From contig NZ_QAGK01000001.1 in NCBI RefSeq assembly GCF_003057885.1, positions 372,001-436,000 of the forward strand: DNA of 64,000 bases, given 5' to 3'. Origin of the DNA: Oceaniglobus ichthyenteri. Its GTDB lineage: Bacteria > Pseudomonadota > Alphaproteobacteria > Rhodobacterales > Rhodobacteraceae. Below are positions 1 through 64,000 of the stretch, in pieces; the first letter of the stretch is position 1; the number at the start of each line of letters is the position of its first letter. The notes beneath the pieces are model-generated. The model saw only the letters and a program-made list of their open reading frames with translations. It searched no databases and was not told where the DNA came from. The translations under genes and the position numbers were made by a program.

Positions 1-807
1 TTTTGTATCACGCCAATGGTCGGCCACCTCGGCCCCTTTGGCAAACCACACCCCATCGAACCCTTGCACAAAATCGATGAACCGGCGCAGCAATTCAATG
101 CGCGACGGCCGCCCGATCCCCTGGGGGTGCATGACCAGATTGAACAATCCGCCCTGCCGATAAATGGCGCGAAATTCGTCCTGCCAGATTGTCAGGATAT
201 GATCGTTGGTGAATATGGGCCGCGGCCCGGCCAGAGAGAAAAACAGATAGGGCGCGTCATCCAGGCTCCAATGCCAAGGCAGTTCGACCGGCCCCGGTCT
301 GCCATCGGGCAGCACATGAAAATAGGGGTTCACACTGTCCATCAGCGAACTGTCATAAGTAAATCCCCGCTCGGCCAACAGGGAAATCAGATTGACACTG
401 GTTTCCCCCGCCGGCGAGCGATAGCCGCTGGGCCGCACGCCCAGACGGGTGTGCAGCGCGTCAAGACCGCGCTCCATTTCCTCAAGTTCCTGATCGGGAA
501 ATTCGGGATCGACCCATTTGTGCAGGTATCCGTGGTGGCCGATTTCATGGCCCCCCTTCAAGATCGCCTCGGCCACGACAGTGCGGTTTTCGGCCACCCA
601 ACCGGGCACGAAAAATGTGCCGGGCAACTGCCGCTCGGCGAGCAGGGCCAGAACATTGGGCACGCCTTCGCGCGCGCCATATGTCCCTTGGGACAGGGTG
701 CCGGGGCGGCGGGCATTGGCCGGATCACGCGACAACCAATTGGTTTCGGCGTCAAAATCAAAGGTCAGCGTCAGCGCGCAATGTGCGCCGTTGGGCCAGT
801 GGGACAT
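1..807 (-). CDS. polysaccharide deacetylase family protein (3' end cut off)
   Basis: NodB-fold metal-dependent deacetylase, cut by the window edge, so 269 residues are visible. The N-terminal stretch LTFDFDAET carries the first catalytic aspartates. GGHEIGHHGYLHKW carries the metal-binding His pair (HxxxH type), and YRSPAGET matches the family R-x-P motif. The ATG at 807 follows an AAGGAG ribosome site. No signal peptide is seen, so it probably acts in the cytoplasm on a small amide or N-acetyl substrate rather than on cell-wall polymer; this is inference. It lies downstream of a family-5 binding protein and a peptidase gene, which suggests an uptake/catabolic operon. A strong hairpin separates it from the binding-protein gene. 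Confidence 0.85.
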   Translation of the reverse strand, partial: MSHWPNGAHCALTLTFDFDAETNWLSRDPANARRPGTLSQGTYGAREGVPNVLALLAERQLPGTFFVPGWVAENRTVVAEAILKGGHEIGHHGYLHKWVDPEFPDQELEEMERGLDALHTRLGVRPSGYRSPAGETSVNLISLLAERGFTYDSSLMDSVNPYFHVLPDGRPGPVELPWHWSLDDAPYLFFSLAGPRPIFTNDHILTIWQDEFRAIYRQGGLFNLVMHPQGIGRPSRIELLRRFIDFVQGFDGVWFAKGAEVADHWRDTK

Positions 808-831
808 GACCGGCAACTCCTTTATCAAAGA

Positions 832-855
832 GGCGCGCCCGCTATCGGGCGCGCC
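832..855 (-). terminator. perfect 10-bp hairpin between binding-protein and deacetylase genes
   Basis: Arms GGCGCGCCCG and CGGGCGCGCC enclose a 4-base loop. It sits 8 bases after the binding-protein stop and before the deacetylase ribosome site. The 3' side on the minus strand has only a short T-rich stretch, so it may be an attenuator or an mRNA-stabilising stem rather than a full terminator. Such stems often keep binding-protein message more abundant than the downstream genes. Confidence 0.6.
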
Positions 856-863
856 CACAGGGA

Positions 864-2474
864 TTAACCCCAGCGTGTTTCATCAAACGGCGCCAGCGCG
901 CCCCACACCGTCATCGGCGGGTTTTGCAACCCTTTGCGATAGATGGTGAACAGCGGTTCTTCGTTGGTCCAGTACAGCGGCAGTTCGTCTGTCACCACCT
1001 TCTGGAATTCGCCATACAACGCCTTGCGCTTGGCCGGATCCACCTCAGATCCTGCGCGGGCCATCAGATCGTCAACCGATGGGTTGGCATACCCCGACGT
1101 GTTCGAAAAGATCACGTTGCGGCGGTTATTGCTGTCATAGGCACGGTGCACGCCGATCAACGGATCGGGATAGTTCCACAGCCCATTCAGCGACAGTTGA
1201 TGTTCGCCCGCGCCAATCCGGCTGGCAAAGCTGCCGAAATCGGCATTGGGGCGCAGTTCGATGTTGATACCGGCCTTTTTCAGTTGCGATTTCAGATATT
1301 GCGCCACGGGTTCCTGGCTGTTGATGTTCACATCGGGCAGCCATTCCAGGGTCAGGGTCATGCGCATGCCATCGGCGCCCGCCGGATGCCCGGCCTCGTC
1401 CAACAGCGCCCCGGCACGTTCCAGATCCAGATCGTAAAGCACCAGATCATCGGGCGAGGCAAACGGGTTGGCGGCGGTCAGCGGGCCATTCAAACGGGCC
1501 GCTTCACCGCGCAACAGCGCCTTTTCGATGAAATCCTGATCAATCGCATAGGCGATCGCCTTGCGCACACGCACATCGTCAAGCGGTGCAACCCGGTGGT
1601 TGAACTCAAGGAAATTCACCGCGCCCAATGCCTCGTACCCATCGCTGGTCACCACCAGATCGGCGTTTTCACGCAACCGGGGCAGATCGTTGACCCGGAT
1701 CGGCGCAAACGGCAGATAATCCAGATCGCCCTGCTCCAGACCCAGAACGTTGGCGATGGGGCTGTTTGCCAGGTTGAACAACAGTTCATCCAGATGCGGG
1801 CGACCCTCAAGAAAGAAATCGTCGTTGCGCTCAAGGATCAGGAATTCACCGGGGCGGTAATCCTTGTATTTGAACGGGCCTGACCCGACCGGCGTAGAGT
1901 TGCGCGGGTGGTTTTTGATATCCTGCCCATCGTCATAGATATGCTTGGGAAGGATCGGCAACAGCAGCGGGATCAGCGCGCTCATCAACGCCGGGTGCGG
2001 CCGGTCAAGAACGAAGCGCGCAGTCTTGTCATCGGGGGTTTCAACGCCGGTGACGGGGCCAAACATGGTGGGGCCGAAGGGATGGTTTGCCTTGACCACG
2101 GCCAGCGAAAACGCAACGTCGTGGGATGTGACGGGTTTGCCATCATGAAACGCTGCCGATGGATCAAGGTTGAACGTATAGCTCAGACCGTCTGCCGCCA
2201 TTTCCCAGCTTTGGGCCAGATACGGCTGGGGTTGGAACGCATCGTCGGTGCGGATCAACCCGGCAAAGATATTGGCACCGGGCACGCCTGTGGCCTGCCC
2301 CGACTGCACCGCCGGATTAAGATGGCGAAATGTGCTGTGCCCAATCACCAATTGGCCGCCGGCCCCTTGGGCGCGCGCCGCACTGCCCACGCCAAGCGCC
2401 AGCGTTGCACCGACCGCCCCCATGGATTGCAACGCATGCCTGCGGGTCATGTTGGAAAATCTTGAACCTGTCAT
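864..2474 (-). CDS. ABC transporter substrate-binding protein, family 5 (peptide/nickel/opine type), Tat-exported
   Basis: 536 residues, the usual length for SBP_bac_5 proteins. The N-terminus has a twin-arginine type leader (MTRRHALQSMG, then a small-residue hydrophobic stretch ending near AARAQG), so it is probably exported folded to the periplasm. The mature part has the family pattern of a domain around SYTFNLDPSAAFHDGKPVTSHDV, typical of DppA/OppA-like proteins binding oligopeptides or similar solutes. No permease or ATPase genes are visible here; they must lie outside the window on the left or elsewhere. Neighbouring M81 peptidase and deacetylase genes point to use of a peptide-like nutrient. 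The substrate is not predictable. Confidence 0.9.
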   Translation of the reverse strand: MTGSRFSNMTRRHALQSMGAVGATLALGVGSAARAQGAGGQLVIGHSTFRHLNPAVQSGQATGVPGANIFAGLIRTDDAFQPQPYLAQSWEMAADGLSYTFNLDPSAAFHDGKPVTSHDVAFSLAVVKANHPFGPTMFGPVTGVETPDDKTARFVLDRPHPALMSALIPLLLPILPKHIYDDGQDIKNHPRNSTPVGSGPFKYKDYRPGEFLILERNDDFFLEGRPHLDELLFNLANSPIANVLGLEQGDLDYLPFAPIRVNDLPRLRENADLVVTSDGYEALGAVNFLEFNHRVAPLDDVRVRKAIAYAIDQDFIEKALLRGEAARLNGPLTAANPFASPDDLVLYDLDLERAGALLDEAGHPAGADGMRMTLTLEWLPDVNINSQEPVAQYLKSQLKKAGINIELRPNADFGSFASRIGAGEHQLSLNGLWNYPDPLIGVHRAYDSNNRRNVIFSNTSGYANPSVDDLMARAGSEVDPAKRKALYGEFQKVVTDELPLYWTNEEPLFTIYRKGLQNPPMTVWGALAPFDETRWG

Positions 2475-2498
2475 TTTGTCTTCTCCCTGTTGAAATTA

Positions 2499-3998
2499 CT
2501 AAACTTGCGCTGGCGCGTCCTGATCCAATGGGTAGATCGGGCGCGTCAGTTTCTGGAACGGGAATGCGGAATAATCCGAACTGCACACGCCCGGCCCGGC
2601 AACCAACACGATATGACGCGCGATGGGTTCAAACCCGGCCCGGAAATGTTGGCGTGATTTGATCAGAACAAACCGTTTTTTCGTCGGGTCGATTCCGGCA
2701 TGGGTGAAACAGCCGACATCAAACGTTTCCAGCCGCCGTTCGCACACCACCAGTTGCATCGGCCCGGTGTCCAGAACAACGCAGCGACCCAGATCAATCA
2801 TGATGCCGGTCATCATTGGCCCGGTCACCCGAAATTTGCCATCGGTGATCCGCGTCACGGTGCCGCTCAGGCGCAGGGGATGCCCCGCCAGATCAAGCGC
2901 GGGCATATCCACCTTGCCGCCAATATCGATGGTAATCTCCTCACCCACCCCGGCGGCAATCATCTGTGCCACGGCCTCGGGGTCAAAAATCGGTCCGGCT
3001 ACCATATCATCAAGCCCTTGGCGCAGGGCCTCTTCGATCACGGCCATGCCATCCTGACAACCGCCCGCACCCGTGTTATCGCCGTGATCAACCAAGATCA
3101 CCGGCCCACCTTCAAGCGCGCGGGCAGCTTCGATAGACTTTGACATCGGCTCGATCGAGAAAACGAAATCGGCGCGCCTGTCCCAGGCCATATCCAACAG
3201 CCGGGCCATCAGACCCTTGGCGGCGTCGGCCTTGGCCCGTTCGGCCACGACCACAGCAGACATCCGGGTGTGGGGCGTGTCGGCCAACGGAAACCCGACA
3301 AACAAAGAGGCATTCGCCACCTCACCCGAATTTTCGGCAGCAATGGCCAGTTCCATGATGTCGCGCATCGGCTGTTGGGCGGGGGTCTGGTGCAACATAT
3401 GGGTCAACATCTGGCGATGGTCCCACATCATCACCAGATCAACGCCATCCTGGACCGCGCGCATCAGCGTGTTCATCGCCCGTTCACCGGTTTCATACAT
3501 ATCCACATGGGGATAGGTGCGATAGCCGGTGATCACCGTGCTGTTTTCAACCAACTCGGCCGACAGGTTGGTGTGATAATCCAATGCCACGGCAATCGGC
3601 ACATCGGGGGCCACCCCACGGATCCGGCGCACCAATTCGCCTTCGGCGTCGTCATGGCTTTCACACACCATGGCGCCGTGCAAATCCAACAACACCGCAT
3701 CACACCCTTTGGCGATATCATCCAGGATCAGTTCGCAGATGTGTTCAAACGCCGCGTCATCGACCACGCCGCTGGGCGATGCGTTGGCGGCAATCGGCAC
3801 CGACAGATCGGCCCCCACTTTTTCAGCACCGTCAATGAACGCCCCTAACGGATAATTCGTGCCCCGGTATCCGGCCACGGCATCGGCCCCATACAACGGC
3901 CCACCGGTCCATGACCCCCGAAAGAAACCCGACAACGGCGTGGGTATGGGCGAAAACGTGTTGGTTTCATGTCTCATCATGGCGGCCACAAAGCGCAT
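2499..3998 (-). CDS. M81 family metallopeptidase (MlrC-like)
   Basis: About 499 residues. The start MRFVAAMMRHETNTFSP is the family signature, and the ATG at 3998 has a GAAGGA ribosome site, so I reject the upstream in-frame codons. The MlrC domain contains VLLDLHGAMV, LDYHTNLS and VDHGDNTGAGG, with His and Asp expected to bind zinc. The C-terminal domain (SSDYSAFPFQKLTRPIYPLD) closes as in other M81 proteins. The founding member hydrolyses linearised microcystin, but most relatives sit in peptide-transporter operons and their substrate is unknown. Here it precedes the binding protein by 24 bases, so they are likely co-transcribed. A dyad 22 bases upstream of its start may be its operator. 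Confidence 0.9.
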   Translation of the reverse strand: MRFVAAMMRHETNTFSPIPTPLSGFFRGSWTGGPLYGADAVAGYRGTNYPLGAFIDGAEKVGADLSVPIAANASPSGVVDDAAFEHICELILDDIAKGCDAVLLDLHGAMVCESHDDAEGELVRRIRGVAPDVPIAVALDYHTNLSAELVENSTVITGYRTYPHVDMYETGERAMNTLMRAVQDGVDLVMMWDHRQMLTHMLHQTPAQQPMRDIMELAIAAENSGEVANASLFVGFPLADTPHTRMSAVVVAERAKADAAKGLMARLLDMAWDRRADFVFSIEPMSKSIEAARALEGGPVILVDHGDNTGAGGCQDGMAVIEEALRQGLDDMVAGPIFDPEAVAQMIAAGVGEEITIDIGGKVDMPALDLAGHPLRLSGTVTRITDGKFRVTGPMMTGIMIDLGRCVVLDTGPMQLVVCERRLETFDVGCFTHAGIDPTKKRFVLIKSRQHFRAGFEPIARHIVLVAGPGVCSSDYSAFPFQKLTRPIYPLDQDAPAQV

Positions 3999-4318
3999 TG
4001 TACTTTCCTTCGGGTGTATTGTATATCGATACATCTAAATTGCTTATGAATACCATCCAAACATGTGACGCCGTTGTCAAGGCTCTTGCGCAACGCCATG
4101 GCCCGACACGCCAGCACTGGCGCGCGGAATCGCAACATGAAGGTTTTGGGGGAGCGATTTGCAAAACACGTCGGCGCGTGCTTCACACGGTTCCATCGCG
4201 CAGCGTGAAAGACGCATCAGTTATCTGAACAGTCGGGCAGGATGATCCGCCCGCGCCAGTGCGGGTTTTAAAACTATGATTAAAAAATTTCGGGAACTTC
4301 AGAGCAGGAAAATGCCGA
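3999..4318. promoter_or_regulatory. 320-base intergenic region with GntR-like dyad TGTAT-N4-ATACA (4020-4033)
   Basis: No gene is visible. The dyad at 4020-4033 has perfect 5-bp arms with 4 bases between and lies just upstream of the M81 gene, where a repressor of the transport operon could bind. A TTGACA hexamer reading leftward at 4075-4080 could be a -35 box, but I see no good -10 at normal spacing. A small hairpin followed by TTTTAAAA near 4248-4278 reads as a weak terminator on the plus strand. No regulator gene adjoins the site, so the family assignment rests only on the arm sequence. Confidence 0.4.
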
Positions 4319-5449
4319 CTATTTCCGCCCGGCTTTCCATCGCATGCCCCAATCATAGGCATTATCCATCGCCTCATGACCGGTAAAAAACCGGACTTCG
4401 CGATTGATGCGTATTTGATTGTCTTTATTTTCCAAAAGGGCCACGGCGCACATGCCCTCATTCCGGCCTGCGCTCAGTTCATTCATCCGCACTTCGACTT
4501 CGGGTTGTCCGGGCACCATAAGGCGTATGACGCCATCGGTTTCCTGCCAATTTGCCACGCCTTCGTAAATAAAGGCAAAAATCAGAATACGTTTGAATTT
4601 GGGCCAGGCATTGCCGTCAATTTCCAACCATTCGCCATCGGTCGAGGTTCCGGTACGGTCATCAGACATCAGTTGTGTGAACGGCATTTCAGTCAAATCG
4701 CCGAAACAATCACCAAGTGCCTGAACGACACCAAATTCACCGGTCTTGAATTCAATGAACGCACCAAGATCCAAATCGATACCGCGTTTGCCAAAACCAA
4801 AAAGGCCGCCTGACGTTTTCTTTTGGTTCCAATTCAGGTTGATCCGAATACGACCAAATTTTCCGTCGTCCTTTTTCAGTGAAATGGTGCTTTCGCGTTT
4901 GGTCAGCGAAACCTTTGACAGATCGACACTCGGGGTGGGTTTTACCGGGGTCGGTTCAGGCGCGGCCACCTCAACCCCGAAATGTTCGGCCAGGGCTTGC
5001 AATCCGCCGTTGAACCCTTGGCTGACATTGCGGATTTTCCATTGATCGTTGCGGCGATAGATTTCGCACAGGATCAATGCCGCCTCGGAACGCCCGGCCG
5101 TTGCCACCGGAATCTTGATGCCATCTGACGTGGTCAAATCAAGATCGGCAACCGCGCTGAACGCCCCATTTTCCAACGTTGCGTTAACGACGATTTTCTC
5201 AACATCCGGTGGCATTTTTCCAAGATCAAAGGAAAAACTTTGCCGATCCCCCTGAATGCGCAGCGAAACCGCGCCGCCGCCAATCGAGGTTTGATTGAAA
5301 AAACACATGTCCCCATCACCGCGCACCTTGCCATCACCATAAAGCAACAGCGCGGTTACATCGATTTGCCCGCCGGTGGGCAAATCGACATCCAATGTGA
5401 ACGTCGGTGACGATATCGGCGCGTTTGCGCCCATGGCAAGCTGTGTCAT
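4319..5449 (-). CDS. TerA-like protein with two TerD-type domains
   Basis: About 376 residues from MTQLAMGANAP; the longer in-frame extension lacks a ribosome site. Residues ~10-165 form one TerD-like domain (MCFFNQTS, ALILCEIYRRNDQWKIRNVSQGF). A Pro-rich linker (APEPTPVKPTP) leads to a second domain from about 190 (LTKRESTISLKKDDGKFGRIRINLNWN) ending in GMRWKAGRK. This two-domain layout matches TerA/TerF-like members of the Ter stress system, cytoplasmic calcium-binding-type proteins linked to tellurite, phage and pore-colicin resistance. It is the most downstream gene of the Ter group. Confidence 0.85.
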   Translation of the reverse strand: MTQLAMGANAPISSPTFTLDVDLPTGGQIDVTALLLYGDGKVRGDGDMCFFNQTSIGGGAVSLRIQGDRQSFSFDLGKMPPDVEKIVVNATLENGAFSAVADLDLTTSDGIKIPVATAGRSEAALILCEIYRRNDQWKIRNVSQGFNGGLQALAEHFGVEVAAPEPTPVKPTPSVDLSKVSLTKRESTISLKKDDGKFGRIRINLNWNQKKTSGGLFGFGKRGIDLDLGAFIEFKTGEFGVVQALGDCFGDLTEMPFTQLMSDDRTGTSTDGEWLEIDGNAWPKFKRILIFAFIYEGVANWQETDGVIRLMVPGQPEVEVRMNELSAGRNEGMCAVALLENKDNQIRINREVRFFTGHEAMDNAYDWGMRWKAGRK

Positions 5450-5519
5450 GCAAAAGCTCCGATAGGGCGGGTAAGATCGCAAAAAGCGCGCAGGCATTGC
5501 GGCCCGCGCGCCAGATGTC

Positions 5520-6098
5520 TTAGCCCAGGTTCACGCCATGTGACGAGGCAAGCGGCCCAAGGCCACCTTCAAAGCCACCACCGATGGCCTTGAATTTCCA
5601 ATCGGCGTTGTGACGGTACACTTCGCCAAAAATCATCGCCGTTTCGGTTGAATAATCCTCGGACAGGTCATAGCGCGCCAGTTCTTTTTCGCCGTCCTGA
5701 TTGATGACGCGCATGAACGCATTGGCCACCTGACCAAAGTTCTGCTTGCGCGATGCGCCTTCATGGATCGTGACCGCAAAGACAAGTTTCTTGACCTCGG
5801 CGGGTACGGCGCTCAGGTCGATCTTGACCTGTTCATCATCGCCTTCGCCTTCACCGCTGCGATTGTCGCCGGTGTGTTCGACCGATCCATCGGGGCTTTT
5901 GGCGTTGTTGTAAAAGACGAAATGTTTGTCCGACAACACTTTGCCATCTTCGCCGCAGACAAAGACCGACGCATCGAGATCGAATTCGGCACCGTCTGTG
6001 ACGCGCGGATCCCAGCCAAGACCAACAGTGACCTTGCTCAGGCCCGGTGCCTCTTTGCTGAGCGAGACATTTCCGCCTTTTTGAAGTGATACAGCCAT
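5520..6098 (-). CDS. terD: TerD family protein
   Basis: 192 residues from [15 protein letters not shown], preceded by AAAGGA. Shows the complete TerD fold signature: [22 protein letters not shown], a [13 protein letters not shown] acidic loop expected to bind calcium, and the C-terminal [22 protein letters not shown]. TerD proteins are cytoplasmic, bind calcium and assemble near the membrane in the Ter stress response. It lies between the antiporter and the TerA-like gene, all transcribed leftward with short gaps, so it is probably in one transcription unit with them. Confidence 0.93.
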
Positions 6099-6158
6099 TA
6101 TATGTCCTTTCATGACGTTTGGTGTGGGGCCGACGCAGCCCGCGCCGACAGGTTCAAT

Positions 6159-7112
6159 TTATCGAAGAGCAAACTGAGCAACGGTAAAGATCAGGTAGGC
6201 CACAGCCATCAATGCGCCCGACAACCGCCCGATGCGCCCTGTAAACAACAGGAACACAGCAAAAAGAAGCGTTACGACGATGACAATCGGCATATCAAAC
6301 TCGGCAAATCTGCTTTCGATGATCAGTGGTTTGGCGACCGCCGAAAATGCCATGACCGACAGGATGTTAAAGATATTCGATCCGACAATGCCACCAATGA
6401 TCATATCTGATTGGTTTTTGCGCGCCGCCGCGACACAGGCGGTAAGCTCGGGCAATGACGTGCCGAATGCAATCATGGTCATGCCGATCACCGCTTCGGG
6501 CACGCCCAATGCGACCCCTCCGGCAACCGCGCCCTGAACCAGCAATTCGGATCCGACCAAAAGCGTGACAATCCCCAAAATCAGCATCAGACCGGGGCGG
6601 GTTGCGCCACTATCATCGCCATCACCCTCATCAATATCAAGCTTTGACGCCTTATATTGATACAGAATGTAGGCGATGATCGCCGCCACCATGGCAAACC
6701 CACCCCAGCGGGGCAAAAGCCCGTTCAGAATGGCAACCGCCATCGCCGCCGTTGCCGCGATCATGACCAAGGCATCAACGCGCACTTCGGTGCGGGAAAA
6801 TACGATCGGCGCAATTACCGCCGAAATCCCGACCACCATCAAAACGTTTGCGATGTTCGATCCGATCACATTACCCACCGAAATACCGGGATAACCGGAA
6901 AGGTTGGCGTTGATCGAGGTGAAAAGTTCGGGCGCCGACGTGCCGAATGCCACGATTGTCGCGGCGATGAATAATTTTGACAGGCCGGATTTTTCGGCGA
7001 TGACAACGGCATTATCGATGGTCCAGTCGCCGCCCTTGACCAGAAGGTAGACGCCAAAGGCAATCGCGCCCAGTGCGATCACCATCAATTGGTAAGACTC
7101 AAGTTCGTGCAT
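6159..7112 (-). CDS. calcium/sodium antiporter (CaCA family, YrbG-like)
   Basis: 317 residues with about ten hydrophobic segments. The two inverted alpha-repeats that define the family are visible as VAFGTSAPELFTS (near residue 55) and IAFGTSLPELTAC (near 215). They place the conserved Glu residues in the ion path. A central acidic loop (KLDIDEGDGDDSG) separates the halves, as in other members. I start at the ATG at 7112, which has an AGGAA site, instead of the upstream TTG. Placement between TerB and TerD suggests calcium handling as part of the Ter response, where TerC often occupies the membrane role. No TerC is seen here. Confidence 0.9.
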   Translation of the reverse strand: MHELESYQLMVIALGAIAFGVYLLVKGGDWTIDNAVVIAEKSGLSKLFIAATIVAFGTSAPELFTSINANLSGYPGISVGNVIGSNIANVLMVVGISAVIAPIVFSRTEVRVDALVMIAATAAMAVAILNGLLPRWGGFAMVAAIIAYILYQYKASKLDIDEGDGDDSGATRPGLMLILGIVTLLVGSELLVQGAVAGGVALGVPEAVIGMTMIAFGTSLPELTACVAAARKNQSDMIIGGIVGSNIFNILSVMAFSAVAKPLIIESRFAEFDMPIVIVVTLLFAVFLLFTGRIGRLSGALMAVAYLIFTVAQFALR

Positions 7113-7184
7113 CAATGGTTCCTGTCTGGTCAAAATGGGCGGATCGTGCGACCCGCCCAGGTATCAAGCGTTCTTTGCAGAGAC

Positions 7185-7634
7185 TTAAAGATCAAAATCG
7201 GCTGGGTTCAGCCCAAGTTCACGGGCAATCTCCGACACCATTGCCTTTTCATCGGCGTCAAAATCGCCATCGGCCGCGCCAATCGCACAAACGACACGGA
7301 CCAACAGTTTCGACTGTTCTTCGTTGCCTTTGATCTTGCCGATCACCTTCAGCGCCGAAGCCTTGCCGATGGCATGGTCAAATTCAAAATCCGACGCCGC
7401 CTTTTGAAACACTTCGATCACCTGGCGCATTTCGAAATGTTTCAATTCATCTGCACGCTCAAGGAAGCCGGCCATCTTTTGTTTTTCCGACGCATCGATG
7501 TTGCCATCCGCAGCGGCCACAAGGGCACAGCCGTTCACGACCGCTTCCATGAAGGCGCGATTTTTGAATTTCGATGCCTCGGCCGTCAATTTCGAGCGGG
7601 CCTGTTCTGCGTTTTGTTTAAGCCAATTCAACAT
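7185..7634 (-). CDS. terB: TerB family tellurite-resistance protein
   Basis: 149 residues from MLNWLKQNAEQ, with AGGAGAG just upstream. Two TerB-type metal-binding helices with acidic clusters are visible: ALVAAADGNIDASEKQKM and VCAIGAADGDFDADEKAMV. TerB is an all-helical cytoplasmic protein that binds metal ions and associates with TerC/TerD proteins. It starts 11 bases after the upstream TerD paralogue, so they are coupled in expression. Confidence 0.93.
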   Translation of the reverse strand: MLNWLKQNAEQARSKLTAEASKFKNRAFMEAVVNGCALVAAADGNIDASEKQKMAGFLERADELKHFEMRQVIEVFQKAASDFEFDHAIGKASALKVIGKIKGNEEQSKLLVRVVCAIGAADGDFDADEKAMVSEIARELGLNPADFDL

Positions 7635-7644
7635 ATTACTCTCC

Positions 7645-8235
7645 TTAAATTTCTGCGACTGCCGCGCCAATAAGCTCTTGCGCGGTGCGTCCGTTGGTGG
7701 GGGTTCCGTGGGCTGTCATTTGCCAGCCCGCGCCGGTTTTTTCCATTGATGCCATGACCACCCCGGTATGGCGGCCTTTTTCGTTCAATGTATACCGACA
7801 GATTTCGTTTTGGTTGCTTGCGTCAACCAGACGCGCAAAGGCATTGTCCACTTCGTCAAACGTCTGGCCACGAAAGCTGTTGACGGTAAAGACAAGATAT
7901 TTCGCGCGCGCATCCAGCGCCTTGAGATCGACGTGAATGACTTCGTCATCGCCATCGCCATCGCCAGTCAGGTTGTCGCCACTGTGAACGATGGATCCGT
8001 CGTTTGATTTCAACTGCTTGAACCAAACCAGATCAATCGCTTGTTTGTCTGCATCAAAAATAATGACCGCCGCGTCAAGATCAATGTCATCGGCGCCGCC
8101 CCCGCCCAGAAGGCTGCCGAAGAACCCCTTTTTTTTCGGCTGCGCCGGATCCCAACCGCACCCCATGAAGACTTTGGCAAGGCCAGAATTTTTCTCAAGG
8201 GAAACGGTTTGTCCCTTCGCAAGCGAAACGCTCAT
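7645..8235 (-). CDS. TerD family protein (TerX/TerZ-like paralogue)
   Basis: 196 residues from MSVSLAKGQTVSLEK, TTGGAG upstream. TerD features: FMGCGWDPAQ, DIDLDAAVIIFDADK, and the acidic loop GDNLTGDGDGDDE. Compared with the other TerD here it has a Gly-rich insertion (KKKGFFGSLLGGGGADD) after the first strand, as seen in TerX/TerZ types. It is the first gene of the TerD/TerB/antiporter group. A short dyad ACCTT-N3-AAGGT at 8261-8273 lies upstream and might be regulatory. Confidence 0.9.
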   Translation of the reverse strand: MSVSLAKGQTVSLEKNSGLAKVFMGCGWDPAQPKKKGFFGSLLGGGGADDIDLDAAVIIFDADKQAIDLVWFKQLKSNDGSIVHSGDNLTGDGDGDDEVIHVDLKALDARAKYLVFTVNSFRGQTFDEVDNAFARLVDASNQNEICRYTLNEKGRHTGVVMASMEKTGAGWQMTAHGTPTNGRTAQELIGAAVAEI

Positions 8236-8323
8236 TATAATCTCCAAGTTGCACAGTTTGACCTTAGGAAGGTATTGAGAGTCATCGCTTTTACAAGATG
8301 CGGTCGGGCGAAAAGCGGCGCAA

Positions 8324-9040
8324 TCACCCCTCAGGGCCTTCGATTTGTTCTTGCGATCCCGATTTCATCTTTACGATTTCTTCATAGGCTTCGTTAAAGC
8401 TGACCAGACGGGCGTTGGCCAATTCGATCATCTCGATGGGCAACCCTTTGGCAATCAACCGGTCGGGGTGATTTTCGCGCACGAACCGTTTTCGAACGGC
8501 GCGCAGATCCTCCAACGAAACATCGGGCGGAACGCCCACGATACTGAAAGGATCACGCAAGGCAGGCACATGCCGCGCCCGCAGACGCAAAAACACGGTT
8601 TCATTCAACCCGAACACGCCGGTGACCCGGTGAAGAAACGCATCTTCGGCCGGGTGATATTCGCCGTCTGCCACCGCGATGTGAAACAGCCCGTCCAACA
8701 CATCTTCGCGCAATGTGTCACCCTTTGGCGTGCGTTTCAGAACGTTTGACAGTTGCCGCGCGTAGGCCTCGTATCCGGTGGTTTCCTGGCGGCACAGGTT
8801 GAACACGCGGGCGGCGTTTGCCTCTTCCTCGGGCGGAATGTCGAAAATACGGCGAAACATGGTGACTTCGTCGCGGGTTACGGTGCCGTCGGCCTTGGCC
8901 AGTTTGGCCGCCAATGCGATGAAAGCAATTGAAAAGGCAACAGAATCTGTCGGCGCGCGCGGTGCAAACGCCTGACGCACGGCGGCAGTGCCATTTTCAA
9001 GATAGGTAAGAATGCGCTGCCAAAGGCTGGGTGTGCTCAT
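8324..9040 (-). CDS. DjlA-like protein: TerB domain plus C-terminal J domain
   Basis: About 238 residues. The start at 9040 forms an ATGA overlap with the aldolase stop, which fixes it. Residues ~30-150 are a TerB-like helical domain (IALAAKLAKADGTVTRDEV and FHIAVADGEYHPAEDAF with acidic clusters). The C-terminal ~65 residues are a J domain with the HPD motif (ENHPDRL), which stimulates DnaK ATPase. Unlike E. coli DjlA no N-terminal membrane segment is seen. It probably links the Ter metal-sensing module to DnaK. Confidence 0.88.
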   Translation of the reverse strand: MSTPSLWQRILTYLENGTAAVRQAFAPRAPTDSVAFSIAFIALAAKLAKADGTVTRDEVTMFRRIFDIPPEEEANAARVFNLCRQETTGYEAYARQLSNVLKRTPKGDTLREDVLDGLFHIAVADGEYHPAEDAFLHRVTGVFGLNETVFLRLRARHVPALRDPFSIVGVPPDVSLEDLRAVRKRFVRENHPDRLIAKGLPIEMIELANARLVSFNEAYEEIVKMKSGSQEQIEGPEG

Positions 9041-9948
9041 GCGGAATGGGCCTGATTTACGGAATGGTGTGCACCGCAAAGGGCGGATCGGGCCAGGATT
9101 CTGTGGGCCCAGGCGGTGTGCGTTGACGGTTCGCACATCACGCCGCCAATCTGAAACACCGCGCTGGCGCGATTGTCCAAAATCGCCCTTGCCTGCGCAA
9201 GCTCTGCGTCACTGACTTGAAACGCCTCTTGAATGTGCATCACCTGTGCCGGGTGAATGGCGGTTTTCGAAACAAAACCGGCGGCAACGTCCTGTGCCAC
9301 CTCACGTCTGAGCGTTTCGATATCGGCAATTATATCAAACACCGGTGCGGCAACCGGATAGCCCGCCGAAATCAACATGGACGACGCCATCGCCAGAACC
9401 CAGGCCAACGGCCCCTCCCACGAGGTGATTCCTGACTGACGGCGCAGCGCCATCGCCGCCAACAAATCGTTTCCGCCCAGCCGGATCGCCGCAATGCGGT
9501 GGCGATCATGGTCGTCAAATGCCTCTTTCAACGCGGTGATACGGCCGGGGTCGAAAAACTGCGCGCTTTCAACCGTGGGCATGATCCGCAAATTTGCCGA
9601 CTTGCCCAGATCCATCCAGGCGGGGGCGGTTTGCGGCAAAATCTTCGGCGCGACGAACCCTTCGATATGCTCGATCCCCGCAAATTCAGCCAGCTCCAGC
9701 GCCATTTCAAGGGACCGGGGCCGCACGAAAACCTGTGTATTGGATACCACAGGCCCTTGGTTCAAAAGCGTTTTCAGCGTTGCAATACCGCGCACCACGT
9801 CATCTTCGGCCAACGCATCCTCAAGACACAGCACAACCGAGGGCGACGGAAAATCAACTTCGCCGCGCAAATAGGCCGGAACGCGGTGATGCACAATCGG
9901 CATATAAAGCGTGGCACCCAGCGCGTAAGATGAAAAATCCCACTTCAT
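9037..9948 (-). CDS. HpcH/HpaI aldolase/citrate lyase beta-like protein of the Ter metabolic module
   Basis: 303 residues with the CitE-type TIM barrel pattern: VVLCLEDALAEDDV, a lysine strand FVAPKILP, MPTVESAQFFDP with the metal-binding Glu, and RLGGNDLLAAMALR. Family members carry out C-C lyase or aldol reactions on acyl-CoA or keto-acid substrates. In Ter gene clusters this type occurs with phosphoribosyltransferases and a HAD phosphatase in a pathway proposed to build a nucleoside-like metabolite (established comparative-genomics proposal, not biochemically settled). One-base overlap with the upstream gene indicates translational coupling. Confidence 0.85.
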   Translation of the reverse strand: MKWDFSSYALGATLYMPIVHHRVPAYLRGEVDFPSPSVVLCLEDALAEDDVVRGIATLKTLLNQGPVVSNTQVFVRPRSLEMALELAEFAGIEHIEGFVAPKILPQTAPAWMDLGKSANLRIMPTVESAQFFDPGRITALKEAFDDHDRHRIAAIRLGGNDLLAAMALRRQSGITSWEGPLAWVLAMASSMLISAGYPVAAPVFDIIADIETLRREVAQDVAAGFVSKTAIHPAQVMHIQEAFQVSDAELAQARAILDNRASAVFQIGGVMCEPSTHTAWAHRILARSALCGAHHSVNQAHSA

Positions 9949-11051
9949 TACGCGACCTTCTCAATCAATGTGACAGCGCGGTACGGCCCGGTAAGGGATG
10001 CATCTTCAACCATATCAATACCATCGGTTCGGCACAAATGAATCAACGCCTCAAGATCGGGATCGTTGAGTGCGCGCAGAAACACCATTTTCGGCCGCCG
10101 CCGCAATACCGCACGGGTGGCTTCGGCGATGCCCGGTTTGATTCGGTTCAGATTGCGCACGTCATATTTGGCGGCAATGGCATTGACCGTTGCAAGGGCG
10201 CGCGTTTGCAACTTCTGGCCACTTACGACGTGCGGATTGGCAACCGGTACATCACGATATTGCGCCATTAGGGTGGTGATCTGATCAACAAATTCCAGTG
10301 ACAGATCGATATCGGCCAAATGATCCACCGAAACAGAGCCGTGAAAATCACCCGGACCAATCACATCGCTGTTCAGGATCGACCGGCTGATCAGTCCGGA
10401 AATATTGGCCCCCAGAATGCCCGACGGAATCAGCCAATCGTCATGGGAGCCGGCCATGGTGGCAAAACCACTGGGGTCGGCAAGAACGGCAAGTTCGGCA
10501 TCGGCGCGCCCGGTAAGGTCGTGCCATGAGTTTTGCAACTCGGTCGCAATCGCGCCTTTTCCTGTCCATCCATCAACAAAGATGATCCCATCCTGCGCGC
10601 GCCGATCAAAAATGAATGCCATCGCATTGCGATCAAGCCCGCGATCGCGAATAATTGAAACGCCAAAGTGGCAGCAGTCGTGCCCCAATGCCGTCAACTC
10701 CCGTTGCAACAAAACGCCATAAGGCACCCCCGCCCGCACCAGCGAACACAGGGTGATTTGCGCACCAAGCGTTCCGCCAACCACCCGGTCAGAAATACGG
10801 CGCGCCAGGGCTGATATTTCCCGCGCGATCCGATCAACACCATTGGCCCGCGCGGTTTGAAAAATTTGCAGATAGCGGGCATCAGGGCGCCGTTCTTGTG
10901 AAATCATCTCGGAATAATGCGCTGTGCCGCTTTGGATCAAACGCTCTTTCAGGGCGATATCGGTTGGGGTAATCTGAACCGGTTTCAGTAGAAACGTCAC
11001 ATCATCCGGATTATAGGATCCGGTGATGACCTGCGGCAGGCCCGCCATCAC
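9948..11051 (-). CDS. StiP-type phosphoribosyltransferase-like protein of the Ter module
   Basis: 367 residues. The central part carries a PRPP-binding loop (DGIIFVDGWTGKGAIATEL) of a type I phosphoribosyltransferase fold. The C-terminal ~80 residues (AIAAKYDVRNLNRIKPGIAEATRAVLRR) resemble the Pelota-like RNA-binding extension reported in this Ter-associated family, often annotated as cysteine protease StiP. Coupled by ATGA overlaps to the HAD gene upstream and by a one-base overlap to the aldolase. The cytoplasmic reaction is probably transfer of a phosphoribosyl group; the base acceptor is unknown. Confidence 0.8.
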   Translation of the reverse strand: MMAGLPQVITGSYNPDDVTFLLKPVQITPTDIALKERLIQSGTAHYSEMISQERRPDARYLQIFQTARANGVDRIAREISALARRISDRVVGGTLGAQITLCSLVRAGVPYGVLLQRELTALGHDCCHFGVSIIRDRGLDRNAMAFIFDRRAQDGIIFVDGWTGKGAIATELQNSWHDLTGRADAELAVLADPSGFATMAGSHDDWLIPSGILGANISGLISRSILNSDVIGPGDFHGSVSVDHLADIDLSLEFVDQITTLMAQYRDVPVANPHVVSGQKLQTRALATVNAIAAKYDVRNLNRIKPGIAEATRAVLRRRPKMVFLRALNDPDLEALIHLCRTDGIDMVEDASLTGPYRAVTLIEKVA

Positions 11052-11779
11052 GCCGCCCCGGTGTGAAAAATTTCACGGCTGATCTGCGAAGCGCGGGGAA
11101 TAACCATCATGTCGCAAACCGCCATGAACGGCAGGTCTGTCAGGCTGTCGCCCATGCCGAATACCGGCGCGGTATTGTCGTGTAGATGGGTGCGCAAAAG
11201 ATATTCAACCGCGTGTCGTTTGGATATGCCTTTCGGCGTGAACGACAGATTGTTGTCATTGCGGTGGCGCACCAATCGACCGCCCGCCAACATGGTCAGT
11301 CGGTGATCAATCTGATCAAGCGCGGCGGCGGTGCTGTTTGATTTGACACAAAAATAATATCCTGTGCCGTATTCCTCGACGATCCAACTGCGGTACTTGC
11401 CCGGTTCGGTTTGGGTCTGCACAAAATCCAGAAGCGCGGTCAGATCGCGCATGTCGGCCTGACTTTGTGTCTGGCGCAACCAATCGGAATCGGGGCGGCC
11501 ATCGGGCCATAAAATAACCGCGCCATTGGTGCAGATCTGATAATCCTGAAACGGCAGGCGGCACCGCCCTATTGCCTTGGTCGAACGGGCCGTGACCGGA
11601 ATGAACCGGGTTGAGGCCAACAGCCACTCCATCATCGCGGCCTGCGCGGGCGACATATAGGAATGGCTGCCATTCAATGCCTCGGATGCCAGATTTTCGG
11701 GGGCGGGCACACCATCCATCTTGCGCGCTGTCTGAAAGACCGTATCATCGAGATCACTGAAAAAGATCGGGCGTTTCAT
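11048..11779 (-). CDS. HAD-superfamily hydrolase of the Ter module
   Basis: 243 residues. Motif I FFSDLDDTVFQTAR supplies the nucleophilic Asp and the D+2 acid; motif II is FIPVTARS; motif IV GMGDSLTDLPFM supplies the magnesium-binding acids. Cof-like caps and size suggest a small-molecule phosphatase. Sits between the two phosphoribosyltransferases with 4-base overlaps on both sides, consistent with dephosphorylating a ribosyl-phosphate intermediate; that role is inferred from context. Confidence 0.87.
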   Translation of the reverse strand: MKRPIFFSDLDDTVFQTARKMDGVPAPENLASEALNGSHSYMSPAQAAMMEWLLASTRFIPVTARSTKAIGRCRLPFQDYQICTNGAVILWPDGRPDSDWLRQTQSQADMRDLTALLDFVQTQTEPGKYRSWIVEEYGTGYYFCVKSNSTAAALDQIDHRLTMLAGGRLVRHRNDNNLSFTPKGISKRHAVEYLLRTHLHDNTAPVFGMGDSLTDLPFMAVCDMMVIPRASQISREIFHTGAA

Positions 11780-13002
11780 GGCTCGCCCCCTGCCCCGCTC
11801 AATACGGTCACGGCACCTGCGCCATCGATCACATCAACCCGGCCCAGCCAATCAACCAACGCGGGCGGCACACCGTCCACCCCCGTTTCGGTAAACAGAA
11901 CAATCCGATCCCAATCAGACGGCACGACATTGTGCATATACATCTTAAACCCCTGACCATAGTGATCGGGAAACGTGACCTTGTGGCGGATCGTTTCCCC
12001 CGTCAGGATTGGCGACCGGGTCGTGGTGATGAACCGCGTGTAATGGCCACGGGCGCAAAATTCTTCGGCCACCAGCATCGGTTGCCAGACATGTTCGCCC
12101 GCCCCAACCACCAGAATACGATCGGCTTTTTCCGGGGCTTCGAACCCTGACCGTGTCATGTCAGTCAGAATATCCTTGCCCGATTGGCGCGGGTCCACCC
12201 CGGCAAGACCGGTGCGCGGTGCTGCAAATGCCTGTTCGCTCTTTGGCTGCCAGGGGGCGCAACACGCAGCACAGCCGCCCGGCAGACCGGGCAGTGTGGC
12301 GCCGGGTTCCGACGTCCACACCCAGGTGCCGCATTGCAATGACACGCTGCGCACATCAGCCTGTTCAAAAATCCCCTCTACCGCTGCGGCGGCCTGACCA
12401 TCTGACCAATCGGTGAGCGTAACCAATATGACACGGCCAAACTCCACACCCTGCGCCTGTAATCCGGCCACCAGTTGCGCAAATGTTCGCCCTGTGGTGG
12501 TTTCATCATCAACCAACACCAGCGTCGCATCGGGGCCATAATGCAGCACCCCCGGATCCGGGGCCAGGATGAAATGATCAACAGCGTGGGAATGGCTTTC
12601 CGTGATTGTGAACCAATCGCGCGTGAGCGCCGGTGAAAAACGCGTGGTCGTCAGATAACCTATATCTCGGTCGCCCACCGTATTTCTGAGGCAGTCAAAC
12701 ACACCCGCACCGATACCCACCGCCGTTTCGGCAAAGCCCATCACAAAGACCGGACCAGCCAAAAGATGCGCCGACACACCATCGGCCAACGTCGCAAGCG
12801 CCGCGCGATGCCTTACCGGATCAACCGGGATATGCCGCCCCAAAACGGTTGATACAAACAAGAACGCCCGTTTTGGATTGATCCGCTCTGCGATCCGAAA
12901 AAGCGCCAGTTCCGGACCATCGAACGTGGTCAGCGTCAATGTGCCGGCCTCAAGGCGATGGATTTCGGTATTTTCAGCCTTCTGCGACCGCGCATCCTCC
13001 AT
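11776..13002 (-). CDS. phosphoribosyltransferase with C-terminal TRSP domain (Ter module)
   Basis: 408 residues. A PRPP-binding loop ATLVLVDDETTTGRTFAQL near residue 155 marks a type I phosphoribosyltransferase. The C-terminal ~130 residues, after a Cys-rich stretch (GGCAACCAPW), include ILVVGAGEHVWQPMLVAEEF and a late TGVDGVPPALVDWL segment, which fit the TRSP domain that follows this enzyme in Ter clusters. First gene of the five-gene overlapping operon. Comparative work links this set with an ATP-grasp ligase, which is not present in this window. Confidence 0.82.
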   Translation of the reverse strand: MEDARSQKAENTEIHRLEAGTLTLTTFDGPELALFRIAERINPKRAFLFVSTVLGRHIPVDPVRHRAALATLADGVSAHLLAGPVFVMGFAETAVGIGAGVFDCLRNTVGDRDIGYLTTTRFSPALTRDWFTITESHSHAVDHFILAPDPGVLHYGPDATLVLVDDETTTGRTFAQLVAGLQAQGVEFGRVILVTLTDWSDGQAAAAVEGIFEQADVRSVSLQCGTWVWTSEPGATLPGLPGGCAACCAPWQPKSEQAFAAPRTGLAGVDPRQSGKDILTDMTRSGFEAPEKADRILVVGAGEHVWQPMLVAEEFCARGHYTRFITTTRSPILTGETIRHKVTFPDHYGQGFKMYMHNVVPSDWDRIVLFTETGVDGVPPALVDWLGRVDVIDGAGAVTVLSGAGGEP

Positions 13003-13008
13003 GAATAA

Positions 13009-13644
13009 TCAGTCTTTCTTATCGTCGCCAGAATTCAAGAAATCGTTAAGATCGGCCTGATTTTTCTGTTCTGCCTCACGGGTGCGTTGTGCCGTGCGCG
13101 CCGCCAATGCGTCACGCTGCGAACGCTCGGCCTCGCGGGCGCGGCGGGTTTCGGCGCGGGCTGTCGCGGCACGGCGCACACGGCGAAACCCCATAAACCC
13201 AAGGATCGCCAGACCCAACAAGACCACTGTGTTGAAGATTGGAATATGACGGTAACCTTCTTCGACCGGCCACGCCTTTACCGCATTGGGAAACGTTGAA
13301 AACAGGGTCAGCCGCCAGCCGTAATGGCGCAGTGCGACCAGCTGTTTTTCGGCCGCAAGTGATTGAATTTGCGCCTGAAGGTTGGCCGAATCGAATTTTC
13401 CGTAAAGAAAATTATCCTCGTTGCGATAGACGCGCGGCCGCCCTTCGGGTGTTTCCATCTGAAGCTGATAGACATCGCGCGTGCGCTGCTGGCCGGTCTC
13501 GCTGTCGGTGATGTCAACGCGTTTGACCTCAACCCCGACGGCGCGCACAACATCGACCTGCGGCAGAGCATAGGAAAGCCCGATCGCAATGATCAGCACA
13601 GGTATCGCGATCAGGAATGTTTTCAGGGTAATAAATCTTGACAT
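13009..13644 (-). CDS. DUF1523 family membrane protein
   Basis: 211 residues from MSRFITLKTFLIA. One membrane segment near residues 8-25 (FLIAIPVLIIAIGLSYAL), a periplasmic-type domain containing RVDITDSETGQQRTRDVYQLQ, and a second membrane segment near 132-150 (IPIFNTVVLLGLAILGF). A charged Arg/Ala/Glu-rich C-terminal coil and tail (to NSGDDKKD) follow. DUF1523 is common in Rhodobacterales; no function is known. Six bases separate it from the Ter phosphoribosyltransferase gene, so it is probably the first cistron of that operon. Confidence 0.8.
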   Translation of the reverse strand: MSRFITLKTFLIAIPVLIIAIGLSYALPQVDVVRAVGVEVKRVDITDSETGQQRTRDVYQLQMETPEGRPRVYRNEDNFLYGKFDSANLQAQIQSLAAEKQLVALRHYGWRLTLFSTFPNAVKAWPVEEGYRHIPIFNTVVLLGLAILGFMGFRRVRRAATARAETRRAREAERSQRDALAARTAQRTREAEQKNQADLNDFLNSGDDKKD

Positions 13645-13835
13645 GAATGCTCCTAACATTTCGTGCGCGGCGCGGTTTTATCGACAGGCGGATCAGAGCG
13701 GCCAATCTATCCGCGGATATGCCGTGGTCACAACATAAGACCGCACCTTTAACTTTTAAGTCGCAGGGTCAACGGTTTTTGCCAATTGTGCCGGTCCGGA
13801 TGCCGGATGGCACAATAAACATCATCAAGATACTG
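13645..13835. promoter_or_regulatory. left host boundary: leftward promoter region of the Ter/DUF1523 operon and a hairpin (13785-13816)
   Basis: No gene. Reading leftward, a TTGACC hexamer near 13768-13773 followed by an A/T-rich stretch could be the operon promoter. The hairpin at 13785-13816 has perfect 8-bp arms ATTGTGCC/GGCACAAT with an inner TCCGG/CCGGA pair. Before prophage insertion it would have stood about 20-50 bases after the tRNA-Val 3' end, so it may be the original terminator of that tRNA, now 46 kb from the functional gene. That reading is inferred; the T-run is poor. Confidence 0.4.
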
Positions 13836-13891
13836 GGTAAATGGTGGGTCGTGAGAGGCTCGAACTCCCGACATCTTCGGTGTAAACGAAG
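13836..13891. repeat. left attachment site (56-bp copy of tRNA-Val 3' part)
   Basis: Identical to 59893-59948. It contains the CCA end, T arm, variable region and the 3' half through the anticodon stem-loop of tRNA-Val, reading leftward. The next base differs (t here, c at 59949), which ends the identity. This copy is the original host 3' end; the prophage supplied the copy that completes the tRNA at the right end. Confidence 0.93.
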
Positions 13892-14357
13892 TCAGAAACC
13901 GCTTTGGGCTTTGTTATCATTGTGTTTTTTGTTCCCACTAACTTGGTATATTTCGGCCATTCCGCTCGTGAACAAAAGGGGAATTTGGGAACGGTTTCTC
14001 CGCGATCTACGGCCTCATAGGCGCACCGGCGTAGGGTAGAAGATACGGGGCTCCGCAATTCCAGTCAGGCACACTTTACCCCGTTCCCGGGCCATTACCT
14101 TGCTCACGGTCGATTCGGCACTGCCTATGCAGTATGTCCAGGACTGCCAAAGAGACAGTGTGGCCAACTCGGCACCAGATGTGCAAGTGTTGTTCGCGGA
14201 TGGCGGTGAACTGGGTTTCCATGTGATAATGACGACACCACATCTAAAAACATTTACCGCTACTTCCGGCCCTTACCGTACGGTCATGGGGCGATAATGC
14301 TGCAAAGTAGCATTCCTCCAAAGCGGCCGATCGTCGACCTGATGCCGCACGGTTGCA
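13892..14357. other. 466 bases without a supported gene at the left prophage end
   Basis: Short reading frames occur in several phases but none has a ribosome site plus a convincing sequence. It may hold the left attachment arm sites and the tail end of the defence cassette transcript. I see no insertion sequence or tRNA. Confidence 0.5.
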
Positions 14358-14861
14358 CTAGACAATCAGCAGTCTAACTTCGTCATCGGCGTCGGGAATG
14401 CGTTTCATGCGCGCGTCGGCGGTCACGAAAACGAGGTCTCGCTCCTTTACTTGTGCGCACATCCATAGATCGTTCTCGTCAATGCCGAGCTTTTTGCCTG
14501 TGGCCTTGTCTACCCATTCCTCAATATACTTCGGACGATCCTTTCGCAGAACCTTGGCGAGATACTTTTGCGCGATCCGAGCTTTCAAATCGGCATAGGC
14601 AGCCGCGGTGTGGTGAGTGAGATCTAGGACGGCGTAGGTCCGCGCTTCTGCGAGAATGGCCTCAAGTGCGGGAAGATTTCCCTTACCGATAACTGCCGCG
14701 AGACGTGTTCCGAACGCGAGTTCGGCTAGCGCGACCGTCGAAACGAAGCGTGGCGCTCCGGCTGGCAAGGCGTTCAATGATTGGCTTTTTTCGGCATGGA
14801 GCGGATGCGTCGAATCAAGATAAATCGACAAAACGGTCGTATCGAAGAGATAAGCATCCAT
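14358..14861 (-). CDS. PIN-domain nuclease, third gene of the HTH-methyltransferase-PIN cassette
   Basis: 167 residues from the ATG at 14861; a TTG at 14870 overlapping the methyltransferase stop is an alternative start. PIN landmarks: YLFDTTVLS (Asp7), LAELAFG (Glu47), ENDLWMCAQ (Asp131) and VFVTADARMKRI (Asp149), giving the four-acid metal site for single-stranded nucleic-acid cleavage. A basic insert (KYLAKVLRKDRPKYIEEW) lies between the second and third acids. PIN proteins are usually VapC-type toxins with a small antitoxin gene beside them. Here none is seen; it follows a DNA methyltransferase instead, so an effector role in a defence system is plausible. Confidence 0.85.
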   Translation of the reverse strand: MDAYLFDTTVLSIYLDSTHPLHAEKSQSLNALPAGAPRFVSTVALAELAFGTRLAAVIGKGNLPALEAILAEARTYAVLDLTHHTAAAYADLKARIAQKYLAKVLRKDRPKYIEEWVDKATGKKLGIDENDLWMCAQVKERDLVFVTADARMKRIPDADDEVRLLIV

Positions 14862-14866
14862 CCCAG

Positions 14867-17365
14867 TCAAGCCACATACTTGCGTAGCATCTTAATCTCT
14901 TCATCGGGAAGTGCACGAAAGACCTTGCTGACCCAATCGCCGCTTGCACGGAACCGGCCAGAAATCCGCTCGGCAAGCGTCAATCCCGGCACCGGAAACA
15001 AGTCGTCCCAATGCTTCCATTGATGAGGAATTGGGCGTTCGGCACCACGGAAAAAGTTCAGCAACTGCCGCTCCTGCCGCATGGGCAGATCGTACCCACG
15101 CAGCACGGCGGCATCAATCGCCGCGAGCAGACGCGCAAGATCCGCACTGCTTTCTGCAAAGAGACGACCCTTAGTGAGGATACTCAAATATTCGTGGACA
15201 AGCTCGGGCAATTCCTTCGGAATATAGCTCGGCATCGGAGCCAGCGCGACCACATTTGAACGAAAGCGATCCCTTGGTGAATGAACTGCAAGATAGGCAT
15301 TGACGATCGGGCCGTTCATAACGGCGCTAAAAGCAAGCAGGTGTTCCGGCGTCATGTCGGTGAGCGGCCAAAGTCCGAAGAACTGCTGCGAATAGAGGTG
15401 CGATTCCAGATCAGCGATCGCGCCTACGCGCCAAGGACCTCGGCTTAGCCGTGTCGCATTCATTATTAGCTTCGGCTTCGACCAATCCTGATCATAGCCC
15501 TCACGCAGATTCTCTAGATCAAAGTCGAGCCAAGTAGCTTTAACACCTACAAATTGTTGGAAGCGTCGGGCATTCAGATACCCCCGGCGATATCCTTCCT
15601 TCTCGACATCGCTTGCGGCGAGATCCTGTTCGTAATTCCAGCGAAGCCCCCATCTTGGTTTGAAGACCGTTCCGAGCTGCGGAGCTTTTGCAAGATAGGT
15701 CCACAAATCGTGCAGCGGGGGAATCCAAAGCTCCCCCTTCGGCTGGCCGACTTCCCGAGTGGTCTCGCGTTGAACGGTCGTGCGACCGGTTTTCAGGAAC
15801 TCCGCCCGATCTTGGTCGGAAACTTCCGTTGACCGGATTGTAACATGCGTCGATCCTTCGGCTCGCAGATCGCGCGCGATCAGTGCGGCGGACTCGATGC
15901 TCGATGCCCCAAAAATCCGGTCCGGCAGTTCAACTACCTCGACGAAGCCGTAAAGATCCTCGATGCGGCGACGCTGTTCCGAGAACTGCTTCTCCAGTAT
16001 GAAGGACCGCGGCAATACGAACCCGATGGCGAGCGGCTGCGCATCAATCACCGCGCTGAGCACTGCGATCGCCTTCGTAGGCTTCCGGCTCGCTTCTGGA
16101 TAACGTTCCTTTTCTTCTTGGGTGAACGCCTCGAAAGGAGGGTTGCAGACGATCACATTCTTGCCGATTAGCGCCCTTTCTAACGCACCGTCGACGAGTA
16201 GATCCGCTTCACGGATGTGCCAGCCATTGTGGTTGGGATAGTCAGCAAGGATCAACGAAAGCGTTGCCACCTCGCAGGCGAAAGGATCAATCTCATCACC
16301 CGCGATGTGCTCGATCAGAAAGTTGTGACGCTCTTGATCCGACCACCCCACTGGAAGCAAGTCGCGCAAGTGTCTGAGTGCTGATACTAGAAAGACGCCT
16401 GCACCTGCGCATGGCTCGTAGATCTGGAGATCGATCGGATTATAGCGGTGCAACTCTAGTCGTTGAACGATATATTCAGCCACTTGGCGCGGCGTGCTGT
16501 GCGTCCCGAACAGCTTGCGGGCCTCCGGCGTCACCAGCGTATTCTCATACACAAACGCAAGATCGTCCGAGGAGATATTGGAAAAGTTTATTCCAGCGCA
16601 AAGATGTGCCCATGCCGCACTAAACATTCGCGCCAGTACCGGGTTAGTGCGCCCATCGATTTGTGATAGGCTATAATAACGCTCGATAGCTGTCAAAACC
16701 GAGAACAGATTGTCGGCATTCCACTCCGCCGAGAACGGGTGGCGGCGATCCTGTAGAACCTTAGCGGCCAACAGGCGGAATACCACCCTGAACATGGTTC
16801 TCGCATCGAGCCGACCCCCACCAGGTCCCTTGCGGGCCAGATCGAGCGTCTCGACAAGCAGGCGGTCAAGCTTTAGATGGATTTCCCCTTCAATCGCCGG
16901 CAGAAGTCCTAGGTCGACGAAGTCAAGCTGATGGCCGGCAGCGGGGCCCCCAACCGCCTTTGCACGGTGGATCGCGTCAGGGTGCCAGTCCGCCTGATTG
17001 CGTTCGAATAGTTCGGTGAGCTGGCCGACCGTGATCTTCTCGAGCGCTCGCGGCGGTCTTTCACTGCGAACCTGCCACACCGTGACATCATCGCGGTCGA
17101 TGACGAACAGCAGCGGTGCGCCGAGCGCACGGTACGATTGAACGAGGTCGATGGAGGAACGCCCATCGCTTTCAACCACTCCAAAGGCAGCTGAGCGATA
17201 TGAAGGGGGCGTGCGAGTGAACGCAACTAAGGGGACGGTACGCGTATCGTTGCCTTCGGCAAGCACATCGGCGAACGCATAGTCGCGCACCACGGCTTCT
17301 GCGCGATATCCTGCGCGATGAGCCTCTATGGCGATCTGATTGAGGGCGGTCATGACCGGCCTCAT
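14867..17365 (-). CDS. large Eco57I-like DNA adenine methyltransferase with degenerate N-terminal nuclease-like domain
   Basis: 832 residues. Residues ~20-100 look like the PD-(D/E)XK-type fold at the front of type IIG enzymes (VPLVAFTRT, AAFGVVESDGRSSIDLVQSYRALGAPLLFVIDRDDVTVWQV), but the usual E-x-K is not visible. A helical linker follows. The catalytic domain has GTHSTPRQVAEYIV (288-301), motif I EPCAGAGVF (317-325) and motif IV NPPF (408-411), which mark an N6-adenine or N4-cytosine methyltransferase. The C-terminal 300 residues resemble an Eco57I-type target-recognition region. ATGA overlap with the HTH gene and near-overlap with the PIN gene show one operon. It probably recognises and modifies host DNA, while the PIN protein may supply cleavage. 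Confidence 0.85.
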   Translation of the reverse strand: MRPVMTALNQIAIEAHRAGYRAEAVVRDYAFADVLAEGNDTRTVPLVAFTRTPPSYRSAAFGVVESDGRSSIDLVQSYRALGAPLLFVIDRDDVTVWQVRSERPPRALEKITVGQLTELFERNQADWHPDAIHRAKAVGGPAAGHQLDFVDLGLLPAIEGEIHLKLDRLLVETLDLARKGPGGGRLDARTMFRVVFRLLAAKVLQDRRHPFSAEWNADNLFSVLTAIERYYSLSQIDGRTNPVLARMFSAAWAHLCAGINFSNISSDDLAFVYENTLVTPEARKLFGTHSTPRQVAEYIVQRLELHRYNPIDLQIYEPCAGAGVFLVSALRHLRDLLPVGWSDQERHNFLIEHIAGDEIDPFACEVATLSLILADYPNHNGWHIREADLLVDGALERALIGKNVIVCNPPFEAFTQEEKERYPEASRKPTKAIAVLSAVIDAQPLAIGFVLPRSFILEKQFSEQRRRIEDLYGFVEVVELPDRIFGASSIESAALIARDLRAEGSTHVTIRSTEVSDQDRAEFLKTGRTTVQRETTREVGQPKGELWIPPLHDLWTYLAKAPQLGTVFKPRWGLRWNYEQDLAASDVEKEGYRRGYLNARRFQQFVGVKATWLDFDLENLREGYDQDWSKPKLIMNATRLSRGPWRVGAIADLESHLYSQQFFGLWPLTDMTPEHLLAFSAVMNGPIVNAYLAVHSPRDRFRSNVVALAPMPSYIPKELPELVHEYLSILTKGRLFAESSADLARLLAAIDAAVLRGYDLPMRQERQLLNFFRGAERPIPHQWKHWDDLFPVPGLTLAERISGRFRASGDWVSKVFRALPDEEIKMLRKYVA

Positions 17366-17832
17366 TGCGCGGTACCCGCGCTCGCGATGGGGGTGGGTGG
17401 GAAGAGCAAAGATGGCTGTTCCACATGATCAATTGCCGCAATCAGCTGTTCGCGCAGGTGCACAACAATCGCTCGCAGAGGAATGATAATCAGCGGTTGA
17501 TCGCTGTGCGCTTCCGCCAGTTCTGCCGCGAAGCGCACGCCCGCCTCCTGCAAATTGATGACGACATTCGTACGCTCGAGCACCGGCCACGACGATAGGT
17601 TGCACAGTTCAAACAGAGCTGTCGCGATTGGTGCCAACGCACCAACGCGAACGGAAAGATCAGTGGCAAGCGTGCGAATGACGGACGCGGCAACCACGTC
17701 ACCGGAGCTGAAACAGGGGCTGTGTCCGCGGCCGCGATCAAACGGGACAAGAGCCTTTTTCCAGTGGCGATGTGTCTCAGGTGCGATCGAAACAGCACTC
17801 CTCAACTGACCAGGAGTATATAGAACGGTCAT
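17362..17832 (-). CDS. MerR-like HTH protein, first gene of the defence-like cassette
   Basis: 156 residues from the ATG at 17832; a TTG 57 bases earlier is in frame but I see no ribosome site for either. The N-terminal ~75 residues (LYTPGQLRSAVSIAPETHRHWKKAL, then FSSGDVVAASVIRTLATDL) read as a MerR-type winged helix with the usual spacing between the recognition helix and the wing. The remainder (FELCNLSSWPVLERTNVVINLQ) has no family I recognise. Its stop overlaps the methyltransferase start. It may regulate the cassette or act as its antitoxin-like partner. Confidence 0.75.
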   Translation of the reverse strand: MTVLYTPGQLRSAVSIAPETHRHWKKALVPFDRGRGHSPCFSSGDVVAASVIRTLATDLSVRVGALAPIATALFELCNLSSWPVLERTNVVINLQEAGVRFAAELAEAHSDQPLIIIPLRAIVVHLREQLIAAIDHVEQPSLLFPPTPIASAGTAQ

Positions 17833-18350
17833 TTTTGCGCCATAAATTATTGCTGACCACAAGATGCCTTTTTTATCGACGGTGGGCAAGCCCCATCAGA
17901 GCATGACACCAGCGGGCTGCGCTGTCACTTCGTCCTCTTCGTTTCGACCTTGCTGATTTGCACGGGGTCTGCTGTCTTCCACGACATCAAAGCGAGAGTT
18001 GATACCTGACAGTTCGCTGGAATTTACAAGAGGGACTGTTAGCGTGGCGCTACTGCATTTGCCGTCCTGCCCCACCCGTCATTCTCTTGACCGATATGGT
18101 AGGCTTCTCACGACAGCTTACGCCAAAGGCAGTTCTTTCATTGTTGCTGCGTCTGCCATGCCGCAGCGCCGTCAGGCTGCTGTCCGCCCAATTCATTCCG
18201 CAGTAATGCTGTTGCAGGTTACTTCGGCTTACCAATCTTCACAAACACGGTGGCAGCGCACCGCTCACCCCTTCGATCAATAACGCCAGATCGCGCCACT
18301 GCCATTACGACGCCAGCAGATACCAACCCCCCAAGATAGCGCGCGACATC
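17833..18350. other. 518 bases without an intact gene; contains a holin remnant
   Basis: Apart from the pseudogene fragment at 18219-18287 I see only short frames with no ribosome sites. Upstream of the HTH gene (about 17840-17870, leftward) the sequence is A/T-rich and could hold the cassette promoter. The region looks like a join between separately acquired pieces. Confidence 0.5.
18219..18287 (-). pseudogene. decayed duplicate of the holin 3' end
   Basis: On the minus strand this reads GVIDRRGERCAATVFVKIGK then PK and a stop. The C-terminus of the intact holin at 19530 reads GVIDRLIERYAAEAFAKIGE then SK and a stop. They share 14 of 22 residues, roughly 73 percent of bases over about 70 positions, and the stop position. 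No start or transmembrane part is attached. It indicates that this end of the prophage once lay here and that the small Cys-rich gene and folE were inserted or duplicated between the two copies. Confidence 0.7.
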
Positions 18351-18596
18351 ATGACACCCCGCAACCGCAACCGAATCGCAAACAGCCCGCTATCTCAAAG
18401 CGCGAATTGCGACCTCGGGATACTCTGCCGCTGCGACCGTTACGCGATGCTGGACATTGATGACCTGATCAAACGATTTGGACCTGACGCGGATCTGCTA
18501 GATGTACTGGACCGCGCCAGGTGCGACCAGTGCGGGACCAAGGGCCAATACGACATCAGAATCATCCCGAAAAGCAACGCATCACCTAAGCCGTGA
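18351..18596 (+). CDS. small Cys-rich protein, possibly zinc-binding
   Basis: 81 residues. The half from CDLGILCRCDRYAMLDIDDLIKRFG to CDQCGTKGQYDIRII reads like a real protein, with five cysteines (CxxxxxCxC and CxxC) that could hold one zinc. No good ribosome site precedes the first ATG, so the start is uncertain; the ATG at residue 33 is an alternative but would lose three Cys. It lies 150 bases before folE on the same strand and may share its transcript. I do not recognise the family. Confidence 0.5.
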   Translation: MTPRNRNRIANSPLSQSANCDLGILCRCDRYAMLDIDDLIKRFGPDADLLDVLDRARCDQCGTKGQYDIRIIPKSNASPKP

Positions 18597-18745
18597 ACGC
18601 CTCACCTTCCGGGCAAATGTATTGGTTGTTCTCAGCGCCCCACTCAAAATCTGTCCGGCGCCCGGCCTAGATTGGTACTCGACTGGCCAATTATTGCGGG
18701 ATCTGACAGAGGTCGGTCTTCCATCAATATGACGAAAGATCAGCC

Positions 18746-19459
18746 ATGCCGGTCGACTCCTCTAACGTAACAGACAATGACGGACCAGACGCGCCAGTTT
18801 CGGATCGCATCCGTGCGCGCCTGACTGAGGCTGGGATACCCTTCAACGCCAATGACAATATCGCCGCTTTCTTACACAAAGGCGACCTGGATGCGCTACG
18901 CGATGAAGTGGCCAAGCACATGCAAGACGTGTTGAGCGCATTGGTAATCGACACCACCCGCGATCACAACACAACCGACACAGCGCGCCGGGTGGCAAAG
19001 ATGTTCGTCGACGAAATATTCGCCGGTCGTTACCGCGCTGCGCCAGATGTGACCGCTTTTCCCAATGTGTCGCGCTTGAATGAGCTGATGATCATCGGGC
19101 CTATCACTGTGCGAAGCACCTGCTCTCATCATCTGTGCCCAATCATGGGGCGCGTCTGGGTGGGGATTATGCCGAATGCCGAATCCGAACTCATCGGATT
19201 GTCGAAATACACGCGTCTCTGCGACTGGATTATGAGCCGCCCACAAATCCAAGAGGAAGCTGTCGTGATGCTAGCCGACGAACTGGAGGCTCGCATCCAT
19301 CCTGACGGGCTGGCCGTAGTGATGGAAGCGGATCACCTCTGCATGCACTGGCGCGGGGTGAAGGACAACCAGTCGATGATGACCAATTCGGTCATGCGCG
19401 GTTGCTTTCTATCAAATTCAGATCTGCGGCGCGAATTCCTGAGCTTGATGAAACGCTGA
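18746..19459 (+). CDS. folE: GTP cyclohydrolase I (prophage-borne)
   Basis: 237 residues. GTP cyclohydrolase I converts GTP to 7,8-dihydroneopterin triphosphate, the entry to folate and also to queuosine and 7-deazaguanine pathways. The zinc site is visible: Cys126, His129 and Cys199 (STCSHHLCP and DHLCMHWRGV), with catalytic His128 and His197. E. coli-type enzymes have C-E-H-H; here the Glu is Ser127. An N-terminal 35-residue extension is rich in Asp/Ser. It is transcribed against the lysis genes and is the only 7-deazaguanine-related gene I find in the prophage (no queD, queE, queC or dpdA). Confidence 0.9.
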   Translation: MPVDSSNVTDNDGPDAPVSDRIRARLTEAGIPFNANDNIAAFLHKGDLDALRDEVAKHMQDVLSALVIDTTRDHNTTDTARRVAKMFVDEIFAGRYRAAPDVTAFPNVSRLNELMIIGPITVRSTCSHHLCPIMGRVWVGIMPNAESELIGLSKYTRLCDWIMSRPQIQEEAVVMLADELEARIHPDGLAVVMEADHLCMHWRGVKDNQSMMTNSVMRGCFLSNSDLRREFLSLMKR

Positions 19460-19529
19460 ATGCAATGTGGCAAACACTATACGAGGTGTGTTTCTGAGAG
19501 CCACGCACCCGGCCGATGTCAGCCGCGGG

Positions 19530-19892
19530 TCACTTCGATTCGCCAATCTTGGCAAACGCCTCGGCAGCGTATCGCTCAATCAGCCGATCAATCACGCCAT
19601 CGCCGGGGGTCAGCGCCTTGAGCGCATCTGGCACACTTTCGCGCAAATGCTGCACGACATGGGCGCGCAATGTTCCAAAGGCCTCGTTTGGACCGTGCCT
19701 CATGGCGCTTTCGACGCCTGAGATGATCGCCTCATGCAACGCTTCGCGGTGACGCGCCTCGATCTGGATGCCGGTCGCCAGCGTAAATGCCGCAGACGCG
19801 CGGTTGACGATGATGGTCAGCGCAAGGCCGATCAGGGCGATGATGGCGGTCTGCACTTGTTCGCTGGCCAAGAGGCCGGTGATGATATCCAT
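19530..19892 (-). CDS. holin-like protein (LLH type)
   Basis: 120 residues with one hydrophobic segment near 14-38 (TAIIALIGLALTIIVNR) and a long amphipathic helical C-terminal part (EARHREALHEAIISGVESAM, ending in AFAKIGESK). Size, topology and position directly after the endolysin gene fit a phage holin that opens the inner membrane at lysis. It is the last gene of the leftward late operon. Confidence 0.75.
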   Translation of the reverse strand: MDIITGLLASEQVQTAIIALIGLALTIIVNRASAAFTLATGIQIEARHREALHEAIISGVESAMRHGPNEAFGTLRAHVVQHLRESVPDALKALTPGDGVIDRLIERYAAEAFAKIGESK

Positions 19893-19920
19893 TTTTTGTC
19901 CTCATTTCAGGTTTAAAAAG

Positions 19921-20628
19921 TTAAAGGCGGGCCGCTTGCACATGCATCCAGTCGAAGTCTCTAGCGCGGCCCAGGCTGACCCAGCCCTCTGCCTCCCACG
20001 CCCGCCAGAACGGCACAGCGTCGGGGCGCGACAGGCGCGCTTGGGGCTTGGTCCAGCGCAGTTGGTTGCGCTCAGGGTCAAAGTCGATTGCGATGCCCCA
20101 GGAATGCATCGAATACCGCGTGCCGCCGCGCATCCGGCGCACGTTCAGCGACCCGCCAAACAGATCGAGGCCAAGGTCGGAAATCTCGACCGCGGAATAT
20201 GTACGCGCGATCTTCTGCAATGCCCGCTCGGCACTGGCCGCCACACGTTCGTGCAGCGTGATCCGGCTGATCCGCACGTTTTTATCCCACGCCAGGCGCA
20301 TGGCCCACGGCACATGAACGCGCGTTTGTCGCTCGCCCACCTTGCCAAAAAAACCCTGCACATCGCCCTGTCGCGGCCATACCGGTGCAGGTTGATCCAA
20401 TTCAGGCACGTCCTGATTGCGCTCGGGAATCGGCGTCACTGTGGCTGTCGAGCTGAGCCGCAGCGATGTAACGGTTTCCGGTGTCGCGGTGCCGGTCACG
20501 ATCAATCCGCGCGCGCGCTGGAATGCGCGCAGCGCCGCTGTGGTGATCGGCCCCACAATGCCATCGATCTGGCCGCACGGGTATCCGTGGGCGGTCAGCC
20601 GCGATTGCAGCCATCTGGAAAATGTCAT
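19921..20628 (-). CDS. endolysin: peptidoglycan-binding domain plus M15 peptidase
   Basis: 235 residues. Residues 1-45 match a PG-binding-1 repeat (LTAHGYPCGQIDGIVGPITTAALRAFQ). A Pro-rich linker leads to a C-terminal M15-type zinc D-Ala-D-Ala/L-Ala-D-Glu peptidase with GGTRYSMHSWGIAIDFD (His175, Asp182) and DFDWMHV (His229). It would cut cell-wall peptide links during lysis. No signal peptide is seen, so it depends on the holin next to it. A terminator stands just upstream of its start, so part of its expression may come from read-through or its own promoter. Confidence 0.88.
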   Translation of the reverse strand: MTFSRWLQSRLTAHGYPCGQIDGIVGPITTAALRAFQRARGLIVTGTATPETVTSLRLSSTATVTPIPERNQDVPELDQPAPVWPRQGDVQGFFGKVGERQTRVHVPWAMRLAWDKNVRISRITLHERVAASAERALQKIARTYSAVEISDLGLDLFGGSLNVRRMRGGTRYSMHSWGIAIDFDPERNQLRWTKPQARLSRPDAVPFWRAWEAEGWVSLGRARDFDWMHVQAARL

Positions 20629-20642
20629 GCTGTCTCCAATGC

Positions 20643-20665
20643 AAAAGACCCCGCAAACGGGGCAA
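20643..20665 (-). terminator. intrinsic terminator between the membrane-protein gene and endolysin gene
   Basis: Stem CCCCG/CGGGG with loop of 4 (20649-20662), followed on the minus strand by TCTTTT. Placed 15 bases before the endolysin start, it could partly uncouple lysis genes from tail genes. Confidence 0.7.
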
Positions 20666-20686
20666 ATGTGAGGGTTTCGGGGGCGG

Positions 20687-21316
20687 TTATCGTGGCCGGA
20701 TCGGAAACGGGATGCGCGGCGATTGAAACACTAACGGCTCGTCGCCATCGGCCATGCCGGGGCAACCGATATATGCCGCCTCAAAGTAAAAATCCGCTGT
20801 CGGCTCAAGACCCACCGGCGTTAAAATGATGATGTCGATGGTGGTCCAACTGACGCCGATGTTGCGCGCCTCACCCGGCTCAATGCGCTGTGCCGGTGCG
20901 GATAGATCAGACCTGGGATTGATGAATCCCCATTGGGTGGACCCCGGCACAATGCGGCACCGGATACCCTCGGGACGCCTGCGCACCTTGAGCTGCACCG
21001 CGCATGGTTGCCGCTCAATGCAGTATTCATCGATCGGGCGGGTGTTGGTGCGCGACACCTCGAACACCTGTGACGGTCGGCGCAGGGACTCGATATCATC
21101 CCGCACATCGGCCACCTGCCCCAACAGGTTTTCAACCCGCACCACCAGTTGGTGTAGCGAATCCGGGGTGTTCCAGATCGCCATCGCCCGCTCTTTGACC
21201 GGATCGAATACCATGATAACGGCCCCGCCGATGGCTGCGACAACCAGCCAATCGACGGATTTAGAAATAAACCGCTCCCAAATCATCTGGCGCAGCGGTC
21301 GTTGATCGTCTGACAT
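20687..21316 (-). CDS. membrane-anchored phage protein of unknown function
   Basis: 209 residues from the ATG at 21316, which has a strong AGGGGGG ribosome site. One membrane helix near residues 20-38 (DWLVVAAIGGAVIMVFDPV), a short coiled segment (LVVRVENLLGQVADVRDDIESL), then a beta-rich domain with cysteines (EYCIERQPCAVQLKVRRRPEGIRC). Topology predicts a periplasmic C-terminal domain. Lying between fibre genes and lysis genes, it could be a lysis accessory such as an inner-membrane spanin component, but no spanin motif is recognised. Confidence 0.7.
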   Translation of the reverse strand: MSDDQRPLRQMIWERFISKSVDWLVVAAIGGAVIMVFDPVKERAMAIWNTPDSLHQLVVRVENLLGQVADVRDDIESLRRPSQVFEVSRTNTRPIDEYCIERQPCAVQLKVRRRPEGIRCRIVPGSTQWGFINPRSDLSAPAQRIEPGEARNIGVSWTTIDIIILTPVGLEPTADFYFEAAYIGCPGMADGDEPLVFQSPRIPFPIRPR

Positions 21317-21344
21317 AAATTCGCCCCCCTGACGATCTGGACAA

Positions 21345-21425
21345 TTACGCGGCATACACCGGGTAGAGATGCAGCGAGTGGACAATACCCTCGTTGACGA
21401 TCACATCAGGCCAGCCCACCGTCAT
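21345..21425 (-). CDS. tiny coupled reading frame (26 aa)
   Basis: MTVGWPDVIVNEGIVHSLHL and a short tail. The start forms an ATGA overlap with the stop of the 27-residue frame upstream, and it ends 28 bases before the membrane-protein gene. Composition is protein-like, but the length makes this tentative. Confidence 0.35.
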   Translation of the reverse strand: MTVGWPDVIVNEGIVHSLHLYPVYAA

Positions 21426-21505
21426 GTTGCATTGCCGTAAACAGCGATATCGCGCCCCAACCGCGTCAGAACCGGCTCGGGAAACACTGTTGCGCAAACC
21501 AGCAC
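21422..21505 (-). CDS. tiny coupled reading frame (27 aa), GTG start
   Basis: A GTG at 21505 follows AAAGGGGAA at good spacing. The product (VLVCATVFPEPVLTRLGRDI and seven more residues) reads like protein, not like shadow sequence. It belongs to a chain of four very short overlapping frames at 21345-21572. No family is recognised. Confidence 0.35.
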   Translation of the reverse strand: MLVCATVFPEPVLTRLGRDIAVYGNAT

Positions 21506-21682
21506 AGGTTCCCCTTTACCCAATCCATCATTGCAGAATCACCCCGCAGGCGGTCTCTGTCGTTTCAGCCATGCCGAAAATCCTTATTCGTCGGTGTGGT
21601 TAGCTGCGCGATTTAGGGTGTCCGCCCTGTCGCGCAGCGCGTGTGTGGTGCCAATCGCAGAGAAAGGCGCAGCACGGGAAAA

Positions 21683-22786
21683 TCAGACCCACTGGTTGGC
21701 AATTATTAGCAATTCATCGTCAGTCAGCATGCGCTGATAAATAACAACATGGGTGATGATCGAGCAGCACCTGTTAGGCGCGCTTGCATAGGCGCTAGCC
21801 CCGCCGATAAGAATCGCTGTGGGTGCCCCAAACACTGCACCGTTTCCTGTCGATTTGCTGATTTGCCCAAAGGAAGCCACAGTGAAATTATCGCCGAAGC
21901 CGTCGAAGCCGATGGCGTGAACCATACTGTCACGCCAGTTGCCAGTTACTGACGCAGTGTCTGTCGAACCATTCCATGCCGCTCCGTCAGCATAAACCGC
22001 CCCGTTGTCGGTACCGGATGATCCCGTGGTGCGCGATGATGTCACCGCCACGCCGCCTAGTGGGCTAGATGTTTGCACCGCAACTGGCGTGAAATTCCTT
22101 GTGTCAGCGTCTGCACCCCTGAGTGCCACACTCCGAACCACGACAGTCCCAACACCAGAGGCCAGAAGGTCTTTGAACGGGGCGTGAAGGCTTGCCGACT
22201 CAATCGCCACTGTTGCCGAGTACCCCATAAAAGGTGATGCACAGCGCCCGCCACTAGCGAGTTCCACTTGCAAATCAGTTGCGCCGCTAACGCTTAAGGT
22301 TGCCGTGATTGTCGATGTTGGCGACCGTGAGTATGCCTTAACTGTGCGTCCATCCACAATCCGCGTGGATTCCAATGTCAGGTTGGCATGGCTTAACTCT
22401 GCCGAGCCTCCTGTATATGAAAGTATCGTCCACTCCGTGGCCCCCGGAATAGACACGCCACCAGCGCCCCCGGAAGACAAGAGGTTTTGCCGAGCGTTCA
22501 TCACTAACAGGCCCTCCGCATCAACAGATGACAGGTAATGCCGACGCGGGATATTTGCCGACGCGCTGCGCATTACTCCATCACGCAAAGCGTATGGCGC
22601 AACCGAACTTCGCGAAACAGAAACTGCGTTGGATAAGGAATAGTCTGCCCGATCACCCGACAAGACTGTGTAGTATTCATCGCGTGAAAAATCGAGCATA
22701 GCCACAAAGTCAGTCGGCCCAGACATTCCGTGCACGTTGCCCGTTGAATTAGATGCGGCATTGTTGGATTTCAAAACAAGTGTCAT
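21683..22786 (-). CDS. phage distal tail/fibre protein with C-terminal LamG-like region
   Basis: 367 residues, Ser/Ala/Gly-rich and beta-strand-rich, without a signal peptide. The last ~150 residues (SMVHAIGFDGFGDNFTVASFGQ, FGAPTAILIGGASAYASAP, then ITHVVIYQRMLTDDELLIIAN) fit a concanavalin/LamG-like lectin sandwich in which the final strand carries the typical L-T-D-D-E-L phrase. Likely a receptor-binding or adhesin protein on the tail tip. It starts 10 bases after the fibre gene upstream. Confidence 0.7.
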   Translation of the reverse strand: MTLVLKSNNAASNSTGNVHGMSGPTDFVAMLDFSRDEYYTVLSGDRADYSLSNAVSVSRSSVAPYALRDGVMRSASANIPRRHYLSSVDAEGLLVMNARQNLLSSGGAGGVSIPGATEWTILSYTGGSAELSHANLTLESTRIVDGRTVKAYSRSPTSTITATLSVSGATDLQVELASGGRCASPFMGYSATVAIESASLHAPFKDLLASGVGTVVVRSVALRGADADTRNFTPVAVQTSSPLGGVAVTSSRTTGSSGTDNGAVYADGAAWNGSTDTASVTGNWRDSMVHAIGFDGFGDNFTVASFGQISKSTGNGAVFGAPTAILIGGASAYASAPNRCCSIITHVVIYQRMLTDDELLIIANQWV

Positions 22787-22795
22787 GTAGCTACC

Positions 22796-24682
22796 TCACA
22801 GAGCTGTTAAATCAACCCAATCGGTTGATCTAGAATGAAAATCAAGAGCCATCCCAGGTTCGGATGGATATGCATAGGTATTCCAGCAGACATGCAGCCG
22901 CATATTGTCACCGTCGAATTCCGGGACAAAACTGCCCTTGTAGACCGGATCGGAAGCGTCAGAGATCAACGCATCGCCTATCGTCCAATTTGTGCCGTCA
23001 GTAGAATAACCGAGGAAAAGGTTTGCGCGGTCATTCACGAGCATGACAAACGCCTCCCCCATCCACTTCACTTCGCAATGCCACGCTGCAATGCCATCAG
23101 TCGCATTTAGGTCTTGCGACCCTGCAACCGTCCAGGGTCCGTATTTAGTTGGGCCTGTGTAACTCCGAACTGTGTTCTCGGTCGGCAAGACCCACAAGCG
23201 CCATGTTTCGGCGATTGGGTCATATAGAATGGAGGGCGACAGCCAGCCGATGCCTGATTGGCTATGACTAACCTCATCCGTCCAATTCACCCCGTCCCAT
23301 GTGCTGCGATAATGGAAGGTAATAGCCGCCGCCGCGCCAACCTGCCGCCAAACCGCGAACATCTCGCCCGTGTTCGGATCATAGCCAAGTGCAATGTCGC
23401 TGTTATAGCCGGTTTGATTGCCCGGCGGGTGGCCCAAAGGCATGGGGCAATCTGGCAAGAGGTCAAAAGTTTGTAGATCATTTGACCCGTAAATAATCGG
23501 GTTCTCCTCCCACGCGTTTGCGTTTTTGTGAGGCGTTTCCCCCATGATATAGCGGTATCCCATCAACGGCCTGCGCACTTCCAATAGATAAGGATGCACA
23601 TTGCCGCCCGGCCCATATGGCGTTTCAAGCATCACGCCAGTTCCTTCCGTCACGCTGTAGGCGTCCACAATCCCGCTCGGTACTGGCGCGTTGTTCGGCA
23701 CAAGAAGTGCGGGCGGTTCGATAAACGGCAGGCCCTCAGTACGGAGGCTGGCAATCATCGGCGCTACCGTTGAATGCAGCTTGTCGCGTGCGGTAGGGAA
23801 TCGCCGCTCACGGGTCAGGGTTTGCCCCACAACGCCCTGAACAGGGCCAGCCAAGCCCGGTAGGTAGACGGCCCCTCGCGCATCTTGCCGCATCGTTACA
23901 TTACCGTCCGCGTCCTCGATGCTCAGAACATCTTGGGCCACGCTCCCCGCCCCTTCGTAAACCCGCTCCTTCGTTTCGCTGATCGCCTGCTGCACAGACT
24001 GGTCATCCATGTGCGGTAGATACTGGTGGCCGTCATTGGCCGTGCGCCGCCAAGCATTCCCGACGATGTCAACACCCACCTCCAAATCATCGTTTGCCAT
24101 GATCGTCTTGGCCGGGACCGATGACAAACCATCCTCCACGTCAGCAACCTGCACCGCCAGCGCGCTCTGATCCCTCGTTGCCACCCAAACAATCGGATCA
24201 GTGCCCAGCGTGACAACCTCAGAGCCGGTGTAGAAGGTCTTGCCCGCGCCCACCGTGCCGCCTGTGACGTAAACCATCGCACCTTGCACCTCTCCCGCCG
24301 CGTCCATGTCGCTGCGCCGCGTCCATGCGCCCGCCGCTGTGGTGTAAACGCCGTTCTGCGCCGGATTAGCCTGTGCCCGCACGATCACATCGCTTGTGCT
24401 GGTTAGTGTGCCGTCGATTGTTTGCTCCCCCGACAACGTGACATTGGCCGTTGTGGCCAAATCAGCGGCGGCGCGCGGGATAGTGCCCGATATGGCAACG
24501 GACTCAAGTGACGTCGTGCGCGTGTCTAAATCCTGTCCCTCGATGGTAGTGACGCGATCCGCGACCGCCGCCGTATCGGCAATCATTTCTTCGGCCAATA
24601 TCTGCGCGTCGGCAGGTTTTGGTTGATAATTTGCGTCAGCGGGCACACCGCGAAACACCTCTTGAGGAGTTTTTGTTACCAT
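22796..24682 (-). CDS. tail fibre protein with C-terminal beta-propeller (glycosidase-like) domain
   Basis: 628 residues. The N-terminal ~60 residues (DTAAVADRVTTIEGQDLDTRTTSLES) are helical and coiled. Residues ~75-160 form a repeat domain (VIVRAQANPAQNGVYTTAAGAWTRRSDM) shared with the neighbouring hub protein. The C-terminal half (from about 345: ENPIIYGSNDLQTFDLLPDCP, DIALGYDPNTGEMFAVWRQ, PSILYDPIAETWRLWVL, FLGYSTDGTNWTIGD) has the repeated W/D-rich blades of a GH32/GH43/sialidase-type five-blade propeller. It probably binds or trims surface polysaccharide during adsorption. Confidence 0.78.
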   Translation of the reverse strand: MVTKTPQEVFRGVPADANYQPKPADAQILAEEMIADTAAVADRVTTIEGQDLDTRTTSLESVAISGTIPRAAADLATTANVTLSGEQTIDGTLTSTSDVIVRAQANPAQNGVYTTAAGAWTRRSDMDAAGEVQGAMVYVTGGTVGAGKTFYTGSEVVTLGTDPIVWVATRDQSALAVQVADVEDGLSSVPAKTIMANDDLEVGVDIVGNAWRRTANDGHQYLPHMDDQSVQQAISETKERVYEGAGSVAQDVLSIEDADGNVTMRQDARGAVYLPGLAGPVQGVVGQTLTRERRFPTARDKLHSTVAPMIASLRTEGLPFIEPPALLVPNNAPVPSGIVDAYSVTEGTGVMLETPYGPGGNVHPYLLEVRRPLMGYRYIMGETPHKNANAWEENPIIYGSNDLQTFDLLPDCPMPLGHPPGNQTGYNSDIALGYDPNTGEMFAVWRQVGAAAAITFHYRSTWDGVNWTDEVSHSQSGIGWLSPSILYDPIAETWRLWVLPTENTVRSYTGPTKYGPWTVAGSQDLNATDGIAAWHCEVKWMGEAFVMLVNDRANLFLGYSTDGTNWTIGDALISDASDPVYKGSFVPEFDGDNMRLHVCWNTYAYPSEPGMALDFHSRSTDWVDLTAL

Positions 24683-24703
24683 GTCTGGCCTCTTACTGTT
24701 GTT

Positions 24704-27298
24704 TTACGTGATGATTGCGGTGTCAGGCCCACTGGCGGTGCCAGCGACATTCGAGCCGTTCAGCGGCACGGCCCAGAAATAATAGGTGCCAGCAGCTAGC
24801 CCGGTGTTGGTCGCACTGTTGGCGATATTGGCCGCTGCAATAACCGTTTCGATCAAGGCCGCATCGCCAAACGTCGTCGTGGTGCCGCGATAAATCTGCA
24901 CTTTGAATTGGTTGGCGTCGTTGGCGGTCGTGAACGTCACAATGCTTTCGCCGACGCCATCCGCCGCATTAAATGCAACAAGGTCGGCGGGTGCGGTTGG
25001 GTTGGCTGTAGCGGTAATCGTGACGCTTTCCGGCGTATCGCGTTCGTTGGACCATGGCGTTGCCCGGCCACCGGCGGTGACTGTCTGCCAGGACACAACG
25101 TATTCTGTGCCATCATCCACGAGGGCCGAGTAGGCGATCAGCTCGTCCATGTCGGTGATAAAATATTCTGGCGCATCAGCCCCCGCGCGGTATCTGAAAC
25201 GATAGCTGCGATCCACACGGGTTGGTTCGTCAAACGTCACCTCAAGCCGGACACCCGCGCCGCCGGATGCCGCAACCGACACTGCCGAAACATCCACGTT
25301 TTGCGCAACCTCCAAGCTGCCGTCTATGTCGAGCGCCGGGGCAATCGGTGGCGGCGCGCCTTCTTCGCCCAGTCCCAAATCCCACCGATCCGACTGCAAA
25401 GGCACAACCGCAAAAGCCGCGCCCCGCCCATCTGGCGCAATCTCAACTGACGTTCCAAGTTCAAATTCACCGACGAAATCCGATGAATAATCGACATTCA
25501 CCCCGCGTTCGCCGCGCACCAGAATCCCTTTGACGCCAACGGAAAACGCAGCGCGCCTGGTTGCCCCCACGCGCTGGCCGATTGCCTTCGCCAGCCGCAC
25601 CGCCTGGTTGTGGTTCTGGCACCCCAAAATATCCACGGTCTGATAATTCGGCTCTGTGGTACCATCATAATACGCCGCATTGCGCCATGGCGCGGACGGT
25701 TGTTTTGTGTACCCATGATCGGCAGATATGTAATTGACGATCACGCCATCGAGCGCGGTTTCGCCATCATCGAGTATCTGCGTTTCCGCCGAAAGGATAT
25801 CGCGGGCCTCGGTGAATGTCAGCGTCGGGGACTCATATTTTCCAACGCGCGGCCATGCCCGCCCCTGATCGTCATAGACAGAAAACCCGTCACAGGTCAG
25901 CAGTATGTCCGCCTCGGCTTCATGGCGCGGGGTGTTGTCTGCTATCGCAAAGCCACCGCGATAGCGCGGCACCGGTGTTCCTGTGCGGTCCAACACCGTC
26001 TCGTCGCAAACATCGGCCTGCGCCCCAACCTGCGCCCAGTTGATTTCTGACAACGGTTTCTTGCGGCCATAGGGCGCGGTGCGAAACCAACCCCAAATCA
26101 ACGCCGAGTTACCGCCGCTGCTTTTCCATGTGGCCCGGTCATTGATATCCTGCGTCACGTCGCGCGGATCATAGACGCGCGTGAAATCGCCGTACATGGC
26201 CACCGATGGCTCGCCCAAAGCAAACGCCCCGCGCCAACGATAGGCCCTGCCGTAGTGCTCAGGCGGGATGGCTTTGCAGCGCACCACCGAATAGACCAAA
26301 CCGGCAAGGAAAAAATCGGTCGGCAGTTCTGGGAATGCGTCGGTGAAATCGGTCGGTTTGGTGCCGTATACCTGTGATGGCGTCGGGCTGACCGTATAAA
26401 TTCTGAGGTAGGGTACACGCCCGCCGGTGCCTGTGAATTGGTTATATTTTTCGGTCAGGCAAAAATCATCGGTGATCACATCACCAACCGCAATTTGGCT
26501 CTGCCCCGCACTCCACACCATCGGGTCAGTGCCGACAACGCCGGATGGTTCCAGAACGCTGAAATACCGGGGGATACGCACGTCATTCCAACCCGGCAGA
26601 CTGGCAGTGCCACGATCCACCACAAACAGCTTGATATCATCACCGCTTGCCATGCTGGGATGACGCGACCACGCACCGGACGATGTAACCCACAACCCGT
26701 TTTCAATCGGGTCAGTCTGCGCCACCAACAGCACTTTATTGCCGACCGTAAAGTAACCGTCCTTGTATTCATACTCACCGGACAGCGGCACGTTTTCCGC
26801 AATTATGGCGTCGGCGGTCAGATCAACGGTTGGCTCGGTGGCCAATTCCACCCGGATGTTATCCAGCAGGTAAATCGGATCATTAAGCAATTCACCATCG
26901 CCGTGCGCGACGATGTACCAGAAATTGCCATCAGCATCGTATTCCCCAAACGTGCCAACATGCCCCCCGACAGCAACCGGGCCGCACAACTGATAACGCG
27001 GGCTGTCGATGATACGCGGATTCGCGCGGGCCTGCTCAATGTCCGGCGTTTTGGGCTTGTTTAGCAAAGCCATGCCAAAGCTCAGGCCGACATTCAATAG
27101 CAGCGAGCCAAGGGTGCCGGTGAAGAACGATCCGATTGACAGACCAGCAGCAAACGCCCCACCGATCCCGGCCCCGGCCACGGCACCGGTCGTGAACCCC
27201 GTGGCAATCCCGGCGAAAAACGAAATCACCGGCCCCGCCTCGGCAGGCACCGGCATAATCAGGGCAGTGCAAAGCAAAAGGGCCGCGCGCATTTTCAT
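24704..27298 (-). CDS. tail hub/host-specificity (J-like) protein with signal-peptide-like N-terminus
   Basis: 864 residues from the ATG at 27298, fixed by an ATGA overlap with the upstream gene. It begins with a Sec-type leader (MKMRAALLLCTALIMPVPAE) and Gly/Ala-rich membrane-active stretches (GFTTGAVAGAGIGGAFAAGL). Mid-part motifs such as CDGFSVYDDQGRAWPRVGKYESPTLTF fit the baseplate hub domains of lambda J-type central tail proteins. Residues ~160-260 carry the same lectin-like repeat domain as the fibre protein, and two fibronectin-III-like domains end the protein. A leader on a tail tip protein is unusual; the hydrophobic parts may help membrane penetration. Confidence 0.8.
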   Translation of the reverse strand: MKMRAALLLCTALIMPVPAEAGPVISFFAGIATGFTTGAVAGAGIGGAFAAGLSIGSFFTGTLGSLLLNVGLSFGMALLNKPKTPDIEQARANPRIIDSPRYQLCGPVAVGGHVGTFGEYDADGNFWYIVAHGDGELLNDPIYLLDNIRVELATEPTVDLTADAIIAENVPLSGEYEYKDGYFTVGNKVLLVAQTDPIENGLWVTSSGAWSRHPSMASGDDIKLFVVDRGTASLPGWNDVRIPRYFSVLEPSGVVGTDPMVWSAGQSQIAVGDVITDDFCLTEKYNQFTGTGGRVPYLRIYTVSPTPSQVYGTKPTDFTDAFPELPTDFFLAGLVYSVVRCKAIPPEHYGRAYRWRGAFALGEPSVAMYGDFTRVYDPRDVTQDINDRATWKSSGGNSALIWGWFRTAPYGRKKPLSEINWAQVGAQADVCDETVLDRTGTPVPRYRGGFAIADNTPRHEAEADILLTCDGFSVYDDQGRAWPRVGKYESPTLTFTEARDILSAETQILDDGETALDGVIVNYISADHGYTKQPSAPWRNAAYYDGTTEPNYQTVDILGCQNHNQAVRLAKAIGQRVGATRRAAFSVGVKGILVRGERGVNVDYSSDFVGEFELGTSVEIAPDGRGAAFAVVPLQSDRWDLGLGEEGAPPPIAPALDIDGSLEVAQNVDVSAVSVAASGGAGVRLEVTFDEPTRVDRSYRFRYRAGADAPEYFITDMDELIAYSALVDDGTEYVVSWQTVTAGGRATPWSNERDTPESVTITATANPTAPADLVAFNAADGVGESIVTFTTANDANQFKVQIYRGTTTTFGDAALIETVIAAANIANSATNTGLAAGTYYFWAVPLNGSNVAGTASGPDTAIIT

Positions 27299-27693
27299 AT
27301 TTCCCACGCTCCGATTACTTTGGCTGGCATTTCGATCATACCGCGCCCTTCGGCCATAAACGCAACGCGCCGCCCCAGATCCACACCAGCCACCAGAATG
27401 CCTTGCACATCGCACATCACAGGCCGCATAGGCGCACGGTCAGCGCGATCAAAGCCCGCCTGCTCCATCGCATAGGCAAACACCCCGAAGGCCCCGCCAT
27501 AGGCGTCACAGATCGCCTGCGCCCCATCTGCATCGTGGTAAGTGCCGCGCCATTGTGCGCCGGGGTCAATGCCGGTTGCTGTCTGGACGTATGACCAAAC
27601 CGACATCATGCAGTCTGACGCGCCCCAGACGAACCGACCCCGCGCCCAAAGCGCGCGCAGATCATCCGCCGACAAGATATGTCCTCTGCGCAT
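27295..27693 (-). CDS. NlpC/P60-like tail-tip peptidase-type protein (DUF6950-like)
   Basis: 132 residues from MRRGHILSADDLRALW. The pattern FVWGASDCMMSVWSYVQTATG has the SDC cysteine at the start of a helix, as in NlpC/P60-type phage tail assembly proteins, and a later GVDLGRRVAFMAEGRG strand resembles the region with the catalytic His, though the His itself is not evident. Position between the minor tail proteins and hub matches gpK/GTA gp14. Catalytic activity is therefore uncertain. Confidence 0.7.
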   Translation of the reverse strand: MRRGHILSADDLRALWARGRFVWGASDCMMSVWSYVQTATGIDPGAQWRGTYHDADGAQAICDAYGGAFGVFAYAMEQAGFDRADRAPMRPVMCDVQGILVAGVDLGRRVAFMAEGRGMIEMPAKVIGAWEI

Positions 27694-28345
27694 TACCGGC
27701 GATAAAATCCGCACCGCTGTCTGACACCACACCAAGTTGCCGCGACCGCTCGCGCAAACTGGTCGCGGTCATTGTCCCGCGCGGCGCAAGGCTGCGGCCC
27801 GCCTCACCTGTGCGGGCCAGAACCCGCGCTGAATATACACGCTGTTCCGCACCCGGCGCCCCCTCTCTGCTTTCCGAAAACGTGACGCCGCGCATGGTCA
27901 GGCGATATGCAAACCGGATCGGCAGGCCCGCGCGCAAACCTTCACCGGGCCTCACTAGCACATGGTAGCAGGTCAGCGACCGGCCCTTGGCCTTGTCCTG
28001 ATCGGCCCGGATCGCGTCGAACGTGGCCCGGTCCAGATAGGGTATGGTAAACTCATATCGTGGGCTGGCCCCGTCGCGTTCATCGCCCACCGCAGCCGGT
28101 TGGTGCATGTTGTTGCCCCGCCCGTCAAATGTGCCGAGCCATTCGTTGGCGGCAATCGTGCCGTTCGGCGTCACCACAGGATCACCAACGCCAGTTGATG
28201 TGACCAACACGCCCTGCCCATCCCAAAGGCGCACAGGCACTCCGTCAAAATCGTAAAAGTAGCAGTTGACCAGGCGCAGATTGATGTCGTGGGTGTCAGT
28301 GGCATCGCCGATCTGATCCAGCAGGTAATCGGTGAAATCACTCAC
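27662..28345 (-). CDS. minor tail protein (DUF2163/GTA gp13-like position)
   Basis: 227 residues. The GTG at 28345 overlaps the upstream stop as GTGA, which fixes the start. Sequence is beta-rich (VNCYFYDFDGVPVRLWDGQGVLV, YHVLVRPGEGLRAGLPIRFAYRLTM). Order in the tail operon (tape measure, two tail proteins, NlpC-like, hub) matches the distal tail/hub set of siphoviruses and gene transfer agents. The protein itself I assign by position only. Confidence 0.7.
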   Translation of the reverse strand: MSDFTDYLLDQIGDATDTHDINLRLVNCYFYDFDGVPVRLWDGQGVLVTSTGVGDPVVTPNGTIAANEWLGTFDGRGNNMHQPAAVGDERDGASPRYEFTIPYLDRATFDAIRADQDKAKGRSLTCYHVLVRPGEGLRAGLPIRFAYRLTMRGVTFSESREGAPGAEQRVYSARVLARTGEAGRSLAPRGTMTATSLRERSRQLGVVSDSGADFIAGNAQRTYLVGG

Positions 28346-29046
28346 AGCAGCGCCTCTACGAATTGTGCAGAACCAAACTGCATGTGCCGCCCGCTGGCGA
28401 AATTGCCCGCAACCTCGCGCGCATTGATGCACGTCACCATAACAGCGGGGCGGTAAAGCAGCCGGTCATCGGTGGTTAAGCCCCGCCGCAATGGCGGTGA
28501 CACAGTGACCGTTGCCACGTCCGCGCCGTCATATTCAATGTCCATAATGGTGTGCGCAAAGTCATAGCCGCCGCTCTGAAACCCGATTACATGCCCAATT
28601 TTCAAGACCGGGCCGATATCGCTTAAATCCGCCGTGAACATTTCCGCCCCCCGGCCAGCCGGGTTGGTGATCGGCGAGCTTGGCGACCACGCCCAATTCT
28701 CGCCATTCGCCCAAGGCTCGTCGTTGGCCCATGGGATGCCGTTCTCAACATCCGCGCCAGTGATTGCACTGGCCGCGACAAGCTGCACAGTTTTGTAAAG
28801 GCGCACCCGCATGATGGCGCTGTTTAAAATACGGCTGACAGTCCAGCTTGCGTTGAGATTTGCGGCCTCGGCGGCGAAAGGCGCAAAGTTCATCATCACC
28901 TCGTAGCGACCGCCGACCTCTGGCGTTGCGGTGGCAAAGCCGCCAACAGTCATGCCGCCCGGCGTTGACGTGCCGCCAGCGCGAAACACCTGATCAATCG
29001 GCGCGCAGTCATAACGCCAGTCATAGATTTTCGGGACATAGACCAT
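28342..29046 (-). CDS. distal tail protein-like (by position)
   Basis: 234 residues, beta-rich with aromatic repeats (GIPWANDEPWANGENWAWSP). Located directly after the tape measure gene, with TGATG coupling, where siphoviruses encode the distal tail protein. No enzyme motif and no membrane segment. Function inferred from gene order. Confidence 0.68.
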   Translation of the reverse strand: MVYVPKIYDWRYDCAPIDQVFRAGGTSTPGGMTVGGFATATPEVGGRYEVMMNFAPFAAEAANLNASWTVSRILNSAIMRVRLYKTVQLVAASAITGADVENGIPWANDEPWANGENWAWSPSSPITNPAGRGAEMFTADLSDIGPVLKIGHVIGFQSGGYDFAHTIMDIEYDGADVATVTVSPPLRRGLTTDDRLLYRPAVMVTCINAREVAGNFASGRHMQFGSAQFVEALL

Positions 29047-31790
29047 CAGGCAATCCCCCCGAACCGGGAATACTCAGTCTGATAATTGGCAAGGTTCTTC
29101 TGAACCGTTTTCACCGACTGCCCGACGATTTGCGGGGCCGCTGACCTGATCGCCGCTGCAATCTGATCGGCCACGCCCTCCTGTGCGCCACGGGCATCAA
29201 TGTTGATCACGGCCCCCGATTGCGCAGCACGGGCGCGGCGGGCAGTGTCTTGGCGCGATGTGACGACCGAACCGTTTGGCGTTGACTGCACAAGCTCCGG
29301 GCCATTCTCCCCAACCAAACCATATTGACCGTTGGGGATTGTGCCGCCACCGTCGAACATGCCTGCGAAACTCTTGAAAATAAGTGTGCCGAGGCTGTCG
29401 CTTGAACTGCCGCCTGTGACCGATTCCAGCAGCTTTGCCTTGGCATAGGCCAATATCAGTTCCTTGATCACGTCTTGCAGGATATCGCGCCAATCCCCGG
29501 TCCCGGCAATCAACCGATCAATGGCCGACCCGCCAATGCTGGCGAACTCATCCCAGATGTCCGATGTATTTTGCGCCGCCGCCGATGCTTCCTCGAACCG
29601 CTCGCGCGCCAGGTCGTATGCGCGCCCTGCCTCGCCAGCGCCGATGTAACCGGCCTCAAGTGCGTCGTTGATTGTCTCCTGCGCCTTTTCATAGTCCTGT
29701 GTGGCGCGGACAAGCGGATCAAGGGACGCAATCAGGCTGTCATAGGCTGTTTGCAGTTGGTTGGCGCTGCTTGCGGCTGATCCGCCACCGCCGCCACCAC
29801 CGCCGCCTGAAAATGACGGAATGTCAGGCAAGTTATTTTCGATGTACTTTCGTGTTTTTCCGAAAGACCCGAAACCCAAGACGGCGCTCCCGACAGAGGG
29901 ATCCCCAACGCTGGGCATCCCGAACGACAAGCCACCGGCAGTGGCGGCAGTGGGGTCTTTCAAGCCTGCCGTTCGGTTCAGGGCCGCATTGAGTGCCGCC
30001 GCGTTCCCGGCAGCAACGCCCAACATCCCGGCCAGTGAAGCCGCTTGGCCCGACAGGCCAGAGATATCGATTGACGCAATCACCGTGCGCAGTGTGCTGG
30101 CGTTGTCCGCCGCGTCACCCATCCCATTGCCCAGCCTGATAGTCGCCCCGCTCGCCTCTGCAATCAGTGCTTCGAGCTGTTCAACCCGTGAACGCGCGGC
30201 GGCATATTCAGGCGAAAGATCGGCGGCGTCGCCAATCAGTTGCTTCTGGATATCGACGGCCCGTTGCAAGCCCTCAACCAGCCTTCTGAACCTATCCGCA
30301 TCGCCCGCGCCCTCCTTATCGGCGCCGTATTTATCCCTCATTTCATAGTATTTCTGGATTTCTTCGTTCAGAAACGCCTGTGTTTCCACCTGCTTTCGGT
30401 AAGCATCCGATGCCTCGATTGCCGCGATGTTTTCCTGTCTGATCGCATCAGCTGCTTCCAAATGCGCCCTTGCCTGGGTCAGCTTTACCCCAGCAACATC
30501 AATCGACATGGTGCGGCCGTCAGAAAGTACTGCCATCAGCGCGGCGGATTGCTCAACCTCTTTGGATATCGCGCCAGCCGCCGCCTCAGAGGATGTTCTA
30601 ATCTGATCGGTTGCCCTTGCGAACAGGGACAGCCGCCCAACGTAATCGATGAGGCTCCCGATGGCCTGAACTGTTTGACTGATTATTCGGGTAACGTCCG
30701 TCAGCCCCTGAATTGCGGCCCGCAAAACGGCAGTTAACCCAGCCTCACCCATTGCCAAGATCAAACCCTCAAGGGCAGATTTCAGCGAGTTAATATCGCC
30801 GCCCAGGTTGTCGCGCATTGTGTCGGCCATGCGCGTAGCTTCGCCCTCGACATTGGACAGCTCGCCAGTCAATTCGCGCAGCCCGCCAACCTGCGAAGTC
30901 AGCGCCAAGATGGCAGGCCCGCCCCGATCACCGAAGATCGTAAGCGCCTGCGCCGCATCAATCCCGGCGTCCGAAAGCTGCTCCACGATTTCGACAATGC
31001 TTGTGGTCGCGGGGTTCAGCGCGTCCAGTTCAAGGCCCAGATCGCGAATGACCGCCGCCGCCTGCGGCGTGGTGTTGGCCAGCGACGAAAGCACCCGGCG
31101 CAAACCAGTACCCGCCATGCCACCTTGGATACCGGCATCGGATAGAACGCCAATAGCCGCAGCCGCGTCATTCATCTCGATCCCGAGGGCAGATGCCACC
31201 GGGCCGACAAATTTCATGGCCTCGCCAAGCTGGCCGACATCAGTGTTCGCCCGCGATGATGCCGCCGCCAACACATCGGCCACGGCACCAGCGTTTTCGG
31301 CGCTGATCGCAAATGCTGACATGATGTTTGATGAAATGTCAGCAGCCTGCCCAAGGTCCAATTGCGCCGCCGTGGCAAGATTCAGAACGTCGGGAATCGC
31401 GGCCATGCTTTCGGCGGCGTTAAACCCGGCCATCGCCAAGAAATTCAAACCCGATGCCGCTTGTGTGGCGCTGTATTCCGTCGAACTGCCCAGATCCATT
31501 GCGACCGTGCGCATATCCTTCAGTTCGCTTGCAGTGGCGCGGGATACGGCACCCAACTGCGACATGCCAGTTTCGAACTGCGATATGCCACGGATCGCGG
31601 CTGACACCCCGGCAATGCTGGCAAAACCCGCCGCAACAGCCGCTAGGGATCGTGTCGCGGCACGGGCCATGCCGCCAAGGCCGGTTTCGACCTGCTGTGT
31701 GCGACCAAGCAGCCGATCAAGGGCGGATTCCCCACGGCGTCCACCGGCTTCCATGCCTCTTGGGTCGATAGCAAGGCGAAGTGTGGCCAT
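29046..31790 (-). CDS. tail tape measure protein (TP901 family)
   Basis: 914 residues. The N-terminal part has the family core ATEYSATQAASGLNFLAMAG and LNLATAAQLDLGQAADISSN, then LSDAGIQGGMAGTGLRRVLS. It is Ala-rich and helical, with hydrophobic stretches (ALEGLILAMGEAGLTAVLRA) and a Gly run (SFSGGGGGGGGGS). It sets tail length and guides DNA at infection. Typical scaling of about 0.15 nm per residue would give a tail near 135 nm (inference). A C-terminal domain ending in a Q-x-x-Y-S-R-F-G-G tail closes it. Confidence 0.9.
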   Translation of the reverse strand: MATLRLAIDPRGMEAGGRRGESALDRLLGRTQQVETGLGGMARAATRSLAAVAAGFASIAGVSAAIRGISQFETGMSQLGAVSRATASELKDMRTVAMDLGSSTEYSATQAASGLNFLAMAGFNAAESMAAIPDVLNLATAAQLDLGQAADISSNIMSAFAISAENAGAVADVLAAASSRANTDVGQLGEAMKFVGPVASALGIEMNDAAAAIGVLSDAGIQGGMAGTGLRRVLSSLANTTPQAAAVIRDLGLELDALNPATTSIVEIVEQLSDAGIDAAQALTIFGDRGGPAILALTSQVGGLRELTGELSNVEGEATRMADTMRDNLGGDINSLKSALEGLILAMGEAGLTAVLRAAIQGLTDVTRIISQTVQAIGSLIDYVGRLSLFARATDQIRTSSEAAAGAISKEVEQSAALMAVLSDGRTMSIDVAGVKLTQARAHLEAADAIRQENIAAIEASDAYRKQVETQAFLNEEIQKYYEMRDKYGADKEGAGDADRFRRLVEGLQRAVDIQKQLIGDAADLSPEYAAARSRVEQLEALIAEASGATIRLGNGMGDAADNASTLRTVIASIDISGLSGQAASLAGMLGVAAGNAAALNAALNRTAGLKDPTAATAGGLSFGMPSVGDPSVGSAVLGFGSFGKTRKYIENNLPDIPSFSGGGGGGGGGSAASSANQLQTAYDSLIASLDPLVRATQDYEKAQETINDALEAGYIGAGEAGRAYDLARERFEEASAAAQNTSDIWDEFASIGGSAIDRLIAGTGDWRDILQDVIKELILAYAKAKLLESVTGGSSSDSLGTLIFKSFAGMFDGGGTIPNGQYGLVGENGPELVQSTPNGSVVTSRQDTARRARAAQSGAVINIDARGAQEGVADQIAAAIRSAAPQIVGQSVKTVQKNLANYQTEYSRFGGIA

Positions 31791-31837
31791 ATGGATAATC
31801 CTTGCGGGAACGGCTTCTGCCCCATAGCCTTGCGGCG

Positions 31838-32344
31838 ATGAAACGAAGGAAGGTTAAGATGATGGGGTCAGGCTTAGTTTTGGCAGTCTGTGTTGCTACT
31901 TTTTTAGCCTCAAACGCTGCCGCTGGCATAAAAGACAAAGCGATGCTGAAATCGCCCTCTCAGTGGTCAGATGATGAGAAAAGAAGCTTTTCGGGAAGCA
32001 ATGGGTTTTTCAACCTATGCATTATGCATCACAAAGGTAGATTTTACGCCGGTGAGGTAGAGCAGCCTTTTTCGGATGCAGATATCAAGGTTATCGAAAG
32101 TGAATTAAGGGTCCGAGGGCTGTCGGATTTTGACATCAGCATCTTAAAGGACAGGAAAGGAGGCCAGGTCTTTGTCGGGCAGTCGTTTGCGGGATTGGTT
32201 TGCAAGTTGCGCAGGGCGGTTAAGTTAAACAAGTCATTTATGGTTGGAGTAGGACACCAATGGCAGGCCATTCTGCCAAGAAATTTCGTCTATCTGAAAG
32301 GCGACGGGACTTCTGCCGGAATGTTCGTATACGGCTGGAACTGA
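31838..32344 (+). CDS. exported moron protein on the opposite strand of the tail operon
   Basis: 168 residues from MKRRKVKMMGSGLVLAVCVA; an ATG at 31859 has a better GGAAGG ribosome site but loses the basic n-region. A Sec leader ends near SNAAAG. The mature part (about 140 residues) has two cysteines (NLCIMHHKG and LVCKLRR) and no recognised domain. It is A/T-richer than the flanking tail genes and points against them, the hallmark of a lysogeny-expressed moron. A TATGGATAAT sequence just upstream could hold its -10. A periplasmic role such as superinfection exclusion is a guess. Confidence 0.8.
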   Translation: MKRRKVKMMGSGLVLAVCVATFLASNAAAGIKDKAMLKSPSQWSDDEKRSFSGSNGFFNLCIMHHKGRFYAGEVEQPFSDADIKVIESELRVRGLSDFDISILKDRKGGQVFVGQSFAGLVCKLRRAVKLNKSFMVGVGHQWQAILPRNFVYLKGDGTSAGMFVYGWN

Positions 32345-32369
32345 CAGCCCCCGCCGCTCCGACCGAATA

Positions 32370-33148
32370 TTAACCCATCGCCGCCCGTTCGGCATTATCC
32401 ATCGCCATGATCATCCGCACCAGCCTGCCCCGGTCAACCGGGCAAGTGATGCCCAGGTAGCTGTCGGCATACGCCATGATTTCGGAAAACGGTATCGGCC
32501 CAAGCCCCATGCCTTGCTGCCGTGACCCGCGCAAATGGTGGAATGCCTGCCAGTATAGCCAATTGCACGGCTCGACCTCGTTTTGCAGTTCCGCCGCGCC
32601 CTTTTCGCGCAAATACCGCAACTCTGCGCTTGAGTATTTCAGGCCCCAAGCGACGGCCTCGGTTAGTTTTTTACCGTTTCCTCATCGTCTTGGCTGATCA
32701 TCTTGCCCGCGTCCAAAACCTTGCTTTCGAACTGCGTCAGAGCCTTGGCGATTTCTGGTATTGGCTGATCCGACAATTCAACAAAGGTCGCGCGGTCGCA
32801 TGTGATCGGCACGGCCTTGCCATCGTCGTCCTCGGTCAGGATGTTTGACCGCCATTCAATCACGCATGAATCGTACAGCGTTTCGAACCTGCCCCTCCCG
32901 ATGGCCTTGGCGTTGGCGTTGTCTGCGGCCACATACTCAGCATCATCGGTCACTTTGCGGGTCTTTCGATCCATGATCCGTGCGCGCAGCATCAGCGATT
33001 CCGCAGACGCGACATAGGCGCTGTTGATTGCGCCACCGGCGCGCGCGTCGATCTCGATAAAGCACTCGCCGCCGGGGCCAAGCCATTCCGGCAGAACGGC
33101 GCGAAACTGCACCATAGGCAATTCGCGTGACTTAAGCCTTAGCGCCAT
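32370..33148 (-). CDS. tail assembly chaperone fusion made by -1 frameshift (gpGT-like)
   Basis: Predicted 259-residue product: the 161-residue upstream protein read through a slip at 32666-32672, then 98 residues of the -1 frame (LTEAVAWGLKYSSAELRYLR onward, ending NAERAAMG). The 98-residue part has no ATG or ribosome site near its front and only a TTG at 32621, so frameshifting is the natural route. In lambda and most siphoviruses the short form and the fusion are both needed to assemble the tail around the tape measure. Its position between the tube gene and the tape measure gene is exactly that of gpG/gpGT. Confidence 0.82.
32663..33148 (-). CDS. tail assembly chaperone, short form (gpG-like)
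   Basis: 161 residues from MALRLKSRELPMVQF; AAGGAGG lies 9 bases upstream of the ATG at 33148. The N-terminal half is beta-rich (WLGPGGECFIEIDARAGGAI), and the C-terminal half is acidic and helical (LTEDDDGKAVPITC, ALTQFESKVLDAGKMISQDD). It ends with codons GTA AAA AAC then TAA, where the slippery site lies. It would bind unfolded tape measure protein during tail assembly. Confidence 0.8.
   Translation of the reverse strand: MALRLKSRELPMVQFRAVLPEWLGPGGECFIEIDARAGGAINSAYVASAESLMLRARIMDRKTRKVTDDAEYVAADNANAKAIGRGRFETLYDSCVIEWRSNILTEDDDGKAVPITCDRATFVELSDQPIPEIAKALTQFESKVLDAGKMISQDDEETVKN
32666..32672 (-). other. -1 programmed frameshift site A AAA AAC
   Basis: The heptamer A AAA AAC is in the zero frame of the upstream gene (codons GTA AAA AAC) directly before its TAA stop. 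Six bases later a small inverted repeat AGGCC/GGCCT (32655-32659 and 32641-32645) with a 9-base loop could act as the stimulator. The -1 frame is open for 98 codons from here. Confidence 0.85.
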
Positions 33149-33296
33149 CTTTGCGGGCCTCCTTCTTCGATGTGGCAAGGCCCGGCTTGTCCGCCAGGTT
33201 CATTTCTTCGGCCTGTTCTTTGGTAATCGGGTCGCCCTTGCGAAAGGTGCGCAGCTTGCCGCCAACAGCACCCTCAAACGTGACTGCGGCTCGCAT
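33132..33296 (-). CDS. small phage protein between tail tube and chaperone genes
   Basis: 54 residues: MRAAVTFEGAVGGKLRTFRK, then GDPITKEQAEEMNLADKP and a basic tail. Its ATG at 33296 overlaps the tube-protein stop as TAATG, and its 3' end overlaps the chaperone start by 17 bases. Such coupling supports it as real. It could be a small tail-completion protein; no family is assigned. Confidence 0.65.
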   Translation of the reverse strand: MRAAVTFEGAVGGKLRTFRKGDPITKEQAEEMNLADKPGLATSKKEARKDGAKA

Positions 33297-34234
33297 TACG
33301 CGACCGCCCGCGTAACAATCAAAGTTGCCTCAGCCGTCTTGTCGTATTGCGGCAGGATTTCGATCTTCTGCATCACGGTATTGCCTGACATGTCAATTTC
33401 GGTTGACCCAAAATGACATGCGGGGAAAACCAGCGTGTACTTTTCGCCGGTTATCGAGCCAAGCGGGACGGTCACCGAAAACGGCGAATGGGTGGCGCGG
33501 GCGGCGTTGTAGATCGCAAGGAAATTGCTTTCGACGTACATATTTGCCGTCAAAACCGGCAGGAAGTCACCGCGCGTGATGCCGCACAAATCGTCACTGC
33601 TGATTTTAGGCTGGATTTCGCGCTTTTCGAACGCAAAGTTGATGTCGAGCGACTCCATGCAGTCGAGCGTGAAAGTGTTGAACGCAATCGTGCCAACGTC
33701 CTGCCCGGATGAAAGCGGATCGGACCGCGCCGGGTCCGCATAGGTCGCACCGGCAATGGCCGTTGTGGTGGCCGGATCAGACCCACGGCCCAACAGCGTC
33801 AGGTTCAGGTTGGCCTGTTCGCGCGCTTTCAGGGTTAAGGTGCCGCTGGTCGCTTCAACACCGCGAAAGCGCAACATCGTCGCCGTGCCGCCATTTCCGG
33901 CCGGAATCGTATTTTCAACCGTCAGGGATTTTGTGGCCGAGCCGTTTTTAAGCACGTCAGCCGACCAAGCGCCCTGTAGAAGGCTCTCAAGCCAATCATC
34001 CAGAACGCCGTAGACCAAAGGCCCCTCAAGTGTCCCGGTAACGTCGATGCCAAGGATGCCATGCCCTGACCGCTGCCCCTTAGCCGTCAGTGACGTCCCC
34101 GACACGACAAGCGGCTTTGCCACCATCATTGCCCCGTCGTGCATAGTGGTGAAGCCGGGCGTGGCGGGGGTGGTGCCTGGGGTGGCCTCTTTGATAAACG
34201 CAGATTTGATCTGTGACGTGCTCGTGCCTGCCAT
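33296..34234 (-). CDS. major tail tube protein
   Basis: 312 residues with an N-terminal MAGTSTSQIKSAFIKEATPG, a common phrase in tail tube proteins, and alternating beta strands throughout. AMMVAKPLVVSGTSLTAKGQ and SLDINFAFEKREIQPKISSD are characteristic segments of this group. Length and position (after the tail terminator, before the chaperone) fit the tube subunit of a siphovirus. A CDS start at 34234 is preceded by AGGAGGCACTGC. Confidence 0.85.
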   Translation of the reverse strand: MAGTSTSQIKSAFIKEATPGTTPATPGFTTMHDGAMMVAKPLVVSGTSLTAKGQRSGHGILGIDVTGTLEGPLVYGVLDDWLESLLQGAWSADVLKNGSATKSLTVENTIPAGNGGTATMLRFRGVEATSGTLTLKAREQANLNLTLLGRGSDPATTTAIAGATYADPARSDPLSSGQDVGTIAFNTFTLDCMESLDINFAFEKREIQPKISSDDLCGITRGDFLPVLTANMYVESNFLAIYNAARATHSPFSVTVPLGSITGEKYTLVFPACHFGSTEIDMSGNTVMQKIEILPQYDKTAEATLIVTRAVA

Positions 34235-34245
34235 TGCAGTGCCTC

Positions 34246-34701
34246 CTATCGGTGTGAATAGCGCACGTATGGCGCAATGACGTTGGTTTGATGGAACGGT
34301 GGCGAAGCGAAATCCGCCGCGATGTATGGGTGCCGGTTATCGCCAAGTTGCGGCGGGCTGAACCGGATGAATGTGTCAGTGCCGGTGGTTATTAGCGCGC
34401 CTGCACTGGTGATGGATTTCTCGAAGAACAGGCCGGTGATGGTTTCGGCGTAGCCCCGCCATGCCGCCGAGCCTTCACCGCCTGCGGTGTAGATTGTCGC
34501 TGTCAGCGTGCCGATGTGGTCGATGCGGTTGGCAATGCGGCCAATGCTGCCCTGAATTGCAGCCCCTGATTTTATAGTCAGGCGGATGCTGTTGATGGAT
34601 GGCGTGAACTCATGCCCGTCCATGCCGACAGGAACGGTTGTATCGGTCCATGCCGTTGTGAAATAGGTCTCTATTGCCTTGCGTTCGTTTTGCAACGTCA
34701 T
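34246..34701 (-). CDS. tail terminator-like protein (DUF4128)
   Basis: 151 residues. Helical N-terminus (MTLQNERKAIETYFTTAW) followed by a beta sheet (SIRLTIKSGAAIQGSIG, RIDHIGTLTATIYT), the pattern of lambda gpU-type terminators that cap the tube. ATGA overlap with the preceding gene. Assignment is by fold impression and gene order. Confidence 0.72.
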   Translation of the reverse strand: MTLQNERKAIETYFTTAWTDTTVPVGMDGHEFTPSINSIRLTIKSGAAIQGSIGRIANRIDHIGTLTATIYTAGGEGSAAWRGYAETITGLFFEKSITSAGALITTGTDTFIRFSPPQLGDNRHPYIAADFASPPFHQTNVIAPYVRYSHR

Positions 34702-35114
34702 ACCCGGCTCCCTAAATTGCTCGCGATGGCTTCCAGTTCTGCCACTGTGATCGCCAAGACCCCGGCAGGTGCTTGCCCGGACCAGCCGTTTTCGAGCCTC
34801 AAGGAATACGGCAAGCTGTTTTGAAGGTAGATAATCGGTAAACCATCAACGCCTGCATATGACGCCAGCGCCGCGGCGTTCATCCCGGCGAATTCAGATA
34901 GCGACATTGTGGTGGCGTCGGATGGCTCGCCGATGCTGATCAGCCAATTCGCGCGGAATGTCCCAAGATCAACCGGCGATTTCTCCTGAACCTTCGCCAG
35001 CCCCTCGGTTGCCAGATAGATCACGGCCTTCTGGACGTTGCCCATGATCGCCGCCCATTCGCGGTCGATCTGGATTTGGAATTCTTTCGTCGCCTGCCCC
35101 GGTGCCAGCGCCAT
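34698..35114 (-). CDS. HK97 gp10-like neck/tail completion protein
   Basis: 138 residues. KVQEKSPVDLGTFRANWLIS is the signature stretch of gp10-type proteins, and the C-terminal SLPYSLRLENGWSGQAPAGV matches the family's Y-x-x-x-L-E-N-G-x-S phrase. It helps join tail to head. It overlaps the next gene by four bases. Confidence 0.82.
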   Translation of the reverse strand: MALAPGQATKEFQIQIDREWAAIMGNVQKAVIYLATEGLAKVQEKSPVDLGTFRANWLISIGEPSDATTMSLSEFAGMNAAALASYAGVDGLPIIYLQNSLPYSLRLENGWSGQAPAGVLAITVAELEAIASNLGSRV

Positions 35115-35476
35115 CAGCGGGCGACCACGTAATAAATCGCCCCGGCGGCAACGATATCCTGTGCGCGCAAGATGGTGCGCGTCCGACCCGCATAGGTGAT
35201 CGTGTGATTCTCTTTCGGGACCGTGGTGAAACCTTCCATCAGCACCAGCACATCGGCAGGGCCAGCAACATAGCCCTCGAACACGTCCGCAACGGGCTTT
35301 TCGCTGTCCTCAACCGCGCGCCCGGTATCGCTCTTGGCCGTGGTGGTGTAGCTGCCCGTGTCGGGGTCATAAGCGCCCTTCTCCGTCCAGTTCATCGTCG
35401 CCGGGTGGATCACGCCAGCGATCTTGCCCGCCACGCCGTCGAAGGCCTTGGCAGCGATTTCAGCGACTGTGACCAT
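35114..35476 (-). CDS. head-tail connector protein (by position)
   Basis: 120 residues from MVTVAEIAAKAFDGVAGKIA at the ATG 35476. A beta-rich body (HTITYAGRTRTILRAQDIVA) ends with AAGAIYYVVAR. Lies between the Mu gpF-like gene and the gp10-like gene, where stoppers/connectors are encoded. Single-base overlap with the downstream gene. No direct family recognition. Confidence 0.68.
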   Translation of the reverse strand: MVTVAEIAAKAFDGVAGKIAGVIHPATMNWTEKGAYDPDTGSYTTTAKSDTGRAVEDSEKPVADVFEGYVAGPADVLVLMEGFTTVPKENHTITYAGRTRTILRAQDIVAAGAIYYVVAR

Positions 35477-35477
35477 T

Positions 35478-36503
35478 TCAGAACTCCGGTTTCTTGGTGC
35501 GATACACGGCAACACAGCGGCACTGTATCAAATCATCTGGCCCCGCACCGTGTGCGGTATCCCCTGGATGCGCCAGCCGCCCGCCCGTGGGGCTCTCAAA
35601 CAGTTCACCGAAGGCAATAATCGTCCCGTTCAATTCGCGGTGCGCGTCCCGTGTCCGACTGTCGGATGTGGCCAGCCATTTGACCGTCATGCCCTCGGCA
35701 AGCCCAGTATCAACCAACGTGCCAAAACCCTCGTGCTGGCCTGTGCGCAGCGCATTGAGTGTTTCCGTGCGCGCTATCGTCTCGCCCCGGTTGCGCAACA
35801 ACCGCGCCTTGTGCAGTTCGGATATCCTGTCAGCCTGCGCCGGTGTCAGCGCCCGCCCCTCAGCAATCGCCTTGCGCACCATGCTGTCAAACCGCCGGTC
35901 TGTGGTTTTGTATCGCGGGTCAGCGCCCTTGAAGTATCGCGCGATTTCGTCAGGGTCCGTCAGCATCGCCCGCACCTTGCGCGCCTGCTCTGCCCGTGGC
36001 GCGTCCAGCCCGATAAATCCACCGCGACGAACTGCGCCGCCTTGTGTTGTCCTACCCACCAGATCGAGCGCCTGCTTGCGTGGTGGCACACCGTTGGCAA
36101 TGCCCAGGCCGATCACCTGTCGCGCCATTTCGGTGGCTTCTTCCGCCAGTATTTCGGCCAGCTTGCCGGTGACTTGCTCAACCGCTCTGACTGCCCGTGG
36201 GTTGCCGCCGAAACCAAACTGCCCCCGGATCGTGAGGGGCAGGGTTGCCGCCACCGTCTGCCCGCCAGCAATAACCGCCCCCCGCAAGCTTTCGGTCAGG
36301 GGAAACAATGCCTGTTGGTTCATCCGCAGCAATTGCACCGCGCGTTCAATGTCGCGCCGTTCCAGCGCCTCAATCAGAGCGGCCAGATCAACAGCCTGCC
36401 GCTGCGCCTGTACGGCCTCAAGAAACGCCTTGGCCACCTGCGGTTCAAACTGACGCAGCAGCGCGTCTAACCGCCGCTCCTGTGCCGTCTTGCGTCTTGC
36501 CAT
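35478..36503 (-). CDS. phage head morphogenesis protein (Mu gpF/SPP1 gp7-like)
   Basis: 341 residues. The C-terminal ~110 residues carry the Mu-F domain: IARTETLNALRTGQHEGF, VKWLATSDSRTRDAHRELNG, and DDLIQCRCVAVY with the conserved Cys-x-Cys. The N-terminal part is helical and basic. These minor head proteins associate with the portal and can be carried into the capsid. Its location among connector genes, well downstream of the capsid gene, is not the usual place next to portal. Confidence 0.85.
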   Translation of the reverse strand: MARRKTAQERRLDALLRQFEPQVAKAFLEAVQAQRQAVDLAALIEALERRDIERAVQLLRMNQQALFPLTESLRGAVIAGGQTVAATLPLTIRGQFGFGGNPRAVRAVEQVTGKLAEILAEEATEMARQVIGLGIANGVPPRKQALDLVGRTTQGGAVRRGGFIGLDAPRAEQARKVRAMLTDPDEIARYFKGADPRYKTTDRRFDSMVRKAIAEGRALTPAQADRISELHKARLLRNRGETIARTETLNALRTGQHEGFGTLVDTGLAEGMTVKWLATSDSRTRDAHRELNGTIIAFGELFESPTGGRLAHPGDTAHGAGPDDLIQCRCVAVYRTKKPEF

Positions 36504-36506
36504 GGG

Positions 36507-36743
36507 TCAGCCCCGCTGTGTGCGCCCCCACGCATAAGCGAAGAGGATAGCGGCATCACGCGCCGCATAGATAGACGATGGAACGCGGGACACATAAGCC
36601 GCCGACACCCAATCGCCCCGCATCAGGTGGTGCGCGATCACATCCAGGTGTCCGGGGCTTTCGATGACTTCCACGGCCAAAAGGAACGCCGCGCGGGTGT
36701 CCGGCGGCATCGCGTCAATTGTGGATTGGAGTTCGGGTATCAC
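36507..36743 (-). CDS. small structural-region protein of unknown function
   Basis: 78 residues, helical (MIPELQSTIDAMPPDTRAAF to AAILFAYAWGRTQRG). ATGA overlap with the upstream gene, 3-base gap to the gpF-like gene. No motif recognised; likely a small head or connector accessory. Confidence 0.62.
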   Translation of the reverse strand: MIPELQSTIDAMPPDTRAAFLLAVEVIESPGHLDVIAHHLMRGDWVSAAYVSRVPSSIYAARDAAILFAYAWGRTQRG

Positions 36744-37168
36744 ACAACGAAAATGGCAGGGCCGGGGGAATAGATCAAGTCACGCAAAAGCCCGTCGATC
36801 ACCGAAAAAACCGGCAGGGGCGACACACTGCCATCGTCCCGATACTCTTCTTCGCTCTCGACCGGACCAGCCTTGACCCGCTCGCGCTTCACAACCTTGC
36901 CGGGGGTGTAATCCGGTGCCAGCGAACCCGGCGCCCCAAGATCACGGATCGCCGCTTCAGTAATGGCGAATTTCACCGCGTCAGGTGCAGTGGCATCTGT
37001 GAATCCCGACAGCCATCGCCCGTTATATTTTGACGCAATGTAATCCTGCCCCCGCCGCAGCGCCGCCTCCTTTACCGTATCGTCACCAACCCAAGCCGCA
37101 TAGCCGCGCGACACGGCATAGGCGTCCGCCTCGGCCAGCGTCAAAGCTGGGTCGATATAGGACAGCAT
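36740..37168 (-). CDS. DnaT-like/head-tail adaptor protein
   Basis: 142 residues. LTLAEADAYAVSRGYAAW followed by KEAALRRGQDYIASKYNGRW is the pattern of the DnaT-like phage family, which in structural operons acts as a head-tail adaptor. The C-terminus (GLLRDLIYSPGPAIFVV) is hydrophobic. Coupled to neighbours on both sides. Confidence 0.78.
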   Translation of the reverse strand: MLSYIDPALTLAEADAYAVSRGYAAWVGDDTVKEAALRRGQDYIASKYNGRWLSGFTDATAPDAVKFAITEAAIRDLGAPGSLAPDYTPGKVVKRERVKAGPVESEEEYRDDGSVSPLPVFSVIDGLLRDLIYSPGPAIFVV

Positions 37169-37380
37169 CAGCCCTTGCCGCCCTTTTTGCCGCTGGAATT
37201 TTCGGCCGTTTTTTCCGCGCCGCTTTCAACCAAATCACCAGACACCAACCAGTGTTTTACAATCGGGTTTTTCTTGTGCGCAGTCAGCTCTTCGTTGTCA
37301 ATTTCCAGCGCGCCCATGGCAGGCACAATGGTTTCTGGATCAAGGCCCAGGTCGCCTTTGGTGGTGTTGGTCAGTTTCAT
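37168..37380 (-). CDS. small phage protein near the capsid gene
   Basis: 70 residues from MKLTNTTKGDLGLDPETIVP with AAAGGGAA upstream; an in-frame TTG further up is less likely. Lys-rich C-terminus (AEKTAENSSGKKGGKG). Lies between capsid and adaptor genes. Function unknown. Confidence 0.65.
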   Translation of the reverse strand: MKLTNTTKGDLGLDPETIVPAMGALEIDNEELTAHKKNPIVKHWLVSGDLVESGAEKTAENSSGKKGGKG

Positions 37381-37442
37381 GGTGTTCCCTTTCAAAGCGC
37401 CCTCATAAAAGGGGCCGGTCGCCCAGCCCCTCGTTGAACGTG

Positions 37443-38390
37443 CTAAATCCCATCACCGTAGCTGATCGCCTTCGGCAGGCGCACGTCCAAGCCGCCCAAG
37501 CGGAACACACCGGGAATGGTGAACTGCAATCCCTCGATCTGCACCGGCAAAAACCGGTGAACCATTGGGATGTGCAGCTTCAGAACCTCGGGCGAGCGAC
37601 GGTAAGCAATCATCCGCGCGGTGGTCCCTGCGCCCTTTTGCAGAAGCCCGCGCTTCCCACGGATCATCAAGGGTTGTCCCGTTTGCGCCGTATAAACGTT
37701 TGCCTTCTGGATGAATTCCAGAATCGTCATGCCGGTGTCGGTCAGGCGCGTCGAAGCGATATAGTTGAACCGCTCAGTCGGCAGAATCAGCGTGTCGGCC
37801 AGTTCGGTTTCCTTGGTGGTCGTACTGATACCGGTAATCAGCGCGTTCACGTCGCGGATGATCTGATCCGGCGTCTTTGTTGACCACGCTGTTGCCGACC
37901 CGGTGCCATCCGCCGTAACGGACGCAGCCGGAACACCGGTGTAGTCATACAGGCCCTCAAACCCCTTCACGGCGTCACCGTTCAGCGCAACGCCATAAAC
38001 CATCTGCTCATAGGCACGGCGAGCCAGGCCAGCCTTGGTGCTGTCAAGCGGAACACCAAGCAAGCGCGCCTGGTTGATTTCCTCATAGCCATAGGAATAG
38101 CCGATACCAGCCGTATAGACCGCCGTTTCGTGCTGCTCCATATTGGCACCGACAACGGGGATATCCTTGCCGTTCCCGTTGATCCAGCCCGCCGCGCCCG
38201 CGCCATCCATCGAATAGTATGTGACGGATTTGGACCACTCACCGGCGGATGTATCAACCGGCACAAGCTCGGCGTAGTTCAGTTCCGGATAGCGGATCGC
38301 GTAAACGCCAGCCTCGATGTGAGAGGTCTGCTTCTGAGCGAACCCCAAAGACGCTTGCAAGGCGTCGTTGAATTGCGTGTGCATTGTCAT
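37443..38390 (-). CDS. major capsid protein (DUF2184, HK97-like)
   Basis: 315 residues. N-terminus MTMHTQFNDALQASLGFAQK, then VDTSAGEWSKSVTYYSMDGAG and SYGYEEINQARLLGVPLDST are recognisable DUF2184 capsid stretches, with the P-domain-like VHRFLPVQIEGLQFTIP near the end. Such proteins form HK97-fold shells. It follows the cement-protein gene and the protease/scaffold gene, as in related prophages. Confidence 0.88.
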   Translation of the reverse strand: MTMHTQFNDALQASLGFAQKQTSHIEAGVYAIRYPELNYAELVPVDTSAGEWSKSVTYYSMDGAGAAGWINGNGKDIPVVGANMEQHETAVYTAGIGYSYGYEEINQARLLGVPLDSTKAGLARRAYEQMVYGVALNGDAVKGFEGLYDYTGVPAASVTADGTGSATAWSTKTPDQIIRDVNALITGISTTTKETELADTLILPTERFNYIASTRLTDTGMTILEFIQKANVYTAQTGQPLMIRGKRGLLQKGAGTTARMIAYRRSPEVLKLHIPMVHRFLPVQIEGLQFTIPGVFRLGGLDVRLPKAISYGDGI

Positions 38391-38404
38391 CTGTTCAGGC
38401 CCCC

Positions 38405-38845
38405 TTAGCCCAGACGGATCGCGACCAGTTCATCGGCAGCGCCGCTGGTCTCGAAGATTGCGCCGGGAATGGCGAGGTTATCGGTGGTGGTGTCGGTAAA
38501 CTTGCCCGCGCCACCGGCCACACGCATGTAAACGGGTGCGCCCGCCACAACGGTGTCAAATGCCGTGACCCAGATCACGCCTTTGGTCATAACCAAAGCA
38601 CTGTCGGCCACGGCGAATTCGTCGCCAGTTGCAGACTGGTCGCGCACCGTGATGCCACGCACGACATCATTTGCGGCGGTGGCGGCTTGGACCTGCTTAT
38701 CCGCAGTGCCCTGCTTGACCACTTTCCCGAACCCGATGGCGGCGGTTTGAACCTCACGGCTGATCAGCACATTTGGTTCGGTGTTCGCAATCATGCCATT
38801 CAGCGCGACGGGCATGGTTTCTGCATAGGTGGATTGAACAGCCAT
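38405..38845 (-). CDS. capsid cement/decoration protein (gp24-like)
   Basis: 146 residues: SREVQTAAIGFGKVVKQGTA, VVRGITVRDQSATGDEFAVA and VVAGAPVYMRVAGGAGKFTD are the usual segments of phage structural cement proteins that stabilise the mature shell. Beta-rich, no signal peptide. Located between scaffold/protease and major capsid genes. Confidence 0.83.
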   Translation of the reverse strand: MAVQSTYAETMPVALNGMIANTEPNVLISREVQTAAIGFGKVVKQGTADKQVQAATAANDVVRGITVRDQSATGDEFAVADSALVMTKGVIWVTAFDTVVAGAPVYMRVAGGAGKFTDTTTDNLAIPGAIFETSGAADELVAIRLG

Positions 38846-38847
38846 GA

Positions 38848-39405
38848 TTAGGCCCCTTTCACGGGATCAGAGTTGCGATATGCCGACTGCAAATGCGCGA
38901 CATTGGCCGCGTATGCATCATCGGCGATGTTGGTTCCGGCCTTTGGCACGGTGCCGCCCTTCATGCCGTCGGCGAATGGATCGGCCTTAGCGGCGTCTTT
39001 GGCGATGGCCTTGAACATGCCAACGATTTCGCCTTCTGACGCGTCTGCCACCATATCGTCACCCAGCTTATGGGCCACGACAGCCTTGCGCAGGTCAGCG
39101 TCGGAAACGCCGTCTGTCTTGGCGTCGGCGAAGATCGCCTTGGCAGTGCCTTCCAGCGCCACGCGATCTGCGACCAGCTTGGACACCTTTTCAGGGGTCA
39201 TTGCAGCATCGGTCAGCTTTTTGGCATCAGCCTTGAGCGTGCCGATTTCCTCGTCTTTCGCCGCAATAGCAGCGGCATGGGCCGTTTCGGCATCGGTCAA
39301 AGCCTTGGCGGCGTCGGCCTTGAATTTCTCGATGGCACCAGCGTCAGCGACAGCGACTTGCACCGCCTGATCGCCCAGCACCACCGTTTTGAGAGCGTCG
39401 GACAT
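38848..39405 (-). CDS. nested scaffold protein from internal start
   Basis: 185 residues from MSDALKTVVLGDQAVQ, in frame with the protease gene. A perfect AAGGAGG ribosome site stands 5 bases before the ATG at 39405, stronger than for most genes here. Same arrangement as lambda C/Nu3, where the scaffold is made separately in excess of the protease. Long coiled-coil prediction supports a scaffold role. Confidence 0.72.
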   Translation of the reverse strand: MSDALKTVVLGDQAVQVAVADAGAIEKFKADAAKALTDAETAHAAAIAAKDEEIGTLKADAKKLTDAAMTPEKVSKLVADRVALEGTAKAIFADAKTDGVSDADLRKAVVAHKLGDDMVADASEGEIVGMFKAIAKDAAKADPFADGMKGGTVPKAGTNIADDAYAANVAHLQSAYRNSDPVKGA

Positions 39406-39999
39406 GGTGTCCTCCTTCTTATTGCTCGTGGGGGGACAGGGCATAGCGCCCCAAGGTTTCGCACTGTCGCCAATGCGGAGTTGCTCGCCACCGCGCGCCT
39501 TCGCGACGATGGCAAGATGATTGATGCGGATCGGGCCGGTTTGCACCGCCTGATAAGGTGTGCCGTCAGGCGCTGTGCCATCCTGCATGGTGATCGGGGT
39601 GGTGTACCCCATCGAAACTTCCCGATTGCCGTCCTGCACTGCAGCAATCGCGGCTGCATCCATCAACCGGAACGGAACCTTGACGAACTCACCATCACGG
39701 GCAATTTCATCTCCGATATCGCCAACGGAATGCTGACGCCAATTGTCAGCCGTGACCTGTTCCGCCGGGTGGCCCATAGTCACCGGCTTTCCCGCGAATG
39801 TCGCCAAGCTGTCTTTGTGAAATACTGCCGCCTCGGGCCGGTAAACCGTGACTGTGCCGCCATCGATCAGGCCAAGTTCGCTTGCCCGATATGTCTGGCA
39901 GCCCGTGCGGGCGCAGCGGACCTCGCCAACCATGTAGCCGTCGGAGGTCTGGCGCATTCCGGTGATCGGGGCGCTGTCTGTGAATTTGATTTCGGTCAT
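38848..39999 (-). CDS. prohead protease (DUF2213) fused to scaffold region
   Basis: 383 residues. The first ~170 residues form a DUF2213 protease-like domain (GYMVGEVRCARTGCQTYRAS, VTMGHPAEQVTADNW with candidate catalytic His, REVSMGYTTPITMQDG with candidate Ser). The remainder is an Ala/Lys/Asp-rich coiled coil (ALTDAETAHAAAIAAKDEEI) typical of scaffolds, ending KADPFADGMKGG. A strong internal start at 39405 would also make the scaffold alone. Four-base overlap with the portal gene. Confidence 0.85.
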   Translation of the reverse strand: MTEIKFTDSAPITGMRQTSDGYMVGEVRCARTGCQTYRASELGLIDGGTVTVYRPEAAVFHKDSLATFAGKPVTMGHPAEQVTADNWRQHSVGDIGDEIARDGEFVKVPFRLMDAAAIAAVQDGNREVSMGYTTPITMQDGTAPDGTPYQAVQTGPIRINHLAIVAKARGGEQLRIGDSAKPWGAMPCPPTSNKKEDTMSDALKTVVLGDQAVQVAVADAGAIEKFKADAAKALTDAETAHAAAIAAKDEEIGTLKADAKKLTDAAMTPEKVSKLVADRVALEGTAKAIFADAKTDGVSDADLRKAVVAHKLGDDMVADASEGEIVGMFKAIAKDAAKADPFADGMKGGTVPKAGTNIADDAYAANVAHLQSAYRNSDPVKGA

Positions 40000-41348
40000 T
40001 GCGTCACGTCCTGCCCATCGCTCGGATCATCATCGTCGTCGCCCGAAGTCCGGTCCTTCGGAAATTCCTCGGCGTACCCTTCCAGCCCCGGAAAGGCGCC
40101 GGATTCAGTCAGCGCGTTAACCAATGCCGAACCTGCCGACTCTGGCGAAACTGCATCCATTTCCAGCGCGATCTTCATGGTTTCGGCGCTGATCTTGCCA
40201 ACCTCGGCGCGCTCTTTCGCTGTTGGTTGCCAAAGCGGTCGCCAGTTGTAATGCAGGCCAGTGGGTCGCTCGCCCAAGGCAGACCTGATCAAACATTCAT
40301 CCAGCGCCGACATGGATGGCTCCATGTGCAGGGTCTGCTGCACCCTGATCCTGTCATAGTAATTTCTGACGTCGCTTTCGCCTGTTGCATTGAGACCGCC
40401 CGGCGACTGCATGAAGAACAGCGTCATTGGGATGCCAACCGCTGCGCTTGCCAACTGCATGAAGCGGTCCATCACGTCAGGCAGCCCACCGAAACTGGCC
40501 GATTTCTGCTGGTAATCTTCCAGCGCATCCAGAAGCAACATGCCGTTGATGCCCTTGGCGGTTGCGGCCAATGTCATCCGGCGCAAAATCTCGGCCTCGT
40601 AAGCCTGCCCCCTGCTTTGCAGATTATTCATCAGCCCATCGACCTTCAAAACATCGACTTTGGCCTCATACAGCAGCGAATTGACGTTGGCAGCACCCTC
40701 ATCAACCCGCCGCAGGTTGTCGATCATCCCCGGCAGAACTGAACCGCCCCAGCCATCGTGCGCATCATACCCGGCATCGTCGGCCAGCGGCGCAACGCCG
40801 TGCTGGATGACCAGCCGCGACGGGTGTATCTGCATCGCGCCAGCCATTCGGGTATTGACCGTCCAAAGACGCGGCTTGCCATATCCTGGCAAAGTCACAT
40901 CGTCCTCTGGCTCACTGGCAGTAATTGACTGCCGTGAAAGAATTGTCAGATATTTGACGCCGCCCTTGCCGATCTTATCCGGGTCCAGCGGCTTCATCAG
41001 ATCCTTGTCACCGGTCCCGATCACGATGGCCGCGCCGCCCATCAAGCGCGCCAGCCGCCGTGCCTCAAACATTTTGCCGCGCACGTCCAGCCGCTTTTCC
41101 TCGGCTTCGATCTTCGTGATGTCGGTCGATTCAGCCTGCCATTCCCGCCACTCACGGCAGGAATCCTCGGCAGGAAGATCAATGGCTCGCGCGATAATGC
41201 GTGACGACTTGTAGGCGGCAAGATATTGCGCCGGGTCATCAACCGGCATCGTGTATTGCGCAAGAAAACCCTTATCCCGACTGGTGCCCATGCCGGAAAC
41301 GACGTTTTGCAGCCCATCTTTCGTCAGGCGATAGTGCGGTTTTGCCAT
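39996..41348 (-). CDS. portal protein (DUF1073 family)
   Basis: 450 residues. PVDDPAQYLAAYKSSRIIAR followed by AIDLPAEDSCREWREWQ is the DUF1073 signature. MTLFFMQSPGGLNATGESDV and an internal ring-forming region fit portal proteins that thread DNA into the capsid. The family is now sometimes labelled after anti-CBASS Acb1 because of a shared N-terminal domain; the position between terminase and protease supports portal function. One-base coupling with TerL. Confidence 0.83.
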   Translation of the reverse strand: MAKPHYRLTKDGLQNVVSGMGTSRDKGFLAQYTMPVDDPAQYLAAYKSSRIIARAIDLPAEDSCREWREWQAESTDITKIEAEEKRLDVRGKMFEARRLARLMGGAAIVIGTGDKDLMKPLDPDKIGKGGVKYLTILSRQSITASEPEDDVTLPGYGKPRLWTVNTRMAGAMQIHPSRLVIQHGVAPLADDAGYDAHDGWGGSVLPGMIDNLRRVDEGAANVNSLLYEAKVDVLKVDGLMNNLQSRGQAYEAEILRRMTLAATAKGINGMLLLDALEDYQQKSASFGGLPDVMDRFMQLASAAVGIPMTLFFMQSPGGLNATGESDVRNYYDRIRVQQTLHMEPSMSALDECLIRSALGERPTGLHYNWRPLWQPTAKERAEVGKISAETMKIALEMDAVSPESAGSALVNALTESGAFPGLEGYAEEFPKDRTSGDDDDDPSDGQDVTQ

Positions 41349-42811
41349 CAGATCGCCCCCGTGTAAGATAGCCCATACCCGCCCAACATGTCCGCAACCG
41401 CGTCCATCATCGGGTCGATCTGGTCGTCATAGCCCGTTCCCAGGCCGTCAAATGTCTGCATTTCATATTTGAACGCCTGCGAAAAAGCCGCGTCCGATGG
41501 TATCCAAACCTGCCCGGTTGCCACCCATGGCGCTGCGTCCAGACCGCGCGTGTATTTATCCCGATTGCGTTGTATCCCCTCGATCGGGATGCCCTGACGC
41601 TTCAACGACTGGATCAGGCCGGTGCCTGACGACTTGTCCTCAACGCATAAACCACGAACAACCTTGCCGACGTGCTTCCGCCAGAATGCCAACGCGTTGC
41701 GCTCAAGATCGGGCGCTTCCCACTTGCCGCGCACTAGATCCACCAGAACCGCCGCGCCGCCTTTGGACTTACCCCACAATTCGATAACCGAATAATCGTT
41801 GCGTTCCTCGGTCTTCTGGGCCGTATCAGCATACATTCGGTAATAGTCTATTTCTGGCAATTCCGAGTGCCTGAACCATCTGACCCCTGCCATATCAAAC
41901 AGCGCGCCCTCAATCGAAACAGGCCGCTGCATGTACTGGCTGGCGAAGGTGTAAGCGTCGGCTTTTAGCACCTCGATTTCGGCGGCATTGTGCTTTTCGG
42001 TCCAAAGCGGGCCATCCGGCAAGCCGTGTCCAATGGGCCTGCCGTGTGTCCATTCCGCTGGGTAATCCGCGCCGCCCTCAATCAATACCGGCAGATCGAG
42101 GTGATCCCATATCTCGCCGGTGCCTCCGGTCAACAGGTGGCCCGCGAAGTCGTCGCCGTGAAGCCGCTGCATGATAACAATGATCGGCACACCGTCATGC
42201 GCCAGTCGGCTGCGAAAGGTGTTGGTAGCCCGCTGATTGACTGTCTTGCGTTTCGTCGGGCTGAATGCGTCGTCAGGCTTTAGCGGGTCGTCCACGATCA
42301 GCGCGCCTGTAAAGCGCGTCTTGTCCATGTATCCCGCCCGAAAGCCGGTAATCGGGCCGCCCGCCGCTTTGGCGAGCATCCCTCCGTTTGCTGTCGTTTT
42401 CCATCGATCCTTGGCACTGGTGCTGGCGTCAATGCCAAACGCCCACATCGCCTGAAACTCTTCGGACTGGATCAGCCCCTTGATTTTGTCGCTGTTCTCG
42501 CGCGCCAGATCATCAGAAAATGTAGCATGAATAAACCGCGCCGCCGGGTTGATTGCAAATCCCCGCGCCGCAAAATTAACCACGGCCATTTCGGTTTTCG
42601 TGTACCCAGGCGGAAGAGTAATGATCAGCCGCGATATTTCGCCATTTAGAACCCTGTCCAGCGCTTGACCGATAACCCTGTGATGCGGGCCTTCGATCAG
42701 GTCCATCCCCTCGCGGAACGGGAAAAAGTAACGCGCAAAGCCCAGGCTAGTCCGCCTCGCCCACTCCTGCTGGATTTGTTGCTTTGTCGGTAAGGCGTTC
42801 AAGCTGGGCAA
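41348..42811 (-). CDS. terL: terminase large subunit
   Basis: 487 residues. The ATPase part has LITLPPGYTKTEM (Walker A-like, about 66-74; G-Y-T-K-T rather than the usual G-x-x-G-K-T/S) and FTGALIVDDPLKPDDA (Walker B, Asp174/Asp175). The nuclease part starts at YYRMYADTAQKTEERNDYSV with the first acids and has VEDKSSGTGLIQSL. It drives DNA packaging through the portal and cuts concatemers. The start overlaps the small-subunit gene by 65 bases. Confidence 0.9.
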   Translation of the reverse strand: MPSLNALPTKQQIQQEWARRTSLGFARYFFPFREGMDLIEGPHHRVIGQALDRVLNGEISRLIITLPPGYTKTEMAVVNFAARGFAINPAARFIHATFSDDLARENSDKIKGLIQSEEFQAMWAFGIDASTSAKDRWKTTANGGMLAKAAGGPITGFRAGYMDKTRFTGALIVDDPLKPDDAFSPTKRKTVNQRATNTFRSRLAHDGVPIIVIMQRLHGDDFAGHLLTGGTGEIWDHLDLPVLIEGGADYPAEWTHGRPIGHGLPDGPLWTEKHNAAEIEVLKADAYTFASQYMQRPVSIEGALFDMAGVRWFRHSELPEIDYYRMYADTAQKTEERNDYSVIELWGKSKGGAAVLVDLVRGKWEAPDLERNALAFWRKHVGKVVRGLCVEDKSSGTGLIQSLKRQGIPIEGIQRNRDKYTRGLDAAPWVATGQVWIPSDAAFSQAFKYEMQTFDGLGTGYDDQIDPMMDAVADMLGGYGLSYTGAI

Positions 42812-43301
42812 GCTCCTTATCCGTCAAGTTGGACAGGGCCACGCTTGGCTTTGGCGTCATTGTCCCGTCGCTGCTGGTGTGGTCTTTCTTGTCCGCCAGA
42901 CCAAGCTCCCGGGCCACAATCGCCGCGTTCAGCAACCCAGCAGCAGCGCCGGTGAACTTTTGAGTGAAGATCACAGACTCGACCCACTGGCAGTCATGCT
43001 CGAACTCAGGCAGTGACCGGTAGCGCCGCCAGGTGTCGACGCTGATGTCGAGGAATAAGCACAGACCACCGATGGTCATCGCGTGCATTCGCCCGGTATC
43101 CGCCCGCGCAACTTGGCCTTCGTATGAAAATAGCTTTTCTTCTATCAGCGGGTTTTCAGTCACCCATTCGAAATATTCCACTGCGGCTGCTCGCAGCTGC
43201 TCTGGATTTTCGAATGTGGGCTTGCGTCCAAAAGTGCTGGATTGAGCCCAGAATTTATTGCCAGGGAGAAAGTATCCAGTGGCGGGGTCTTTTCCCTCCA
43301 T
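42747..43301 (-). CDS. terS: terminase small subunit (DNA-packaging protein)
   Basis: 184 residues from MEGKDPATGYFLPGNKFW, with CAGGAG upstream. The first half contains FENPEQLRAAAVEYFEWVTE, and the next part MTIGGLCLFLDISVDTWRRY is the helix-turn-helix used for recognising the packaging site. QKFTGAAAGLLNAAIVAREL and the polar tail follow as in Gifsy-type packaging proteins. A terminator-like hairpin lies between it and the replication genes. Confidence 0.86.
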   Translation of the reverse strand: MEGKDPATGYFLPGNKFWAQSSTFGRKPTFENPEQLRAAAVEYFEWVTENPLIEEKLFSYEGQVARADTGRMHAMTIGGLCLFLDISVDTWRRYRSLPEFEHDCQWVESVIFTQKFTGAAAGLLNAAIVARELGLADKKDHTSSDGTMTPKPSVALSNLTDKELAQLERLTDKATNPAGVGEAD

Positions 43302-43340
43302 TGTTGTCTCCTGCTGGTATGGTGGCTGCGGGGCCTGAAA

Positions 43341-43375
43341 ACGCAAAACGCCCGGCAGGAATTAACCTCCGGGCG
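43341..43375 (-). terminator. hairpin upstream of the packaging genes
   Basis: Arms CGCCCGG/CCGGGCG (43349-43355 and 43369-43375) with a 13-base loop, followed on the minus strand by TTTTGCGTTTT. It lies between the early leftward genes and the terminase genes, so late transcription must read through it or start after it. An antitermination system is possible but I found no Q-like gene. Confidence 0.65.
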
Positions 43376-43423
43376 GAATGTGCCGTCTCATTATTCGGAG
43401 TTATTCAGGTTTCCGGGCCAAAG

Positions 43424-44047
43424 TCAACGACATTTCTGCGCTCCCTCGGCGATCTCCGTAAGATGCGCCAGTGCTGAATATGCCTCAATGCCTGCCCAGG
43501 TCGGTGCGCGCTGCAGCCAAAGCGGCCTGCTGGTACCATCCTCGACGGACTGAATCGCTGCTCGCTCCTGCCCCGTTAATCCGCGCAGATAGGAAGACCA
43601 CCGCGACCACGATGCCCTTGCGTCGTCGTCTTTTTCATCAGCGGTTCGAATGTCCACGCTGTGAGATACGTCCGACTGCATCGGCTCAGGTGCAAGAGGC
43701 AGCGTGCTGCCGATGGATCCGCTGATTGAAAGAACCCTTGTGCGATAATTCCGGGCCGAAGCCAGAAACGCCTGCCATACGCGCCACATTCCGCGCAGAT
43801 CGTCCTCGCTGCGCATCTGGCGCATTAGAACCCGCCCCAGATCATCGCCCGCCCACTCAGCAGTCATTGCCTGCCTGGCCCCGGGGCTTGGTGCGATGCC
43901 AAAGATTAAACACCTCGCGTCCAGCGCAGCGCGATCCGCACGCTTTGGCCGCCCGCCCACATTCCTCGCGGTCGGCTTCACCGATAACGCCGGAACGCCT
44001 GCAGGTCGAGGCGCTTTCGCTTTACTGCGCCGATCACCCTTGCCCAA
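43424..44047 (-). CDS. phage protein of unknown function
   Basis: 207 residues. Basic Pro-rich N-terminus (MGKGDRRSKAKAPRPAGVPA), then ALDARCLIFGIAPSPGARQA and a Trp-rich middle (LRGMWRVWQAFLASARNYRT). It overlaps the tandem-HTH gene start by 14 bases. In many alphaproteobacterial prophages a protein of this kind precedes terminase; it could aid late control, but I recognise no domain. Confidence 0.65.
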   Translation of the reverse strand: MGKGDRRSKAKAPRPAGVPALSVKPTARNVGGRPKRADRAALDARCLIFGIAPSPGARQAMTAEWAGDDLGRVLMRQMRSEDDLRGMWRVWQAFLASARNYRTRVLSISGSIGSTLPLAPEPMQSDVSHSVDIRTADEKDDDARASWSRWSSYLRGLTGQERAAIQSVEDGTSRPLWLQRAPTWAGIEAYSALAHLTEIAEGAQKCR

Positions 44048-44600
44048 TTTGTGTCCTCCTTTGAGAAATTTCCGCTTTCAATCCGTTCATGCCCCCATCT
44101 GTGGATGGCGAAGTTTGCCGATTCCGTTCTGCCTGTGCGGCTCGCTCAATCGCTGCAGTCGCTGCCATCGCCGAAGCCACCCCACGTTCGAGAAACTCTG
44201 CAAGACTGATAGTTTCGGCGCGGCCATTGCGAACCTTTGCGTTGACCACCGTACCCGTGCTGCGAGCTGGCAGGCCGAGGTTGCGGCGCCGATGGCTGAC
44301 CGATGCAGCGTCCGCGTATCCGAACACGCGCGCCATTTCCGTTGCGTTCACTCCGGCGGTCCACATGCGGATGAACGTGGCATTATCGCTTCGGTGCGCG
44401 GGCACCTGGTTGCCTGACCTGGACGGAAGGCCCAGCGCTTTGGCCTTTGAGCTTAGCGATTGGCGGCTGACCCCAAGCGAAGTGGCAATCCGAGATGTCG
44501 GCACATCCAGCCGGGACCATAGCGGCTCGATATCGGCCTTTGTTAGCCGCTTGAGCGGGCGCGGCCCGAGGGCCGATGTGATTTCGTTCCGGTTCGTCAT
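44034..44600 (-). CDS. tandem GcrA-like HTH protein
   Basis: 188 residues from MTNRNEITSALGPRPLKRL; the start forms ATGA with the upstream stop. Two similar helix-turn-helix units are visible: DVPTSRIATSLGVSRQSLSS ending KALGLPSR (about 30-62), and GVNATEMARVFGYADAASVS ending RNLGLPAR (about 82-115). Their shape resembles the GcrA-type DNA-binding head found in alphaproteobacterial cell-cycle regulators. A candidate transcription regulator of late genes or of host genes. Confidence 0.7.
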   Translation of the reverse strand: MTNRNEITSALGPRPLKRLTKADIEPLWSRLDVPTSRIATSLGVSRQSLSSKAKALGLPSRSGNQVPAHRSDNATFIRMWTAGVNATEMARVFGYADAASVSHRRRNLGLPARSTGTVVNAKVRNGRAETISLAEFLERGVASAMAATAAIERAAQAERNRQTSPSTDGGMNGLKAEISQRRTQIGQG

Positions 44601-45406
44601 TGGGTTCCTCCGGCGATTTTCTTCCAACGGTCCATTTTCTGTGCCCGGTCGTCTGGCCGAGCGGGACGCTGTCCGCCTTGGTTTGGCTGCATCGGTCCCG
44701 CCGCCAACTGGGCAGAGAGATTGCGCATCACGCCGTCCAGCGCCTTCGGCCCGTTTGGCGGCTCGTCATGCCTCGCCCTGCTTTGCTTGGCGGCATCCAC
44801 GATGTTGAGGCATGGCAGATTGAGGTCGCGTCGCCATCGTCCGACGTGGATCGTTGCGGCAGGCGGCATCCAGTGTGTCGGCACCCGGTCACGGATGCCC
44901 ACGGCGGCCATGACCTCGGAAAGCAATCGATCATCGTCCCACGAACTCGGATCGTCTCGCGCCTCGCGCGCACTGCTACTACTATTCTGGCTTCTGGCTT
45001 CTGGCTTCTGGGCTTTATCCTCGGGGTTAACCCCCAAATCGTCACTTCCCCTTGTTTTTAAGGATGGGTTGCCACCCATTCGACCATTTGACTTGTCTCG
45101 TTCGGCCTTTTTAAAGTCCTCAATCATGCGCGAAGAAGCAACGAATGAACCCTGAACGGTGGTCGAAACGCCAGCATCGGCCAATTCGGCCATGAGTTTT
45201 CGGGTGGTTCTGGGGTTGTCCCCGAGAATGTCAGCAAGCTCTTTTTCGGTCATAGGCCGCCCCTGCACTTCGAGCCTCCCGGTGCCGGATTGGTGCATCA
45301 GACAAAGCATATCGATCCACAGAGAGCGGGCTGCTCTGGATACCAGTCTGAGCTTGTGCTCCCCCAGCCAGTCGTTGGTGTAGAATTTCAGCCAAGGGTC
45401 AGCCAA
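44597..45406 (-). CDS. phage replication initiator-like protein (lambda O-type), TTG start
   Basis: 269 residues. N-terminus WLKFYTNDWLGEHKLRLVSR, then ARSLWIDMLCLMHQSGTGRL and MTEKELADILGDNPRTTRKL, is a winged-helix pattern of phage O/DUF1376-like initiators. A low-complexity linker (NPEDKAQKPEARSQNSSSS) precedes a C-terminal part that could load the helicase encoded just upstream. The TTG at 45406 has GGGAGG six bases before it and overlaps the helicase stop. The linker DNA has four tandem 7-bp repeats, a candidate origin. Confidence 0.75.
   Translation of the reverse strand: MADPWLKFYTNDWLGEHKLRLVSRAARSLWIDMLCLMHQSGTGRLEVQGRPMTEKELADILGDNPRTTRKLMAELADAGVSTTVQGSFVASSRMIEDFKKAERDKSNGRMGGNPSLKTRGSDDLGVNPEDKAQKPEARSQNSSSSAREARDDPSSWDDDRLLSEVMAAVGIRDRVPTHWMPPAATIHVGRWRRDLNLPCLNIVDAAKQSRARHDEPPNGPKALDGVMRNLSAQLAAGPMQPNQGGQRPARPDDRAQKMDRWKKIAGGTQ
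44985..45012. repeat. four tandem heptamers TTCTGGC inside the initiator gene
   Basis: Three exact copies and a fourth ending in G. They lie in the linker-coding part, next to an A/T-containing stretch (ctactactatt). Lambda also has its origin iterons inside the O gene linker. A unit of seven bases is out of phase with codons, so a change in copy number would shift the reading frame. Confidence 0.7.
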
Positions 45407-46805
45407 GGTGCGCCTCCCAGATCCGGTTCAGCGCCACGTTACAGTACACATTTGCGGTGCCGATTGGCCCCTGACGCTGCTTGGCCACGATGATTTCAAG
45501 CCGGTTTCTTGCGTGCTCCATGGCGTTTTGCCAGGCCTCAAATGCGTCGTTGTCATGCATCTCCGGCTGCTCACGCTCAAGGTAATATTCGTCGCGATAA
45601 CAAAACATGACGGCATCAGCGTCTTGCTCCAACTGCCCGGATTCGCGCAGATCAGAGAGCATCGGGCGCTTGTCATCGCGGGATTCCAAGGCGCGGGAAA
45701 GCTGTGAAAGGGCCAAGATCGGGACGTTCAATTGCCCAGCCAATGCCTTTAGGGACCGGCTGATTTCTGAAACCTCATCATATCTGGATCGCGCACCCTG
45801 AACCTTTAGAAGTTGCGCATAGTCAACGATCAGCAGTCCCATTTCGTTACCCATGATGCGCTTCGCCTGCTTGGCGCCAGCGGCCATTGCGCCAATATCC
45901 GCATATTGCCTTGACAGGAATTGGATCGGCAGGCTGGCGACCTCCTTTGCGGATTCCGCCAGTGCCTCCATCTGCCAGTCAGTCAGGTCACCACCTCGAA
46001 TGTCGCGATAGCTGATCGCCTTGCTGATGCGCGCGGTGCCCTCGGACAGCGCGCGCAGGGCCATGGCTTCGGGGTTCATCTCCAATGAACAGATCACTAC
46101 GCCATGTCCCGCCCTGGCGGCATTCAGGGCCACGTTGAGGGCCACACTCGTCTTACCCATGGATGGCCTGCCACCCAGCAAGATCAGTTCGCCAGGGTAC
46201 AGGCCCGTCACCATATTATCGAGCGACTCGATCCCCGTCTGAACGAACGTGCCAGTGTCGCCGTTTCTCGCTGCCATGACTTGCTCAAGAGCGGTGGAAA
46301 CGGCGGATGTCATGGAGATTGGTCGGGGCGCGTTACCGGTACCCTCGATCGCCATCAGCGCCCCCTCAAGGCGCGCTGCAATAACATCGGCGGGCTGATC
46401 GCTGGCCATCGTTGCGGATGTGGCGGTTCGCAGCGCGTCCATCAGAAGCCGCCGCGCGCGCGTTTCAGCCAGAACGCGGCAATAATGCTGCATGTGGCTG
46501 CTGGCGCTTGTAGCACCGGCAATCCGCATCAGGTATCCCGCCCCGCCCAGCTCGCTCAATGGCTCGTAGGCCCGCGCCCACTCGGCCAGTGTCGAAGGAC
46601 TGGCAAGAATGCCGTTTCTGTCCATGCTTCGGATCTTGGAATAGATCGCTTTGTGGACAGCATCGTGGAACAGGTTCTCACCGCCATCTGCCTCAATGGT
46701 CGGCAGTCCATCAGTTGCCAACAGCAGCGCGCCAAGCACCTGCTGTTCGCATTCGACATCATGCGGGACATAATCCATTGGGATTATCTGTGCTGTTTCA
46801 CCCAT
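45399..46805 (-). CDS. replicative DNA helicase, DnaB family
   Basis: 468 residues. The N-terminal DnaB domain begins VPHDVECEQQVLGALLLA. The RecA-like motor has LILLGGRPSMGKTSVALNVA (Walker A, about 211-220), ICSLEMNPEAMALR (H1a), GLLIVDYAQLL (Walker B) and SQLSRALESRDDKRPMLSDL, all hallmark DnaB segments, and ends with HARNRLEIIVAKQRQGPIG. It is a full-length phage helicase loaded at the origin, probably by the initiator coded immediately downstream. Confidence 0.93.
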   Translation of the reverse strand: MGETAQIIPMDYVPHDVECEQQVLGALLLATDGLPTIEADGGENLFHDAVHKAIYSKIRSMDRNGILASPSTLAEWARAYEPLSELGGAGYLMRIAGATSASSHMQHYCRVLAETRARRLLMDALRTATSATMASDQPADVIAARLEGALMAIEGTGNAPRPISMTSAVSTALEQVMAARNGDTGTFVQTGIESLDNMVTGLYPGELILLGGRPSMGKTSVALNVALNAARAGHGVVICSLEMNPEAMALRALSEGTARISKAISYRDIRGGDLTDWQMEALAESAKEVASLPIQFLSRQYADIGAMAAGAKQAKRIMGNEMGLLIVDYAQLLKVQGARSRYDEVSEISRSLKALAGQLNVPILALSQLSRALESRDDKRPMLSDLRESGQLEQDADAVMFCYRDEYYLEREQPEMHDNDAFEAWQNAMEHARNRLEIIVAKQRQGPIGTANVYCNVALNRIWEAHLG

Positions 46806-46923
46806 GGCCGCTTGCCTGCTTTGCAGCGGCTTTTTCTGCCAGCTTTAGGGCGATTTCACCTATGCTTCGCCATTCCCCGTTGACGCACTGCGGCTCGCTC
46901 TCGTATTGTTTGGCCTCAGCCAT
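46798..46923 (-). CDS. small phage protein between RusA and helicase genes
   Basis: 41 residues: MAEAKQYESEPQCVNGEWRS then IGEIALKLAEKAAAKQASGHG. It overlaps the RusA stop at its 5' end and the helicase start at its 3' end, so it is part of the coupled chain. Mostly helical; function unknown. Confidence 0.6.
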   Translation of the reverse strand: MAEAKQYESEPQCVNGEWRSIGEIALKLAEKAAAKQASGHG

Positions 46924-47401
46924 TGCCTGATCCTCCGTTGATCGGGTTGCGGTTTGAGGCCGTGGGTGTTTGCCCACCTGCGGCCTCGTCTATCTCAATA
47001 CCCTGCACCGTCACGCAAGTGCCTGCGACAGGCCCCCAGACCTTCACAACGCGCGCGTCGGCCACTTGGCTGTCGTCGGACCATGCAATGCGGTTGAGCC
47101 CGTCTTTTACGGCTTTCAAGCAGTTGTCGCCGTCGGGCTTTTGGGTGTGATATCGCCCCAGGAATGCAGCGGTCTTTTTCTTTGACCAGCTTTTTGCAGG
47201 GACGAACGTTGCGGTGACGACAATCTTCACCGGACCCGATAATGGCGCCGGGAAATACGGCAGTGCGATCTGCCCAACCTGCCGTTCAAAGCTGACGGTT
47301 TCTTTGGGCGTGTACATGCGGGCAAATCCGCAGCGGGCGGTTGCTCTCGCCCGCTGCTTGCCAAACGGTTTGCCGGGAATTGTGAAACGGATGGTGGTCA
47401 T
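46916..47401 (-). CDS. rusA: RusA family Holliday junction resolvase
   Basis: 161 residues. Starts TTIRFTIPGKPFGKQRARAT; the family core HTQKPDGDNCLKAVKDGLNR followed by SDDSQVADARVVKVWG supplies the acidic catalytic residues. RusA dimers resolve four-way junctions made during phage replication and recombination. Placed next to the helicase as in lambdoid phages. Confidence 0.92.
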   Translation of the reverse strand: MTTIRFTIPGKPFGKQRARATARCGFARMYTPKETVSFERQVGQIALPYFPAPLSGPVKIVVTATFVPAKSWSKKKTAAFLGRYHTQKPDGDNCLKAVKDGLNRIAWSDDSQVADARVVKVWGPVAGTCVTVQGIEIDEAAGGQTPTASNRNPINGGSGNG

Positions 47402-47408
47402 GGCGATC

Positions 47409-48083
47409 TCAGATCAGTTCTGGCTGGCGATAATCGACCCGATCAAGCCAACGAAACGCAGGCTCGCCGACCCAATCCTTGCGCCAGACGAACCATGCGT
47501 TCCGTTGCGGTGGACTGCCCTCGCCTGTGAAGTCCAGTTTCCAGCGCATCAGATAGCTGTACGAAAACGGTTGATTGTCGAGAATTGCGCCGAGGCCATT
47601 AGCCTTTGCCGCTGGCCAGTCCCAAGACAGCAAAAGGGCGAGGTAATCCCATCCTGGCATGTCAAGGGTGTGCCGCAGCCATCTGCCGTGGCCGTCGCGG
47701 GCATTGACCAGATTGTACGGCGGGTTGGTGATGATTGCCCGGCACCGTGATCGGCGGCATGTGAAATAATCTGCGGTCCAGCTATCAGGGCAGCCACGGT
47801 CGATCAGATCAGATGCACAACACGGGATACCTGCAGAGCGGATTTCACGCACCAGCGCGCCGTCACCACAGGCGGGTTCCCAGACGGACCCGCATTCGCG
47901 TATCCTTTCACCATCGGCAGCGAGCAAAGCGCGGATAGCTTCTGGCTGCCCGGTTGGGTAAAAGTCTGCGTCACGCCGTGCTGCATTTGGCCGATCTTGC
48001 CGGGGCAACAACAGTCCCAACGGCACCCCAAGGTCAGGCTTCAATCTTGTGGCGCGAAACAATGATTTTGCAGATGAAGTCAC
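47409..48083 (-). CDS. phage DNA adenine methyltransferase
   Basis: 224 residues. Motif X-like DFYPTGQPEAIRALL (40-54), motif I WEPACGDGALV (68-78) and motif IV ITNPPYN (118-124) form a compact N6-adenine methyltransferase of the phage Dam type. The C-terminal half (ALLLSWDWPAAKANG, WKLDFTGEGSPPQ) is the target-binding part. No cognate nuclease lies nearby, so it is an orphan enzyme that probably protects phage DNA or adjusts host regulation. The start overlaps the upstream small gene. Confidence 0.85.
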   Translation of the reverse strand: MTSSAKSLFRATRLKPDLGVPLGLLLPRQDRPNAARRDADFYPTGQPEAIRALLAADGERIRECGSVWEPACGDGALVREIRSAGIPCCASDLIDRGCPDSWTADYFTCRRSRCRAIITNPPYNLVNARDGHGRWLRHTLDMPGWDYLALLLSWDWPAAKANGLGAILDNQPFSYSYLMRWKLDFTGEGSPPQRNAWFVWRKDWVGEPAFRWLDRVDYRQPELI

Positions 48084-48232
48084 TTCCGGCCCCCTTGCAA
48101 TTCCAGCTTTCGCGTGATGCCAAGCTGCGCCATGGCTTCATCACTGCGCGCACGGCAAGCCTCGATCCAGCCGAGACACTCTTCGACGGTGGACATGCTC
48201 GCAGCCTTTGTGATCGCGTGTTGATCTGTCAT
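48080..48232 (-). CDS. small phage protein
   Basis: 50 residues from MTDQHAITKAASMSTVEECL; its start and stop each form 4-base overlaps with neighbours, supporting translation. Helical with a polar tail (ITRKLELQGGRK). Unknown function. Confidence 0.65.
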   Translation of the reverse strand: MTDQHAITKAASMSTVEECLGWIEACRARSDEAMAQLGITRKLELQGGRK

Positions 48233-49107
48233 TGCGCTGCCACCGCACTCGCGGCGCGCGCCCGCAATACCTCGATCAGCCGGGTTTGTTCGGAAACGCC
48301 GAATTGCCCACCATCTGGCGTTGCAGCCAGCTTGAGCTTGCCAAAGCGAGCTTTGCAATCCGCCGCATCGATCCCGAGATCAAGCGCGACGGCACCCAGC
48401 TTTGATCCTCGGGCAAGGCCGGTGACCAAATCCAGATCAACACCGGCTGACCACGGCGCTGGAAACCCCAACAGGTCCAGCCATTTGTTAATTTCGCGGT
48501 GCCAGATGGGCGCATTTTCCGGCGGCGCGACCGGCGGTGCGGGTTTGGGCGACGGCTCGGGCGCTGGCTGCCACTCAATGGGTTCATCCCCCGAGCGCGC
48601 CGCTTCGGCCCGATCACTCAAACTCGACTTCAGCCGAAATGCCACGGCGCCGGGTGTGCGGCCGAGCTGCGGACCAATGATTTTGGACACCGCGTTGTTC
48701 GACGCGTCAGGCTGTGAGGCGACTGCGGCAAGGATGGCCTCATCTTCCTCATCGGTCCACGGCTCGCCATTTTTTGACGCACGCTCCAAAGCGCGCGGTC
48801 CTTTCGGCGCGTCGGGGGTCGGAAGGGTGGTGACCTCTTCAACTGGCTTTTCCGGCTCAGCGATGTTCTCTTGGGTATCCGGGTGGTGCGCTTCTGCCTC
48901 TGCGACAGGCGCGAAGCTCTCCGGCCCCGCGACATCCACTTGCGCCGGGAACAGCGGGCACCGGATCATCAACGGCCCGGTCAGGTCAATCACTGGCGCG
49001 GTGCCTATGGCGTATTCAAGCGCCGATGCGGCATCGGCCATCGCTGACAGGGTGGTGACCAGATCGCGCAAATCATCGGGGTTCATGCGTGTGAAATCGT
49101 GGGACAT
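48229..49107 (-). CDS. Myb/GcrA-like DNA-binding phage protein
   Basis: 292 residues from MSHDFTRMNPDDLRDLVTTL, with AAGGAG upstream. The middle contains EPWTDEEDEAILAAVASQP then GPQLGRTPGAVAFRLKSSL, a SANT/Myb-like or GcrA-type helix-turn-helix. A Pro-rich linker (PAPEPSPKPAPPVAPPENAP) leads to a C-terminal helical region (LGAVALDLGIDAADCKARFG). May regulate early leftward transcription or act on the host cell cycle. No known homologue is named with confidence. Confidence 0.7.
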   Translation of the reverse strand: MSHDFTRMNPDDLRDLVTTLSAMADAASALEYAIGTAPVIDLTGPLMIRCPLFPAQVDVAGPESFAPVAEAEAHHPDTQENIAEPEKPVEEVTTLPTPDAPKGPRALERASKNGEPWTDEEDEAILAAVASQPDASNNAVSKIIGPQLGRTPGAVAFRLKSSLSDRAEAARSGDEPIEWQPAPEPSPKPAPPVAPPENAPIWHREINKWLDLLGFPAPWSAGVDLDLVTGLARGSKLGAVALDLGIDAADCKARFGKLKLAATPDGGQFGVSEQTRLIEVLRARAASAVAAQ

Positions 49108-49174
49108 GGGGCGTCTCCTTTTTAAGCCCCGGCTCCAATGCCGCGCCGTTCGAAACGCGCAAGGGGGCCGGGGG

Positions 49175-49195
49175 ACCGGTGTAATGAGCACCGGT
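49175..49195. repeat. short inverted repeat ACCGGTG-N7-CACCGGT
   Basis: Lies in the 103-base gap between the small membrane-protein gene and the Myb-like gene, upstream of the latter's ribosome site on the minus strand. No T-run follows, so it is not a standard terminator. It could be an mRNA stem or a protein-binding site. Confidence 0.4.
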
Positions 49196-49210
49196 ATTCT
49201 GTGAGGGCGG

Positions 49211-49357
49211 TCATTTGCGCGCCTCAATAGTTTTGCTCAAAAACTTTTGTGTCGGGACCAGCCGTGAGGCGATCCACTCAAGGCTGATCCCTGCCCCGGC
49301 CAGCAGCGCGATAAGCGCCGTGACCGTCCAAAGCGCAGGATATGCAAGCGCCTTCAT
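49211..49357 (-). CDS. small membrane protein in the early leftward operon
   Basis: 48 residues: MKALAYPALWTVTALIALLA then GAGISLEWIASRLVPTQKFL and a basic tail. One hydrophobic helix spans most of the first 25 residues. The ATG at 49357 overlaps the preceding stop as ATGA. Possibly an inner-membrane host-takeover protein; unknown. Confidence 0.62.
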   Translation of the reverse strand: MKALAYPALWTVTALIALLAGAGISLEWIASRLVPTQKFLSKTIEARK

Positions 49358-49668
49358 TTTCCACCTGCCATGTGGTCAAGGTACACCTGCCCGTGCATCA
49401 TGGCGGCAAGGGTGGTTGTGTCGCCGGATGGCGCGTTCAAGCCCTGCCACCAGTTGTTCGCAGTCTGGTATCGCACCCCGTAAACGACGCTGACCTCTTC
49501 GGCGTTGCGGTAGTTTGCCTGTAGGAATTGCGCGAACCGATGCTTGAAAAACATCTTGAAACCGCGCGGGTCCAAAACTTTGGTATGGGACTTTTGCATA
49601 ACTGATACTCCATGTTTCTGGTGTGATGCAGAAACTTGAAAATCAGCGTGTGTGGGGGCGGCGGTCAT
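49354..49668 (-). CDS. HTH-containing early regulator candidate
   Basis: 104 residues. The C-terminal ~70 residues (FAQFLQANYRNAEEVSVVYG, then VRYQTANNWWQGLNAPSGD) form a helix-turn-helix like those of phage regulators in the CII/Cro neighbourhood. The start at 49668 overlaps the Cro-like stop; an internal ATG at residue 24 is an alternative. Being second in the leftward operon makes a lysis-lysogeny role plausible. Confidence 0.65.
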   Translation of the reverse strand: MTAAPTHADFQVSASHQKHGVSVMQKSHTKVLDPRGFKMFFKHRFAQFLQANYRNAEEVSVVYGVRYQTANNWWQGLNAPSGDTTTLAAMMHGQVYLDHMAGGK

Positions 49669-49919
49669 TGCGCCGCCCCTTCTTTTGTGCGCTCGGCAGG
49701 TGGGACATGACGCGGGCCAAAGATATCAGGCCTGAGCACATGCCGGGATACCTGCCCTTCAGTGCTGTCGTCGAGCTTCTTGGCCATATCGGCGGTGATG
49801 CTCTTAGCCTTCAGCAGATAGGAGATTTGTTGCTGCGAACAGCCAATCGCCTCAGCCAGCTTTGCCTGCGAGCCGTGGTGCCTAATGGCTCGTTCAACTT
49901 GTGTGCGGATCATGTTCAT
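49665..49919 (-). CDS. Cro-like repressor, first gene of the leftward operon
   Basis: 84 residues. MNMIRTQVERAIRHHGSQAK then LAEAIGCSQQQISYLLKAKS is a lambda-Cro/YdaS-type helix-turn-helix. The C-terminal 35 residues are Pro/Arg-rich. No ribosome site precedes the ATG at 49919, and the predicted transcription start falls on that codon, so translation may be leaderless. Divergent from the CI-like gene across a region with two operators. Confidence 0.8.
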   Translation of the reverse strand: MNMIRTQVERAIRHHGSQAKLAEAIGCSQQQISYLLKAKSITADMAKKLDDSTEGQVSRHVLRPDIFGPRHVPPAERTKEGAAQ

Positions 49920-49967
49920 ACAAGTTTACTAGTATAATGCTGGGGAGCAGTCAACTAGCAAACTTGT
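49920..49967. promoter_or_regulatory. immunity operators O1 (49920-49933) and O2 (49954-49967) with leftward and rightward promoters
   Basis: O1 ACAAGTTTACTAGT and O2, read on the other strand, ACAAGTTTGCTAGT differ at one of 14 bases. They lie back to back between the cro-like and repressor genes. Leftward promoter: TTGACT at 49949-49954, 17 bases, TAGTAA at 49926-49931; O1 covers its -10. Rightward promoter: TTGTCT at 49964-49969, 18 bases, TGGTAT at 49988-49993; O2 covers its -35. The arrangement fits a bistable switch. Confidence 0.75.
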
Positions 49968-50005
49968 CTGTCAGAAAACAAGGTGGCTGGTATGGTGTGT
50001 AGGAA

Positions 50006-50347
50006 ATGACGCTCGCTCAAAACACCAGACGAATCCGCCGCGAACGCGGCATGTCACAAGCTGCGCTGGCTGAGGCTGCGGGCGTGAAGCAACAGCTAAT
50101 TTCTCAAATTGAACGCGGCGTGAATACCACGACTAAAAAGCTTCCTGAGATTGCTCGCGCGCTGGGGTGCAGAGTTCACGACCTAGAGCCAAATTATCGG
50201 ACCGATGGGAGCGAGGACCAAGCCGAGCTGCTGAGCAAATTTAATCAGATTCTGAACGGCGAGAATGAAGCGCAATTGCAGATGCTAGACGACTATTTTG
50301 ACTTCCTTCTTTCAAAGTATCGCCAGCCTGATGATAGCAACGAATGA
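50006..50347 (+). CDS. CI-like XRE repressor (short type)
   Basis: 113 residues. MTLAQNTRRIRRERGMSQAA then LAEAAGVKQQLISQIERGVN is a standard XRE helix-turn-helix at the very N-terminus. The remainder (QAELLSKFNQILNGENEAQL, DYFDFLLSKYRQPDDSNE) is a helical dimerisation tail. No LexA-type peptidase domain is present, so induction would not follow RecA-stimulated self-cleavage. It should bind the ACWAGT-type dyads on both sides. Confidence 0.85.
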   Translation: MTLAQNTRRIRRERGMSQAALAEAAGVKQQLISQIERGVNTTTKKLPEIARALGCRVHDLEPNYRTDGSEDQAELLSKFNQILNGENEAQLQMLDDYFDFLLSKYRQPDDSNE

Positions 50348-50530
50348 ACGATTCAAGTTCCTCGATATCTAAAAGACTTGCCTTTTTTAACATCTCTTTC
50401 CGCATGCCGCGCCCCGCCCTGTTCTCAATTTGTTCACGTTACGTCAATGGCGCGGATTCGGTCAAGGATTGGCAAGGCGCGACTTAAACAAACTAATTTC
50501 TTGGAAATTTTAACCGCAAAGGAAACCAAA

Positions 50531-50803
50531 ATGGCCTCTATCGATGACCAAGTGAAGGATTTGCAGGCACAAATCCGACGCCAGGAAGAAGCAATTGATA
50601 TACTGATGAAATCAATTCAGGATCTTGCAATCTACAGCCACTTTCAGCACGGCGGCCAACCTGACGGAGAATGGGCACGCGAAACCGAAAAACGCCCGAC
50701 ACCAAAATCAGTCTGGAACCGAGCGTATCTGGCGTATTTCAAGGTCCGTGTTTCTGGCGGTTATCCTCCAAAGCAGATTGTCGCCGCTGCGGAACCGGAA
50801 TGA
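50531..50803 (+). CDS. small coiled-coil protein downstream of the repressor
   Basis: 90 residues from MASIDDQVKDLQAQIRRQEE with AAAGGAAACC upstream; a longer in-frame extension lacks coding character. The first 40 residues are a coiled coil; the rest (KSVWNRAYLAYFKVRVSGGY) is unassigned. It is on the repressor's strand, 183 bases downstream, and so may be expressed in the lysogen, for example as an exclusion or repressor-modulating protein. Confidence 0.6.
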   Translation: MASIDDQVKDLQAQIRRQEEAIDILMKSIQDLAIYSHFQHGGQPDGEWARETEKRPTPKSVWNRAYLAYFKVRVSGGYPPKQIVAAAEPE

Positions 50804-51049
50804 TTATTCGATACTGACCAGACGATAGGTCAGCCGAGACCCCTTGTATCTGATATCAACCCTGTCCCCGGCTGCCTCAACGGTGCAATCAGGATCATCA
50901 TCGACCCGCACCACGCTGCGCGCGATGCTTGGCATACTGTCCGCGTGGCCTTGGCGCGCCACAGCGGAGTCCATCGCATGGCGTGCCACTGGGCCGATTT
51001 CGTCGGCAAGCGCCTGAAGGCCCGCGAGCAATGCAAAATTTGACGGCAT
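50804..51049 (-). CDS. small phage protein of the immunity region
   Basis: 81 residues from MPSNFALLAGLQALADEIGP; GAAAGG precedes the ATG at 51049. Helical N-half, beta C-half (VEAAGDRVDIRYKGSRLTYR). It points toward the repressor block, opposite to its neighbours. No family recognised. Confidence 0.6.
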   Translation of the reverse strand: MPSNFALLAGLQALADEIGPVARHAMDSAVARQGHADSMPSIARSVVRVDDDPDCTVEAAGDRVDIRYKGSRLTYRLVSIE

Positions 51050-51074
51050 TCTTTCACCTTTCAATAGAGTAGAG

Positions 51075-51100
51075 ACCCGGCCCCGCGCCGGGTTTTTCTT
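51075..51100 (+). terminator. rightward terminator between repressor block and right early operon
   Basis: Stem CCCGGC/GCCGGG (51076-51081 and 51087-51092) with a 5-base loop, then TTTTTCTTT. It would stop rightward transcripts from the repressor unit before the right early promoter, insulating lytic genes in the lysogen. Confidence 0.8.
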
Positions 51101-51130
51101 TGCCTACTGTAGCAGGTGATTCTGTTAATT

Positions 51131-51177
51131 ACTAGATTTCTTGTTTTCCCACTTGACCGGCTCACTAGTTTACTTGT
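51131..51177 (+). promoter_or_regulatory. right early operator-promoter: O3 (51131-51144), O4 (51164-51177)
   Basis: O3 ACTAGATTTCTTGT and O4 ACTAGTTTACTTGT match the dyad of O1/O2 (ACTAG-N4-CTTGT core). A TTGACC at 51153-51158 lies between them, with a GTACAC at 17-base spacing, so repressor at O4 would block the -10 region. The first gene starts at 51228 behind GGAGAG. This is the pL-like control point for the recombination and integration genes. Confidence 0.7.
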
Positions 51178-51227
51178 ACACCTTCCCTATCACCGGCCTC
51201 ACGGCCACCGGATAGGAGAGACGCAAG

Positions 51228-51524
51228 ATGAATATCCCCTCCACGCTTTTCATGGTCTGGACAGACTTTGGCCCAGCCATCGGCCAGGGTGTCGAAGCAG
51301 ACCCGGCCCCCATGTTTGATGATGCCGTTGATCAATACGCCGAGGCCCGCCGCGATGATCGCGCCGCCATCATCTGGCGCATCGACACCCCGCACAATGG
51401 TCAGGCTGGCATGGCAACAGATGTAACCGCCGATGCCGAAGATTGCATCCGCCGCCGCTGCGCCGCCAGCTGCACCGATCTGCCCGATTGGCTGTTTGAT
51501 CGCCACCAGATCGCAGCCGAATGA
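51228..51524 (+). CDS. first gene of the right early operon, unknown function
   Basis: 98 residues, acidic: MNIPSTLFMVWTDFGPAIGQ, then DDAVDQYAEARRDDRAAIIW and DAEDCIRRRCAASCTDLPDW. GGAGAG ribosome site. Its first-in-operon position and acidic nature suggest an early host-interaction or DNA-mimic protein, but no family is recognised. Confidence 0.7.
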   Translation: MNIPSTLFMVWTDFGPAIGQGVEADPAPMFDDAVDQYAEARRDDRAAIIWRIDTPHNGQAGMATDVTADAEDCIRRRCAASCTDLPDWLFDRHQIAAE

Positions 51525-51865
51525 CCCCCGAAATAACTGCCACGCGCCAATCCCAAAACGGCGCGCACCTTCCGGGGGCGGTGAAGTCCTCCCCACTGTC
51601 CCCGGACTTTTCAGATCACACCCTCGCCAGCCAGCACGGCGCGCCTTGGGGCCACATCGACACAATCCGCGAAATACTGCGGGCGAAGGAGAAGAGCGCA
51701 ATGACCTATCATGAGTATCTTAAGGCGGTGAACGAAGCTGCCTACGCCGCATTGCGCCGGGGCTTGAGTGACGCCCGCGATGTCAGCGCCTTACGCCAGA
51801 TTGCCGCCGCAACCGACGCGCTTGTCGATCAAAACGCGCCCCGTGCTCTGGGGAATGCACAGTGA
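51521..51865 (+). CDS. early phage protein of unknown function
   Basis: 114 residues with ATGA overlap at its start. A low-complexity first part (QNGAHLPGAVKSSPLSPDFS) and a helical C-terminal half (TYHEYLKAVNEAAYAALRRG). An internal ATG (MTYHEYLKAVNEA) could be the real start of the compact helical protein. Function unknown. Confidence 0.6.
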   Translation: MTPEITATRQSQNGAHLPGAVKSSPLSPDFSDHTLASQHGAPWGHIDTIREILRAKEKSAMTYHEYLKAVNEAAYAALRRGLSDARDVSALRQIAAATDALVDQNAPRALGNAQ

Positions 51866-52089
51866 TCCGCCCCGACGAAAACCTTGAGGCGTTCCACCTC
51901 TATGACAGCGCGCGCGAAATCCCAGCGCCCGACGACACGCCCTATCCACCGGCCATCTGCCTGTTGATCTGGATCACCATCACCATCGCCGTTTGGCTGG
52001 CCATGGTTGTCGCTTGGAAGGCCGCCGGTTGGATTTTCGGCAAGGCCATCGCCCAGGCTGCATTCGATGCCGCCGCATGCGCATTTTGA
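51862..52089 (+). CDS. small membrane protein, GTG start
   Basis: 75 residues. GTGA overlap with the preceding stop. After a polar 30-residue front, a strong membrane helix (PAICLLIWITITIAVWLAMV) and a second Ala-rich segment follow. Unknown role; small early membrane proteins can affect superinfection or host division. Confidence 0.65.
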   Translation: MIRPDENLEAFHLYDSAREIPAPDDTPYPPAICLLIWITITIAVWLAMVVAWKAAGWIFGKAIAQAAFDAAACAF

Positions 52090-52102
52090 GAGGATAACGA
52101 CA

Positions 52103-53248
52103 ATGAATGATATGACCGTTACCGAACCGAATACGGCAATCGCCCTGCCTGCCCCCACGCAACTTGCGGCGGTGCTGACCAACAAGGCCGAAACCAACGA
52201 CCTGTTGGCTCGCATGATCGCCGATGGTGACGCCGAGTTCGCAAGCCTATCCCCCGATACGGCGAAGGGTCGAAAGGCGCTGATTTCCCTCGCCAACAAG
52301 GCCAGCACAACGCGCGCCGAAATTATCAGGCAGGCGAAGGCCCTGACCGAAGAATGGCGCACCAAGACCGCCGCAGTAAACGCGGGAAAAAAGGCTTTTG
52401 AGGATGGTCTTGCCGAGGCGCGCGACAAGTGGCGGAAACCCGTCACAGATTGGGAGGTGGCCGAGGAATCGCGCGTTGAGATGCACCAGCGAAACCTCAA
52501 TTCCTTTGACTTGGGGAGGGTGGATGGATCGTCTTCATCCGAAGATATTCGCGCCTGGGTCGCCCACGTCGAGGCCCTGACCACCGGCCCGGAATGGGAT
52601 GAATTTCAGCCGATAGCCGAGGCCCGCAAGGAAGCAGCGCTGGCGCACTATCGCACGTTGCTGGCAGCCGCCGTGAAGGCCGAAGCCGACGCCGCCGAAC
52701 TGGCCCGCCTGCGGGCCGAAGCTGATGCGCGCGCCCGGAAGGATGCCGAAGAAGCCGCCGCGAAAGCAGAGGCCGACCGGCTGGCTGCTGAGAAGGTCAA
52801 GCAGGAACGTATTGCAGCTGAAAAGATCGAGGCCGACCGCATTGCGGCCGAACGCGCGGAGGTAAAGCGGATCGCAGATGAAAAGGCCGAGGCTGCTCGC
52901 CGTGAGCAGCACGAGCGAGACAAGGCCGAAGCCGCAGAGCGCGCCCGGGTCGAAGCGCAGCAGCAGGCCGAACACGACCGGATTGCCGCAGATGAGCGGC
53001 ACAAGAAGGAACTGGCCGAGGCGAAGGCCCGCGAAGAAGCGGCAGCGCAGCGGGAACGTGACCGGCTCGAAATCGAACGCAGGGCCGAAGCTGATGCGCG
53101 CGCCAAACGTGAAGCCGATCAGGCGCACCGTGCGCGGATCAGGAACGAAATCGCAGCGGGCCTGAAAGCGCTCGAAGCCGGGAATTGGTTTGCACTGGCC
53201 GACGCCCTGATCGACGGCAAGGTGCCACATTGTGAGGTGAGAATATGA
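52103..53248 (+). CDS. long coiled-coil protein of the recombination operon
   Basis: 381 residues from MNDMTVTEPNTAIALPAPTQ; GAGAGGA ribosome site. Residues ~1-175 form a helical head (TRAEIIRQAKALTEEWRTKT). Residues ~185-350 are an Ala/Glu/Lys/Arg coiled coil (AKAEADRLAAEKVKQERIAA). It resembles DUF1351-like and similar proteins encoded just before phage exonuclease/annealing genes. It overlaps the exonuclease start by four bases, so it is probably a partner of that recombination machinery. Confidence 0.7.
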   Translation: MNDMTVTEPNTAIALPAPTQLAAVLTNKAETNDLLARMIADGDAEFASLSPDTAKGRKALISLANKASTTRAEIIRQAKALTEEWRTKTAAVNAGKKAFEDGLAEARDKWRKPVTDWEVAEESRVEMHQRNLNSFDLGRVDGSSSSEDIRAWVAHVEALTTGPEWDEFQPIAEARKEAALAHYRTLLAAAVKAEADAAELARLRAEADARARKDAEEAAAKAEADRLAAEKVKQERIAAEKIEADRIAAERAEVKRIADEKAEAARREQHERDKAEAAERARVEAQQQAEHDRIAADERHKKELAEAKAREEAAAQRERDRLEIERRAEADARAKREADQAHRARIRNEIAAGLKALEAGNWFALADALIDGKVPHCEVRI

Positions 53249-54201
53249 GCGACTTCCTGAAATCCGGCGTCCACCAAATTGACGCTGACCGATACCACGC
53301 TGATCCGTGTCAGGCCCCCAGCCTATCCAGCACCGTCGCCAAGATACTGCTGGCCCAATCGCCGCTTCACGCATGGACCGCATCGCCACGGCTAAACCCG
53401 GATTGGGAACCGAAAGACAGCAAGACGTTTGATATTGGTAGGGCCGCACACCGGGCGACCCTGGGCGCTGGATCAGACTTCTGCGCCATCCCAGACGGCA
53501 TTCTCGCCAGCAATGGCGCGGCATCGACCAAGGCTGCAAAGGACTTCATCGCCGAAGCGCGTGACGCTGGCCTGACGCCATTGAAGTCCGGAGAGGTGGT
53601 GCAGATCGACGCCATGAAGGCCAAGATCGCTGACAAGCTGACCGCGCTACAGATCGACCTGGACCCCGCTCACTCGGAAATCGTCGCGTTAGCACAGATG
53701 GATAGCATCTGGTGCCGCGCCATGATCGACAATGTGCCGGCCGATCCGCGTGCGCCATTGTACGACTTCAAAACCACCACCGACGCCAGCCCGGACGCCG
53801 CCATGCGCGCCGTGATGAATTACGGATACGATATTCAGGCTGCGCACTATCTCGACACATGGAAGGCCGCGACCGGCGATGATCGCCTGTTCCGGTTTAT
53901 CTTCCAGGAAAAAGAGGCCCCGTTTGAGGTCTCCGTGATCGAGGTCGGCCCGGACTCACTGGCGATGGCTCGCAAGAAGATCGCCCGAGCGCGCGCGATG
54001 TGGGCAAATTGCCTGCACGCCGACGACTGGCCCGGCTATCCGCTTGGGGTTCATCGGATCGAACTGCCCGAGTTCTTCCACGCCAAATGGTTGGAGCGCG
54101 AAAGCGTTGATGCCGATTACAAGCGCCGCACCGGCAGGGATGTGCTCGACGCCGCCCGCCAATGGCAATCCCCAGAAACCTATCGCATCGCAGGAGAGTG
54201 A
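53245..54201 (+). CDS. RecE-like exonuclease (exodeoxyribonuclease VIII/PD-(D/E)XK, DUF3799)
   Basis: 318 residues. LSSTVAKILLAQSPLHAWTA is the family's N-terminal phrase. The nuclease core has CRAMIDNVPADP (Asp162), LYDFKTTTDASP (Asp174, Lys176) and GYDIQAAHYLDTW with the Gln/Tyr of motif III. It degrades one strand of duplex ends so an annealing or strand-exchange protein can act. The Sak4-like ATPase lies two genes later, completing a phage recombination module. Confidence 0.88.
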   Translation: MSDFLKSGVHQIDADRYHADPCQAPSLSSTVAKILLAQSPLHAWTASPRLNPDWEPKDSKTFDIGRAAHRATLGAGSDFCAIPDGILASNGAASTKAAKDFIAEARDAGLTPLKSGEVVQIDAMKAKIADKLTALQIDLDPAHSEIVALAQMDSIWCRAMIDNVPADPRAPLYDFKTTTDASPDAAMRAVMNYGYDIQAAHYLDTWKAATGDDRLFRFIFQEKEAPFEVSVIEVGPDSLAMARKKIARARAMWANCLHADDWPGYPLGVHRIELPEFFHAKWLERESVDADYKRRTGRDVLDAARQWQSPETYRIAGE

Positions 54202-54203
54202 CC

Positions 54204-54431
54204 ATGACACAGTTTGTAGCCGTGAGGTTCAACCCGTGGGATTATCGGTCCTACACCTATTGCCATGACGGAGAGCCAGTTGCCCCTGGCGACATGGTGG
54301 AGGTCAACACCCCGAAGGAAGGACCGAAGACTGTGGTGGTTGAGTCGGTGACCAACACCGCCCCGGCGTTCCAGTGCAAGCCCGTTTCGCGAGTGATCAA
54401 GCGCACCGCCGATGACGAGGTGACGGAATGA
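54204..54431 (+). CDS. small phage protein between exonuclease and Sak4-like genes
   Basis: 75 residues from MTQFVAVRFNPWDYRSYTYC, beta-rich (HDGEPVAPGDMVEVNTPKEG). The pattern (V-x-F-x-P and G-D-x-V-x-V) looks like a small SH3-like barrel. ATGA overlap with the next gene. Possibly an accessory DNA-binding protein. Confidence 0.65.
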   Translation: MTQFVAVRFNPWDYRSYTYCHDGEPVAPGDMVEVNTPKEGPKTVVVESVTNTAPAFQCKPVSRVIKRTADDEVTE

Positions 54432-55528
54432 GCGCCATGATCCGCTTCATCCCCGTCGCCGAACTGAACGACCCCCTGACGCTGGCCATCGGCCTGTCTG
54501 GTGGGTCGGGCACCGGCAAGACCTATTCCGCCCTGCTGATGGCGCGGGGCATCGCAGAGGTTACGACTGGCAAGACCGGCGCACCCATCGGTTATGTGGA
54601 CACGGAAAACCGTCGCGCCCTGCATTACAAGCAAGCGTTCCCAGAAATGTGCCATTTCGACATGAAAGCCGTGGACGACGCCGGGAAAATGATCGGCTTT
54701 GGCCCGGAGCGGTGGATTGAAGTGATCGACGCCGCAGAGGCCGCAAATCTGCCAGTGGTGATCTTGGACAGCTTTTCTCACGCTTGGGAGGGCGTTGGCG
54801 GGGTTCTGGACCTGCAAGCGCAGGTGTTGGACCGGCTGACCGGCGGTGACGACAGCAAGAAAAACCAGCGCAGCCAGTTGGCGTGGGCAGAGGTAAAGCC
54901 TCGCTATCGCCGCCTGATCGACCGGATTGTACGCGCCAAATGCTCGATGATTATCTGCACCCGCGCAAAGCCAGTCATGCAGGAGAAATCTGCCAAGACA
55001 GGGTGGAAGGAAGTCAACGCCCGCGCCACAAAAACGCGCCGTCAGGATGTGCCGTGGGATCCGGCGAGCGATGGCGACCTGATGTTTGAAATGACCGCAA
55101 TGGTGATCCTCGACCCATCAGCCCCTGGCTGCCCGGTGCATCAAATCAAAGTCGCCGATCAGTTCAAAGGTCTGCTCGATGCCCGGCGCCCCATGGGCGT
55201 GGAAACAGGGCGCGCCATGGCCGAATGGGCGAAGAGCCAAGGCAGCGGGCAACAGGATAAGGCAGTTCTCGACTCGGCTCGCGAGGCGGCGCGTGGCGGC
55301 AAGGAGGCTTTCACCACCTGGTGGAACGAACACAAAGAGGATCGCGCTTTGGTCAAGACGATACTGGCCGAATGCCAGGATTTGGCGGCGAACGCGGATG
55401 CAGCGAAGGACGAAAGCGAGAGCGACGATCCATTTGCAAACACGGATGACGCCCCACGCCTCACCCCCGAACAAGAAGCCGAAATCCAGCGCGAAATTGA
55501 CGAACGGAACGCGAGGGAGTCGGCGTGA
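54428..55528 (+). CDS. Sak4-like RecA-fold ATPase (AAA_24), recombination mediator
   Basis: 366 residues. Walker A LSGGSGTGKTYSALLMARG (GGSGTGKT at 25-32), Walker B LPVVILDSFSHAWEG, and RAKCSMIICTRAKPV as the sensor strand. C-terminal acidic tail (DAAKDESESDDPFANTDDA). Sak4 proteins are phage single-strand annealing/Rad51-like recombinases working with an exonuclease, here the RecE-like enzyme. The acidic tail resembles SSB- or RecA-type regulatory tails. Confidence 0.85.
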   Translation: MSAMIRFIPVAELNDPLTLAIGLSGGSGTGKTYSALLMARGIAEVTTGKTGAPIGYVDTENRRALHYKQAFPEMCHFDMKAVDDAGKMIGFGPERWIEVIDAAEAANLPVVILDSFSHAWEGVGGVLDLQAQVLDRLTGGDDSKKNQRSQLAWAEVKPRYRRLIDRIVRAKCSMIICTRAKPVMQEKSAKTGWKEVNARATKTRRQDVPWDPASDGDLMFEMTAMVILDPSAPGCPVHQIKVADQFKGLLDARRPMGVETGRAMAEWAKSQGSGQQDKAVLDSAREAARGGKEAFTTWWNEHKEDRALVKTILAECQDLAANADAAKDESESDDPFANTDDAPRLTPEQEAEIQREIDERNARESA

Positions 55529-56082
55529 CCCTGCGCCCGAATGGGACGCTGGTTTTCAAGTGGAACGAGCATGATATCAGAGTTTCCGAAATCCTCTCCC
55601 TGACGGATCAGAAGCCTCTTTTCGGCAGTCGGTCGGGGAAGAACGCAAAATCACACTGGATCGTATTCATGAAACCCGACTTCGATCGGCAGCAAATGGA
55701 CAGAAAGAGGATACCCTCCGATGAGCGAACACGCCCGCATGGTGCAGGATTTCGAAACGTCAGAGAGCCACGCCCACGATCCCGAGGGCCGCTTGCCGCA
55801 TGGATCAGGCATTGTGATCGCGCTGATCGCCAGCATTCCGATACTGCTATTTGTCGGCGGCTTTATCTGGCGTGTGGTGGTGTGATGGCCGAAATTACCG
55901 ACATCACCCGCGAAATGAAACACGCCTGCGCCCTGCGCGAATTGCGCATGCGGCGCAGCACATATCCGAGGTGGGTGCGCGCCAAGAAAATGCGCCAATC
56001 CGAAGCCGACCGCGAAATCGCCGTCATGAAGGCCATCGCTGATGATTACGCCGCGCCGGATCTGTTGGGCGGGGTGGAGTAA
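55525..56082 (+). CDS. possible fused reading frame spanning two or three small genes
   Basis: An open frame of 185 codons begins with a GTG overlapping the Sak4-like stop. The first ~65 residues (MTLRPNGTLVFKWNEHDIRV, SEILSLTDQKPLFGSRSGKN) look like real protein. The next ~55 residues look like the out-of-frame shadow of the small membrane gene at 55721. The last 65 are a separate small gene with its own start at 55885. Either the first gene lost its stop through a small indel near 55720, or the three overlap naturally. Treat the joined product as doubtful. Confidence 0.3.
   Translation: MTLRPNGTLVFKWNEHDIRVSEILSLTDQKPLFGSRSGKNAKSHWIVFMKPDFDRQQMDRKRIPSDERTRPHGAGFRNVREPRPRSRGPLAAWIRHCDRADRQHSDTAICRRLYLACGGVMAEITDITREMKHACALRELRMRRSTYPRWVRAKKMRQSEADREIAVMKAIADDYAAPDLLGGVE
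55721..55885 (+). CDS. small membrane protein overlapping the frame at 55525
   Basis: 54 residues: MSEHARMVQDFETSESHAHD then a membrane helix GSGIVIALIASIPILLFVGG and a short C-terminus. Its ATG follows a CCTCCG stretch without a strong ribosome site, and its stop overlaps the next start as TGATG. The clear transmembrane helix supports it as the coding phase in this stretch. Confidence 0.55.
   Translation: MSEHARMVQDFETSESHAHDPEGRLPHGSGIVIALIASIPILLFVGGFIWRVVV
55885..56082 (+). CDS. small basic phage protein
   Basis: 65 residues: MAEITDITREMKHACALREL then RMRRSTYPRWVRAKKMRQSE and an acidic tail. The phrase Y-P-x-W-V-x-x-x-x-M/K is common in small phage proteins encoded among early genes. 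Coupled at both ends (TGATG and TAATG). Function unknown. Confidence 0.65.
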   Translation: MAEITDITREMKHACALRELRMRRSTYPRWVRAKKMRQSEADREIAVMKAIADDYAAPDLLGGVE

Positions 56083-57638
56083 TGTTCGATGCAGCCCCAG
56101 AAACCGAACTGCCCATGATTATCGACAGCTTTGCCGGTGGCGGTGGGGCCAGCACTGGAATCGAACTGGCGCTTGGGCGCAGCCCCGACGTGGCCATCAA
56201 CCACAACGCCGCCGCGCTTGCACTGCATGCGGTCAATCACCCGGAAACGCTGCACCTCGACAGCAATATCTGGGATGTTGCGCCGCTGGATGTCACGAAG
56301 GGGCGACACGTCGGCCTTTTGTGGGCCAGCCCCGATTGCAAGCATTTCTCCAAAGCCAAAGGCGGCGCGCCGAAAGATCGCAACATTCGGGATCTGGCGT
56401 GGGTTGTGGTCGATTGGGCTGAACAGGTGCGACCCGATGTCATCCTGATGGAAAACGTCGAGGAATTTTTGACATGGGGCCCACTCGGCGAAGACGGGCA
56501 ACCATTGAAGGAGTTTTCGGGAATGACATTTGAACTCTGGGCTAAGCGCCTACGCCGCGCAGGATATCGGGTGCAGTGGCGCGAGCTGCGCGCATGTGAT
56601 TATGGCGCACCCACGATCCGCAAACGGTTCTTCATGGTTGCGCGCCGTGACGGCCGCCCGATTTCGTGGCCAAAACCAACCCACGGCGATCCGAAGTCGC
56701 CCGCGGTAAAGCGCGGCCACCGGTTGCCCTGGCGGACGGCAGCAGAATGCATTGATTGGTCACTGCCCTGCCCGTCTATTTTCGATACCGGCCCCCAGAT
56801 CATGGAAAAGCACGGCCTGCGCGCCGTCCGTCCGCTGGCGAAGAACACCATGGCACGCGTGGCGAGGGGAATGAAAAGATACGTTCTGGACAGCGCAGAT
56901 CCGTTCATCGTGAACATCGCCAACTCCAAAACAACAACGGCAGGCGGACAGCATCACGCATTGGGCGCACCGCTGCTGGCGACCATGCGCAACAGTCAAA
57001 AGCCTTGGCAGGGATGCGATGAACCCACCCACACCATAACGGCGGGCGGCGCCGGGCTGACAACCATCGCCGCATTCATCGCACAGCACCACACCGGAGC
57101 GACCGGGCATGACGCGCGCGACCCGCTTTCGACCGTCGCAGCCACGGGCAGCCATCAAACGCCGATCGCCGCATGGTTCGCGAAATACTATGGCACCGGT
57201 GATGGCGCGCCGACGGGCGACCCGATGCATACCGTGACAGTCAAAGATCGCATGGGACACATGCAAGCCGCACTGTCGGCACCGCCCTTCACCAAGGATC
57301 ACGCCACCCGGGCCCGCGATGTGGCCGACTTCATGCGTGCGCACGAAGCGTGGGATGATCGCGAATTTGTCACGATCAACATTCAGGGCGCGACCTTTGT
57401 GATTGTCGATATCGGGATGCGCATGCTCACGCCACGCGAACTGTTTCACGCCCAAGGGTTTCCTGCCGATTATGTGATCGAGGGGCACTGGACAGAACGC
57501 GACGGAGAATACACCTGGACCCAATTTCCGAAGAACGTCCAGGTTAGCTGCTGTGGAAACAGCGTCTGCCCACCCCTCGCCGAAGCACTGGTGCGGGCAA
57601 ACTGTAAGCACCTGATGAAAGAAAGGATCGCAGCATGA
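56082..57638 (+). CDS. phage DNA (cytosine-5) methyltransferase
   Basis: 518 residues. Motif I IIDSFAGGGGASTGIELA (17-26), motif IV WASPDCKHFSKAKGG with nucleophile Cys86 (S-P-D-C replacing the usual P-P-C-Q), motif VI LMENVEEF (ENV 124-126), motif VIII-like TIRKRFFMVARR (178-189). A long variable region (~200-420) contains repeated DPxHTVT-like units, probably the target-recognition domain. The C-terminal NVQVSCCGNSVCPPLAEALV is motif X. Orphan enzyme in the early operon, likely for protection of phage DNA from restriction. Confidence 0.88.
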   Translation: MFDAAPETELPMIIDSFAGGGGASTGIELALGRSPDVAINHNAAALALHAVNHPETLHLDSNIWDVAPLDVTKGRHVGLLWASPDCKHFSKAKGGAPKDRNIRDLAWVVVDWAEQVRPDVILMENVEEFLTWGPLGEDGQPLKEFSGMTFELWAKRLRRAGYRVQWRELRACDYGAPTIRKRFFMVARRDGRPISWPKPTHGDPKSPAVKRGHRLPWRTAAECIDWSLPCPSIFDTGPQIMEKHGLRAVRPLAKNTMARVARGMKRYVLDSADPFIVNIANSKTTTAGGQHHALGAPLLATMRNSQKPWQGCDEPTHTITAGGAGLTTIAAFIAQHHTGATGHDARDPLSTVAATGSHQTPIAAWFAKYYGTGDGAPTGDPMHTVTVKDRMGHMQAALSAPPFTKDHATRARDVADFMRAHEAWDDREFVTINIQGATFVIVDIGMRMLTPRELFHAQGFPADYVIEGHWTERDGEYTWTQFPKNVQVSCCGNSVCPPLAEALVRANCKHLMKERIAA

Positions 57639-57877
57639 GTGACCCAATGAAAGAAATGGAACGATACCATGACGCAACACGAACCATAATTGACGGGCGT
57701 GATCCGGTCACAGATATGGCCGCTGTAATGGTCACATTAGAGGGAGCGGTGGCCGCAACGCTCTTGATGGTTATGAACGGGGATCACCGCAAAGCCGTCG
57801 GGATGCTGAATGAAGGGCTTGTTCCGGGCGTCGAGCACAGGATTGCCTTATCGGCATCAAGGACAGGTGCAGCATGA
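57635..57877 (+). CDS. small early phage protein
   Basis: 80 residues, helical with Met-rich segments (TDMAAVMVTLEGAVAATLLM). ATGA overlaps at both ends. No family known. Confidence 0.62.
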   Translation: MSDPMKEMERYHDATRTIIDGRDPVTDMAAVMVTLEGAVAATLLMVMNGDHRKAVGMLNEGLVPGVEHRIALSASRTGAA

Positions 57878-58107
57878 CTGACACCCTAGCCGACGCCCTG
57901 CCCCGCGAGATCGCCCGCGTCAGCGCGAAACGCGACAGATGGCGCGATATGGCCGCTGAACATCCCGCGATTGCAATGGGCATGAATATGACAATCGCAA
58001 TCATGCAGGCCGAAATTGATCACGCGGTGCGCGCCTGCGCCATCGGCGACGTGGTTGAAATGATGGCCGCGCTCGACTCTTTACGGGGGTACGACGACAA
58101 TGACTGA
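57874..58107 (+). CDS. small early phage protein
   Basis: 77 residues, amphipathic helices (LPREIARVSAKRDRWRDMAA) and an acidic end (RGYDDND). Coupled to neighbours by ATGA and an 8-base overlap. No family known. Confidence 0.62.
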   Translation: MTDTLADALPREIARVSAKRDRWRDMAAEHPAIAMGMNMTIAIMQAEIDHAVRACAIGDVVEMMAALDSLRGYDDND

Positions 58108-58468
58108 CCACCCACGTCGCATCCAGCTTTCCCGCGTCAAAGGCTGGCGCAAACCTGACGATGCTGTTGTTGTGGCACGCCCGACCAGATGGGGTAACCC
58201 GTTTGACTTCCGCGCGGCGGCAGAGGCGGGATATGGCGACGGACGCGCCGTCGCGGTTGATGCATTTAGGGGGTGGCTGCACGGCGAGGATTGGGGCTTA
58301 CCCACGAGTCAGACTCGCGTCAGCATGGCCGCCAAGAAAGTCGTCATCCTACGAAACTTAGCCGAACTGCGCGGCAAAGACCTGTGCTGTTGGTGCGCGC
58401 TGGATCAGCCGTGCCATGCAGATGTGTTGCTTGCGATCGCAAACCCGCCTGAAAGTGAAACCCCATGA
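58100..58468 (+). CDS. DUF4326 protein
   Basis: 122 residues. IQLSRVKGWRKPDDAVVVAR then PTRWGNPFDFR and GKDLCCWCALDQPCHADVLL are the DUF4326 signatures, with three Cys and a His in C-W-C-x5-P-C-H-A. Common in phages and genomic islands; the Cys/His set suggests metal binding. Biological role is not known. Confidence 0.85.
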   Translation: MTDHPRRIQLSRVKGWRKPDDAVVVARPTRWGNPFDFRAAAEAGYGDGRAVAVDAFRGWLHGEDWGLPTSQTRVSMAAKKVVILRNLAELRGKDLCCWCALDQPCHADVLLAIANPPESETP

Positions 58469-58734
58469 GCAACATCCAACACATCCACGTTGCGACAGCT
58501 GCGCAGGTGGCCGAAGCACCGCGCGTGATCGGGTATGTCAGCGCGGCAACCTTGGCACAGCTGCTGGACATCAGCGCAGGCACAGTGGCCGAATGGGTCA
58601 AACAGGGCCACCTGCCCCGCCCTATCAAGATCGGCGGATCGAACCGATGGAAATGGACAGAGATTGAAAAACGGTTCAGCACCGGGTCTAGTGAGCCGGT
58701 TGACCCAATCCTGAAAGCATCCCGTGGCGGCTGA
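58465..58734 (+). CDS. AlpA/MerR-like excisionase candidate
   Basis: 89 residues. IGYVSAATLAQLLDISAGTV followed by AEWVKQGHLPRPIKIGGSNR and WKWTEIEKRF is the winged-helix pattern of AlpA-type and Xis proteins. It directly precedes and overlaps the integrase gene by 11 bases, which is the usual place for an excisionase or recombination directionality factor. Role inferred from context. Confidence 0.8.
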   Translation: MSNIQHIHVATAAQVAEAPRVIGYVSAATLAQLLDISAGTVAEWVKQGHLPRPIKIGGSNRWKWTEIEKRFSTGSSEPVDPILKASRGG

Positions 58735-59884
58735 CCTGACCCTTGAACAATATGTGCAGCGCAAGCGGCGCGGGGCGCGCGAGTATTTTTACTTTCGCGT
58801 GGTGCGTCATGGCGTGGAAACTCGCCTCCCCTTGCCACATCCGTTCAGCGCCGATTATCGCGCGGCCTATGACGCGGCGCATGTGTCGGTTTTTGGCATC
58901 GCACCGAACGAATTTGAAAGCCCCACCGCGATCACCGCATTGATCCGTCAGCACAAAGACAGCGCGCGATATCACAACCTGCCCCGCCCATCGCGCCGGT
59001 TGCGCGATTATGCGCTGGATCTGATGATGGATCGCTGGGGCGCATTTGATGCCACGGCAATCCGCCCGGTGCATGTGCAGGCGCTGTATGACAGCTTGGC
59101 CGATCGGCCTGCCACCGCAAATCGCCGCCTTGATGATATCAGCGCCGTGTTTGGTTGGGGCCGCACGCGCGGCTTTGCCGATGTGAACCCCTGCGCCCGG
59201 ATCGAACGGGTGCAATCCACCGAATCGCGCGAACCGTGGCCCGATGATGCCCTGCGCACCCTGATCGATCAGGGCCAGCCGCATATCCTGCGACCGGCGC
59301 TGGTGGCCGCATACACCGGCCAACGGCGCGGCGATGTCCTGACGCAATTCGCCGATGCCCAGATCGATGGCGGGGTCTGGTATCTGAAACAGTCCAAGAC
59401 CAAAACCGAGGTGCCGGTGCCCCTGCACCCGGTGATCCTGGCAATTGCCGAAACCGAACGGGTTGCGCGCCGGGCCGCCGGCATAGTTTCGCCGCGCCGC
59501 CCCCTGTTACTCAATTCGCGCGGTGAACCTTGGACCGGATCGGGCTATGGCGCGTCCTGGCGCACCGAGTTGATCCGCCTGGGCTTGCGCCCGAACCGCA
59601 ATGACGAATATGCGGCCGATCAGTTTCAGCCGACGTTTCACGGGCTGCGCCACACCAGCGCCACTTTGATCGCCAACACAGTCGCCAGAAACCCCGATTT
59701 GTTTGGTGGAATCGCCCGCGTGAAATCAATGCTGGGCCACCTGACTGAGGCCATGGCCGAACACTATTCCAGGCGCGCTCAGGCGGAACATATGAACACC
59801 GAAACCATGCTGCTGTTACCCGAGATTGGGAACACCGCGCCCCAAATTGGGAACGCTAAAAACGCCGATTTCGCAAGTGACTGA
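58724..59884 (+). CDS. int: tyrosine recombinase integrase, GTG start
   Basis: 386 residues. Catalytic set: Arg201 (AAYTGQRRGDVL), Lys in SKTKTEVPVPL, His306/Arg309 (FHGLRHTSATL), His339 (MLGHL) and Tyr348 (AMAEHYSRRA). The N-terminal ~60 residues are the arm-binding type and ~85-160 the core-binding SAM-like domain. It ends 8 bases before the right 56-bp repeat, so integrase and attachment site move together. It integrates the prophage into the tRNA-Val 3' end. Confidence 0.93.
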   Translation: MAADLTLEQYVQRKRRGAREYFYFRVVRHGVETRLPLPHPFSADYRAAYDAAHVSVFGIAPNEFESPTAITALIRQHKDSARYHNLPRPSRRLRDYALDLMMDRWGAFDATAIRPVHVQALYDSLADRPATANRRLDDISAVFGWGRTRGFADVNPCARIERVQSTESREPWPDDALRTLIDQGQPHILRPALVAAYTGQRRGDVLTQFADAQIDGGVWYLKQSKTKTEVPVPLHPVILAIAETERVARRAAGIVSPRRPLLLNSRGEPWTGSGYGASWRTELIRLGLRPNRNDEYAADQFQPTFHGLRHTSATLIANTVARNPDLFGGIARVKSMLGHLTEAMAEHYSRRAQAEHMNTETMLLLPEIGNTAPQIGNAKNADFASD

Positions 59885-59892
59885 TTTCATTT

Positions 59893-59974
<82 letters not shown>

Positions 59975-60108
59975 GATGGCGGCTGTTTAGCGTAGGTCGT
60001 TACGGATTGGCAAGAGCGTTTTGCACGGAAATTCAAAGTAATCCGCACCCTTGTGATGGCGCGGGTCTGGGCCCGTATTACAAAGCCCCTCCAGCGGTTC
60101 AAAATCGG

Positions 60109-61779
60109 CTATCTATCGCCCTCGTCTGACAGGCGGCTGGCCAACAGATCACCAGTTTCCGACAGAATCGGATATCCGATCAACGAAAATGATGTGTTGA
60201 TCTGTTTCAAAACCCGCAGCGTTTCCTGATGGATGCTGCTGGTTTCGATGCTTTCGGTCAAACCTTCGCGCAGGCGGCCGAGATGTTCGCGCTGCAAATG
60301 CTGCTCGACAGTGCGGACCTTTTCCTTGGCGGCGACAAGTTCGCGCGCCGCATCGGGGTTTTGGGTCATCAGCACATTCAGGCCCAATTGCACGTTGGTC
60401 AAAACCCGGTCGTGAAAATCGCTGATTTCCACGCTGCCTTGGGTTGAAAATGTCACCCCCTCGCCATCTAGGCGGCGCGCCAATTCGGTCAGGTTGCGGG
60501 CAATGGCATCGGATGCTGCCTCAAGATTGCTGGCGATACTGGCCAGATCGTTGGATTTTTTGCTCTGGTCATCGTCCAGACCGTTGCGATTGAGCCGTGC
60601 GAGAAACAGCTTCAGCGTTTGATGCCGGGCGCGCACCCGTTCATGTTTGTCCTTGATCGCCTGACTCACCGCCCCATCCCAGCGTTGATACAGCGGCCCG
60701 GCGGCGCGCAACATGGTTTCGATCATCTCGCCAATATGCAGGATTTCACGCGCCGCCAATGTCAACGATTGATCGGCAGTCTGGCTCGTGCCGGTGTCCA
60801 GAATGCTGGCGCGGTCCAGATCGACGGTTGCGTCGGCTTTGCTGGGCATCAGGGCTTCGGTCAGGCGGGCAATCGGCCCCAACAGCGGCATCGCGATCAG
60901 CGCCAGCACCAGATTAAAGGCCAGATGCAGGTTGATCGTTTGCTGTGCACCATCCCGGCCCAGCCAGACCAAAGGGTTTTCCAGGTTAGACAGGATCACC
61001 AAGGCCACCGCCGCACCGCCGCCGCGCAGCGCCAGATTGGCCACAACCATTTGCCGCGCCGATACCGGCGCTGACAAGGTCAGCACATAGGCAATGAACG
61101 CACCGCCCAAATTGGCCCCCAATACCATCGCCACAGCCCCGGTTGCGGGCAAAAGCCCCTGCGCCACCAAGGTGACGAACAACAAAACCGCCGCCACGCT
61201 GGAATGCACAGCCCAGGCGAAAACCGCCCCGATGGCAAAAGCGGTCATGGCGTCGGTGCCCAGATATTGCATGGCCGCCACGGTGCCGGGGCTGTCAATC
61301 AACGGTTCGGCCGCGCTGCGGATCATATCGAGCGACACAAATATCAACGCCAGCCCGATCAGAACCCGCCCGACCTGGCGCGCACGGCCATTCTGGCTGC
61401 GCAAAAACAGCCCGACGCCAACCACCAGCAGAAGCGGAATAAGAAACGTCTGCCGTACCAACAACAGTTGCGCCACGATGGCCGACCCGACATCAGCCCC
61501 AAGCAGGATTCCTAAACCGACAAAGGTGGCGATGTTGCCCTTGGAGACGAAATTTGACACCAGAATCGCCACCGCAGTCGAACTTTGCAGCATGATCGCG
61601 GCGCCCGTGCCACTGATCGCCGCCAAGACGCGGCTTTTGGAGGAGCGGCGCAACCATTGGCGCAACTGCACCGAAAATGCCCGCTCAACCCCCGTGCGCA
61701 CCAGCCGGACAGACCAGATCAAAAGCGATGCTGCCCCGGCAATATGAAGGATGAACAAAAGGATGTTGGGGTGTTGCAC
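60109..61779 (-). CDS. Na/Pi cotransporter family protein with PhoU-like C-terminal domain
   Basis: 556 residues. Two inverted Na/Pi repeats are visible (ISGTGAAIMLQSSTAVAILV with the QSST motif near 65, and VHSSVAAVLLFVTLV with GANLGGAFIAY near 215-235) among about nine membrane segments. From ~335 the cytoplasmic part (LTLAAREILHIGEMIETMLR) is PhoU-like helical. Family members move phosphate with sodium. First host gene right of the prophage; its 3' end is about 135 bases from the tRNA. Confidence 0.9.
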   Translation of the reverse strand: MQHPNILLFILHIAGAASLLIWSVRLVRTGVERAFSVQLRQWLRRSSKSRVLAAISGTGAAIMLQSSTAVAILVSNFVSKGNIATFVGLGILLGADVGSAIVAQLLLVRQTFLIPLLLVVGVGLFLRSQNGRARQVGRVLIGLALIFVSLDMIRSAAEPLIDSPGTVAAMQYLGTDAMTAFAIGAVFAWAVHSSVAAVLLFVTLVAQGLLPATGAVAMVLGANLGGAFIAYVLTLSAPVSARQMVVANLALRGGGAAVALVILSNLENPLVWLGRDGAQQTINLHLAFNLVLALIAMPLLGPIARLTEALMPSKADATVDLDRASILDTGTSQTADQSLTLAAREILHIGEMIETMLRAAGPLYQRWDGAVSQAIKDKHERVRARHQTLKLFLARLNRNGLDDDQSKKSNDLASIASNLEAASDAIARNLTELARRLDGEGVTFSTQGSVEISDFHDRVLTNVQLGLNVLMTQNPDAARELVAAKEKVRTVEQHLQREHLGRLREGLTESIETSSIHQETLRVLKQINTSFSLIGYPILSETGDLLASRLSDEGDR

Positions 61780-61811
61780 AGCAGGCTTTCTTTGGGGGGC
61801 ACGAAGGGGGG

Positions 61812-62600
61812 TTAAAAGGAAAATGGCCCGCTGCCGCGATCCGGGCCAATATGGATACTGCGAAAGGTGCCCAGCCAGTCATGCACCAGATAGCCGCCCG
61901 GTTCGGTGAAAAATCCAACCGGCGCGTCGGGGCGGAAATCGGTGGCAAATGTGCTGCACGTGGCGGGGCAGGACATTGCAACAGCGCCGCCAACCTCGCC
62001 CATCATAACGCTGTGAATATGGCCACAAACCAGCCGCACATGGGCCTGTGTCCTGCGCAGGATATCGGCCAGGGGCGCGATGCCATCCAGACCGATCCTG
62101 TCCATGAACGCGATTCCCGACGCAAACGGCGGATGGTGCAGCGCCAGCAAAACCGGCCCCTGCCCCGCCTTTTCAAGCTCTTTTTCGAGAAAATCCAAGG
62201 TGTCGGCGTCCAACGTGCCGCCGCCTGCGCCCTCAACCAGGGTATCCAACCCGATCAGGTGCAGATCACCGATTTTCGTGGCCCAGTTCAGCCGCCCGGA
62301 TTTGGGCAACTGGGAAAATGCCGCGCGCATCGGTTCGCGCAGATCATGATTGCCGGGAATGACCCACGTGGGCAGGTTCAGCGGCGCGATAAGTTCGTGA
62401 AACAACGCATAGCTGCCGGGCGAGCCATCATCGCTGATATCCCCTGTCACCAACAGCGCGTCAATCGGACCGATCCGGGGCAGATCATCGATAATGCGCG
62501 CAACGATCTTTTTCAGATGCGCAGCACTGTCAATGCACCCCGATACGATCCCGGGCGGGGTGACGATATGTGGATCGCTGATTTGAAGGATACGAACCAT
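61812..62600 (-). CDS. class III metallophosphoesterase (cyclic-nucleotide/glycerophosphodiester type)
   Basis: 262 residues. Metal site motifs in order: ISDPHI (Asp8, His10), VTGDISDDG, IPGNHDLRE, LALHHPP and VCGHIHS. These match CpdA/GpdQ-type phosphodiesterases, dinuclear metal enzymes acting on cAMP or glycerophosphodiesters. It lies directly after ABC permease genes, so hydrolysis of imported glycerophosphodiesters is a sensible reading. No signal peptide; cytoplasmic. Confidence 0.88.
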   Translation of the reverse strand: MVRILQISDPHIVTPPGIVSGCIDSAAHLKKIVARIIDDLPRIGPIDALLVTGDISDDGSPGSYALFHELIAPLNLPTWVIPGNHDLREPMRAAFSQLPKSGRLNWATKIGDLHLIGLDTLVEGAGGGTLDADTLDFLEKELEKAGQGPVLLALHHPPFASGIAFMDRIGLDGIAPLADILRRTQAHVRLVCGHIHSVMMGEVGGAVAMSCPATCSTFATDFRPDAPVGFFTEPGGYLVHDWLGTFRSIHIGPDRGSGPFSF

Positions 62601-62606
62601 AAGACC

Positions 62607-63416
62607 CTACTTAATTCCGGCGCGCAGAAACGCCTGCACAAACTGACGCTGAAAGATCAGAAAGGCAATCAGCAGTGGCGCGACCGACATCAGCGTGGCG
62701 GCGGAAATCACGCTGATATCCACCCCGTTTTCCGGCGCGCCAAAAATCGACAGACCCACGGTCAGGGGCCGGGTGTCGGGCGAATTGGTCACGATCAGCG
62801 GCCACAGAAAATTGTTCCAGTGGGTCGAAACCGACACCAACGCATAGGCCAGATAGGTGGGTTTGGCCAAAGGCACATAGACGCGCCACAAAATTCCCAA
62901 CAGGCCACAGCCCTCGATCCGCGCCGCCTCGTGCAATTCAATCGGCACGCCTTTGAACGCCTGACGCATCAGGAAAATGCCAAATGCACTGGCCATATAA
63001 GGCATTCCAACGCCCAAAATCGTGTCAAACAGGCCCAGGCGCGACACCATCGCATAGTTTTCAACGATCAACACCTCGGGCAAGATGAACAGTTGCATCA
63101 GCACCAGGATGAACACGAAATCCTTGCCCGGAAATTGCAACTGCGCAAAGGCAAAGCCCGCCAGGGTGGTCAGCACGAATTGCCCGATCAGGATAATCGT
63201 GACCAGGATAAACGTGTTGAAAAAGTATTTCAGCCACGGCGCACCGGCCCAGGCGGTGCGAAAATTATCCAGCGTCCAGGGTGACAGCAGGTTGAAATTT
63301 ACCGCGTCCGATGTGGAATGGGTCGCCGCCCAAAACGCAAAAACCAAAGGCGCAATCCAGACGATTGCCAATAGAATCGCGCCGAAACTATCCATGAAGC
63401 GGGTCAGATCCTTCAT
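62607..63416 (-). CDS. ABC transporter permease, MalG/UgpE type
   Basis: 269 residues, six membrane helices. The EAA loop ELHEAARIEGCGLLGILWRV continuing YVPLAKPTYL couples to the ATPase. C-terminal LLIAFLIFQRQFVQAFLRAGIK is typical of UgpE/MalG. Overlaps the upstream permease by four bases. With the neighbouring phosphodiesterase and phosphate symporter, glycerol-3-phosphate or glycerophosphodiester uptake is plausible, though sugar uptake cannot be excluded. Binding protein and ATPase genes are outside the window. Confidence 0.88.
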   Translation of the reverse strand: MKDLTRFMDSFGAILLAIVWIAPLVFAFWAATHSTSDAVNFNLLSPWTLDNFRTAWAGAPWLKYFFNTFILVTIILIGQFVLTTLAGFAFAQLQFPGKDFVFILVLMQLFILPEVLIVENYAMVSRLGLFDTILGVGMPYMASAFGIFLMRQAFKGVPIELHEAARIEGCGLLGILWRVYVPLAKPTYLAYALVSVSTHWNNFLWPLIVTNSPDTRPLTVGLSIFGAPENGVDISVISAATLMSVAPLLIAFLIFQRQFVQAFLRAGIK

Positions 63417-64000
63417 TGGTAATGAGTCCTTTTGTCCATATAAAAGAACTGAATCGCGGCAACGATGCCCAGTACCAGGATCACCAAAATCGTCATCGCC
63501 GCCGCATGGGGCGCGTCGAAAAAGGCGAAGGCCATTTCCCAGATGTAATACAGGATCAGTTTTGACGCATCCGAAGGCCCGCCTTTGGTGAGAATGAACA
63601 AATGGTCAATCAATTTGACCGAATTGATCATCGCATTCACCGCAATAAACAGGGTTGTCGGCATCAACAAAGGCAGCACAATGCGGCGGGTATAGGTCCA
63701 GCGGCTCGCCCCTTCGATATCGGCGGCCTCTTTCAAATCTTCGGGAATGGTTTGCAGCGCGGCGAGATAAAAGATCATGAAAAACCCCGCTTCTTTCCAG
63801 ATGGTTACGATGATAATCGCCCAAAGCGCGGTTTCCGGCTGGCCCAACCAGTTGACCGAGGGAAAGCCAAAAAGCGAGCCGATCTGATCGAGCACGCCCA
63901 AGCCCGGCGTGTAGAAAAACAACCACAGGTTCGCCGCCGCGATCATCGGCAAAACCGTGGGCGTGAAATAAGCGGTGCGCACAAAACCGCGCGCCGAGAT
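63413..64000 (-). CDS. ABC transporter permease, MalF/UgpA type (5' end cut off)
   Basis: About 195 residues visible; the frame is open to the window end, so the true start lies beyond 64000. The EAA loop DLKEAADIEGASRWTYTRRI then VLPLLMPTTLF is clear, with membrane helices on both sides (YFTPTVLPMIAAANLWLFFY, AAAMTILVILVLGIVAAIQF). Forms the heterodimeric channel with the UgpE-type permease. Confidence 0.88.
   Translation of the reverse strand: MSARGFVRTAYFTPTVLPMIAAANLWLFFYTPGLGVLDQIGSLFGFPSVNWLGQPETALWAIIIVTIWKEAGFFMIFYLAALQTIPEDLKEAADIEGASRWTYTRRIVLPLLMPTTLFIAVNAMINSVKLIDHLFILTKGGPSDASKLILYYIWEMAFAFFDAPHAAAMTILVILVLGIVAAIQFFYMDKRTHYQ

Follow-up and report, generated by a model that had tools for sequence, protein, structure and literature searches.

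The window analysed here is a stretch of 64,000 nucleotides from Oceaniglobus ichthyenteri (contig NZ_QAGK01000001.1, positions 372,001 to 436,000), and all coordinates below refer to it. Near one end of a prophage, three open reading frames on the minus strand encode a helix-turn-helix (HTH) regulator, a large methyltransferase (MTase) and a PIN-domain protein. The features of the locus are:

17846..17863, minus strand: candidate operator, CTTGTGGT-CA-GCAATAAT, a degenerate copy of the relatives' palindrome
17362..17832, minus strand: HTH gene (156 aa), MerR/CvkR-type winged-helix regulator and probable autorepressor (open reading frame, AF2 model, match to CvkR 7xn2)
17401..17418, minus strand: conserved sliding-clamp-like motif QPSLLF (HTH codons 139-144) in the disordered C-terminal tail
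14867..17365, minus strand: MTase gene (832 aa), with N-terminal domain, N6-adenine MTase core, DNA-recognition region and C-terminal tail
14870..15034, minus strand: MTase C-terminal tail (residues 778-832), candidate PIN-binding antitoxin segment
14358..14861, minus strand: PIN-domain nuclease gene (167 aa from the ATG), PF01850, candidate RNase toxin
14359..17893, minus strand: horizontal-transfer unit, the three genes plus ~60 bp of promoter, from DNA identity to relatives L006 and L008
13836..13891, no strand: attL, 56-bp exact repeat of the tRNA-Val 3' end
59893..59948, no strand: attR, matching 56-bp repeat, overlapping the intact tRNA-Val gene (59899-59974)
58724..59884, plus strand: prophage tyrosine integrase (PF00589)

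The ORF listing of the window bears out the arrangement described in a first-pass annotation: the stop codon of the HTH gene and the ATG of the MTase gene overlap in an ATGA at 17362-17365, and the PIN gene begins 5 bp past the MTase stop. The PIN frame is already open from TTG 14870; ATG 14861 is the likelier start because the PIN proteins of relatives open with MDAYLLD. In comparison with the two nearest copies, dN/dS is 0.05-0.13 for the HTH, MTase and PIN genes alike, which indicates purifying selection on all three and argues that the cassette is more than a chance arrangement. Its position at a prophage edge is also as annotated: the 46-kb element lies in tRNA-Val between the 56-bp repeats, with endolysin and tail genes as well as the integrase, and the cassette sits just inside attL. 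The label 'phage-carried' holds for this copy but not for its relatives, which are found on plasmids, integrative elements and chromosomes. None was detected in the viral contigs scanned, and the best result among the phage records searched was a single match of 17% coverage; a phage-specific system was therefore rejected.

Approximately 55 relatives of the cassette were recovered, and the co-occurrence expected by the earlier annotation proved to be real, the three-gene set forming a conserved unit. Its distribution is sporadic (2/293 genomes of the order). The copies in L006 and L008, which come from other orders, are 88-89% identical in DNA sequence to the window cassette, and the identity stretch is limited by position 14359 on one side and by 17893 (L006) or 17874 (L008) on the other, which places its ends within a single base of the PIN stop codon and ~60 bp ahead of the HTH gene. 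This pattern indicates that the three genes and their promoter move together as a unit of horizontal transfer. In a scan of the cassette loci alone, defence genes often adjoin the relatives, among them Shedu, MmeI-type, type IIG, CBASS, AbiE, RT-Toprim and nSTAND3.

The window HTH protein has no match in Pfam, but its description as MerR-like is upheld by structure. The family model (AF2, pLDDT 85) matches the MerR-type regulator CvkR (7xn2) over the whole chain, with a Z-score of 11.7, 129 aligned residues and an rmsd of 3.3, against a Z-score of 8.3 for the second-best chain, and one relative exceeds the Pfam MerR_1 cut-off. According to this match, the protein has the CvkR-like architecture of a winged HTH, a beta-strand dimerisation region and a C-terminal helix. 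In 42 aligned loci its gene precedes that of the MTase; a distant clade (L057, L059) lacks it. In the relatives, a conserved palindrome, CTTGTTGT-N2-ACAACAAG, precedes the HTH gene; the window copy differs from it by four mismatches. The HTH protein is a probable autorepressor. Residues 137-156 are modelled without structure (138-140 with pLDDT <50), and 44 of the 46 HTH tails compared contain a clamp-like motif, where shuffled tails give 3.6 on average; its strict form occurs in 40/46, where shuffling gives 0.7. As the motif resembles the sliding-clamp consensus QLxLF (PMC4549789), the tail is a putative binding site for DnaN.

The MTase matches N6_Mtase (PF02384, E 1.6e-14), and its motifs EPxAGAG and NPPF are kept across the alignments of relatives. 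Its AF2 model (pLDDT 88.7) has a fold resembling DrdV, CamA, MmeI and BrxX, with Z-scores of 21-25 to CamA, DrdV and MmeI. Motifs and fold together identify it as a DNA N6-adenine methyltransferase with a recognition domain, of predicted activity. Between L007 and L009, identity is 94% in the MTase core and 69-78% in the recognition region, which diverges faster than the core, as in specificity-changing restriction-modification (R-M) enzymes. The MTase itself gave no nuclease family match in Pfam or NCBIfam, and its N-terminal domain (residues 1-150) has no relative in the PDB. A decayed PD-(D/E)XK nuclease was suspected in this domain from the order of its strands; sequence and fold searches did not settle the question and we do not claim it.

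The PIN protein (Pfam PF01850, E 1.4e-9) has an acidic quartet, D7, E47, D131 and D149, that is invariant in 47/47 relatives. Its closest NCBIfam model is the tRNA-fMet-specific VapC (E 3e-6, below the model cut-off), and it is thus a candidate RNase toxin. In a survey of 385 Alphaproteobacteria genomes, this PIN subfamily was found only next to the MTase (3/3). The third gene is not always PIN, however: over 55 loci, it encodes PIN in 48, RES in four and HNH in three (L052, L055, L057), so that it is exchangeable on one MTase core. The RES genes are recognised by PF08808 (E 1e-17 to 1e-19 in the two tested) and also by the RES alignment, and in the MTase tree the RES-type enzymes form a supported clade whose sister is a PIN member, L025. 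PD-(D/E)XK-like third genes adjoin the HTH relatives in L064-L066. In L042, the PIN gene is truncated and the MTase is intact; an apparent lack of PIN in L029 and L036 was an artefact of the ORF filter. The exchangeable toxins are predicted to be RNA-cutting (PIN), NAD-destroying (RES) and DNA-cutting (HNH).

The C-terminus of the MTase changes with the effector: a ParS-type antitoxin domain accompanies RES, and another helical tail accompanies HNH. Xre/MbcA/ParS toxin-binding and/or middle domains (PF09722 and/or PF23125) are present, below Pfam cut-offs, in all four RES-type tails, and the sole match of the RES-type tail profile in the PDB is a ParS antitoxin (weak, E 1.2). Searched alone, this tail also matches antitoxin-like ORFs that stand by themselves, four in number and spread over three genomes; at least three of these ORFs directly adjoin recognisable RES genes. 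Combining a RES toxin with an Xre/MbcA/ParS domain, as in Xre-RES systems, is a property of the RES-type relatives only. The first-pass annotation had regarded the antitoxin as absent; because the RES-type MTases carry an Xre/ParS domain with RES-adjacent stand-alone homologues, in the RES type it probably forms a fusion with the MTase C-terminus, and by analogy probably also in the PIN type, including the window copy. The PIN-type tail has no relative in the PDB and no stand-alone homologue in 372 genomes, where the remaining matches are at chance level, one of them inside a MarR-like ORF. In a mirror-tree comparison, tail and PIN divergence gave a partial r of 0.08, with no excess over other MTase segments or the core.

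We propose, with a probability of about 0.55, a methyltransferase-guarded toxin module: the cassette would be a hybrid between R-M and toxin-antitoxin (TA) systems and would act, in putative defence, through growth arrest and not through restriction by PIN. The MerR-type protein would repress the operon from the conserved promoter palindrome, and the MTase, given its fold and catalytic motifs, would read and methylate a DNA sequence. Its effector-matched C-terminal segment would keep the downstream toxin inactive, as homology indicates for the RES type and as we infer for the PIN type. The complex could be disturbed, for instance, when invading DNA is unmethylated, when a phage brings an anti-restriction factor or when the cassette is lost. 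PIN would then be released and would cut the RNA of the cell, its most likely target being tRNA, as for VapC enzymes; growth would stop, and the invader with it. The effector slot could be refilled with RES or HNH, the MTase tail changing each time. Counted in favour of this hybrid were the conserved and co-transferred unit, the exchange of effectors with the change of tail, the intact PIN residues, L042, the restriction of PIN to the vicinity of the MTase, the fast recognition region and the defence neighbours. Counted against it were the antitoxin role of the PIN-type tail, drawn by analogy only, the HNH and PD-(D/E)XK-like third genes, which are DNA nucleases and fit ordinary R-M, and the absence of the HTH gene from L057 and L059. 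A more ambitious version, which we offer tentatively and consider doubtful, is a polymorphic immune system in which the MTase sensor and a clamp-docking MerR-type subunit form a chassis for antitoxin-toxin cartridges (PIN, RES, HNH and perhaps PD-(D/E)XK); the antitoxin being fused to the MTase, the modification state of DNA, possibly read on newly replicated DNA, would directly control toxin release.

The cassette could instead be an addiction module only, in which a toxin and its MTase-fused antitoxin kill cells that lose the cassette and stabilise mobile elements, with no immune role. Such a module would agree with the presence on plasmids, integrative elements and one prophage, the transfer as a compact unit, the homology of the RES-type tail to TA antitoxins and an operator of autoregulatory type. 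We nevertheless consider it unlikely, since a large DNA-recognising MTase with a diversifying recognition region would be superfluous for a pure antitoxin, and defence genes are frequent neighbours. A little less probable again is an ordinary R-M system, in which self DNA carries the mark of the MTase and restriction is the task of the third protein, PIN cutting DNA without that mark. Some PIN-fold enzymes do cut DNA; the three HNH effectors, the PD-(D/E)XK-like third genes, the R-M-like MTase fold and its fast-diverging recognition region would all suit such a system. However, where RES takes the place of PIN on this core, a toxin-binding antitoxin domain arrives together with it, and the best curated relative of PIN is the tRNA-cutting VapC. 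RES toxins deplete NAD (PMC11535050), so that marking DNA cannot protect the cell in the RES type. The simple R-M logic of the first-pass annotation, in which PIN would be the restriction nuclease, is thus weakened by the four relatives that carry RES, acting on NAD and not on DNA, on the same chassis; the alternative raised there, an abortive response targeting RNA, remains the better half of that proposal. It is very improbable that the cassette serves epigenetic regulation of the prophage or of the host, PIN being a partner that processes RNA, and plays no part in conflict: one operon does hold a regulator-type HTH and a methylase, and the window copy is inside a prophage, but the cassette moves independently of phages, occurs sporadically, and combines exchangeable toxins with a diversifying recognition region, all of which is unusual in regulatory methylases.

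The comparison of R-M with TA systems, as selfish modules that police the cell, is of long standing (PMC2701414). The MTase-fused antitoxin of the RES type suggests a hybrid of the two forms of immunity, apparently merged physically in a DNA MTase that bears the antitoxin for an exchangeable toxin. This provides a testable model in which a DNA-modification enzyme could license a suicide response targeting RNA or NAD, and suggests that further effectors can be found by reading the slot after the MTase.

The first-pass annotation could name no described system with this exact set; no named system in PADLOC, NCBIfam or the literature searched has it, and neither an MTase-PIN nor an MTase-RES system was found described in that literature. 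DS-3 and DS-5 of DefensePredictor also use PIN, but were set aside as different: the former consists of a single protein, the latter of two, with a partner that is DUF5830/AcrIF4-like. The MTase domain scores against MAD2 of MADS (E 1.4e-12 with the PADLOC model), but at 17.6 of 720 bits, far under the NCBIfam cut-off, and the cassette has only three genes; against BREX PglX it reaches 10.4 of 500 bits, and no other BREX, DISARM or MADS gene is in the operon. The fold of MTase and recognition domain is shared with type IIG/IIL enzymes (DrdV, MmeI), BREX BrxX/PglX and the orphan CamA, whereas the cassette MTase has no recognised nuclease domain and is partnered by PIN, RES or HNH; in the window, the partner is PIN and not the cognate PD-(D/E)XK, HNH, GIY-YIG or PLD endonuclease of type II R-M. 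The HTH protein shares the whole-chain fold of CvkR, the MerR-type repressor of type V-K CAST (PMC9938897), but presumably controls an MTase-toxin operon and has the additional conserved clamp-like tail. A close functional parallel to our proposal is PrrC/EcoprrI, where a type I R-M enzyme keeps an anticodon nuclease silent (PMC2610378): a genetically linked DNA MTase complex silences an RNase toxin there and its disturbance releases the toxin, as would happen in the cassette. However, the PrrC nuclease belongs to the ABC-ATPases and bears no relation to PIN, and EcoprrI is a complete type I R-M system that includes a DNase of its own, whereas the cassette operon has a PIN nuclease and neither hsdS nor hsdR. 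As described, PrrC/EcoprrI has no exchangeable effector and no MTase-fused antitoxin domain, and the cassette would extend the same idea to a different, modular family. With Xre-RES (ParST, NatRT) and VapBC systems, the cassette shares the toxin families and a palindromic promoter operator, and the matching antitoxin domain of Xre-RES systems is present in its RES-type relatives. As in VapBC, the PIN toxin has an intact acidic site; directly upstream, both in the window and at the PIN loci inspected, stands the large MTase instead of a small VapB gene. The antitoxin would thus reside within a DNA MTase of ~830-950 aa, and a separate MerR-type regulator would take the operator role.

Comparison of related loci in other genomes (L-numbers below) establishes that the gene directly after the methyltransferase gene, the effector slot, is exchangeable. 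Searches with the methyltransferase yielded 58 loci in GTDB genomes, two of them weak, and three near-full-length matches on rhizobial plasmids; in 55 loci the following gene encodes PIN (48), RES (4: L005, L035, L048, L050) or HNH (3: L052, L055, L057). Pfam backs these swaps in the members tested, L052 falling slightly under the HNH cut-off. In a tree of the methyltransferase core, the RES members form a single clade with full support, sister to the PIN member L025; HNH requires two changes, a count that is less certain because long branches join there. The window carries a PIN-type cassette, and its three open reading frames (ORFs) lie where the first-pass annotation had placed them. The PIN start is likely the ATG at 14861, because the PIN proteins of relatives open with MDAYLLD.

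17832-17362, minus strand: HTH gene, ATG at 17832, 156 residues
17365-14867, minus strand: methyltransferase gene, its ATG overlapping the HTH stop (ATGA), 832 residues; Pfam N6_Mtase, E 1.6e-14
14861-14358, minus strand: PIN gene, likely ATG 5 bp past the methyltransferase stop; Pfam PIN, E 1.4e-9
13836-13891: attL, 56-bp exact repeat of the tRNA-Val 3' end
59893-59948: attR, the same 56-bp repeat; intact tRNA-Val at 59899-59974
58724-59884: prophage integrase

The methyltransferase core can be aligned to about residue 778, and the tail beyond it varies with the effector. In the RES type the core is extended by about 165 residues, which match Xre/MbcA/ParS toxin-binding and/or middle domains in all four enzymes; a PDB search with the profile of this extension returned the ParS antitoxin only, weakly (E 1.2). 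The L050 extension alone, searched against 385 genomes, hit four sites in three genomes, all stand-alone antitoxin-like ORFs of about 210-350 residues, at least three of which (L075, L076, L077) directly precede a recognisable RES gene. These homologues and the ParS-type domain matches indicate that the RES-type extension is an antitoxin fused to the methyltransferase. HNH-type tails are helical and unlike the PIN-type tail, which comprises about 55 residues with a tryptophan invariant in the 19 aligned. By analogy with the RES type, the PIN-type tail is a candidate PIN antitoxin, which would answer the puzzle, raised in the first-pass annotation, of a PIN protein missing its antitoxin. No stand-alone homologue of this tail was found in a tail-only genome search and no relative in the PDB, and the tail shows no special covariation with PIN.

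The three genes also behave as a conserved unit, as had been proposed. With two copies, L006 of Brucella pseudogrignonensis and L008 of a Sphingobium bin, the window cassette shares 88-89% DNA identity. The shared stretch begins at the PIN stop (14359) and ends at 17893 or 17874, some 60 bp in front of the HTH gene; the genes therefore move jointly and independently of the prophage. Against these copies dN/dS is 0.05-0.13 per gene, lowest for PIN, and in 385 Alphaproteobacteria genomes the PIN subfamily has three matches, each directly after the methyltransferase. Distribution is sporadic, with the cassette in 2 of 293 genomes of the order and in none of five congeners. PIN is truncated about 40 residues in at L042 (HTH and methyltransferase intact) and at L061 (methyltransferase N-terminus lost too), and at L034 an apparent frameshift (~9446-9957) splits it into two overlapping ORFs, the methyltransferase being intact.

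Within the 3.9-Mb genome, the cassette is prophage cargo adjoining attL, with lysis and tail genes between attL and attR. The label "phage-carried" thus holds for this copy but not for the family: no relative turned up in four scans of viral contigs, and the sole match in phage records covers 17%. Adjoining the cassette in the prophage is a phage-type GTP cyclohydrolase I gene (folE, 18746-19459, plus strand), the sole PF01227 match of the entire genome. No FolE2 (PF02649) was found in this genome and no PF01227 in the five congeners searched; the prophage thus supplies an enzyme that the genus seems to lack. In addition to the cassette N6-adenine methylase, the prophage holds a C5-cytosine methylase and two more ORFs matching DNA methyltransferase PHROGs (56082-57638 and 55525-56082, plus strand; 47409-48083, minus strand). 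Elsewhere, neighbours include Shedu (L003), an MmeI-type restriction-modification enzyme and an nSTAND3 ATPase (L006), a BseRI-like enzyme (L005) and, at other loci, a CBASS cyclase with phospholipase, AbiE, RT-Toprim and type IIG enzymes, as well as integrases and conjugation genes. As a plain listing of neighbours, these defence genes are supporting, not decisive.

The methyltransferase model (pLDDT 88.7) resembles N6-adenine methyltransferases that read DNA (CamA, type I HsdM subunits, MmeI, DrdV, BrxX), and motifs EPxAGAG and NPPF are retained. The core changes more slowly than the recognition region (94% versus 69-78% identity between L007 and L009), as would be expected for enzymes that switch DNA specificity. 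Residues 1-150 (16916-17365) form a highly conserved domain, GYR...FADVL...FTQTPPSYRSAAFGVV...RALGAP, for which sequence searches gave no relative in the PDB or Pfam.

The HTH protein of the window matches no family in Pfam, PADLOC or NCBIfam model searches. Its description as MerR-like was nevertheless right: an AlphaFold model made from 42 relatives (pLDDT 85) best fits the MerR-type repressor CvkR (Z 11.7 over 129 residues; next chain 8.3). In the first HTH clade, the majority of PIN-type loci carry a palindrome, CTTGTTGT-N2-ACAACAAG, 11-22 nt before the HTH start; 20 of the 27 loci examined have it with 0-3 mismatches (background typically 7-8), and the window has a degenerate copy with 4 mismatches. 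Read by eye, the counterpart in RES loci is GTGTTG-N5-CAACAC, and that of the second HTH clade consists of AAGCGGG..ATACCCGCTT repeats. This arrangement is consistent with a putative autorepressor. Beyond the fold, the C-terminal tail is disordered in the model and conserved in one segment only, Qxx[LMI]x[FL] or QLxLF, which 44 of 46 sequences contain (3.6 in shuffled tails; L029 has a perfect QLSLF). Such motifs are the consensus of bacterial sliding-clamp binding and often lie at flexible C-termini (PMC4549789), making docking on the clamp a serious possibility.

Our preferred model, with a probability of roughly 0.55, is that the methyltransferase is the DNA sensor and restrains the toxin by a tail that fits that toxin, and that disturbance would set the toxin free; the HTH protein would regulate the system and might also tether it to the clamp. 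Restriction-modification with PIN as the DNase is improbable, because RES toxins act on NAD (PMC11535050), which DNA marking cannot explain; the HNH and PD-(D/E)XK-type partners nonetheless point to a version that cuts DNA. The latter partners come from three (L064 Bradyrhizobium, L065 Mameliella, L066 Rhizobium) of four other plasmids, the fourth being L067 (Agrobacterium); on all four, HTH relatives that share the tail motif precede larger methyltransferase genes, apparently broken in L067. The third gene there encodes about 220-237 residues with no Pfam match and, in L064-L066, a PD-(D/E)XK-like D...(E)xK pattern read by eye. These loci are possibly a restriction version of the HTH-methyltransferase chassis, which may therefore predate the toxin-type effectors. 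That the cassette is purely an addiction module, conferring no immunity, is less likely than the preferred model but plausible.

No model in PADLOC, NCBIfam or Pfam names the three-gene set, and our search of openly accessible journal papers found no published description, in agreement with the first-pass annotation. The closest precedent in logic for the sensing and release proposed here is not homologous to the cassette: PrrC is an RNase toxin that a linked restriction-modification enzyme keeps silent (PMC2610378). The parts are of known kinds; their combination with an exchangeable effector and a co-exchanged antitoxin tail appears to be new.

Follow-up and report, generated by a model that had tools for sequence, protein, structure and literature searches.

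A lambda/434-type immunity region with five operators and a predicted antisense LexA promoter in a prophage of Oceaniglobus ichthyenteri

Introduction

In the immunity region of phage lambda, OR2 is centred about -42 from PRM, the repressor CI makes octamers through its C-terminal domain, and OOP RNA, an antisense transcript that overlaps the 3' end of the switch gene cII, is under LexA control. Phage 434 (lambda imm434) is closest to the locus described here, since both have 14-bp operators with ACAA-type half-sites, a QQ....Q recognition helix, OR and OL arrays, a weaker OR3 and divergent cI and cro genes; ACAA-N6-TTGT sites were found in both OR and OL of 434. The two differ in that OR1 and OR2 are 22 bp apart in 434 and 34 bp apart here, that the 434 repressor carries a LexA-like S24 domain, which our repressor lacks, and that our Cro is YdaS-like. 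Moreover, in the 434 record each of the two genes is preceded by an annotated ribosome-binding site, whereas both switch mRNAs here are predicted to be leaderless or nearly so.

Other operator sequences are used by N15, phiKO2 and PY54, telomere phages whose prophages are linear plasmids (PMC4488713). PY54 has a single operator, unlike our locus, and its cI and cro mRNAs were both shown to be leaderless (PMC4488713). CP-933P, with PaaR2, YdaS and YdaT, resembles our locus in its short repressor without a peptidase motif, its YdaS protein as Cro and its OR and OL arrays, but differs in its operators, in the toxin-antitoxin operon that comes after the switch and in not being SOS-responsive; its paaR2 mRNA is leaderless (PMC8630535). 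For repressor C of Rhizobium phage 16-3, from an alphaproteobacterial host, the titles of two papers (PNAS 2002 and Nature 1987) given in PMC3694467 indicate a 434-like operator specificity. In Gifsy, a short non-cleavable repressor is inactivated via a LexA-controlled small protein (PMC3121763).

Here, we analyzed a 64,000-nucleotide stretch of the O. ichthyenteri genome (the window) that contains such a switch. The switch itself is of a familiar kind, and 434, N15/phiKO2, PY54, CP-933P and Rhizobium 16-3 are its known precedents. Its variant features are 434-like operators, the wide OR1-OR2 spacing and start codons adjoining operators. The part that would surprise a specialist is a predicted LexA promoter antisense to the repressor gene.

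Results

A prophage switch with three OR and two OL sites

A 56-bp repeat at a tRNA-Val gene marks the ends of a prophage of about 46 kb in the window (Table 1). A sequence-only reading of this DNA had placed four operators, at 49920, 49954, 51131 and 51164, in a lambda OR/OL layout, two of them at the cro/repressor divergence and two at the promoter of a recombination/integration operon. All four sequences are present at those positions, and genes for a RecE-like exonuclease, an AAA protein, a methyltransferase and an integrase do run rightward from OL. The four sites share a dyad as proposed, although its wording, ACWAGT-N2-ACTWGT, is better replaced by ACWAG-N4-CTWGT. An OR-like array lies at the divergence, but its count of two has to be raised to three by a weaker OR3.

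The pattern ACTAG-N4-CTTGT fits OR1, OR2, OL2 and OL1 on one strand or the other. It has four matches in the 3.9-Mb genome, all at these sites, against nine scattered matches of a reversed control pattern, and 150 third-order Markov simulations of the window composition gave 0 matches per 64 kb. Thus, the four sites are not chance matches. The paired sites are 34 bp apart in OR (OR1-OR2) and 33 bp apart in OL (OL2-OL1). OR3 ranked fifth when the window was scanned with a weight matrix made from relatives only, and a chance-looking site at 17859 scored almost equally, so it is the conserved position of OR3 that supports its assignment. Beyond OL2, a further upstream OL site was considered and rejected, having no common position among relatives. 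Judged by sequence, three OR and two OL sites in this layout are a lambda/434-type immunity region; the three-site OR is common to the window, lambda, 434 and N15. The position of CII/YdaT, immediately downstream of cro, is taken by a 104-aa protein (49354-49668, minus) with no confident family match.

Table 1. Features of the prophage and its immunity region (window coordinates)
Feature	Position	Strand	Remarks
attL-like 56-bp repeat	13836..13891	+	
DnaB-like helicase	45399-46805	-	
RusA	46916-47401	-	
DNA methyltransferase (PR arm)	47409-48083	-	
PR arm genes	45399..48083	-	leftward from OR with cro
Cro-like protein	49665..49919	-	84 aa, YdaS/Cro type
OR1	49920..49933	-	ACAAGTTTACTAGT at 49920 (plus), ACTAGTAAACTTGT on minus; holds predicted PR -10; adjoins cro start codon
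Predicted PR	49926..49954	-	-35 TTGACT (49954-49949), 17-bp spacer, -10 TAGTAA (49931-49926)
OR2	49954..49967	+	ACTAGCAAACTTGT; adjoins PR -35 with 1-base overlap; centre about -42.5 from predicted PRM start
OR3	49978..49991	+	ACAAGGTGGCTGGT; weaker; 24 bp from OR2; variant half-site CTGGT is extended -10 of PRM
Predicted PRM extended -10	49988..49996	+	TGGTATGGT
Repressor	50006..50347	+	113 aa; recognition helix of 434 type; lacks S24 peptidase domain
54-aa ORF	50241..50405	-	antisense to repressor gene, overlapping its 3' end; candidate antirepressor under SOS control
LexA box	50421..50435	-	GAACAAATTGAGAAC, GTTC-N7-GTTC form; 73 nt past repressor stop codon
Predicted SOS promoter antisense to repressor	50436..50465	-	-35 TTGACC (50465-50460), 18-bp spacer, -10 TAACGT (50441-50436)
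90-aa orphan ORF	50531..50803	+	downstream of repressor
Terminator-like hairpin	51079..51094	+	separates repressor side from PL
OL2 (distal)	51131..51144	+	ACTAGATTTCTTGT
Predicted PL	51153..51182	+	-35 TTGACC (51153-51158), 18-bp spacer, -10 TACACC (51177-51182)
OL1 (proximal)	51164..51177	+	ACTAGTTTACTTGT; within PL spacer; last T opens predicted -10
PL operon	51228..59884	+	small ORFs, then RecE-like exonuclease, AAA protein, DNA methyltransferase, integrase
RecE-like exonuclease	53245-54201	+	
AAA protein	54428-55528	+	
DNA methyltransferase (PL operon)	56082-57638	+	
Integrase	58724-59884	+	
attR-like 56-bp repeat	59893..59948	+	reaches into tRNA-Val (59899-59974, minus)

The layout is kept in related phages

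Searching 395 genomes of the family for the repressor protein, we found three relatives in other genera. Two of them, in two genera and with 55-57% identity, have two site pairs flanking the repressor, and the same sites are nearly unique to the repressor locus in those two genomes, one of which is Brevirhabdus pacifica. A peptide-pattern scan of the genome contig collection for the repressor gave no match. Pair scans of 2.9 million viral contigs yielded 19 non-redundant OR regions, less than 75% identical to each other; a scan with wider gaps gave new matches, at other gap lengths, that looked unrelated and were left out of the counts. These relatives were gathered by means of the operator motif, so agreement within the motif is in part circular and does not count as independent evidence. 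Spacing, OR3, start-codon positions and neighbouring genes are free of this circularity.

OR1 and OR2 are 34 bp apart in 17 of the 19 OR regions and 35 bp apart in the other two. OR3, for which no selection was made, lies at +24 from OR2 in 15 of the 19 and at +25 in one more, with CTGGT or TTGGT replacing CTTGT/CTAGT in one half-site; a clear OR3 was not found in three of the 19. Every relative whose sequence reaches far enough (17/17) has an OL array, at 0.8 to 2.8 kb from OR among those measured. The OL sites are 32-33 bp apart in four phages, window included, and 23-24 bp apart in most others. OR-like and OL-like arrays are thus kept in many relatives, which upholds the lambda layout read earlier from the window except for its incomplete two-site OR.

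Individual relatives have peculiarities of their own. One relative (L051:4975-5030) carries three OL operators rather than two, 20 and 22 bp apart, and the Brevirhabdus pacifica prophage (L010:3632-4855) encodes a RelA/SpoT-domain protein between OL and the repressor, whose reading frame starts inside the OL array and which is possibly a lysogen-expressed defence gene.

Predicted promoters overlap the operators, and start codons lie close by

In the direction of cro, the last T of OR2 opens a TTGAC; 17 bp on, TAG starts the -10 in OR1, and the cro start codon follows six bases further. For the repressor promoter, the changed half of OR3 gives an extended -10 (TGG TAnnnT), which puts OR2 in the place that it has in lambda. 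The combination GTTGAC-N15..17-site-ATG was found in 20 viral contigs, all 20 being loci already known to have an OR pair. The -10 boxes predicted for PR and PL match the consensus weakly, and a stricter scan for standard consensus promoters found none here. A plus-strand TATAAT at 49933-49938 was rejected as the PRM -10, as it is not conserved in relatives.

The cro start codon lies 0-4 nt past OR1 in 18 of the 19 relatives; in the window it begins at the base where the PR transcript is predicted to start. In the 15 relatives whose OR3 is at +24, the repressor ATG follows the first base of the PRM -10 by 12-15 nt. Relative to the predicted PRM start, the repressor start codon is none to one nt downstream in most relatives and 2-3 nt downstream in the window. 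From these distances, both switch mRNAs are predicted to be leaderless or nearly so, which we regard as probable; the window repressor may keep a leader of 2-3 nt.

Between the repressor and OL lies an 86-aa ORF (50804-51064, minus). A TGCTA element just beyond OL2 (51114-51106) is common to the window, the Brevirhabdus prophage and relative L011. A leftward promoter may use it as an extended -10, and OL2 would then overlap that promoter.

The repressor lacks the cleavable domain

No S24 peptidase domain was found in the 113-aa repressor or in those of L010 and L052, and none was detected in those of L040 and L049. The domain is present in the repressors of L011, L026, L046, L059 and L067, with a weak match in L069, and its absence sets the window repressor apart from most relatives. 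Phages with cleavable and with non-cleavable repressors share nearly the same operators. Without an S24 domain, RecA-stimulated self-cleavage, the induction route of lambda, is unavailable here; the lambdoid-type switches of CP-933P and Gifsy likewise lack the domain. The 113-aa protein also has no counterpart of the C-terminal domain by which lambda CI octamerises, and the OR-OL distance is not constant among relatives; both points weigh against the putative looping between OR and OL. However, PaaR2 octamerises despite its short length (PMC8630535), so looping may still occur.

A predicted LexA promoter points into the repressor gene

Just past the repressor gene, the minus strand reads TTGACC-N18-TAACGT-GAACAAATTGAGAAC, aimed into that gene. 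In the host, lexA (two boxes) and recA are also closely preceded by GTTC-N7-GTTC boxes, so the prophage box has the form of the host LexA box. It is found at +463 to +479 from OR2 in the window, in Brevirhabdus and in L232, all of which have short repressors; no LexA box was found at this place in L052, the fourth short-repressor relative of this operator type.

The full promoter pattern has 11 matches in the viral contig set. Nine of them have an 18-bp spacer, and each of these nine is found 24-130 nt downstream of a short HTH gene; the HTH genes belong to several unrelated kinds. The other two matches, which have a 17-bp spacer, are not placed in this way. The genome contig collection gave four matches, namely the known Brevirhabdus prophage and three in distant bacteria. 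The open-access literature that we searched contained no description of a LexA promoter aimed at a repressor gene, which does not prove that none exists. In the viral contigs L174, L179, L182, L194 and L196, which have S24-type repressors, a strong LexA box also follows the repressor at a distance of about 320 nt, but the TTGAC-N18 promoter is missing.

The antisense transcript may encode a small antirepressor

For each antisense LexA promoter, a start codon lies 7-20 nt past the box and begins an ORF of 53-78 codons, which runs antisense to the final part of the repressor gene. Between the close pair L188 and L245, differences at codon positions 1, 2 and 3 number 0, 1 and 7 inside the overlap with the repressor gene, where similarity may be a by-product of that overlap, and 3, 0 and 6 outside it, so the evidence from outside the overlap is nine differences in one pair. 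This pattern suggests that the antisense ORF is coding. The promoter probably makes an SOS-induced antisense RNA and/or a small antirepressor, and both the Gifsy kind of antirepressor and the OOP kind of antisense RNA fit. As in Gifsy (PMC3121763), a non-cleavable short repressor goes together with a LexA-controlled small product, here a LexA box before a small, putatively coding ORF. As with lambda OOP, the transcript would overlap the 3' end of a switch gene, but OOP targets cII rather than the repressor and has no link to the loss of a cleavable domain.

The promoter might instead work only by antisense RNA, or by collision with PRM, and encode no protein. The antisense ORFs are short and diverse, transcription would run head-on into the repressor gene, and OOP acting on cII is a model for RNA-only action. 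With a start codon and a run of sense codons behind every box, and with the L188/L245 differences mostly at third codon positions, we give this reading a considerable chance, though one clearly below even. It is unlikely that SOS induction works by way of the 90-aa gene on the right, with a rightward promoter under the control of the LexA box. The box does lie upstream of this gene, which has a ribosome-binding-site-like sequence, but the 90-aa gene is itself an orphan, relatives have different genes beyond the box, and the -35/-10 around the box are conserved leftward with the exact 18-bp spacer; the 90-aa ORF was thus rejected as an antirepressor, being an orphan with the promoter pointing the opposite way.

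Taken by itself, the GTTC-N7-GTTC form occurs near chance frequency in the genome (105 matches vs 93 for the control), so it is the complete promoter, together with its conserved location, that supports the LexA claim. The same frequency would allow a chance box in a prophage unresponsive to DNA damage, and PaaR2 of CP-933P is not SOS-responsive (PMC8630535). We consider this quite improbable, as three short-repressor phages of this operator type, and six more whose repressors are of other kinds, have box and promoter at the same place. A damage-responsive promoter antisense to the repressor gene thus remains the preferred reading.

The repressor helix is of the 434 type

By sequence, the repressor matches the structures of both the repressor and the Cro protein of 434 (E about 1e-5 to 4e-6), and the glutamines of QQ....Q are preserved; QQL[IV]S[QR] is kept in all 18 relatives with a readable repressor. 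Compared with the 434 type, the 14-bp operators of the window have one ACAA half per site, the other half usually being ACTA. The repressor of Paracoccus phage Pthi1 has the helix QS....K, and no such operator site occurs in that phage within one mismatch. We infer that the 113-aa repressor binds these operators. An AlphaFold2 model of the repressor built from two sequences was too poor (mean pLDDT 50) and was discarded. A reading in which the sites are bound solely by the YdaS-type Cro-like protein, or by some other regulator, and the 113-aa protein has its targets elsewhere is very improbable. In its favour, the recognition helix of the Cro-like protein also reads QQQIS, and repressors and their Cro-type partners bind shared operators. 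Against it, the 434-type helix of the repressor reads ACAA half-sites and is kept in all relatives with these operators, and OR2 and OR3 are placed relative to PRM exactly as lambda repressor sites.

Discussion

The locus as a whole is best explained, with good confidence, as a lambda-like prophage immunity region with five operators that probably senses the SOS state via an antisense LexA promoter. Sequence comparison supplied the sites, their spacing and conservation, the promoter geometry, the absence of the S24 domain, and the LexA promoter with its association with short repressors; binding, leaderless translation, autoactivation and the action of the antisense product are deduced from these. 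The 113-aa repressor, and probably also the Cro-like protein, would bind the five related 14-bp operators. Repressor on OR1 and OR2 would shut PR, and on OL1 and OL2 it would shut PL. From OR2 it would probably help its own promoter, as in lambda, and OR3, lying over PRM, may serve Cro or negative feedback. The comparison with Rhizobium phage 16-3 covered operator specificity, and the operator sites of its repressor C themselves are reportedly of the 434-like kind.

As the repressor has no RecA-cleavable domain, damage is probably sensed via the LexA promoter. Upon DNA damage, this promoter would fire antisense into the repressor gene, and the transcript and/or its protein of about 50 aa would remove the repressor. 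More tentatively, with a likelihood approaching but not reaching even, the arrangement may be a portable module in which short non-cleavable repressors of several unrelated HTH families are combined with a stereotyped LexA promoter, TTGAC-N19-NNNNGT-GAACNNNNTGAGAAC, located close behind the 3' end of their genes and directed against them, and with an opposite-strand antirepressor of 50-78 aa that replaces the lost cleavable domain.

A lambda-type switch is now given for temperate phages of Rhodobacteraceae-like alphaproteobacteria, and its operator sequences allow cross-immunity to be predicted. If the proposed role of the LexA promoter is true, these phages swap a RecA-cleavable repressor domain for a LexA-controlled antisense gene.
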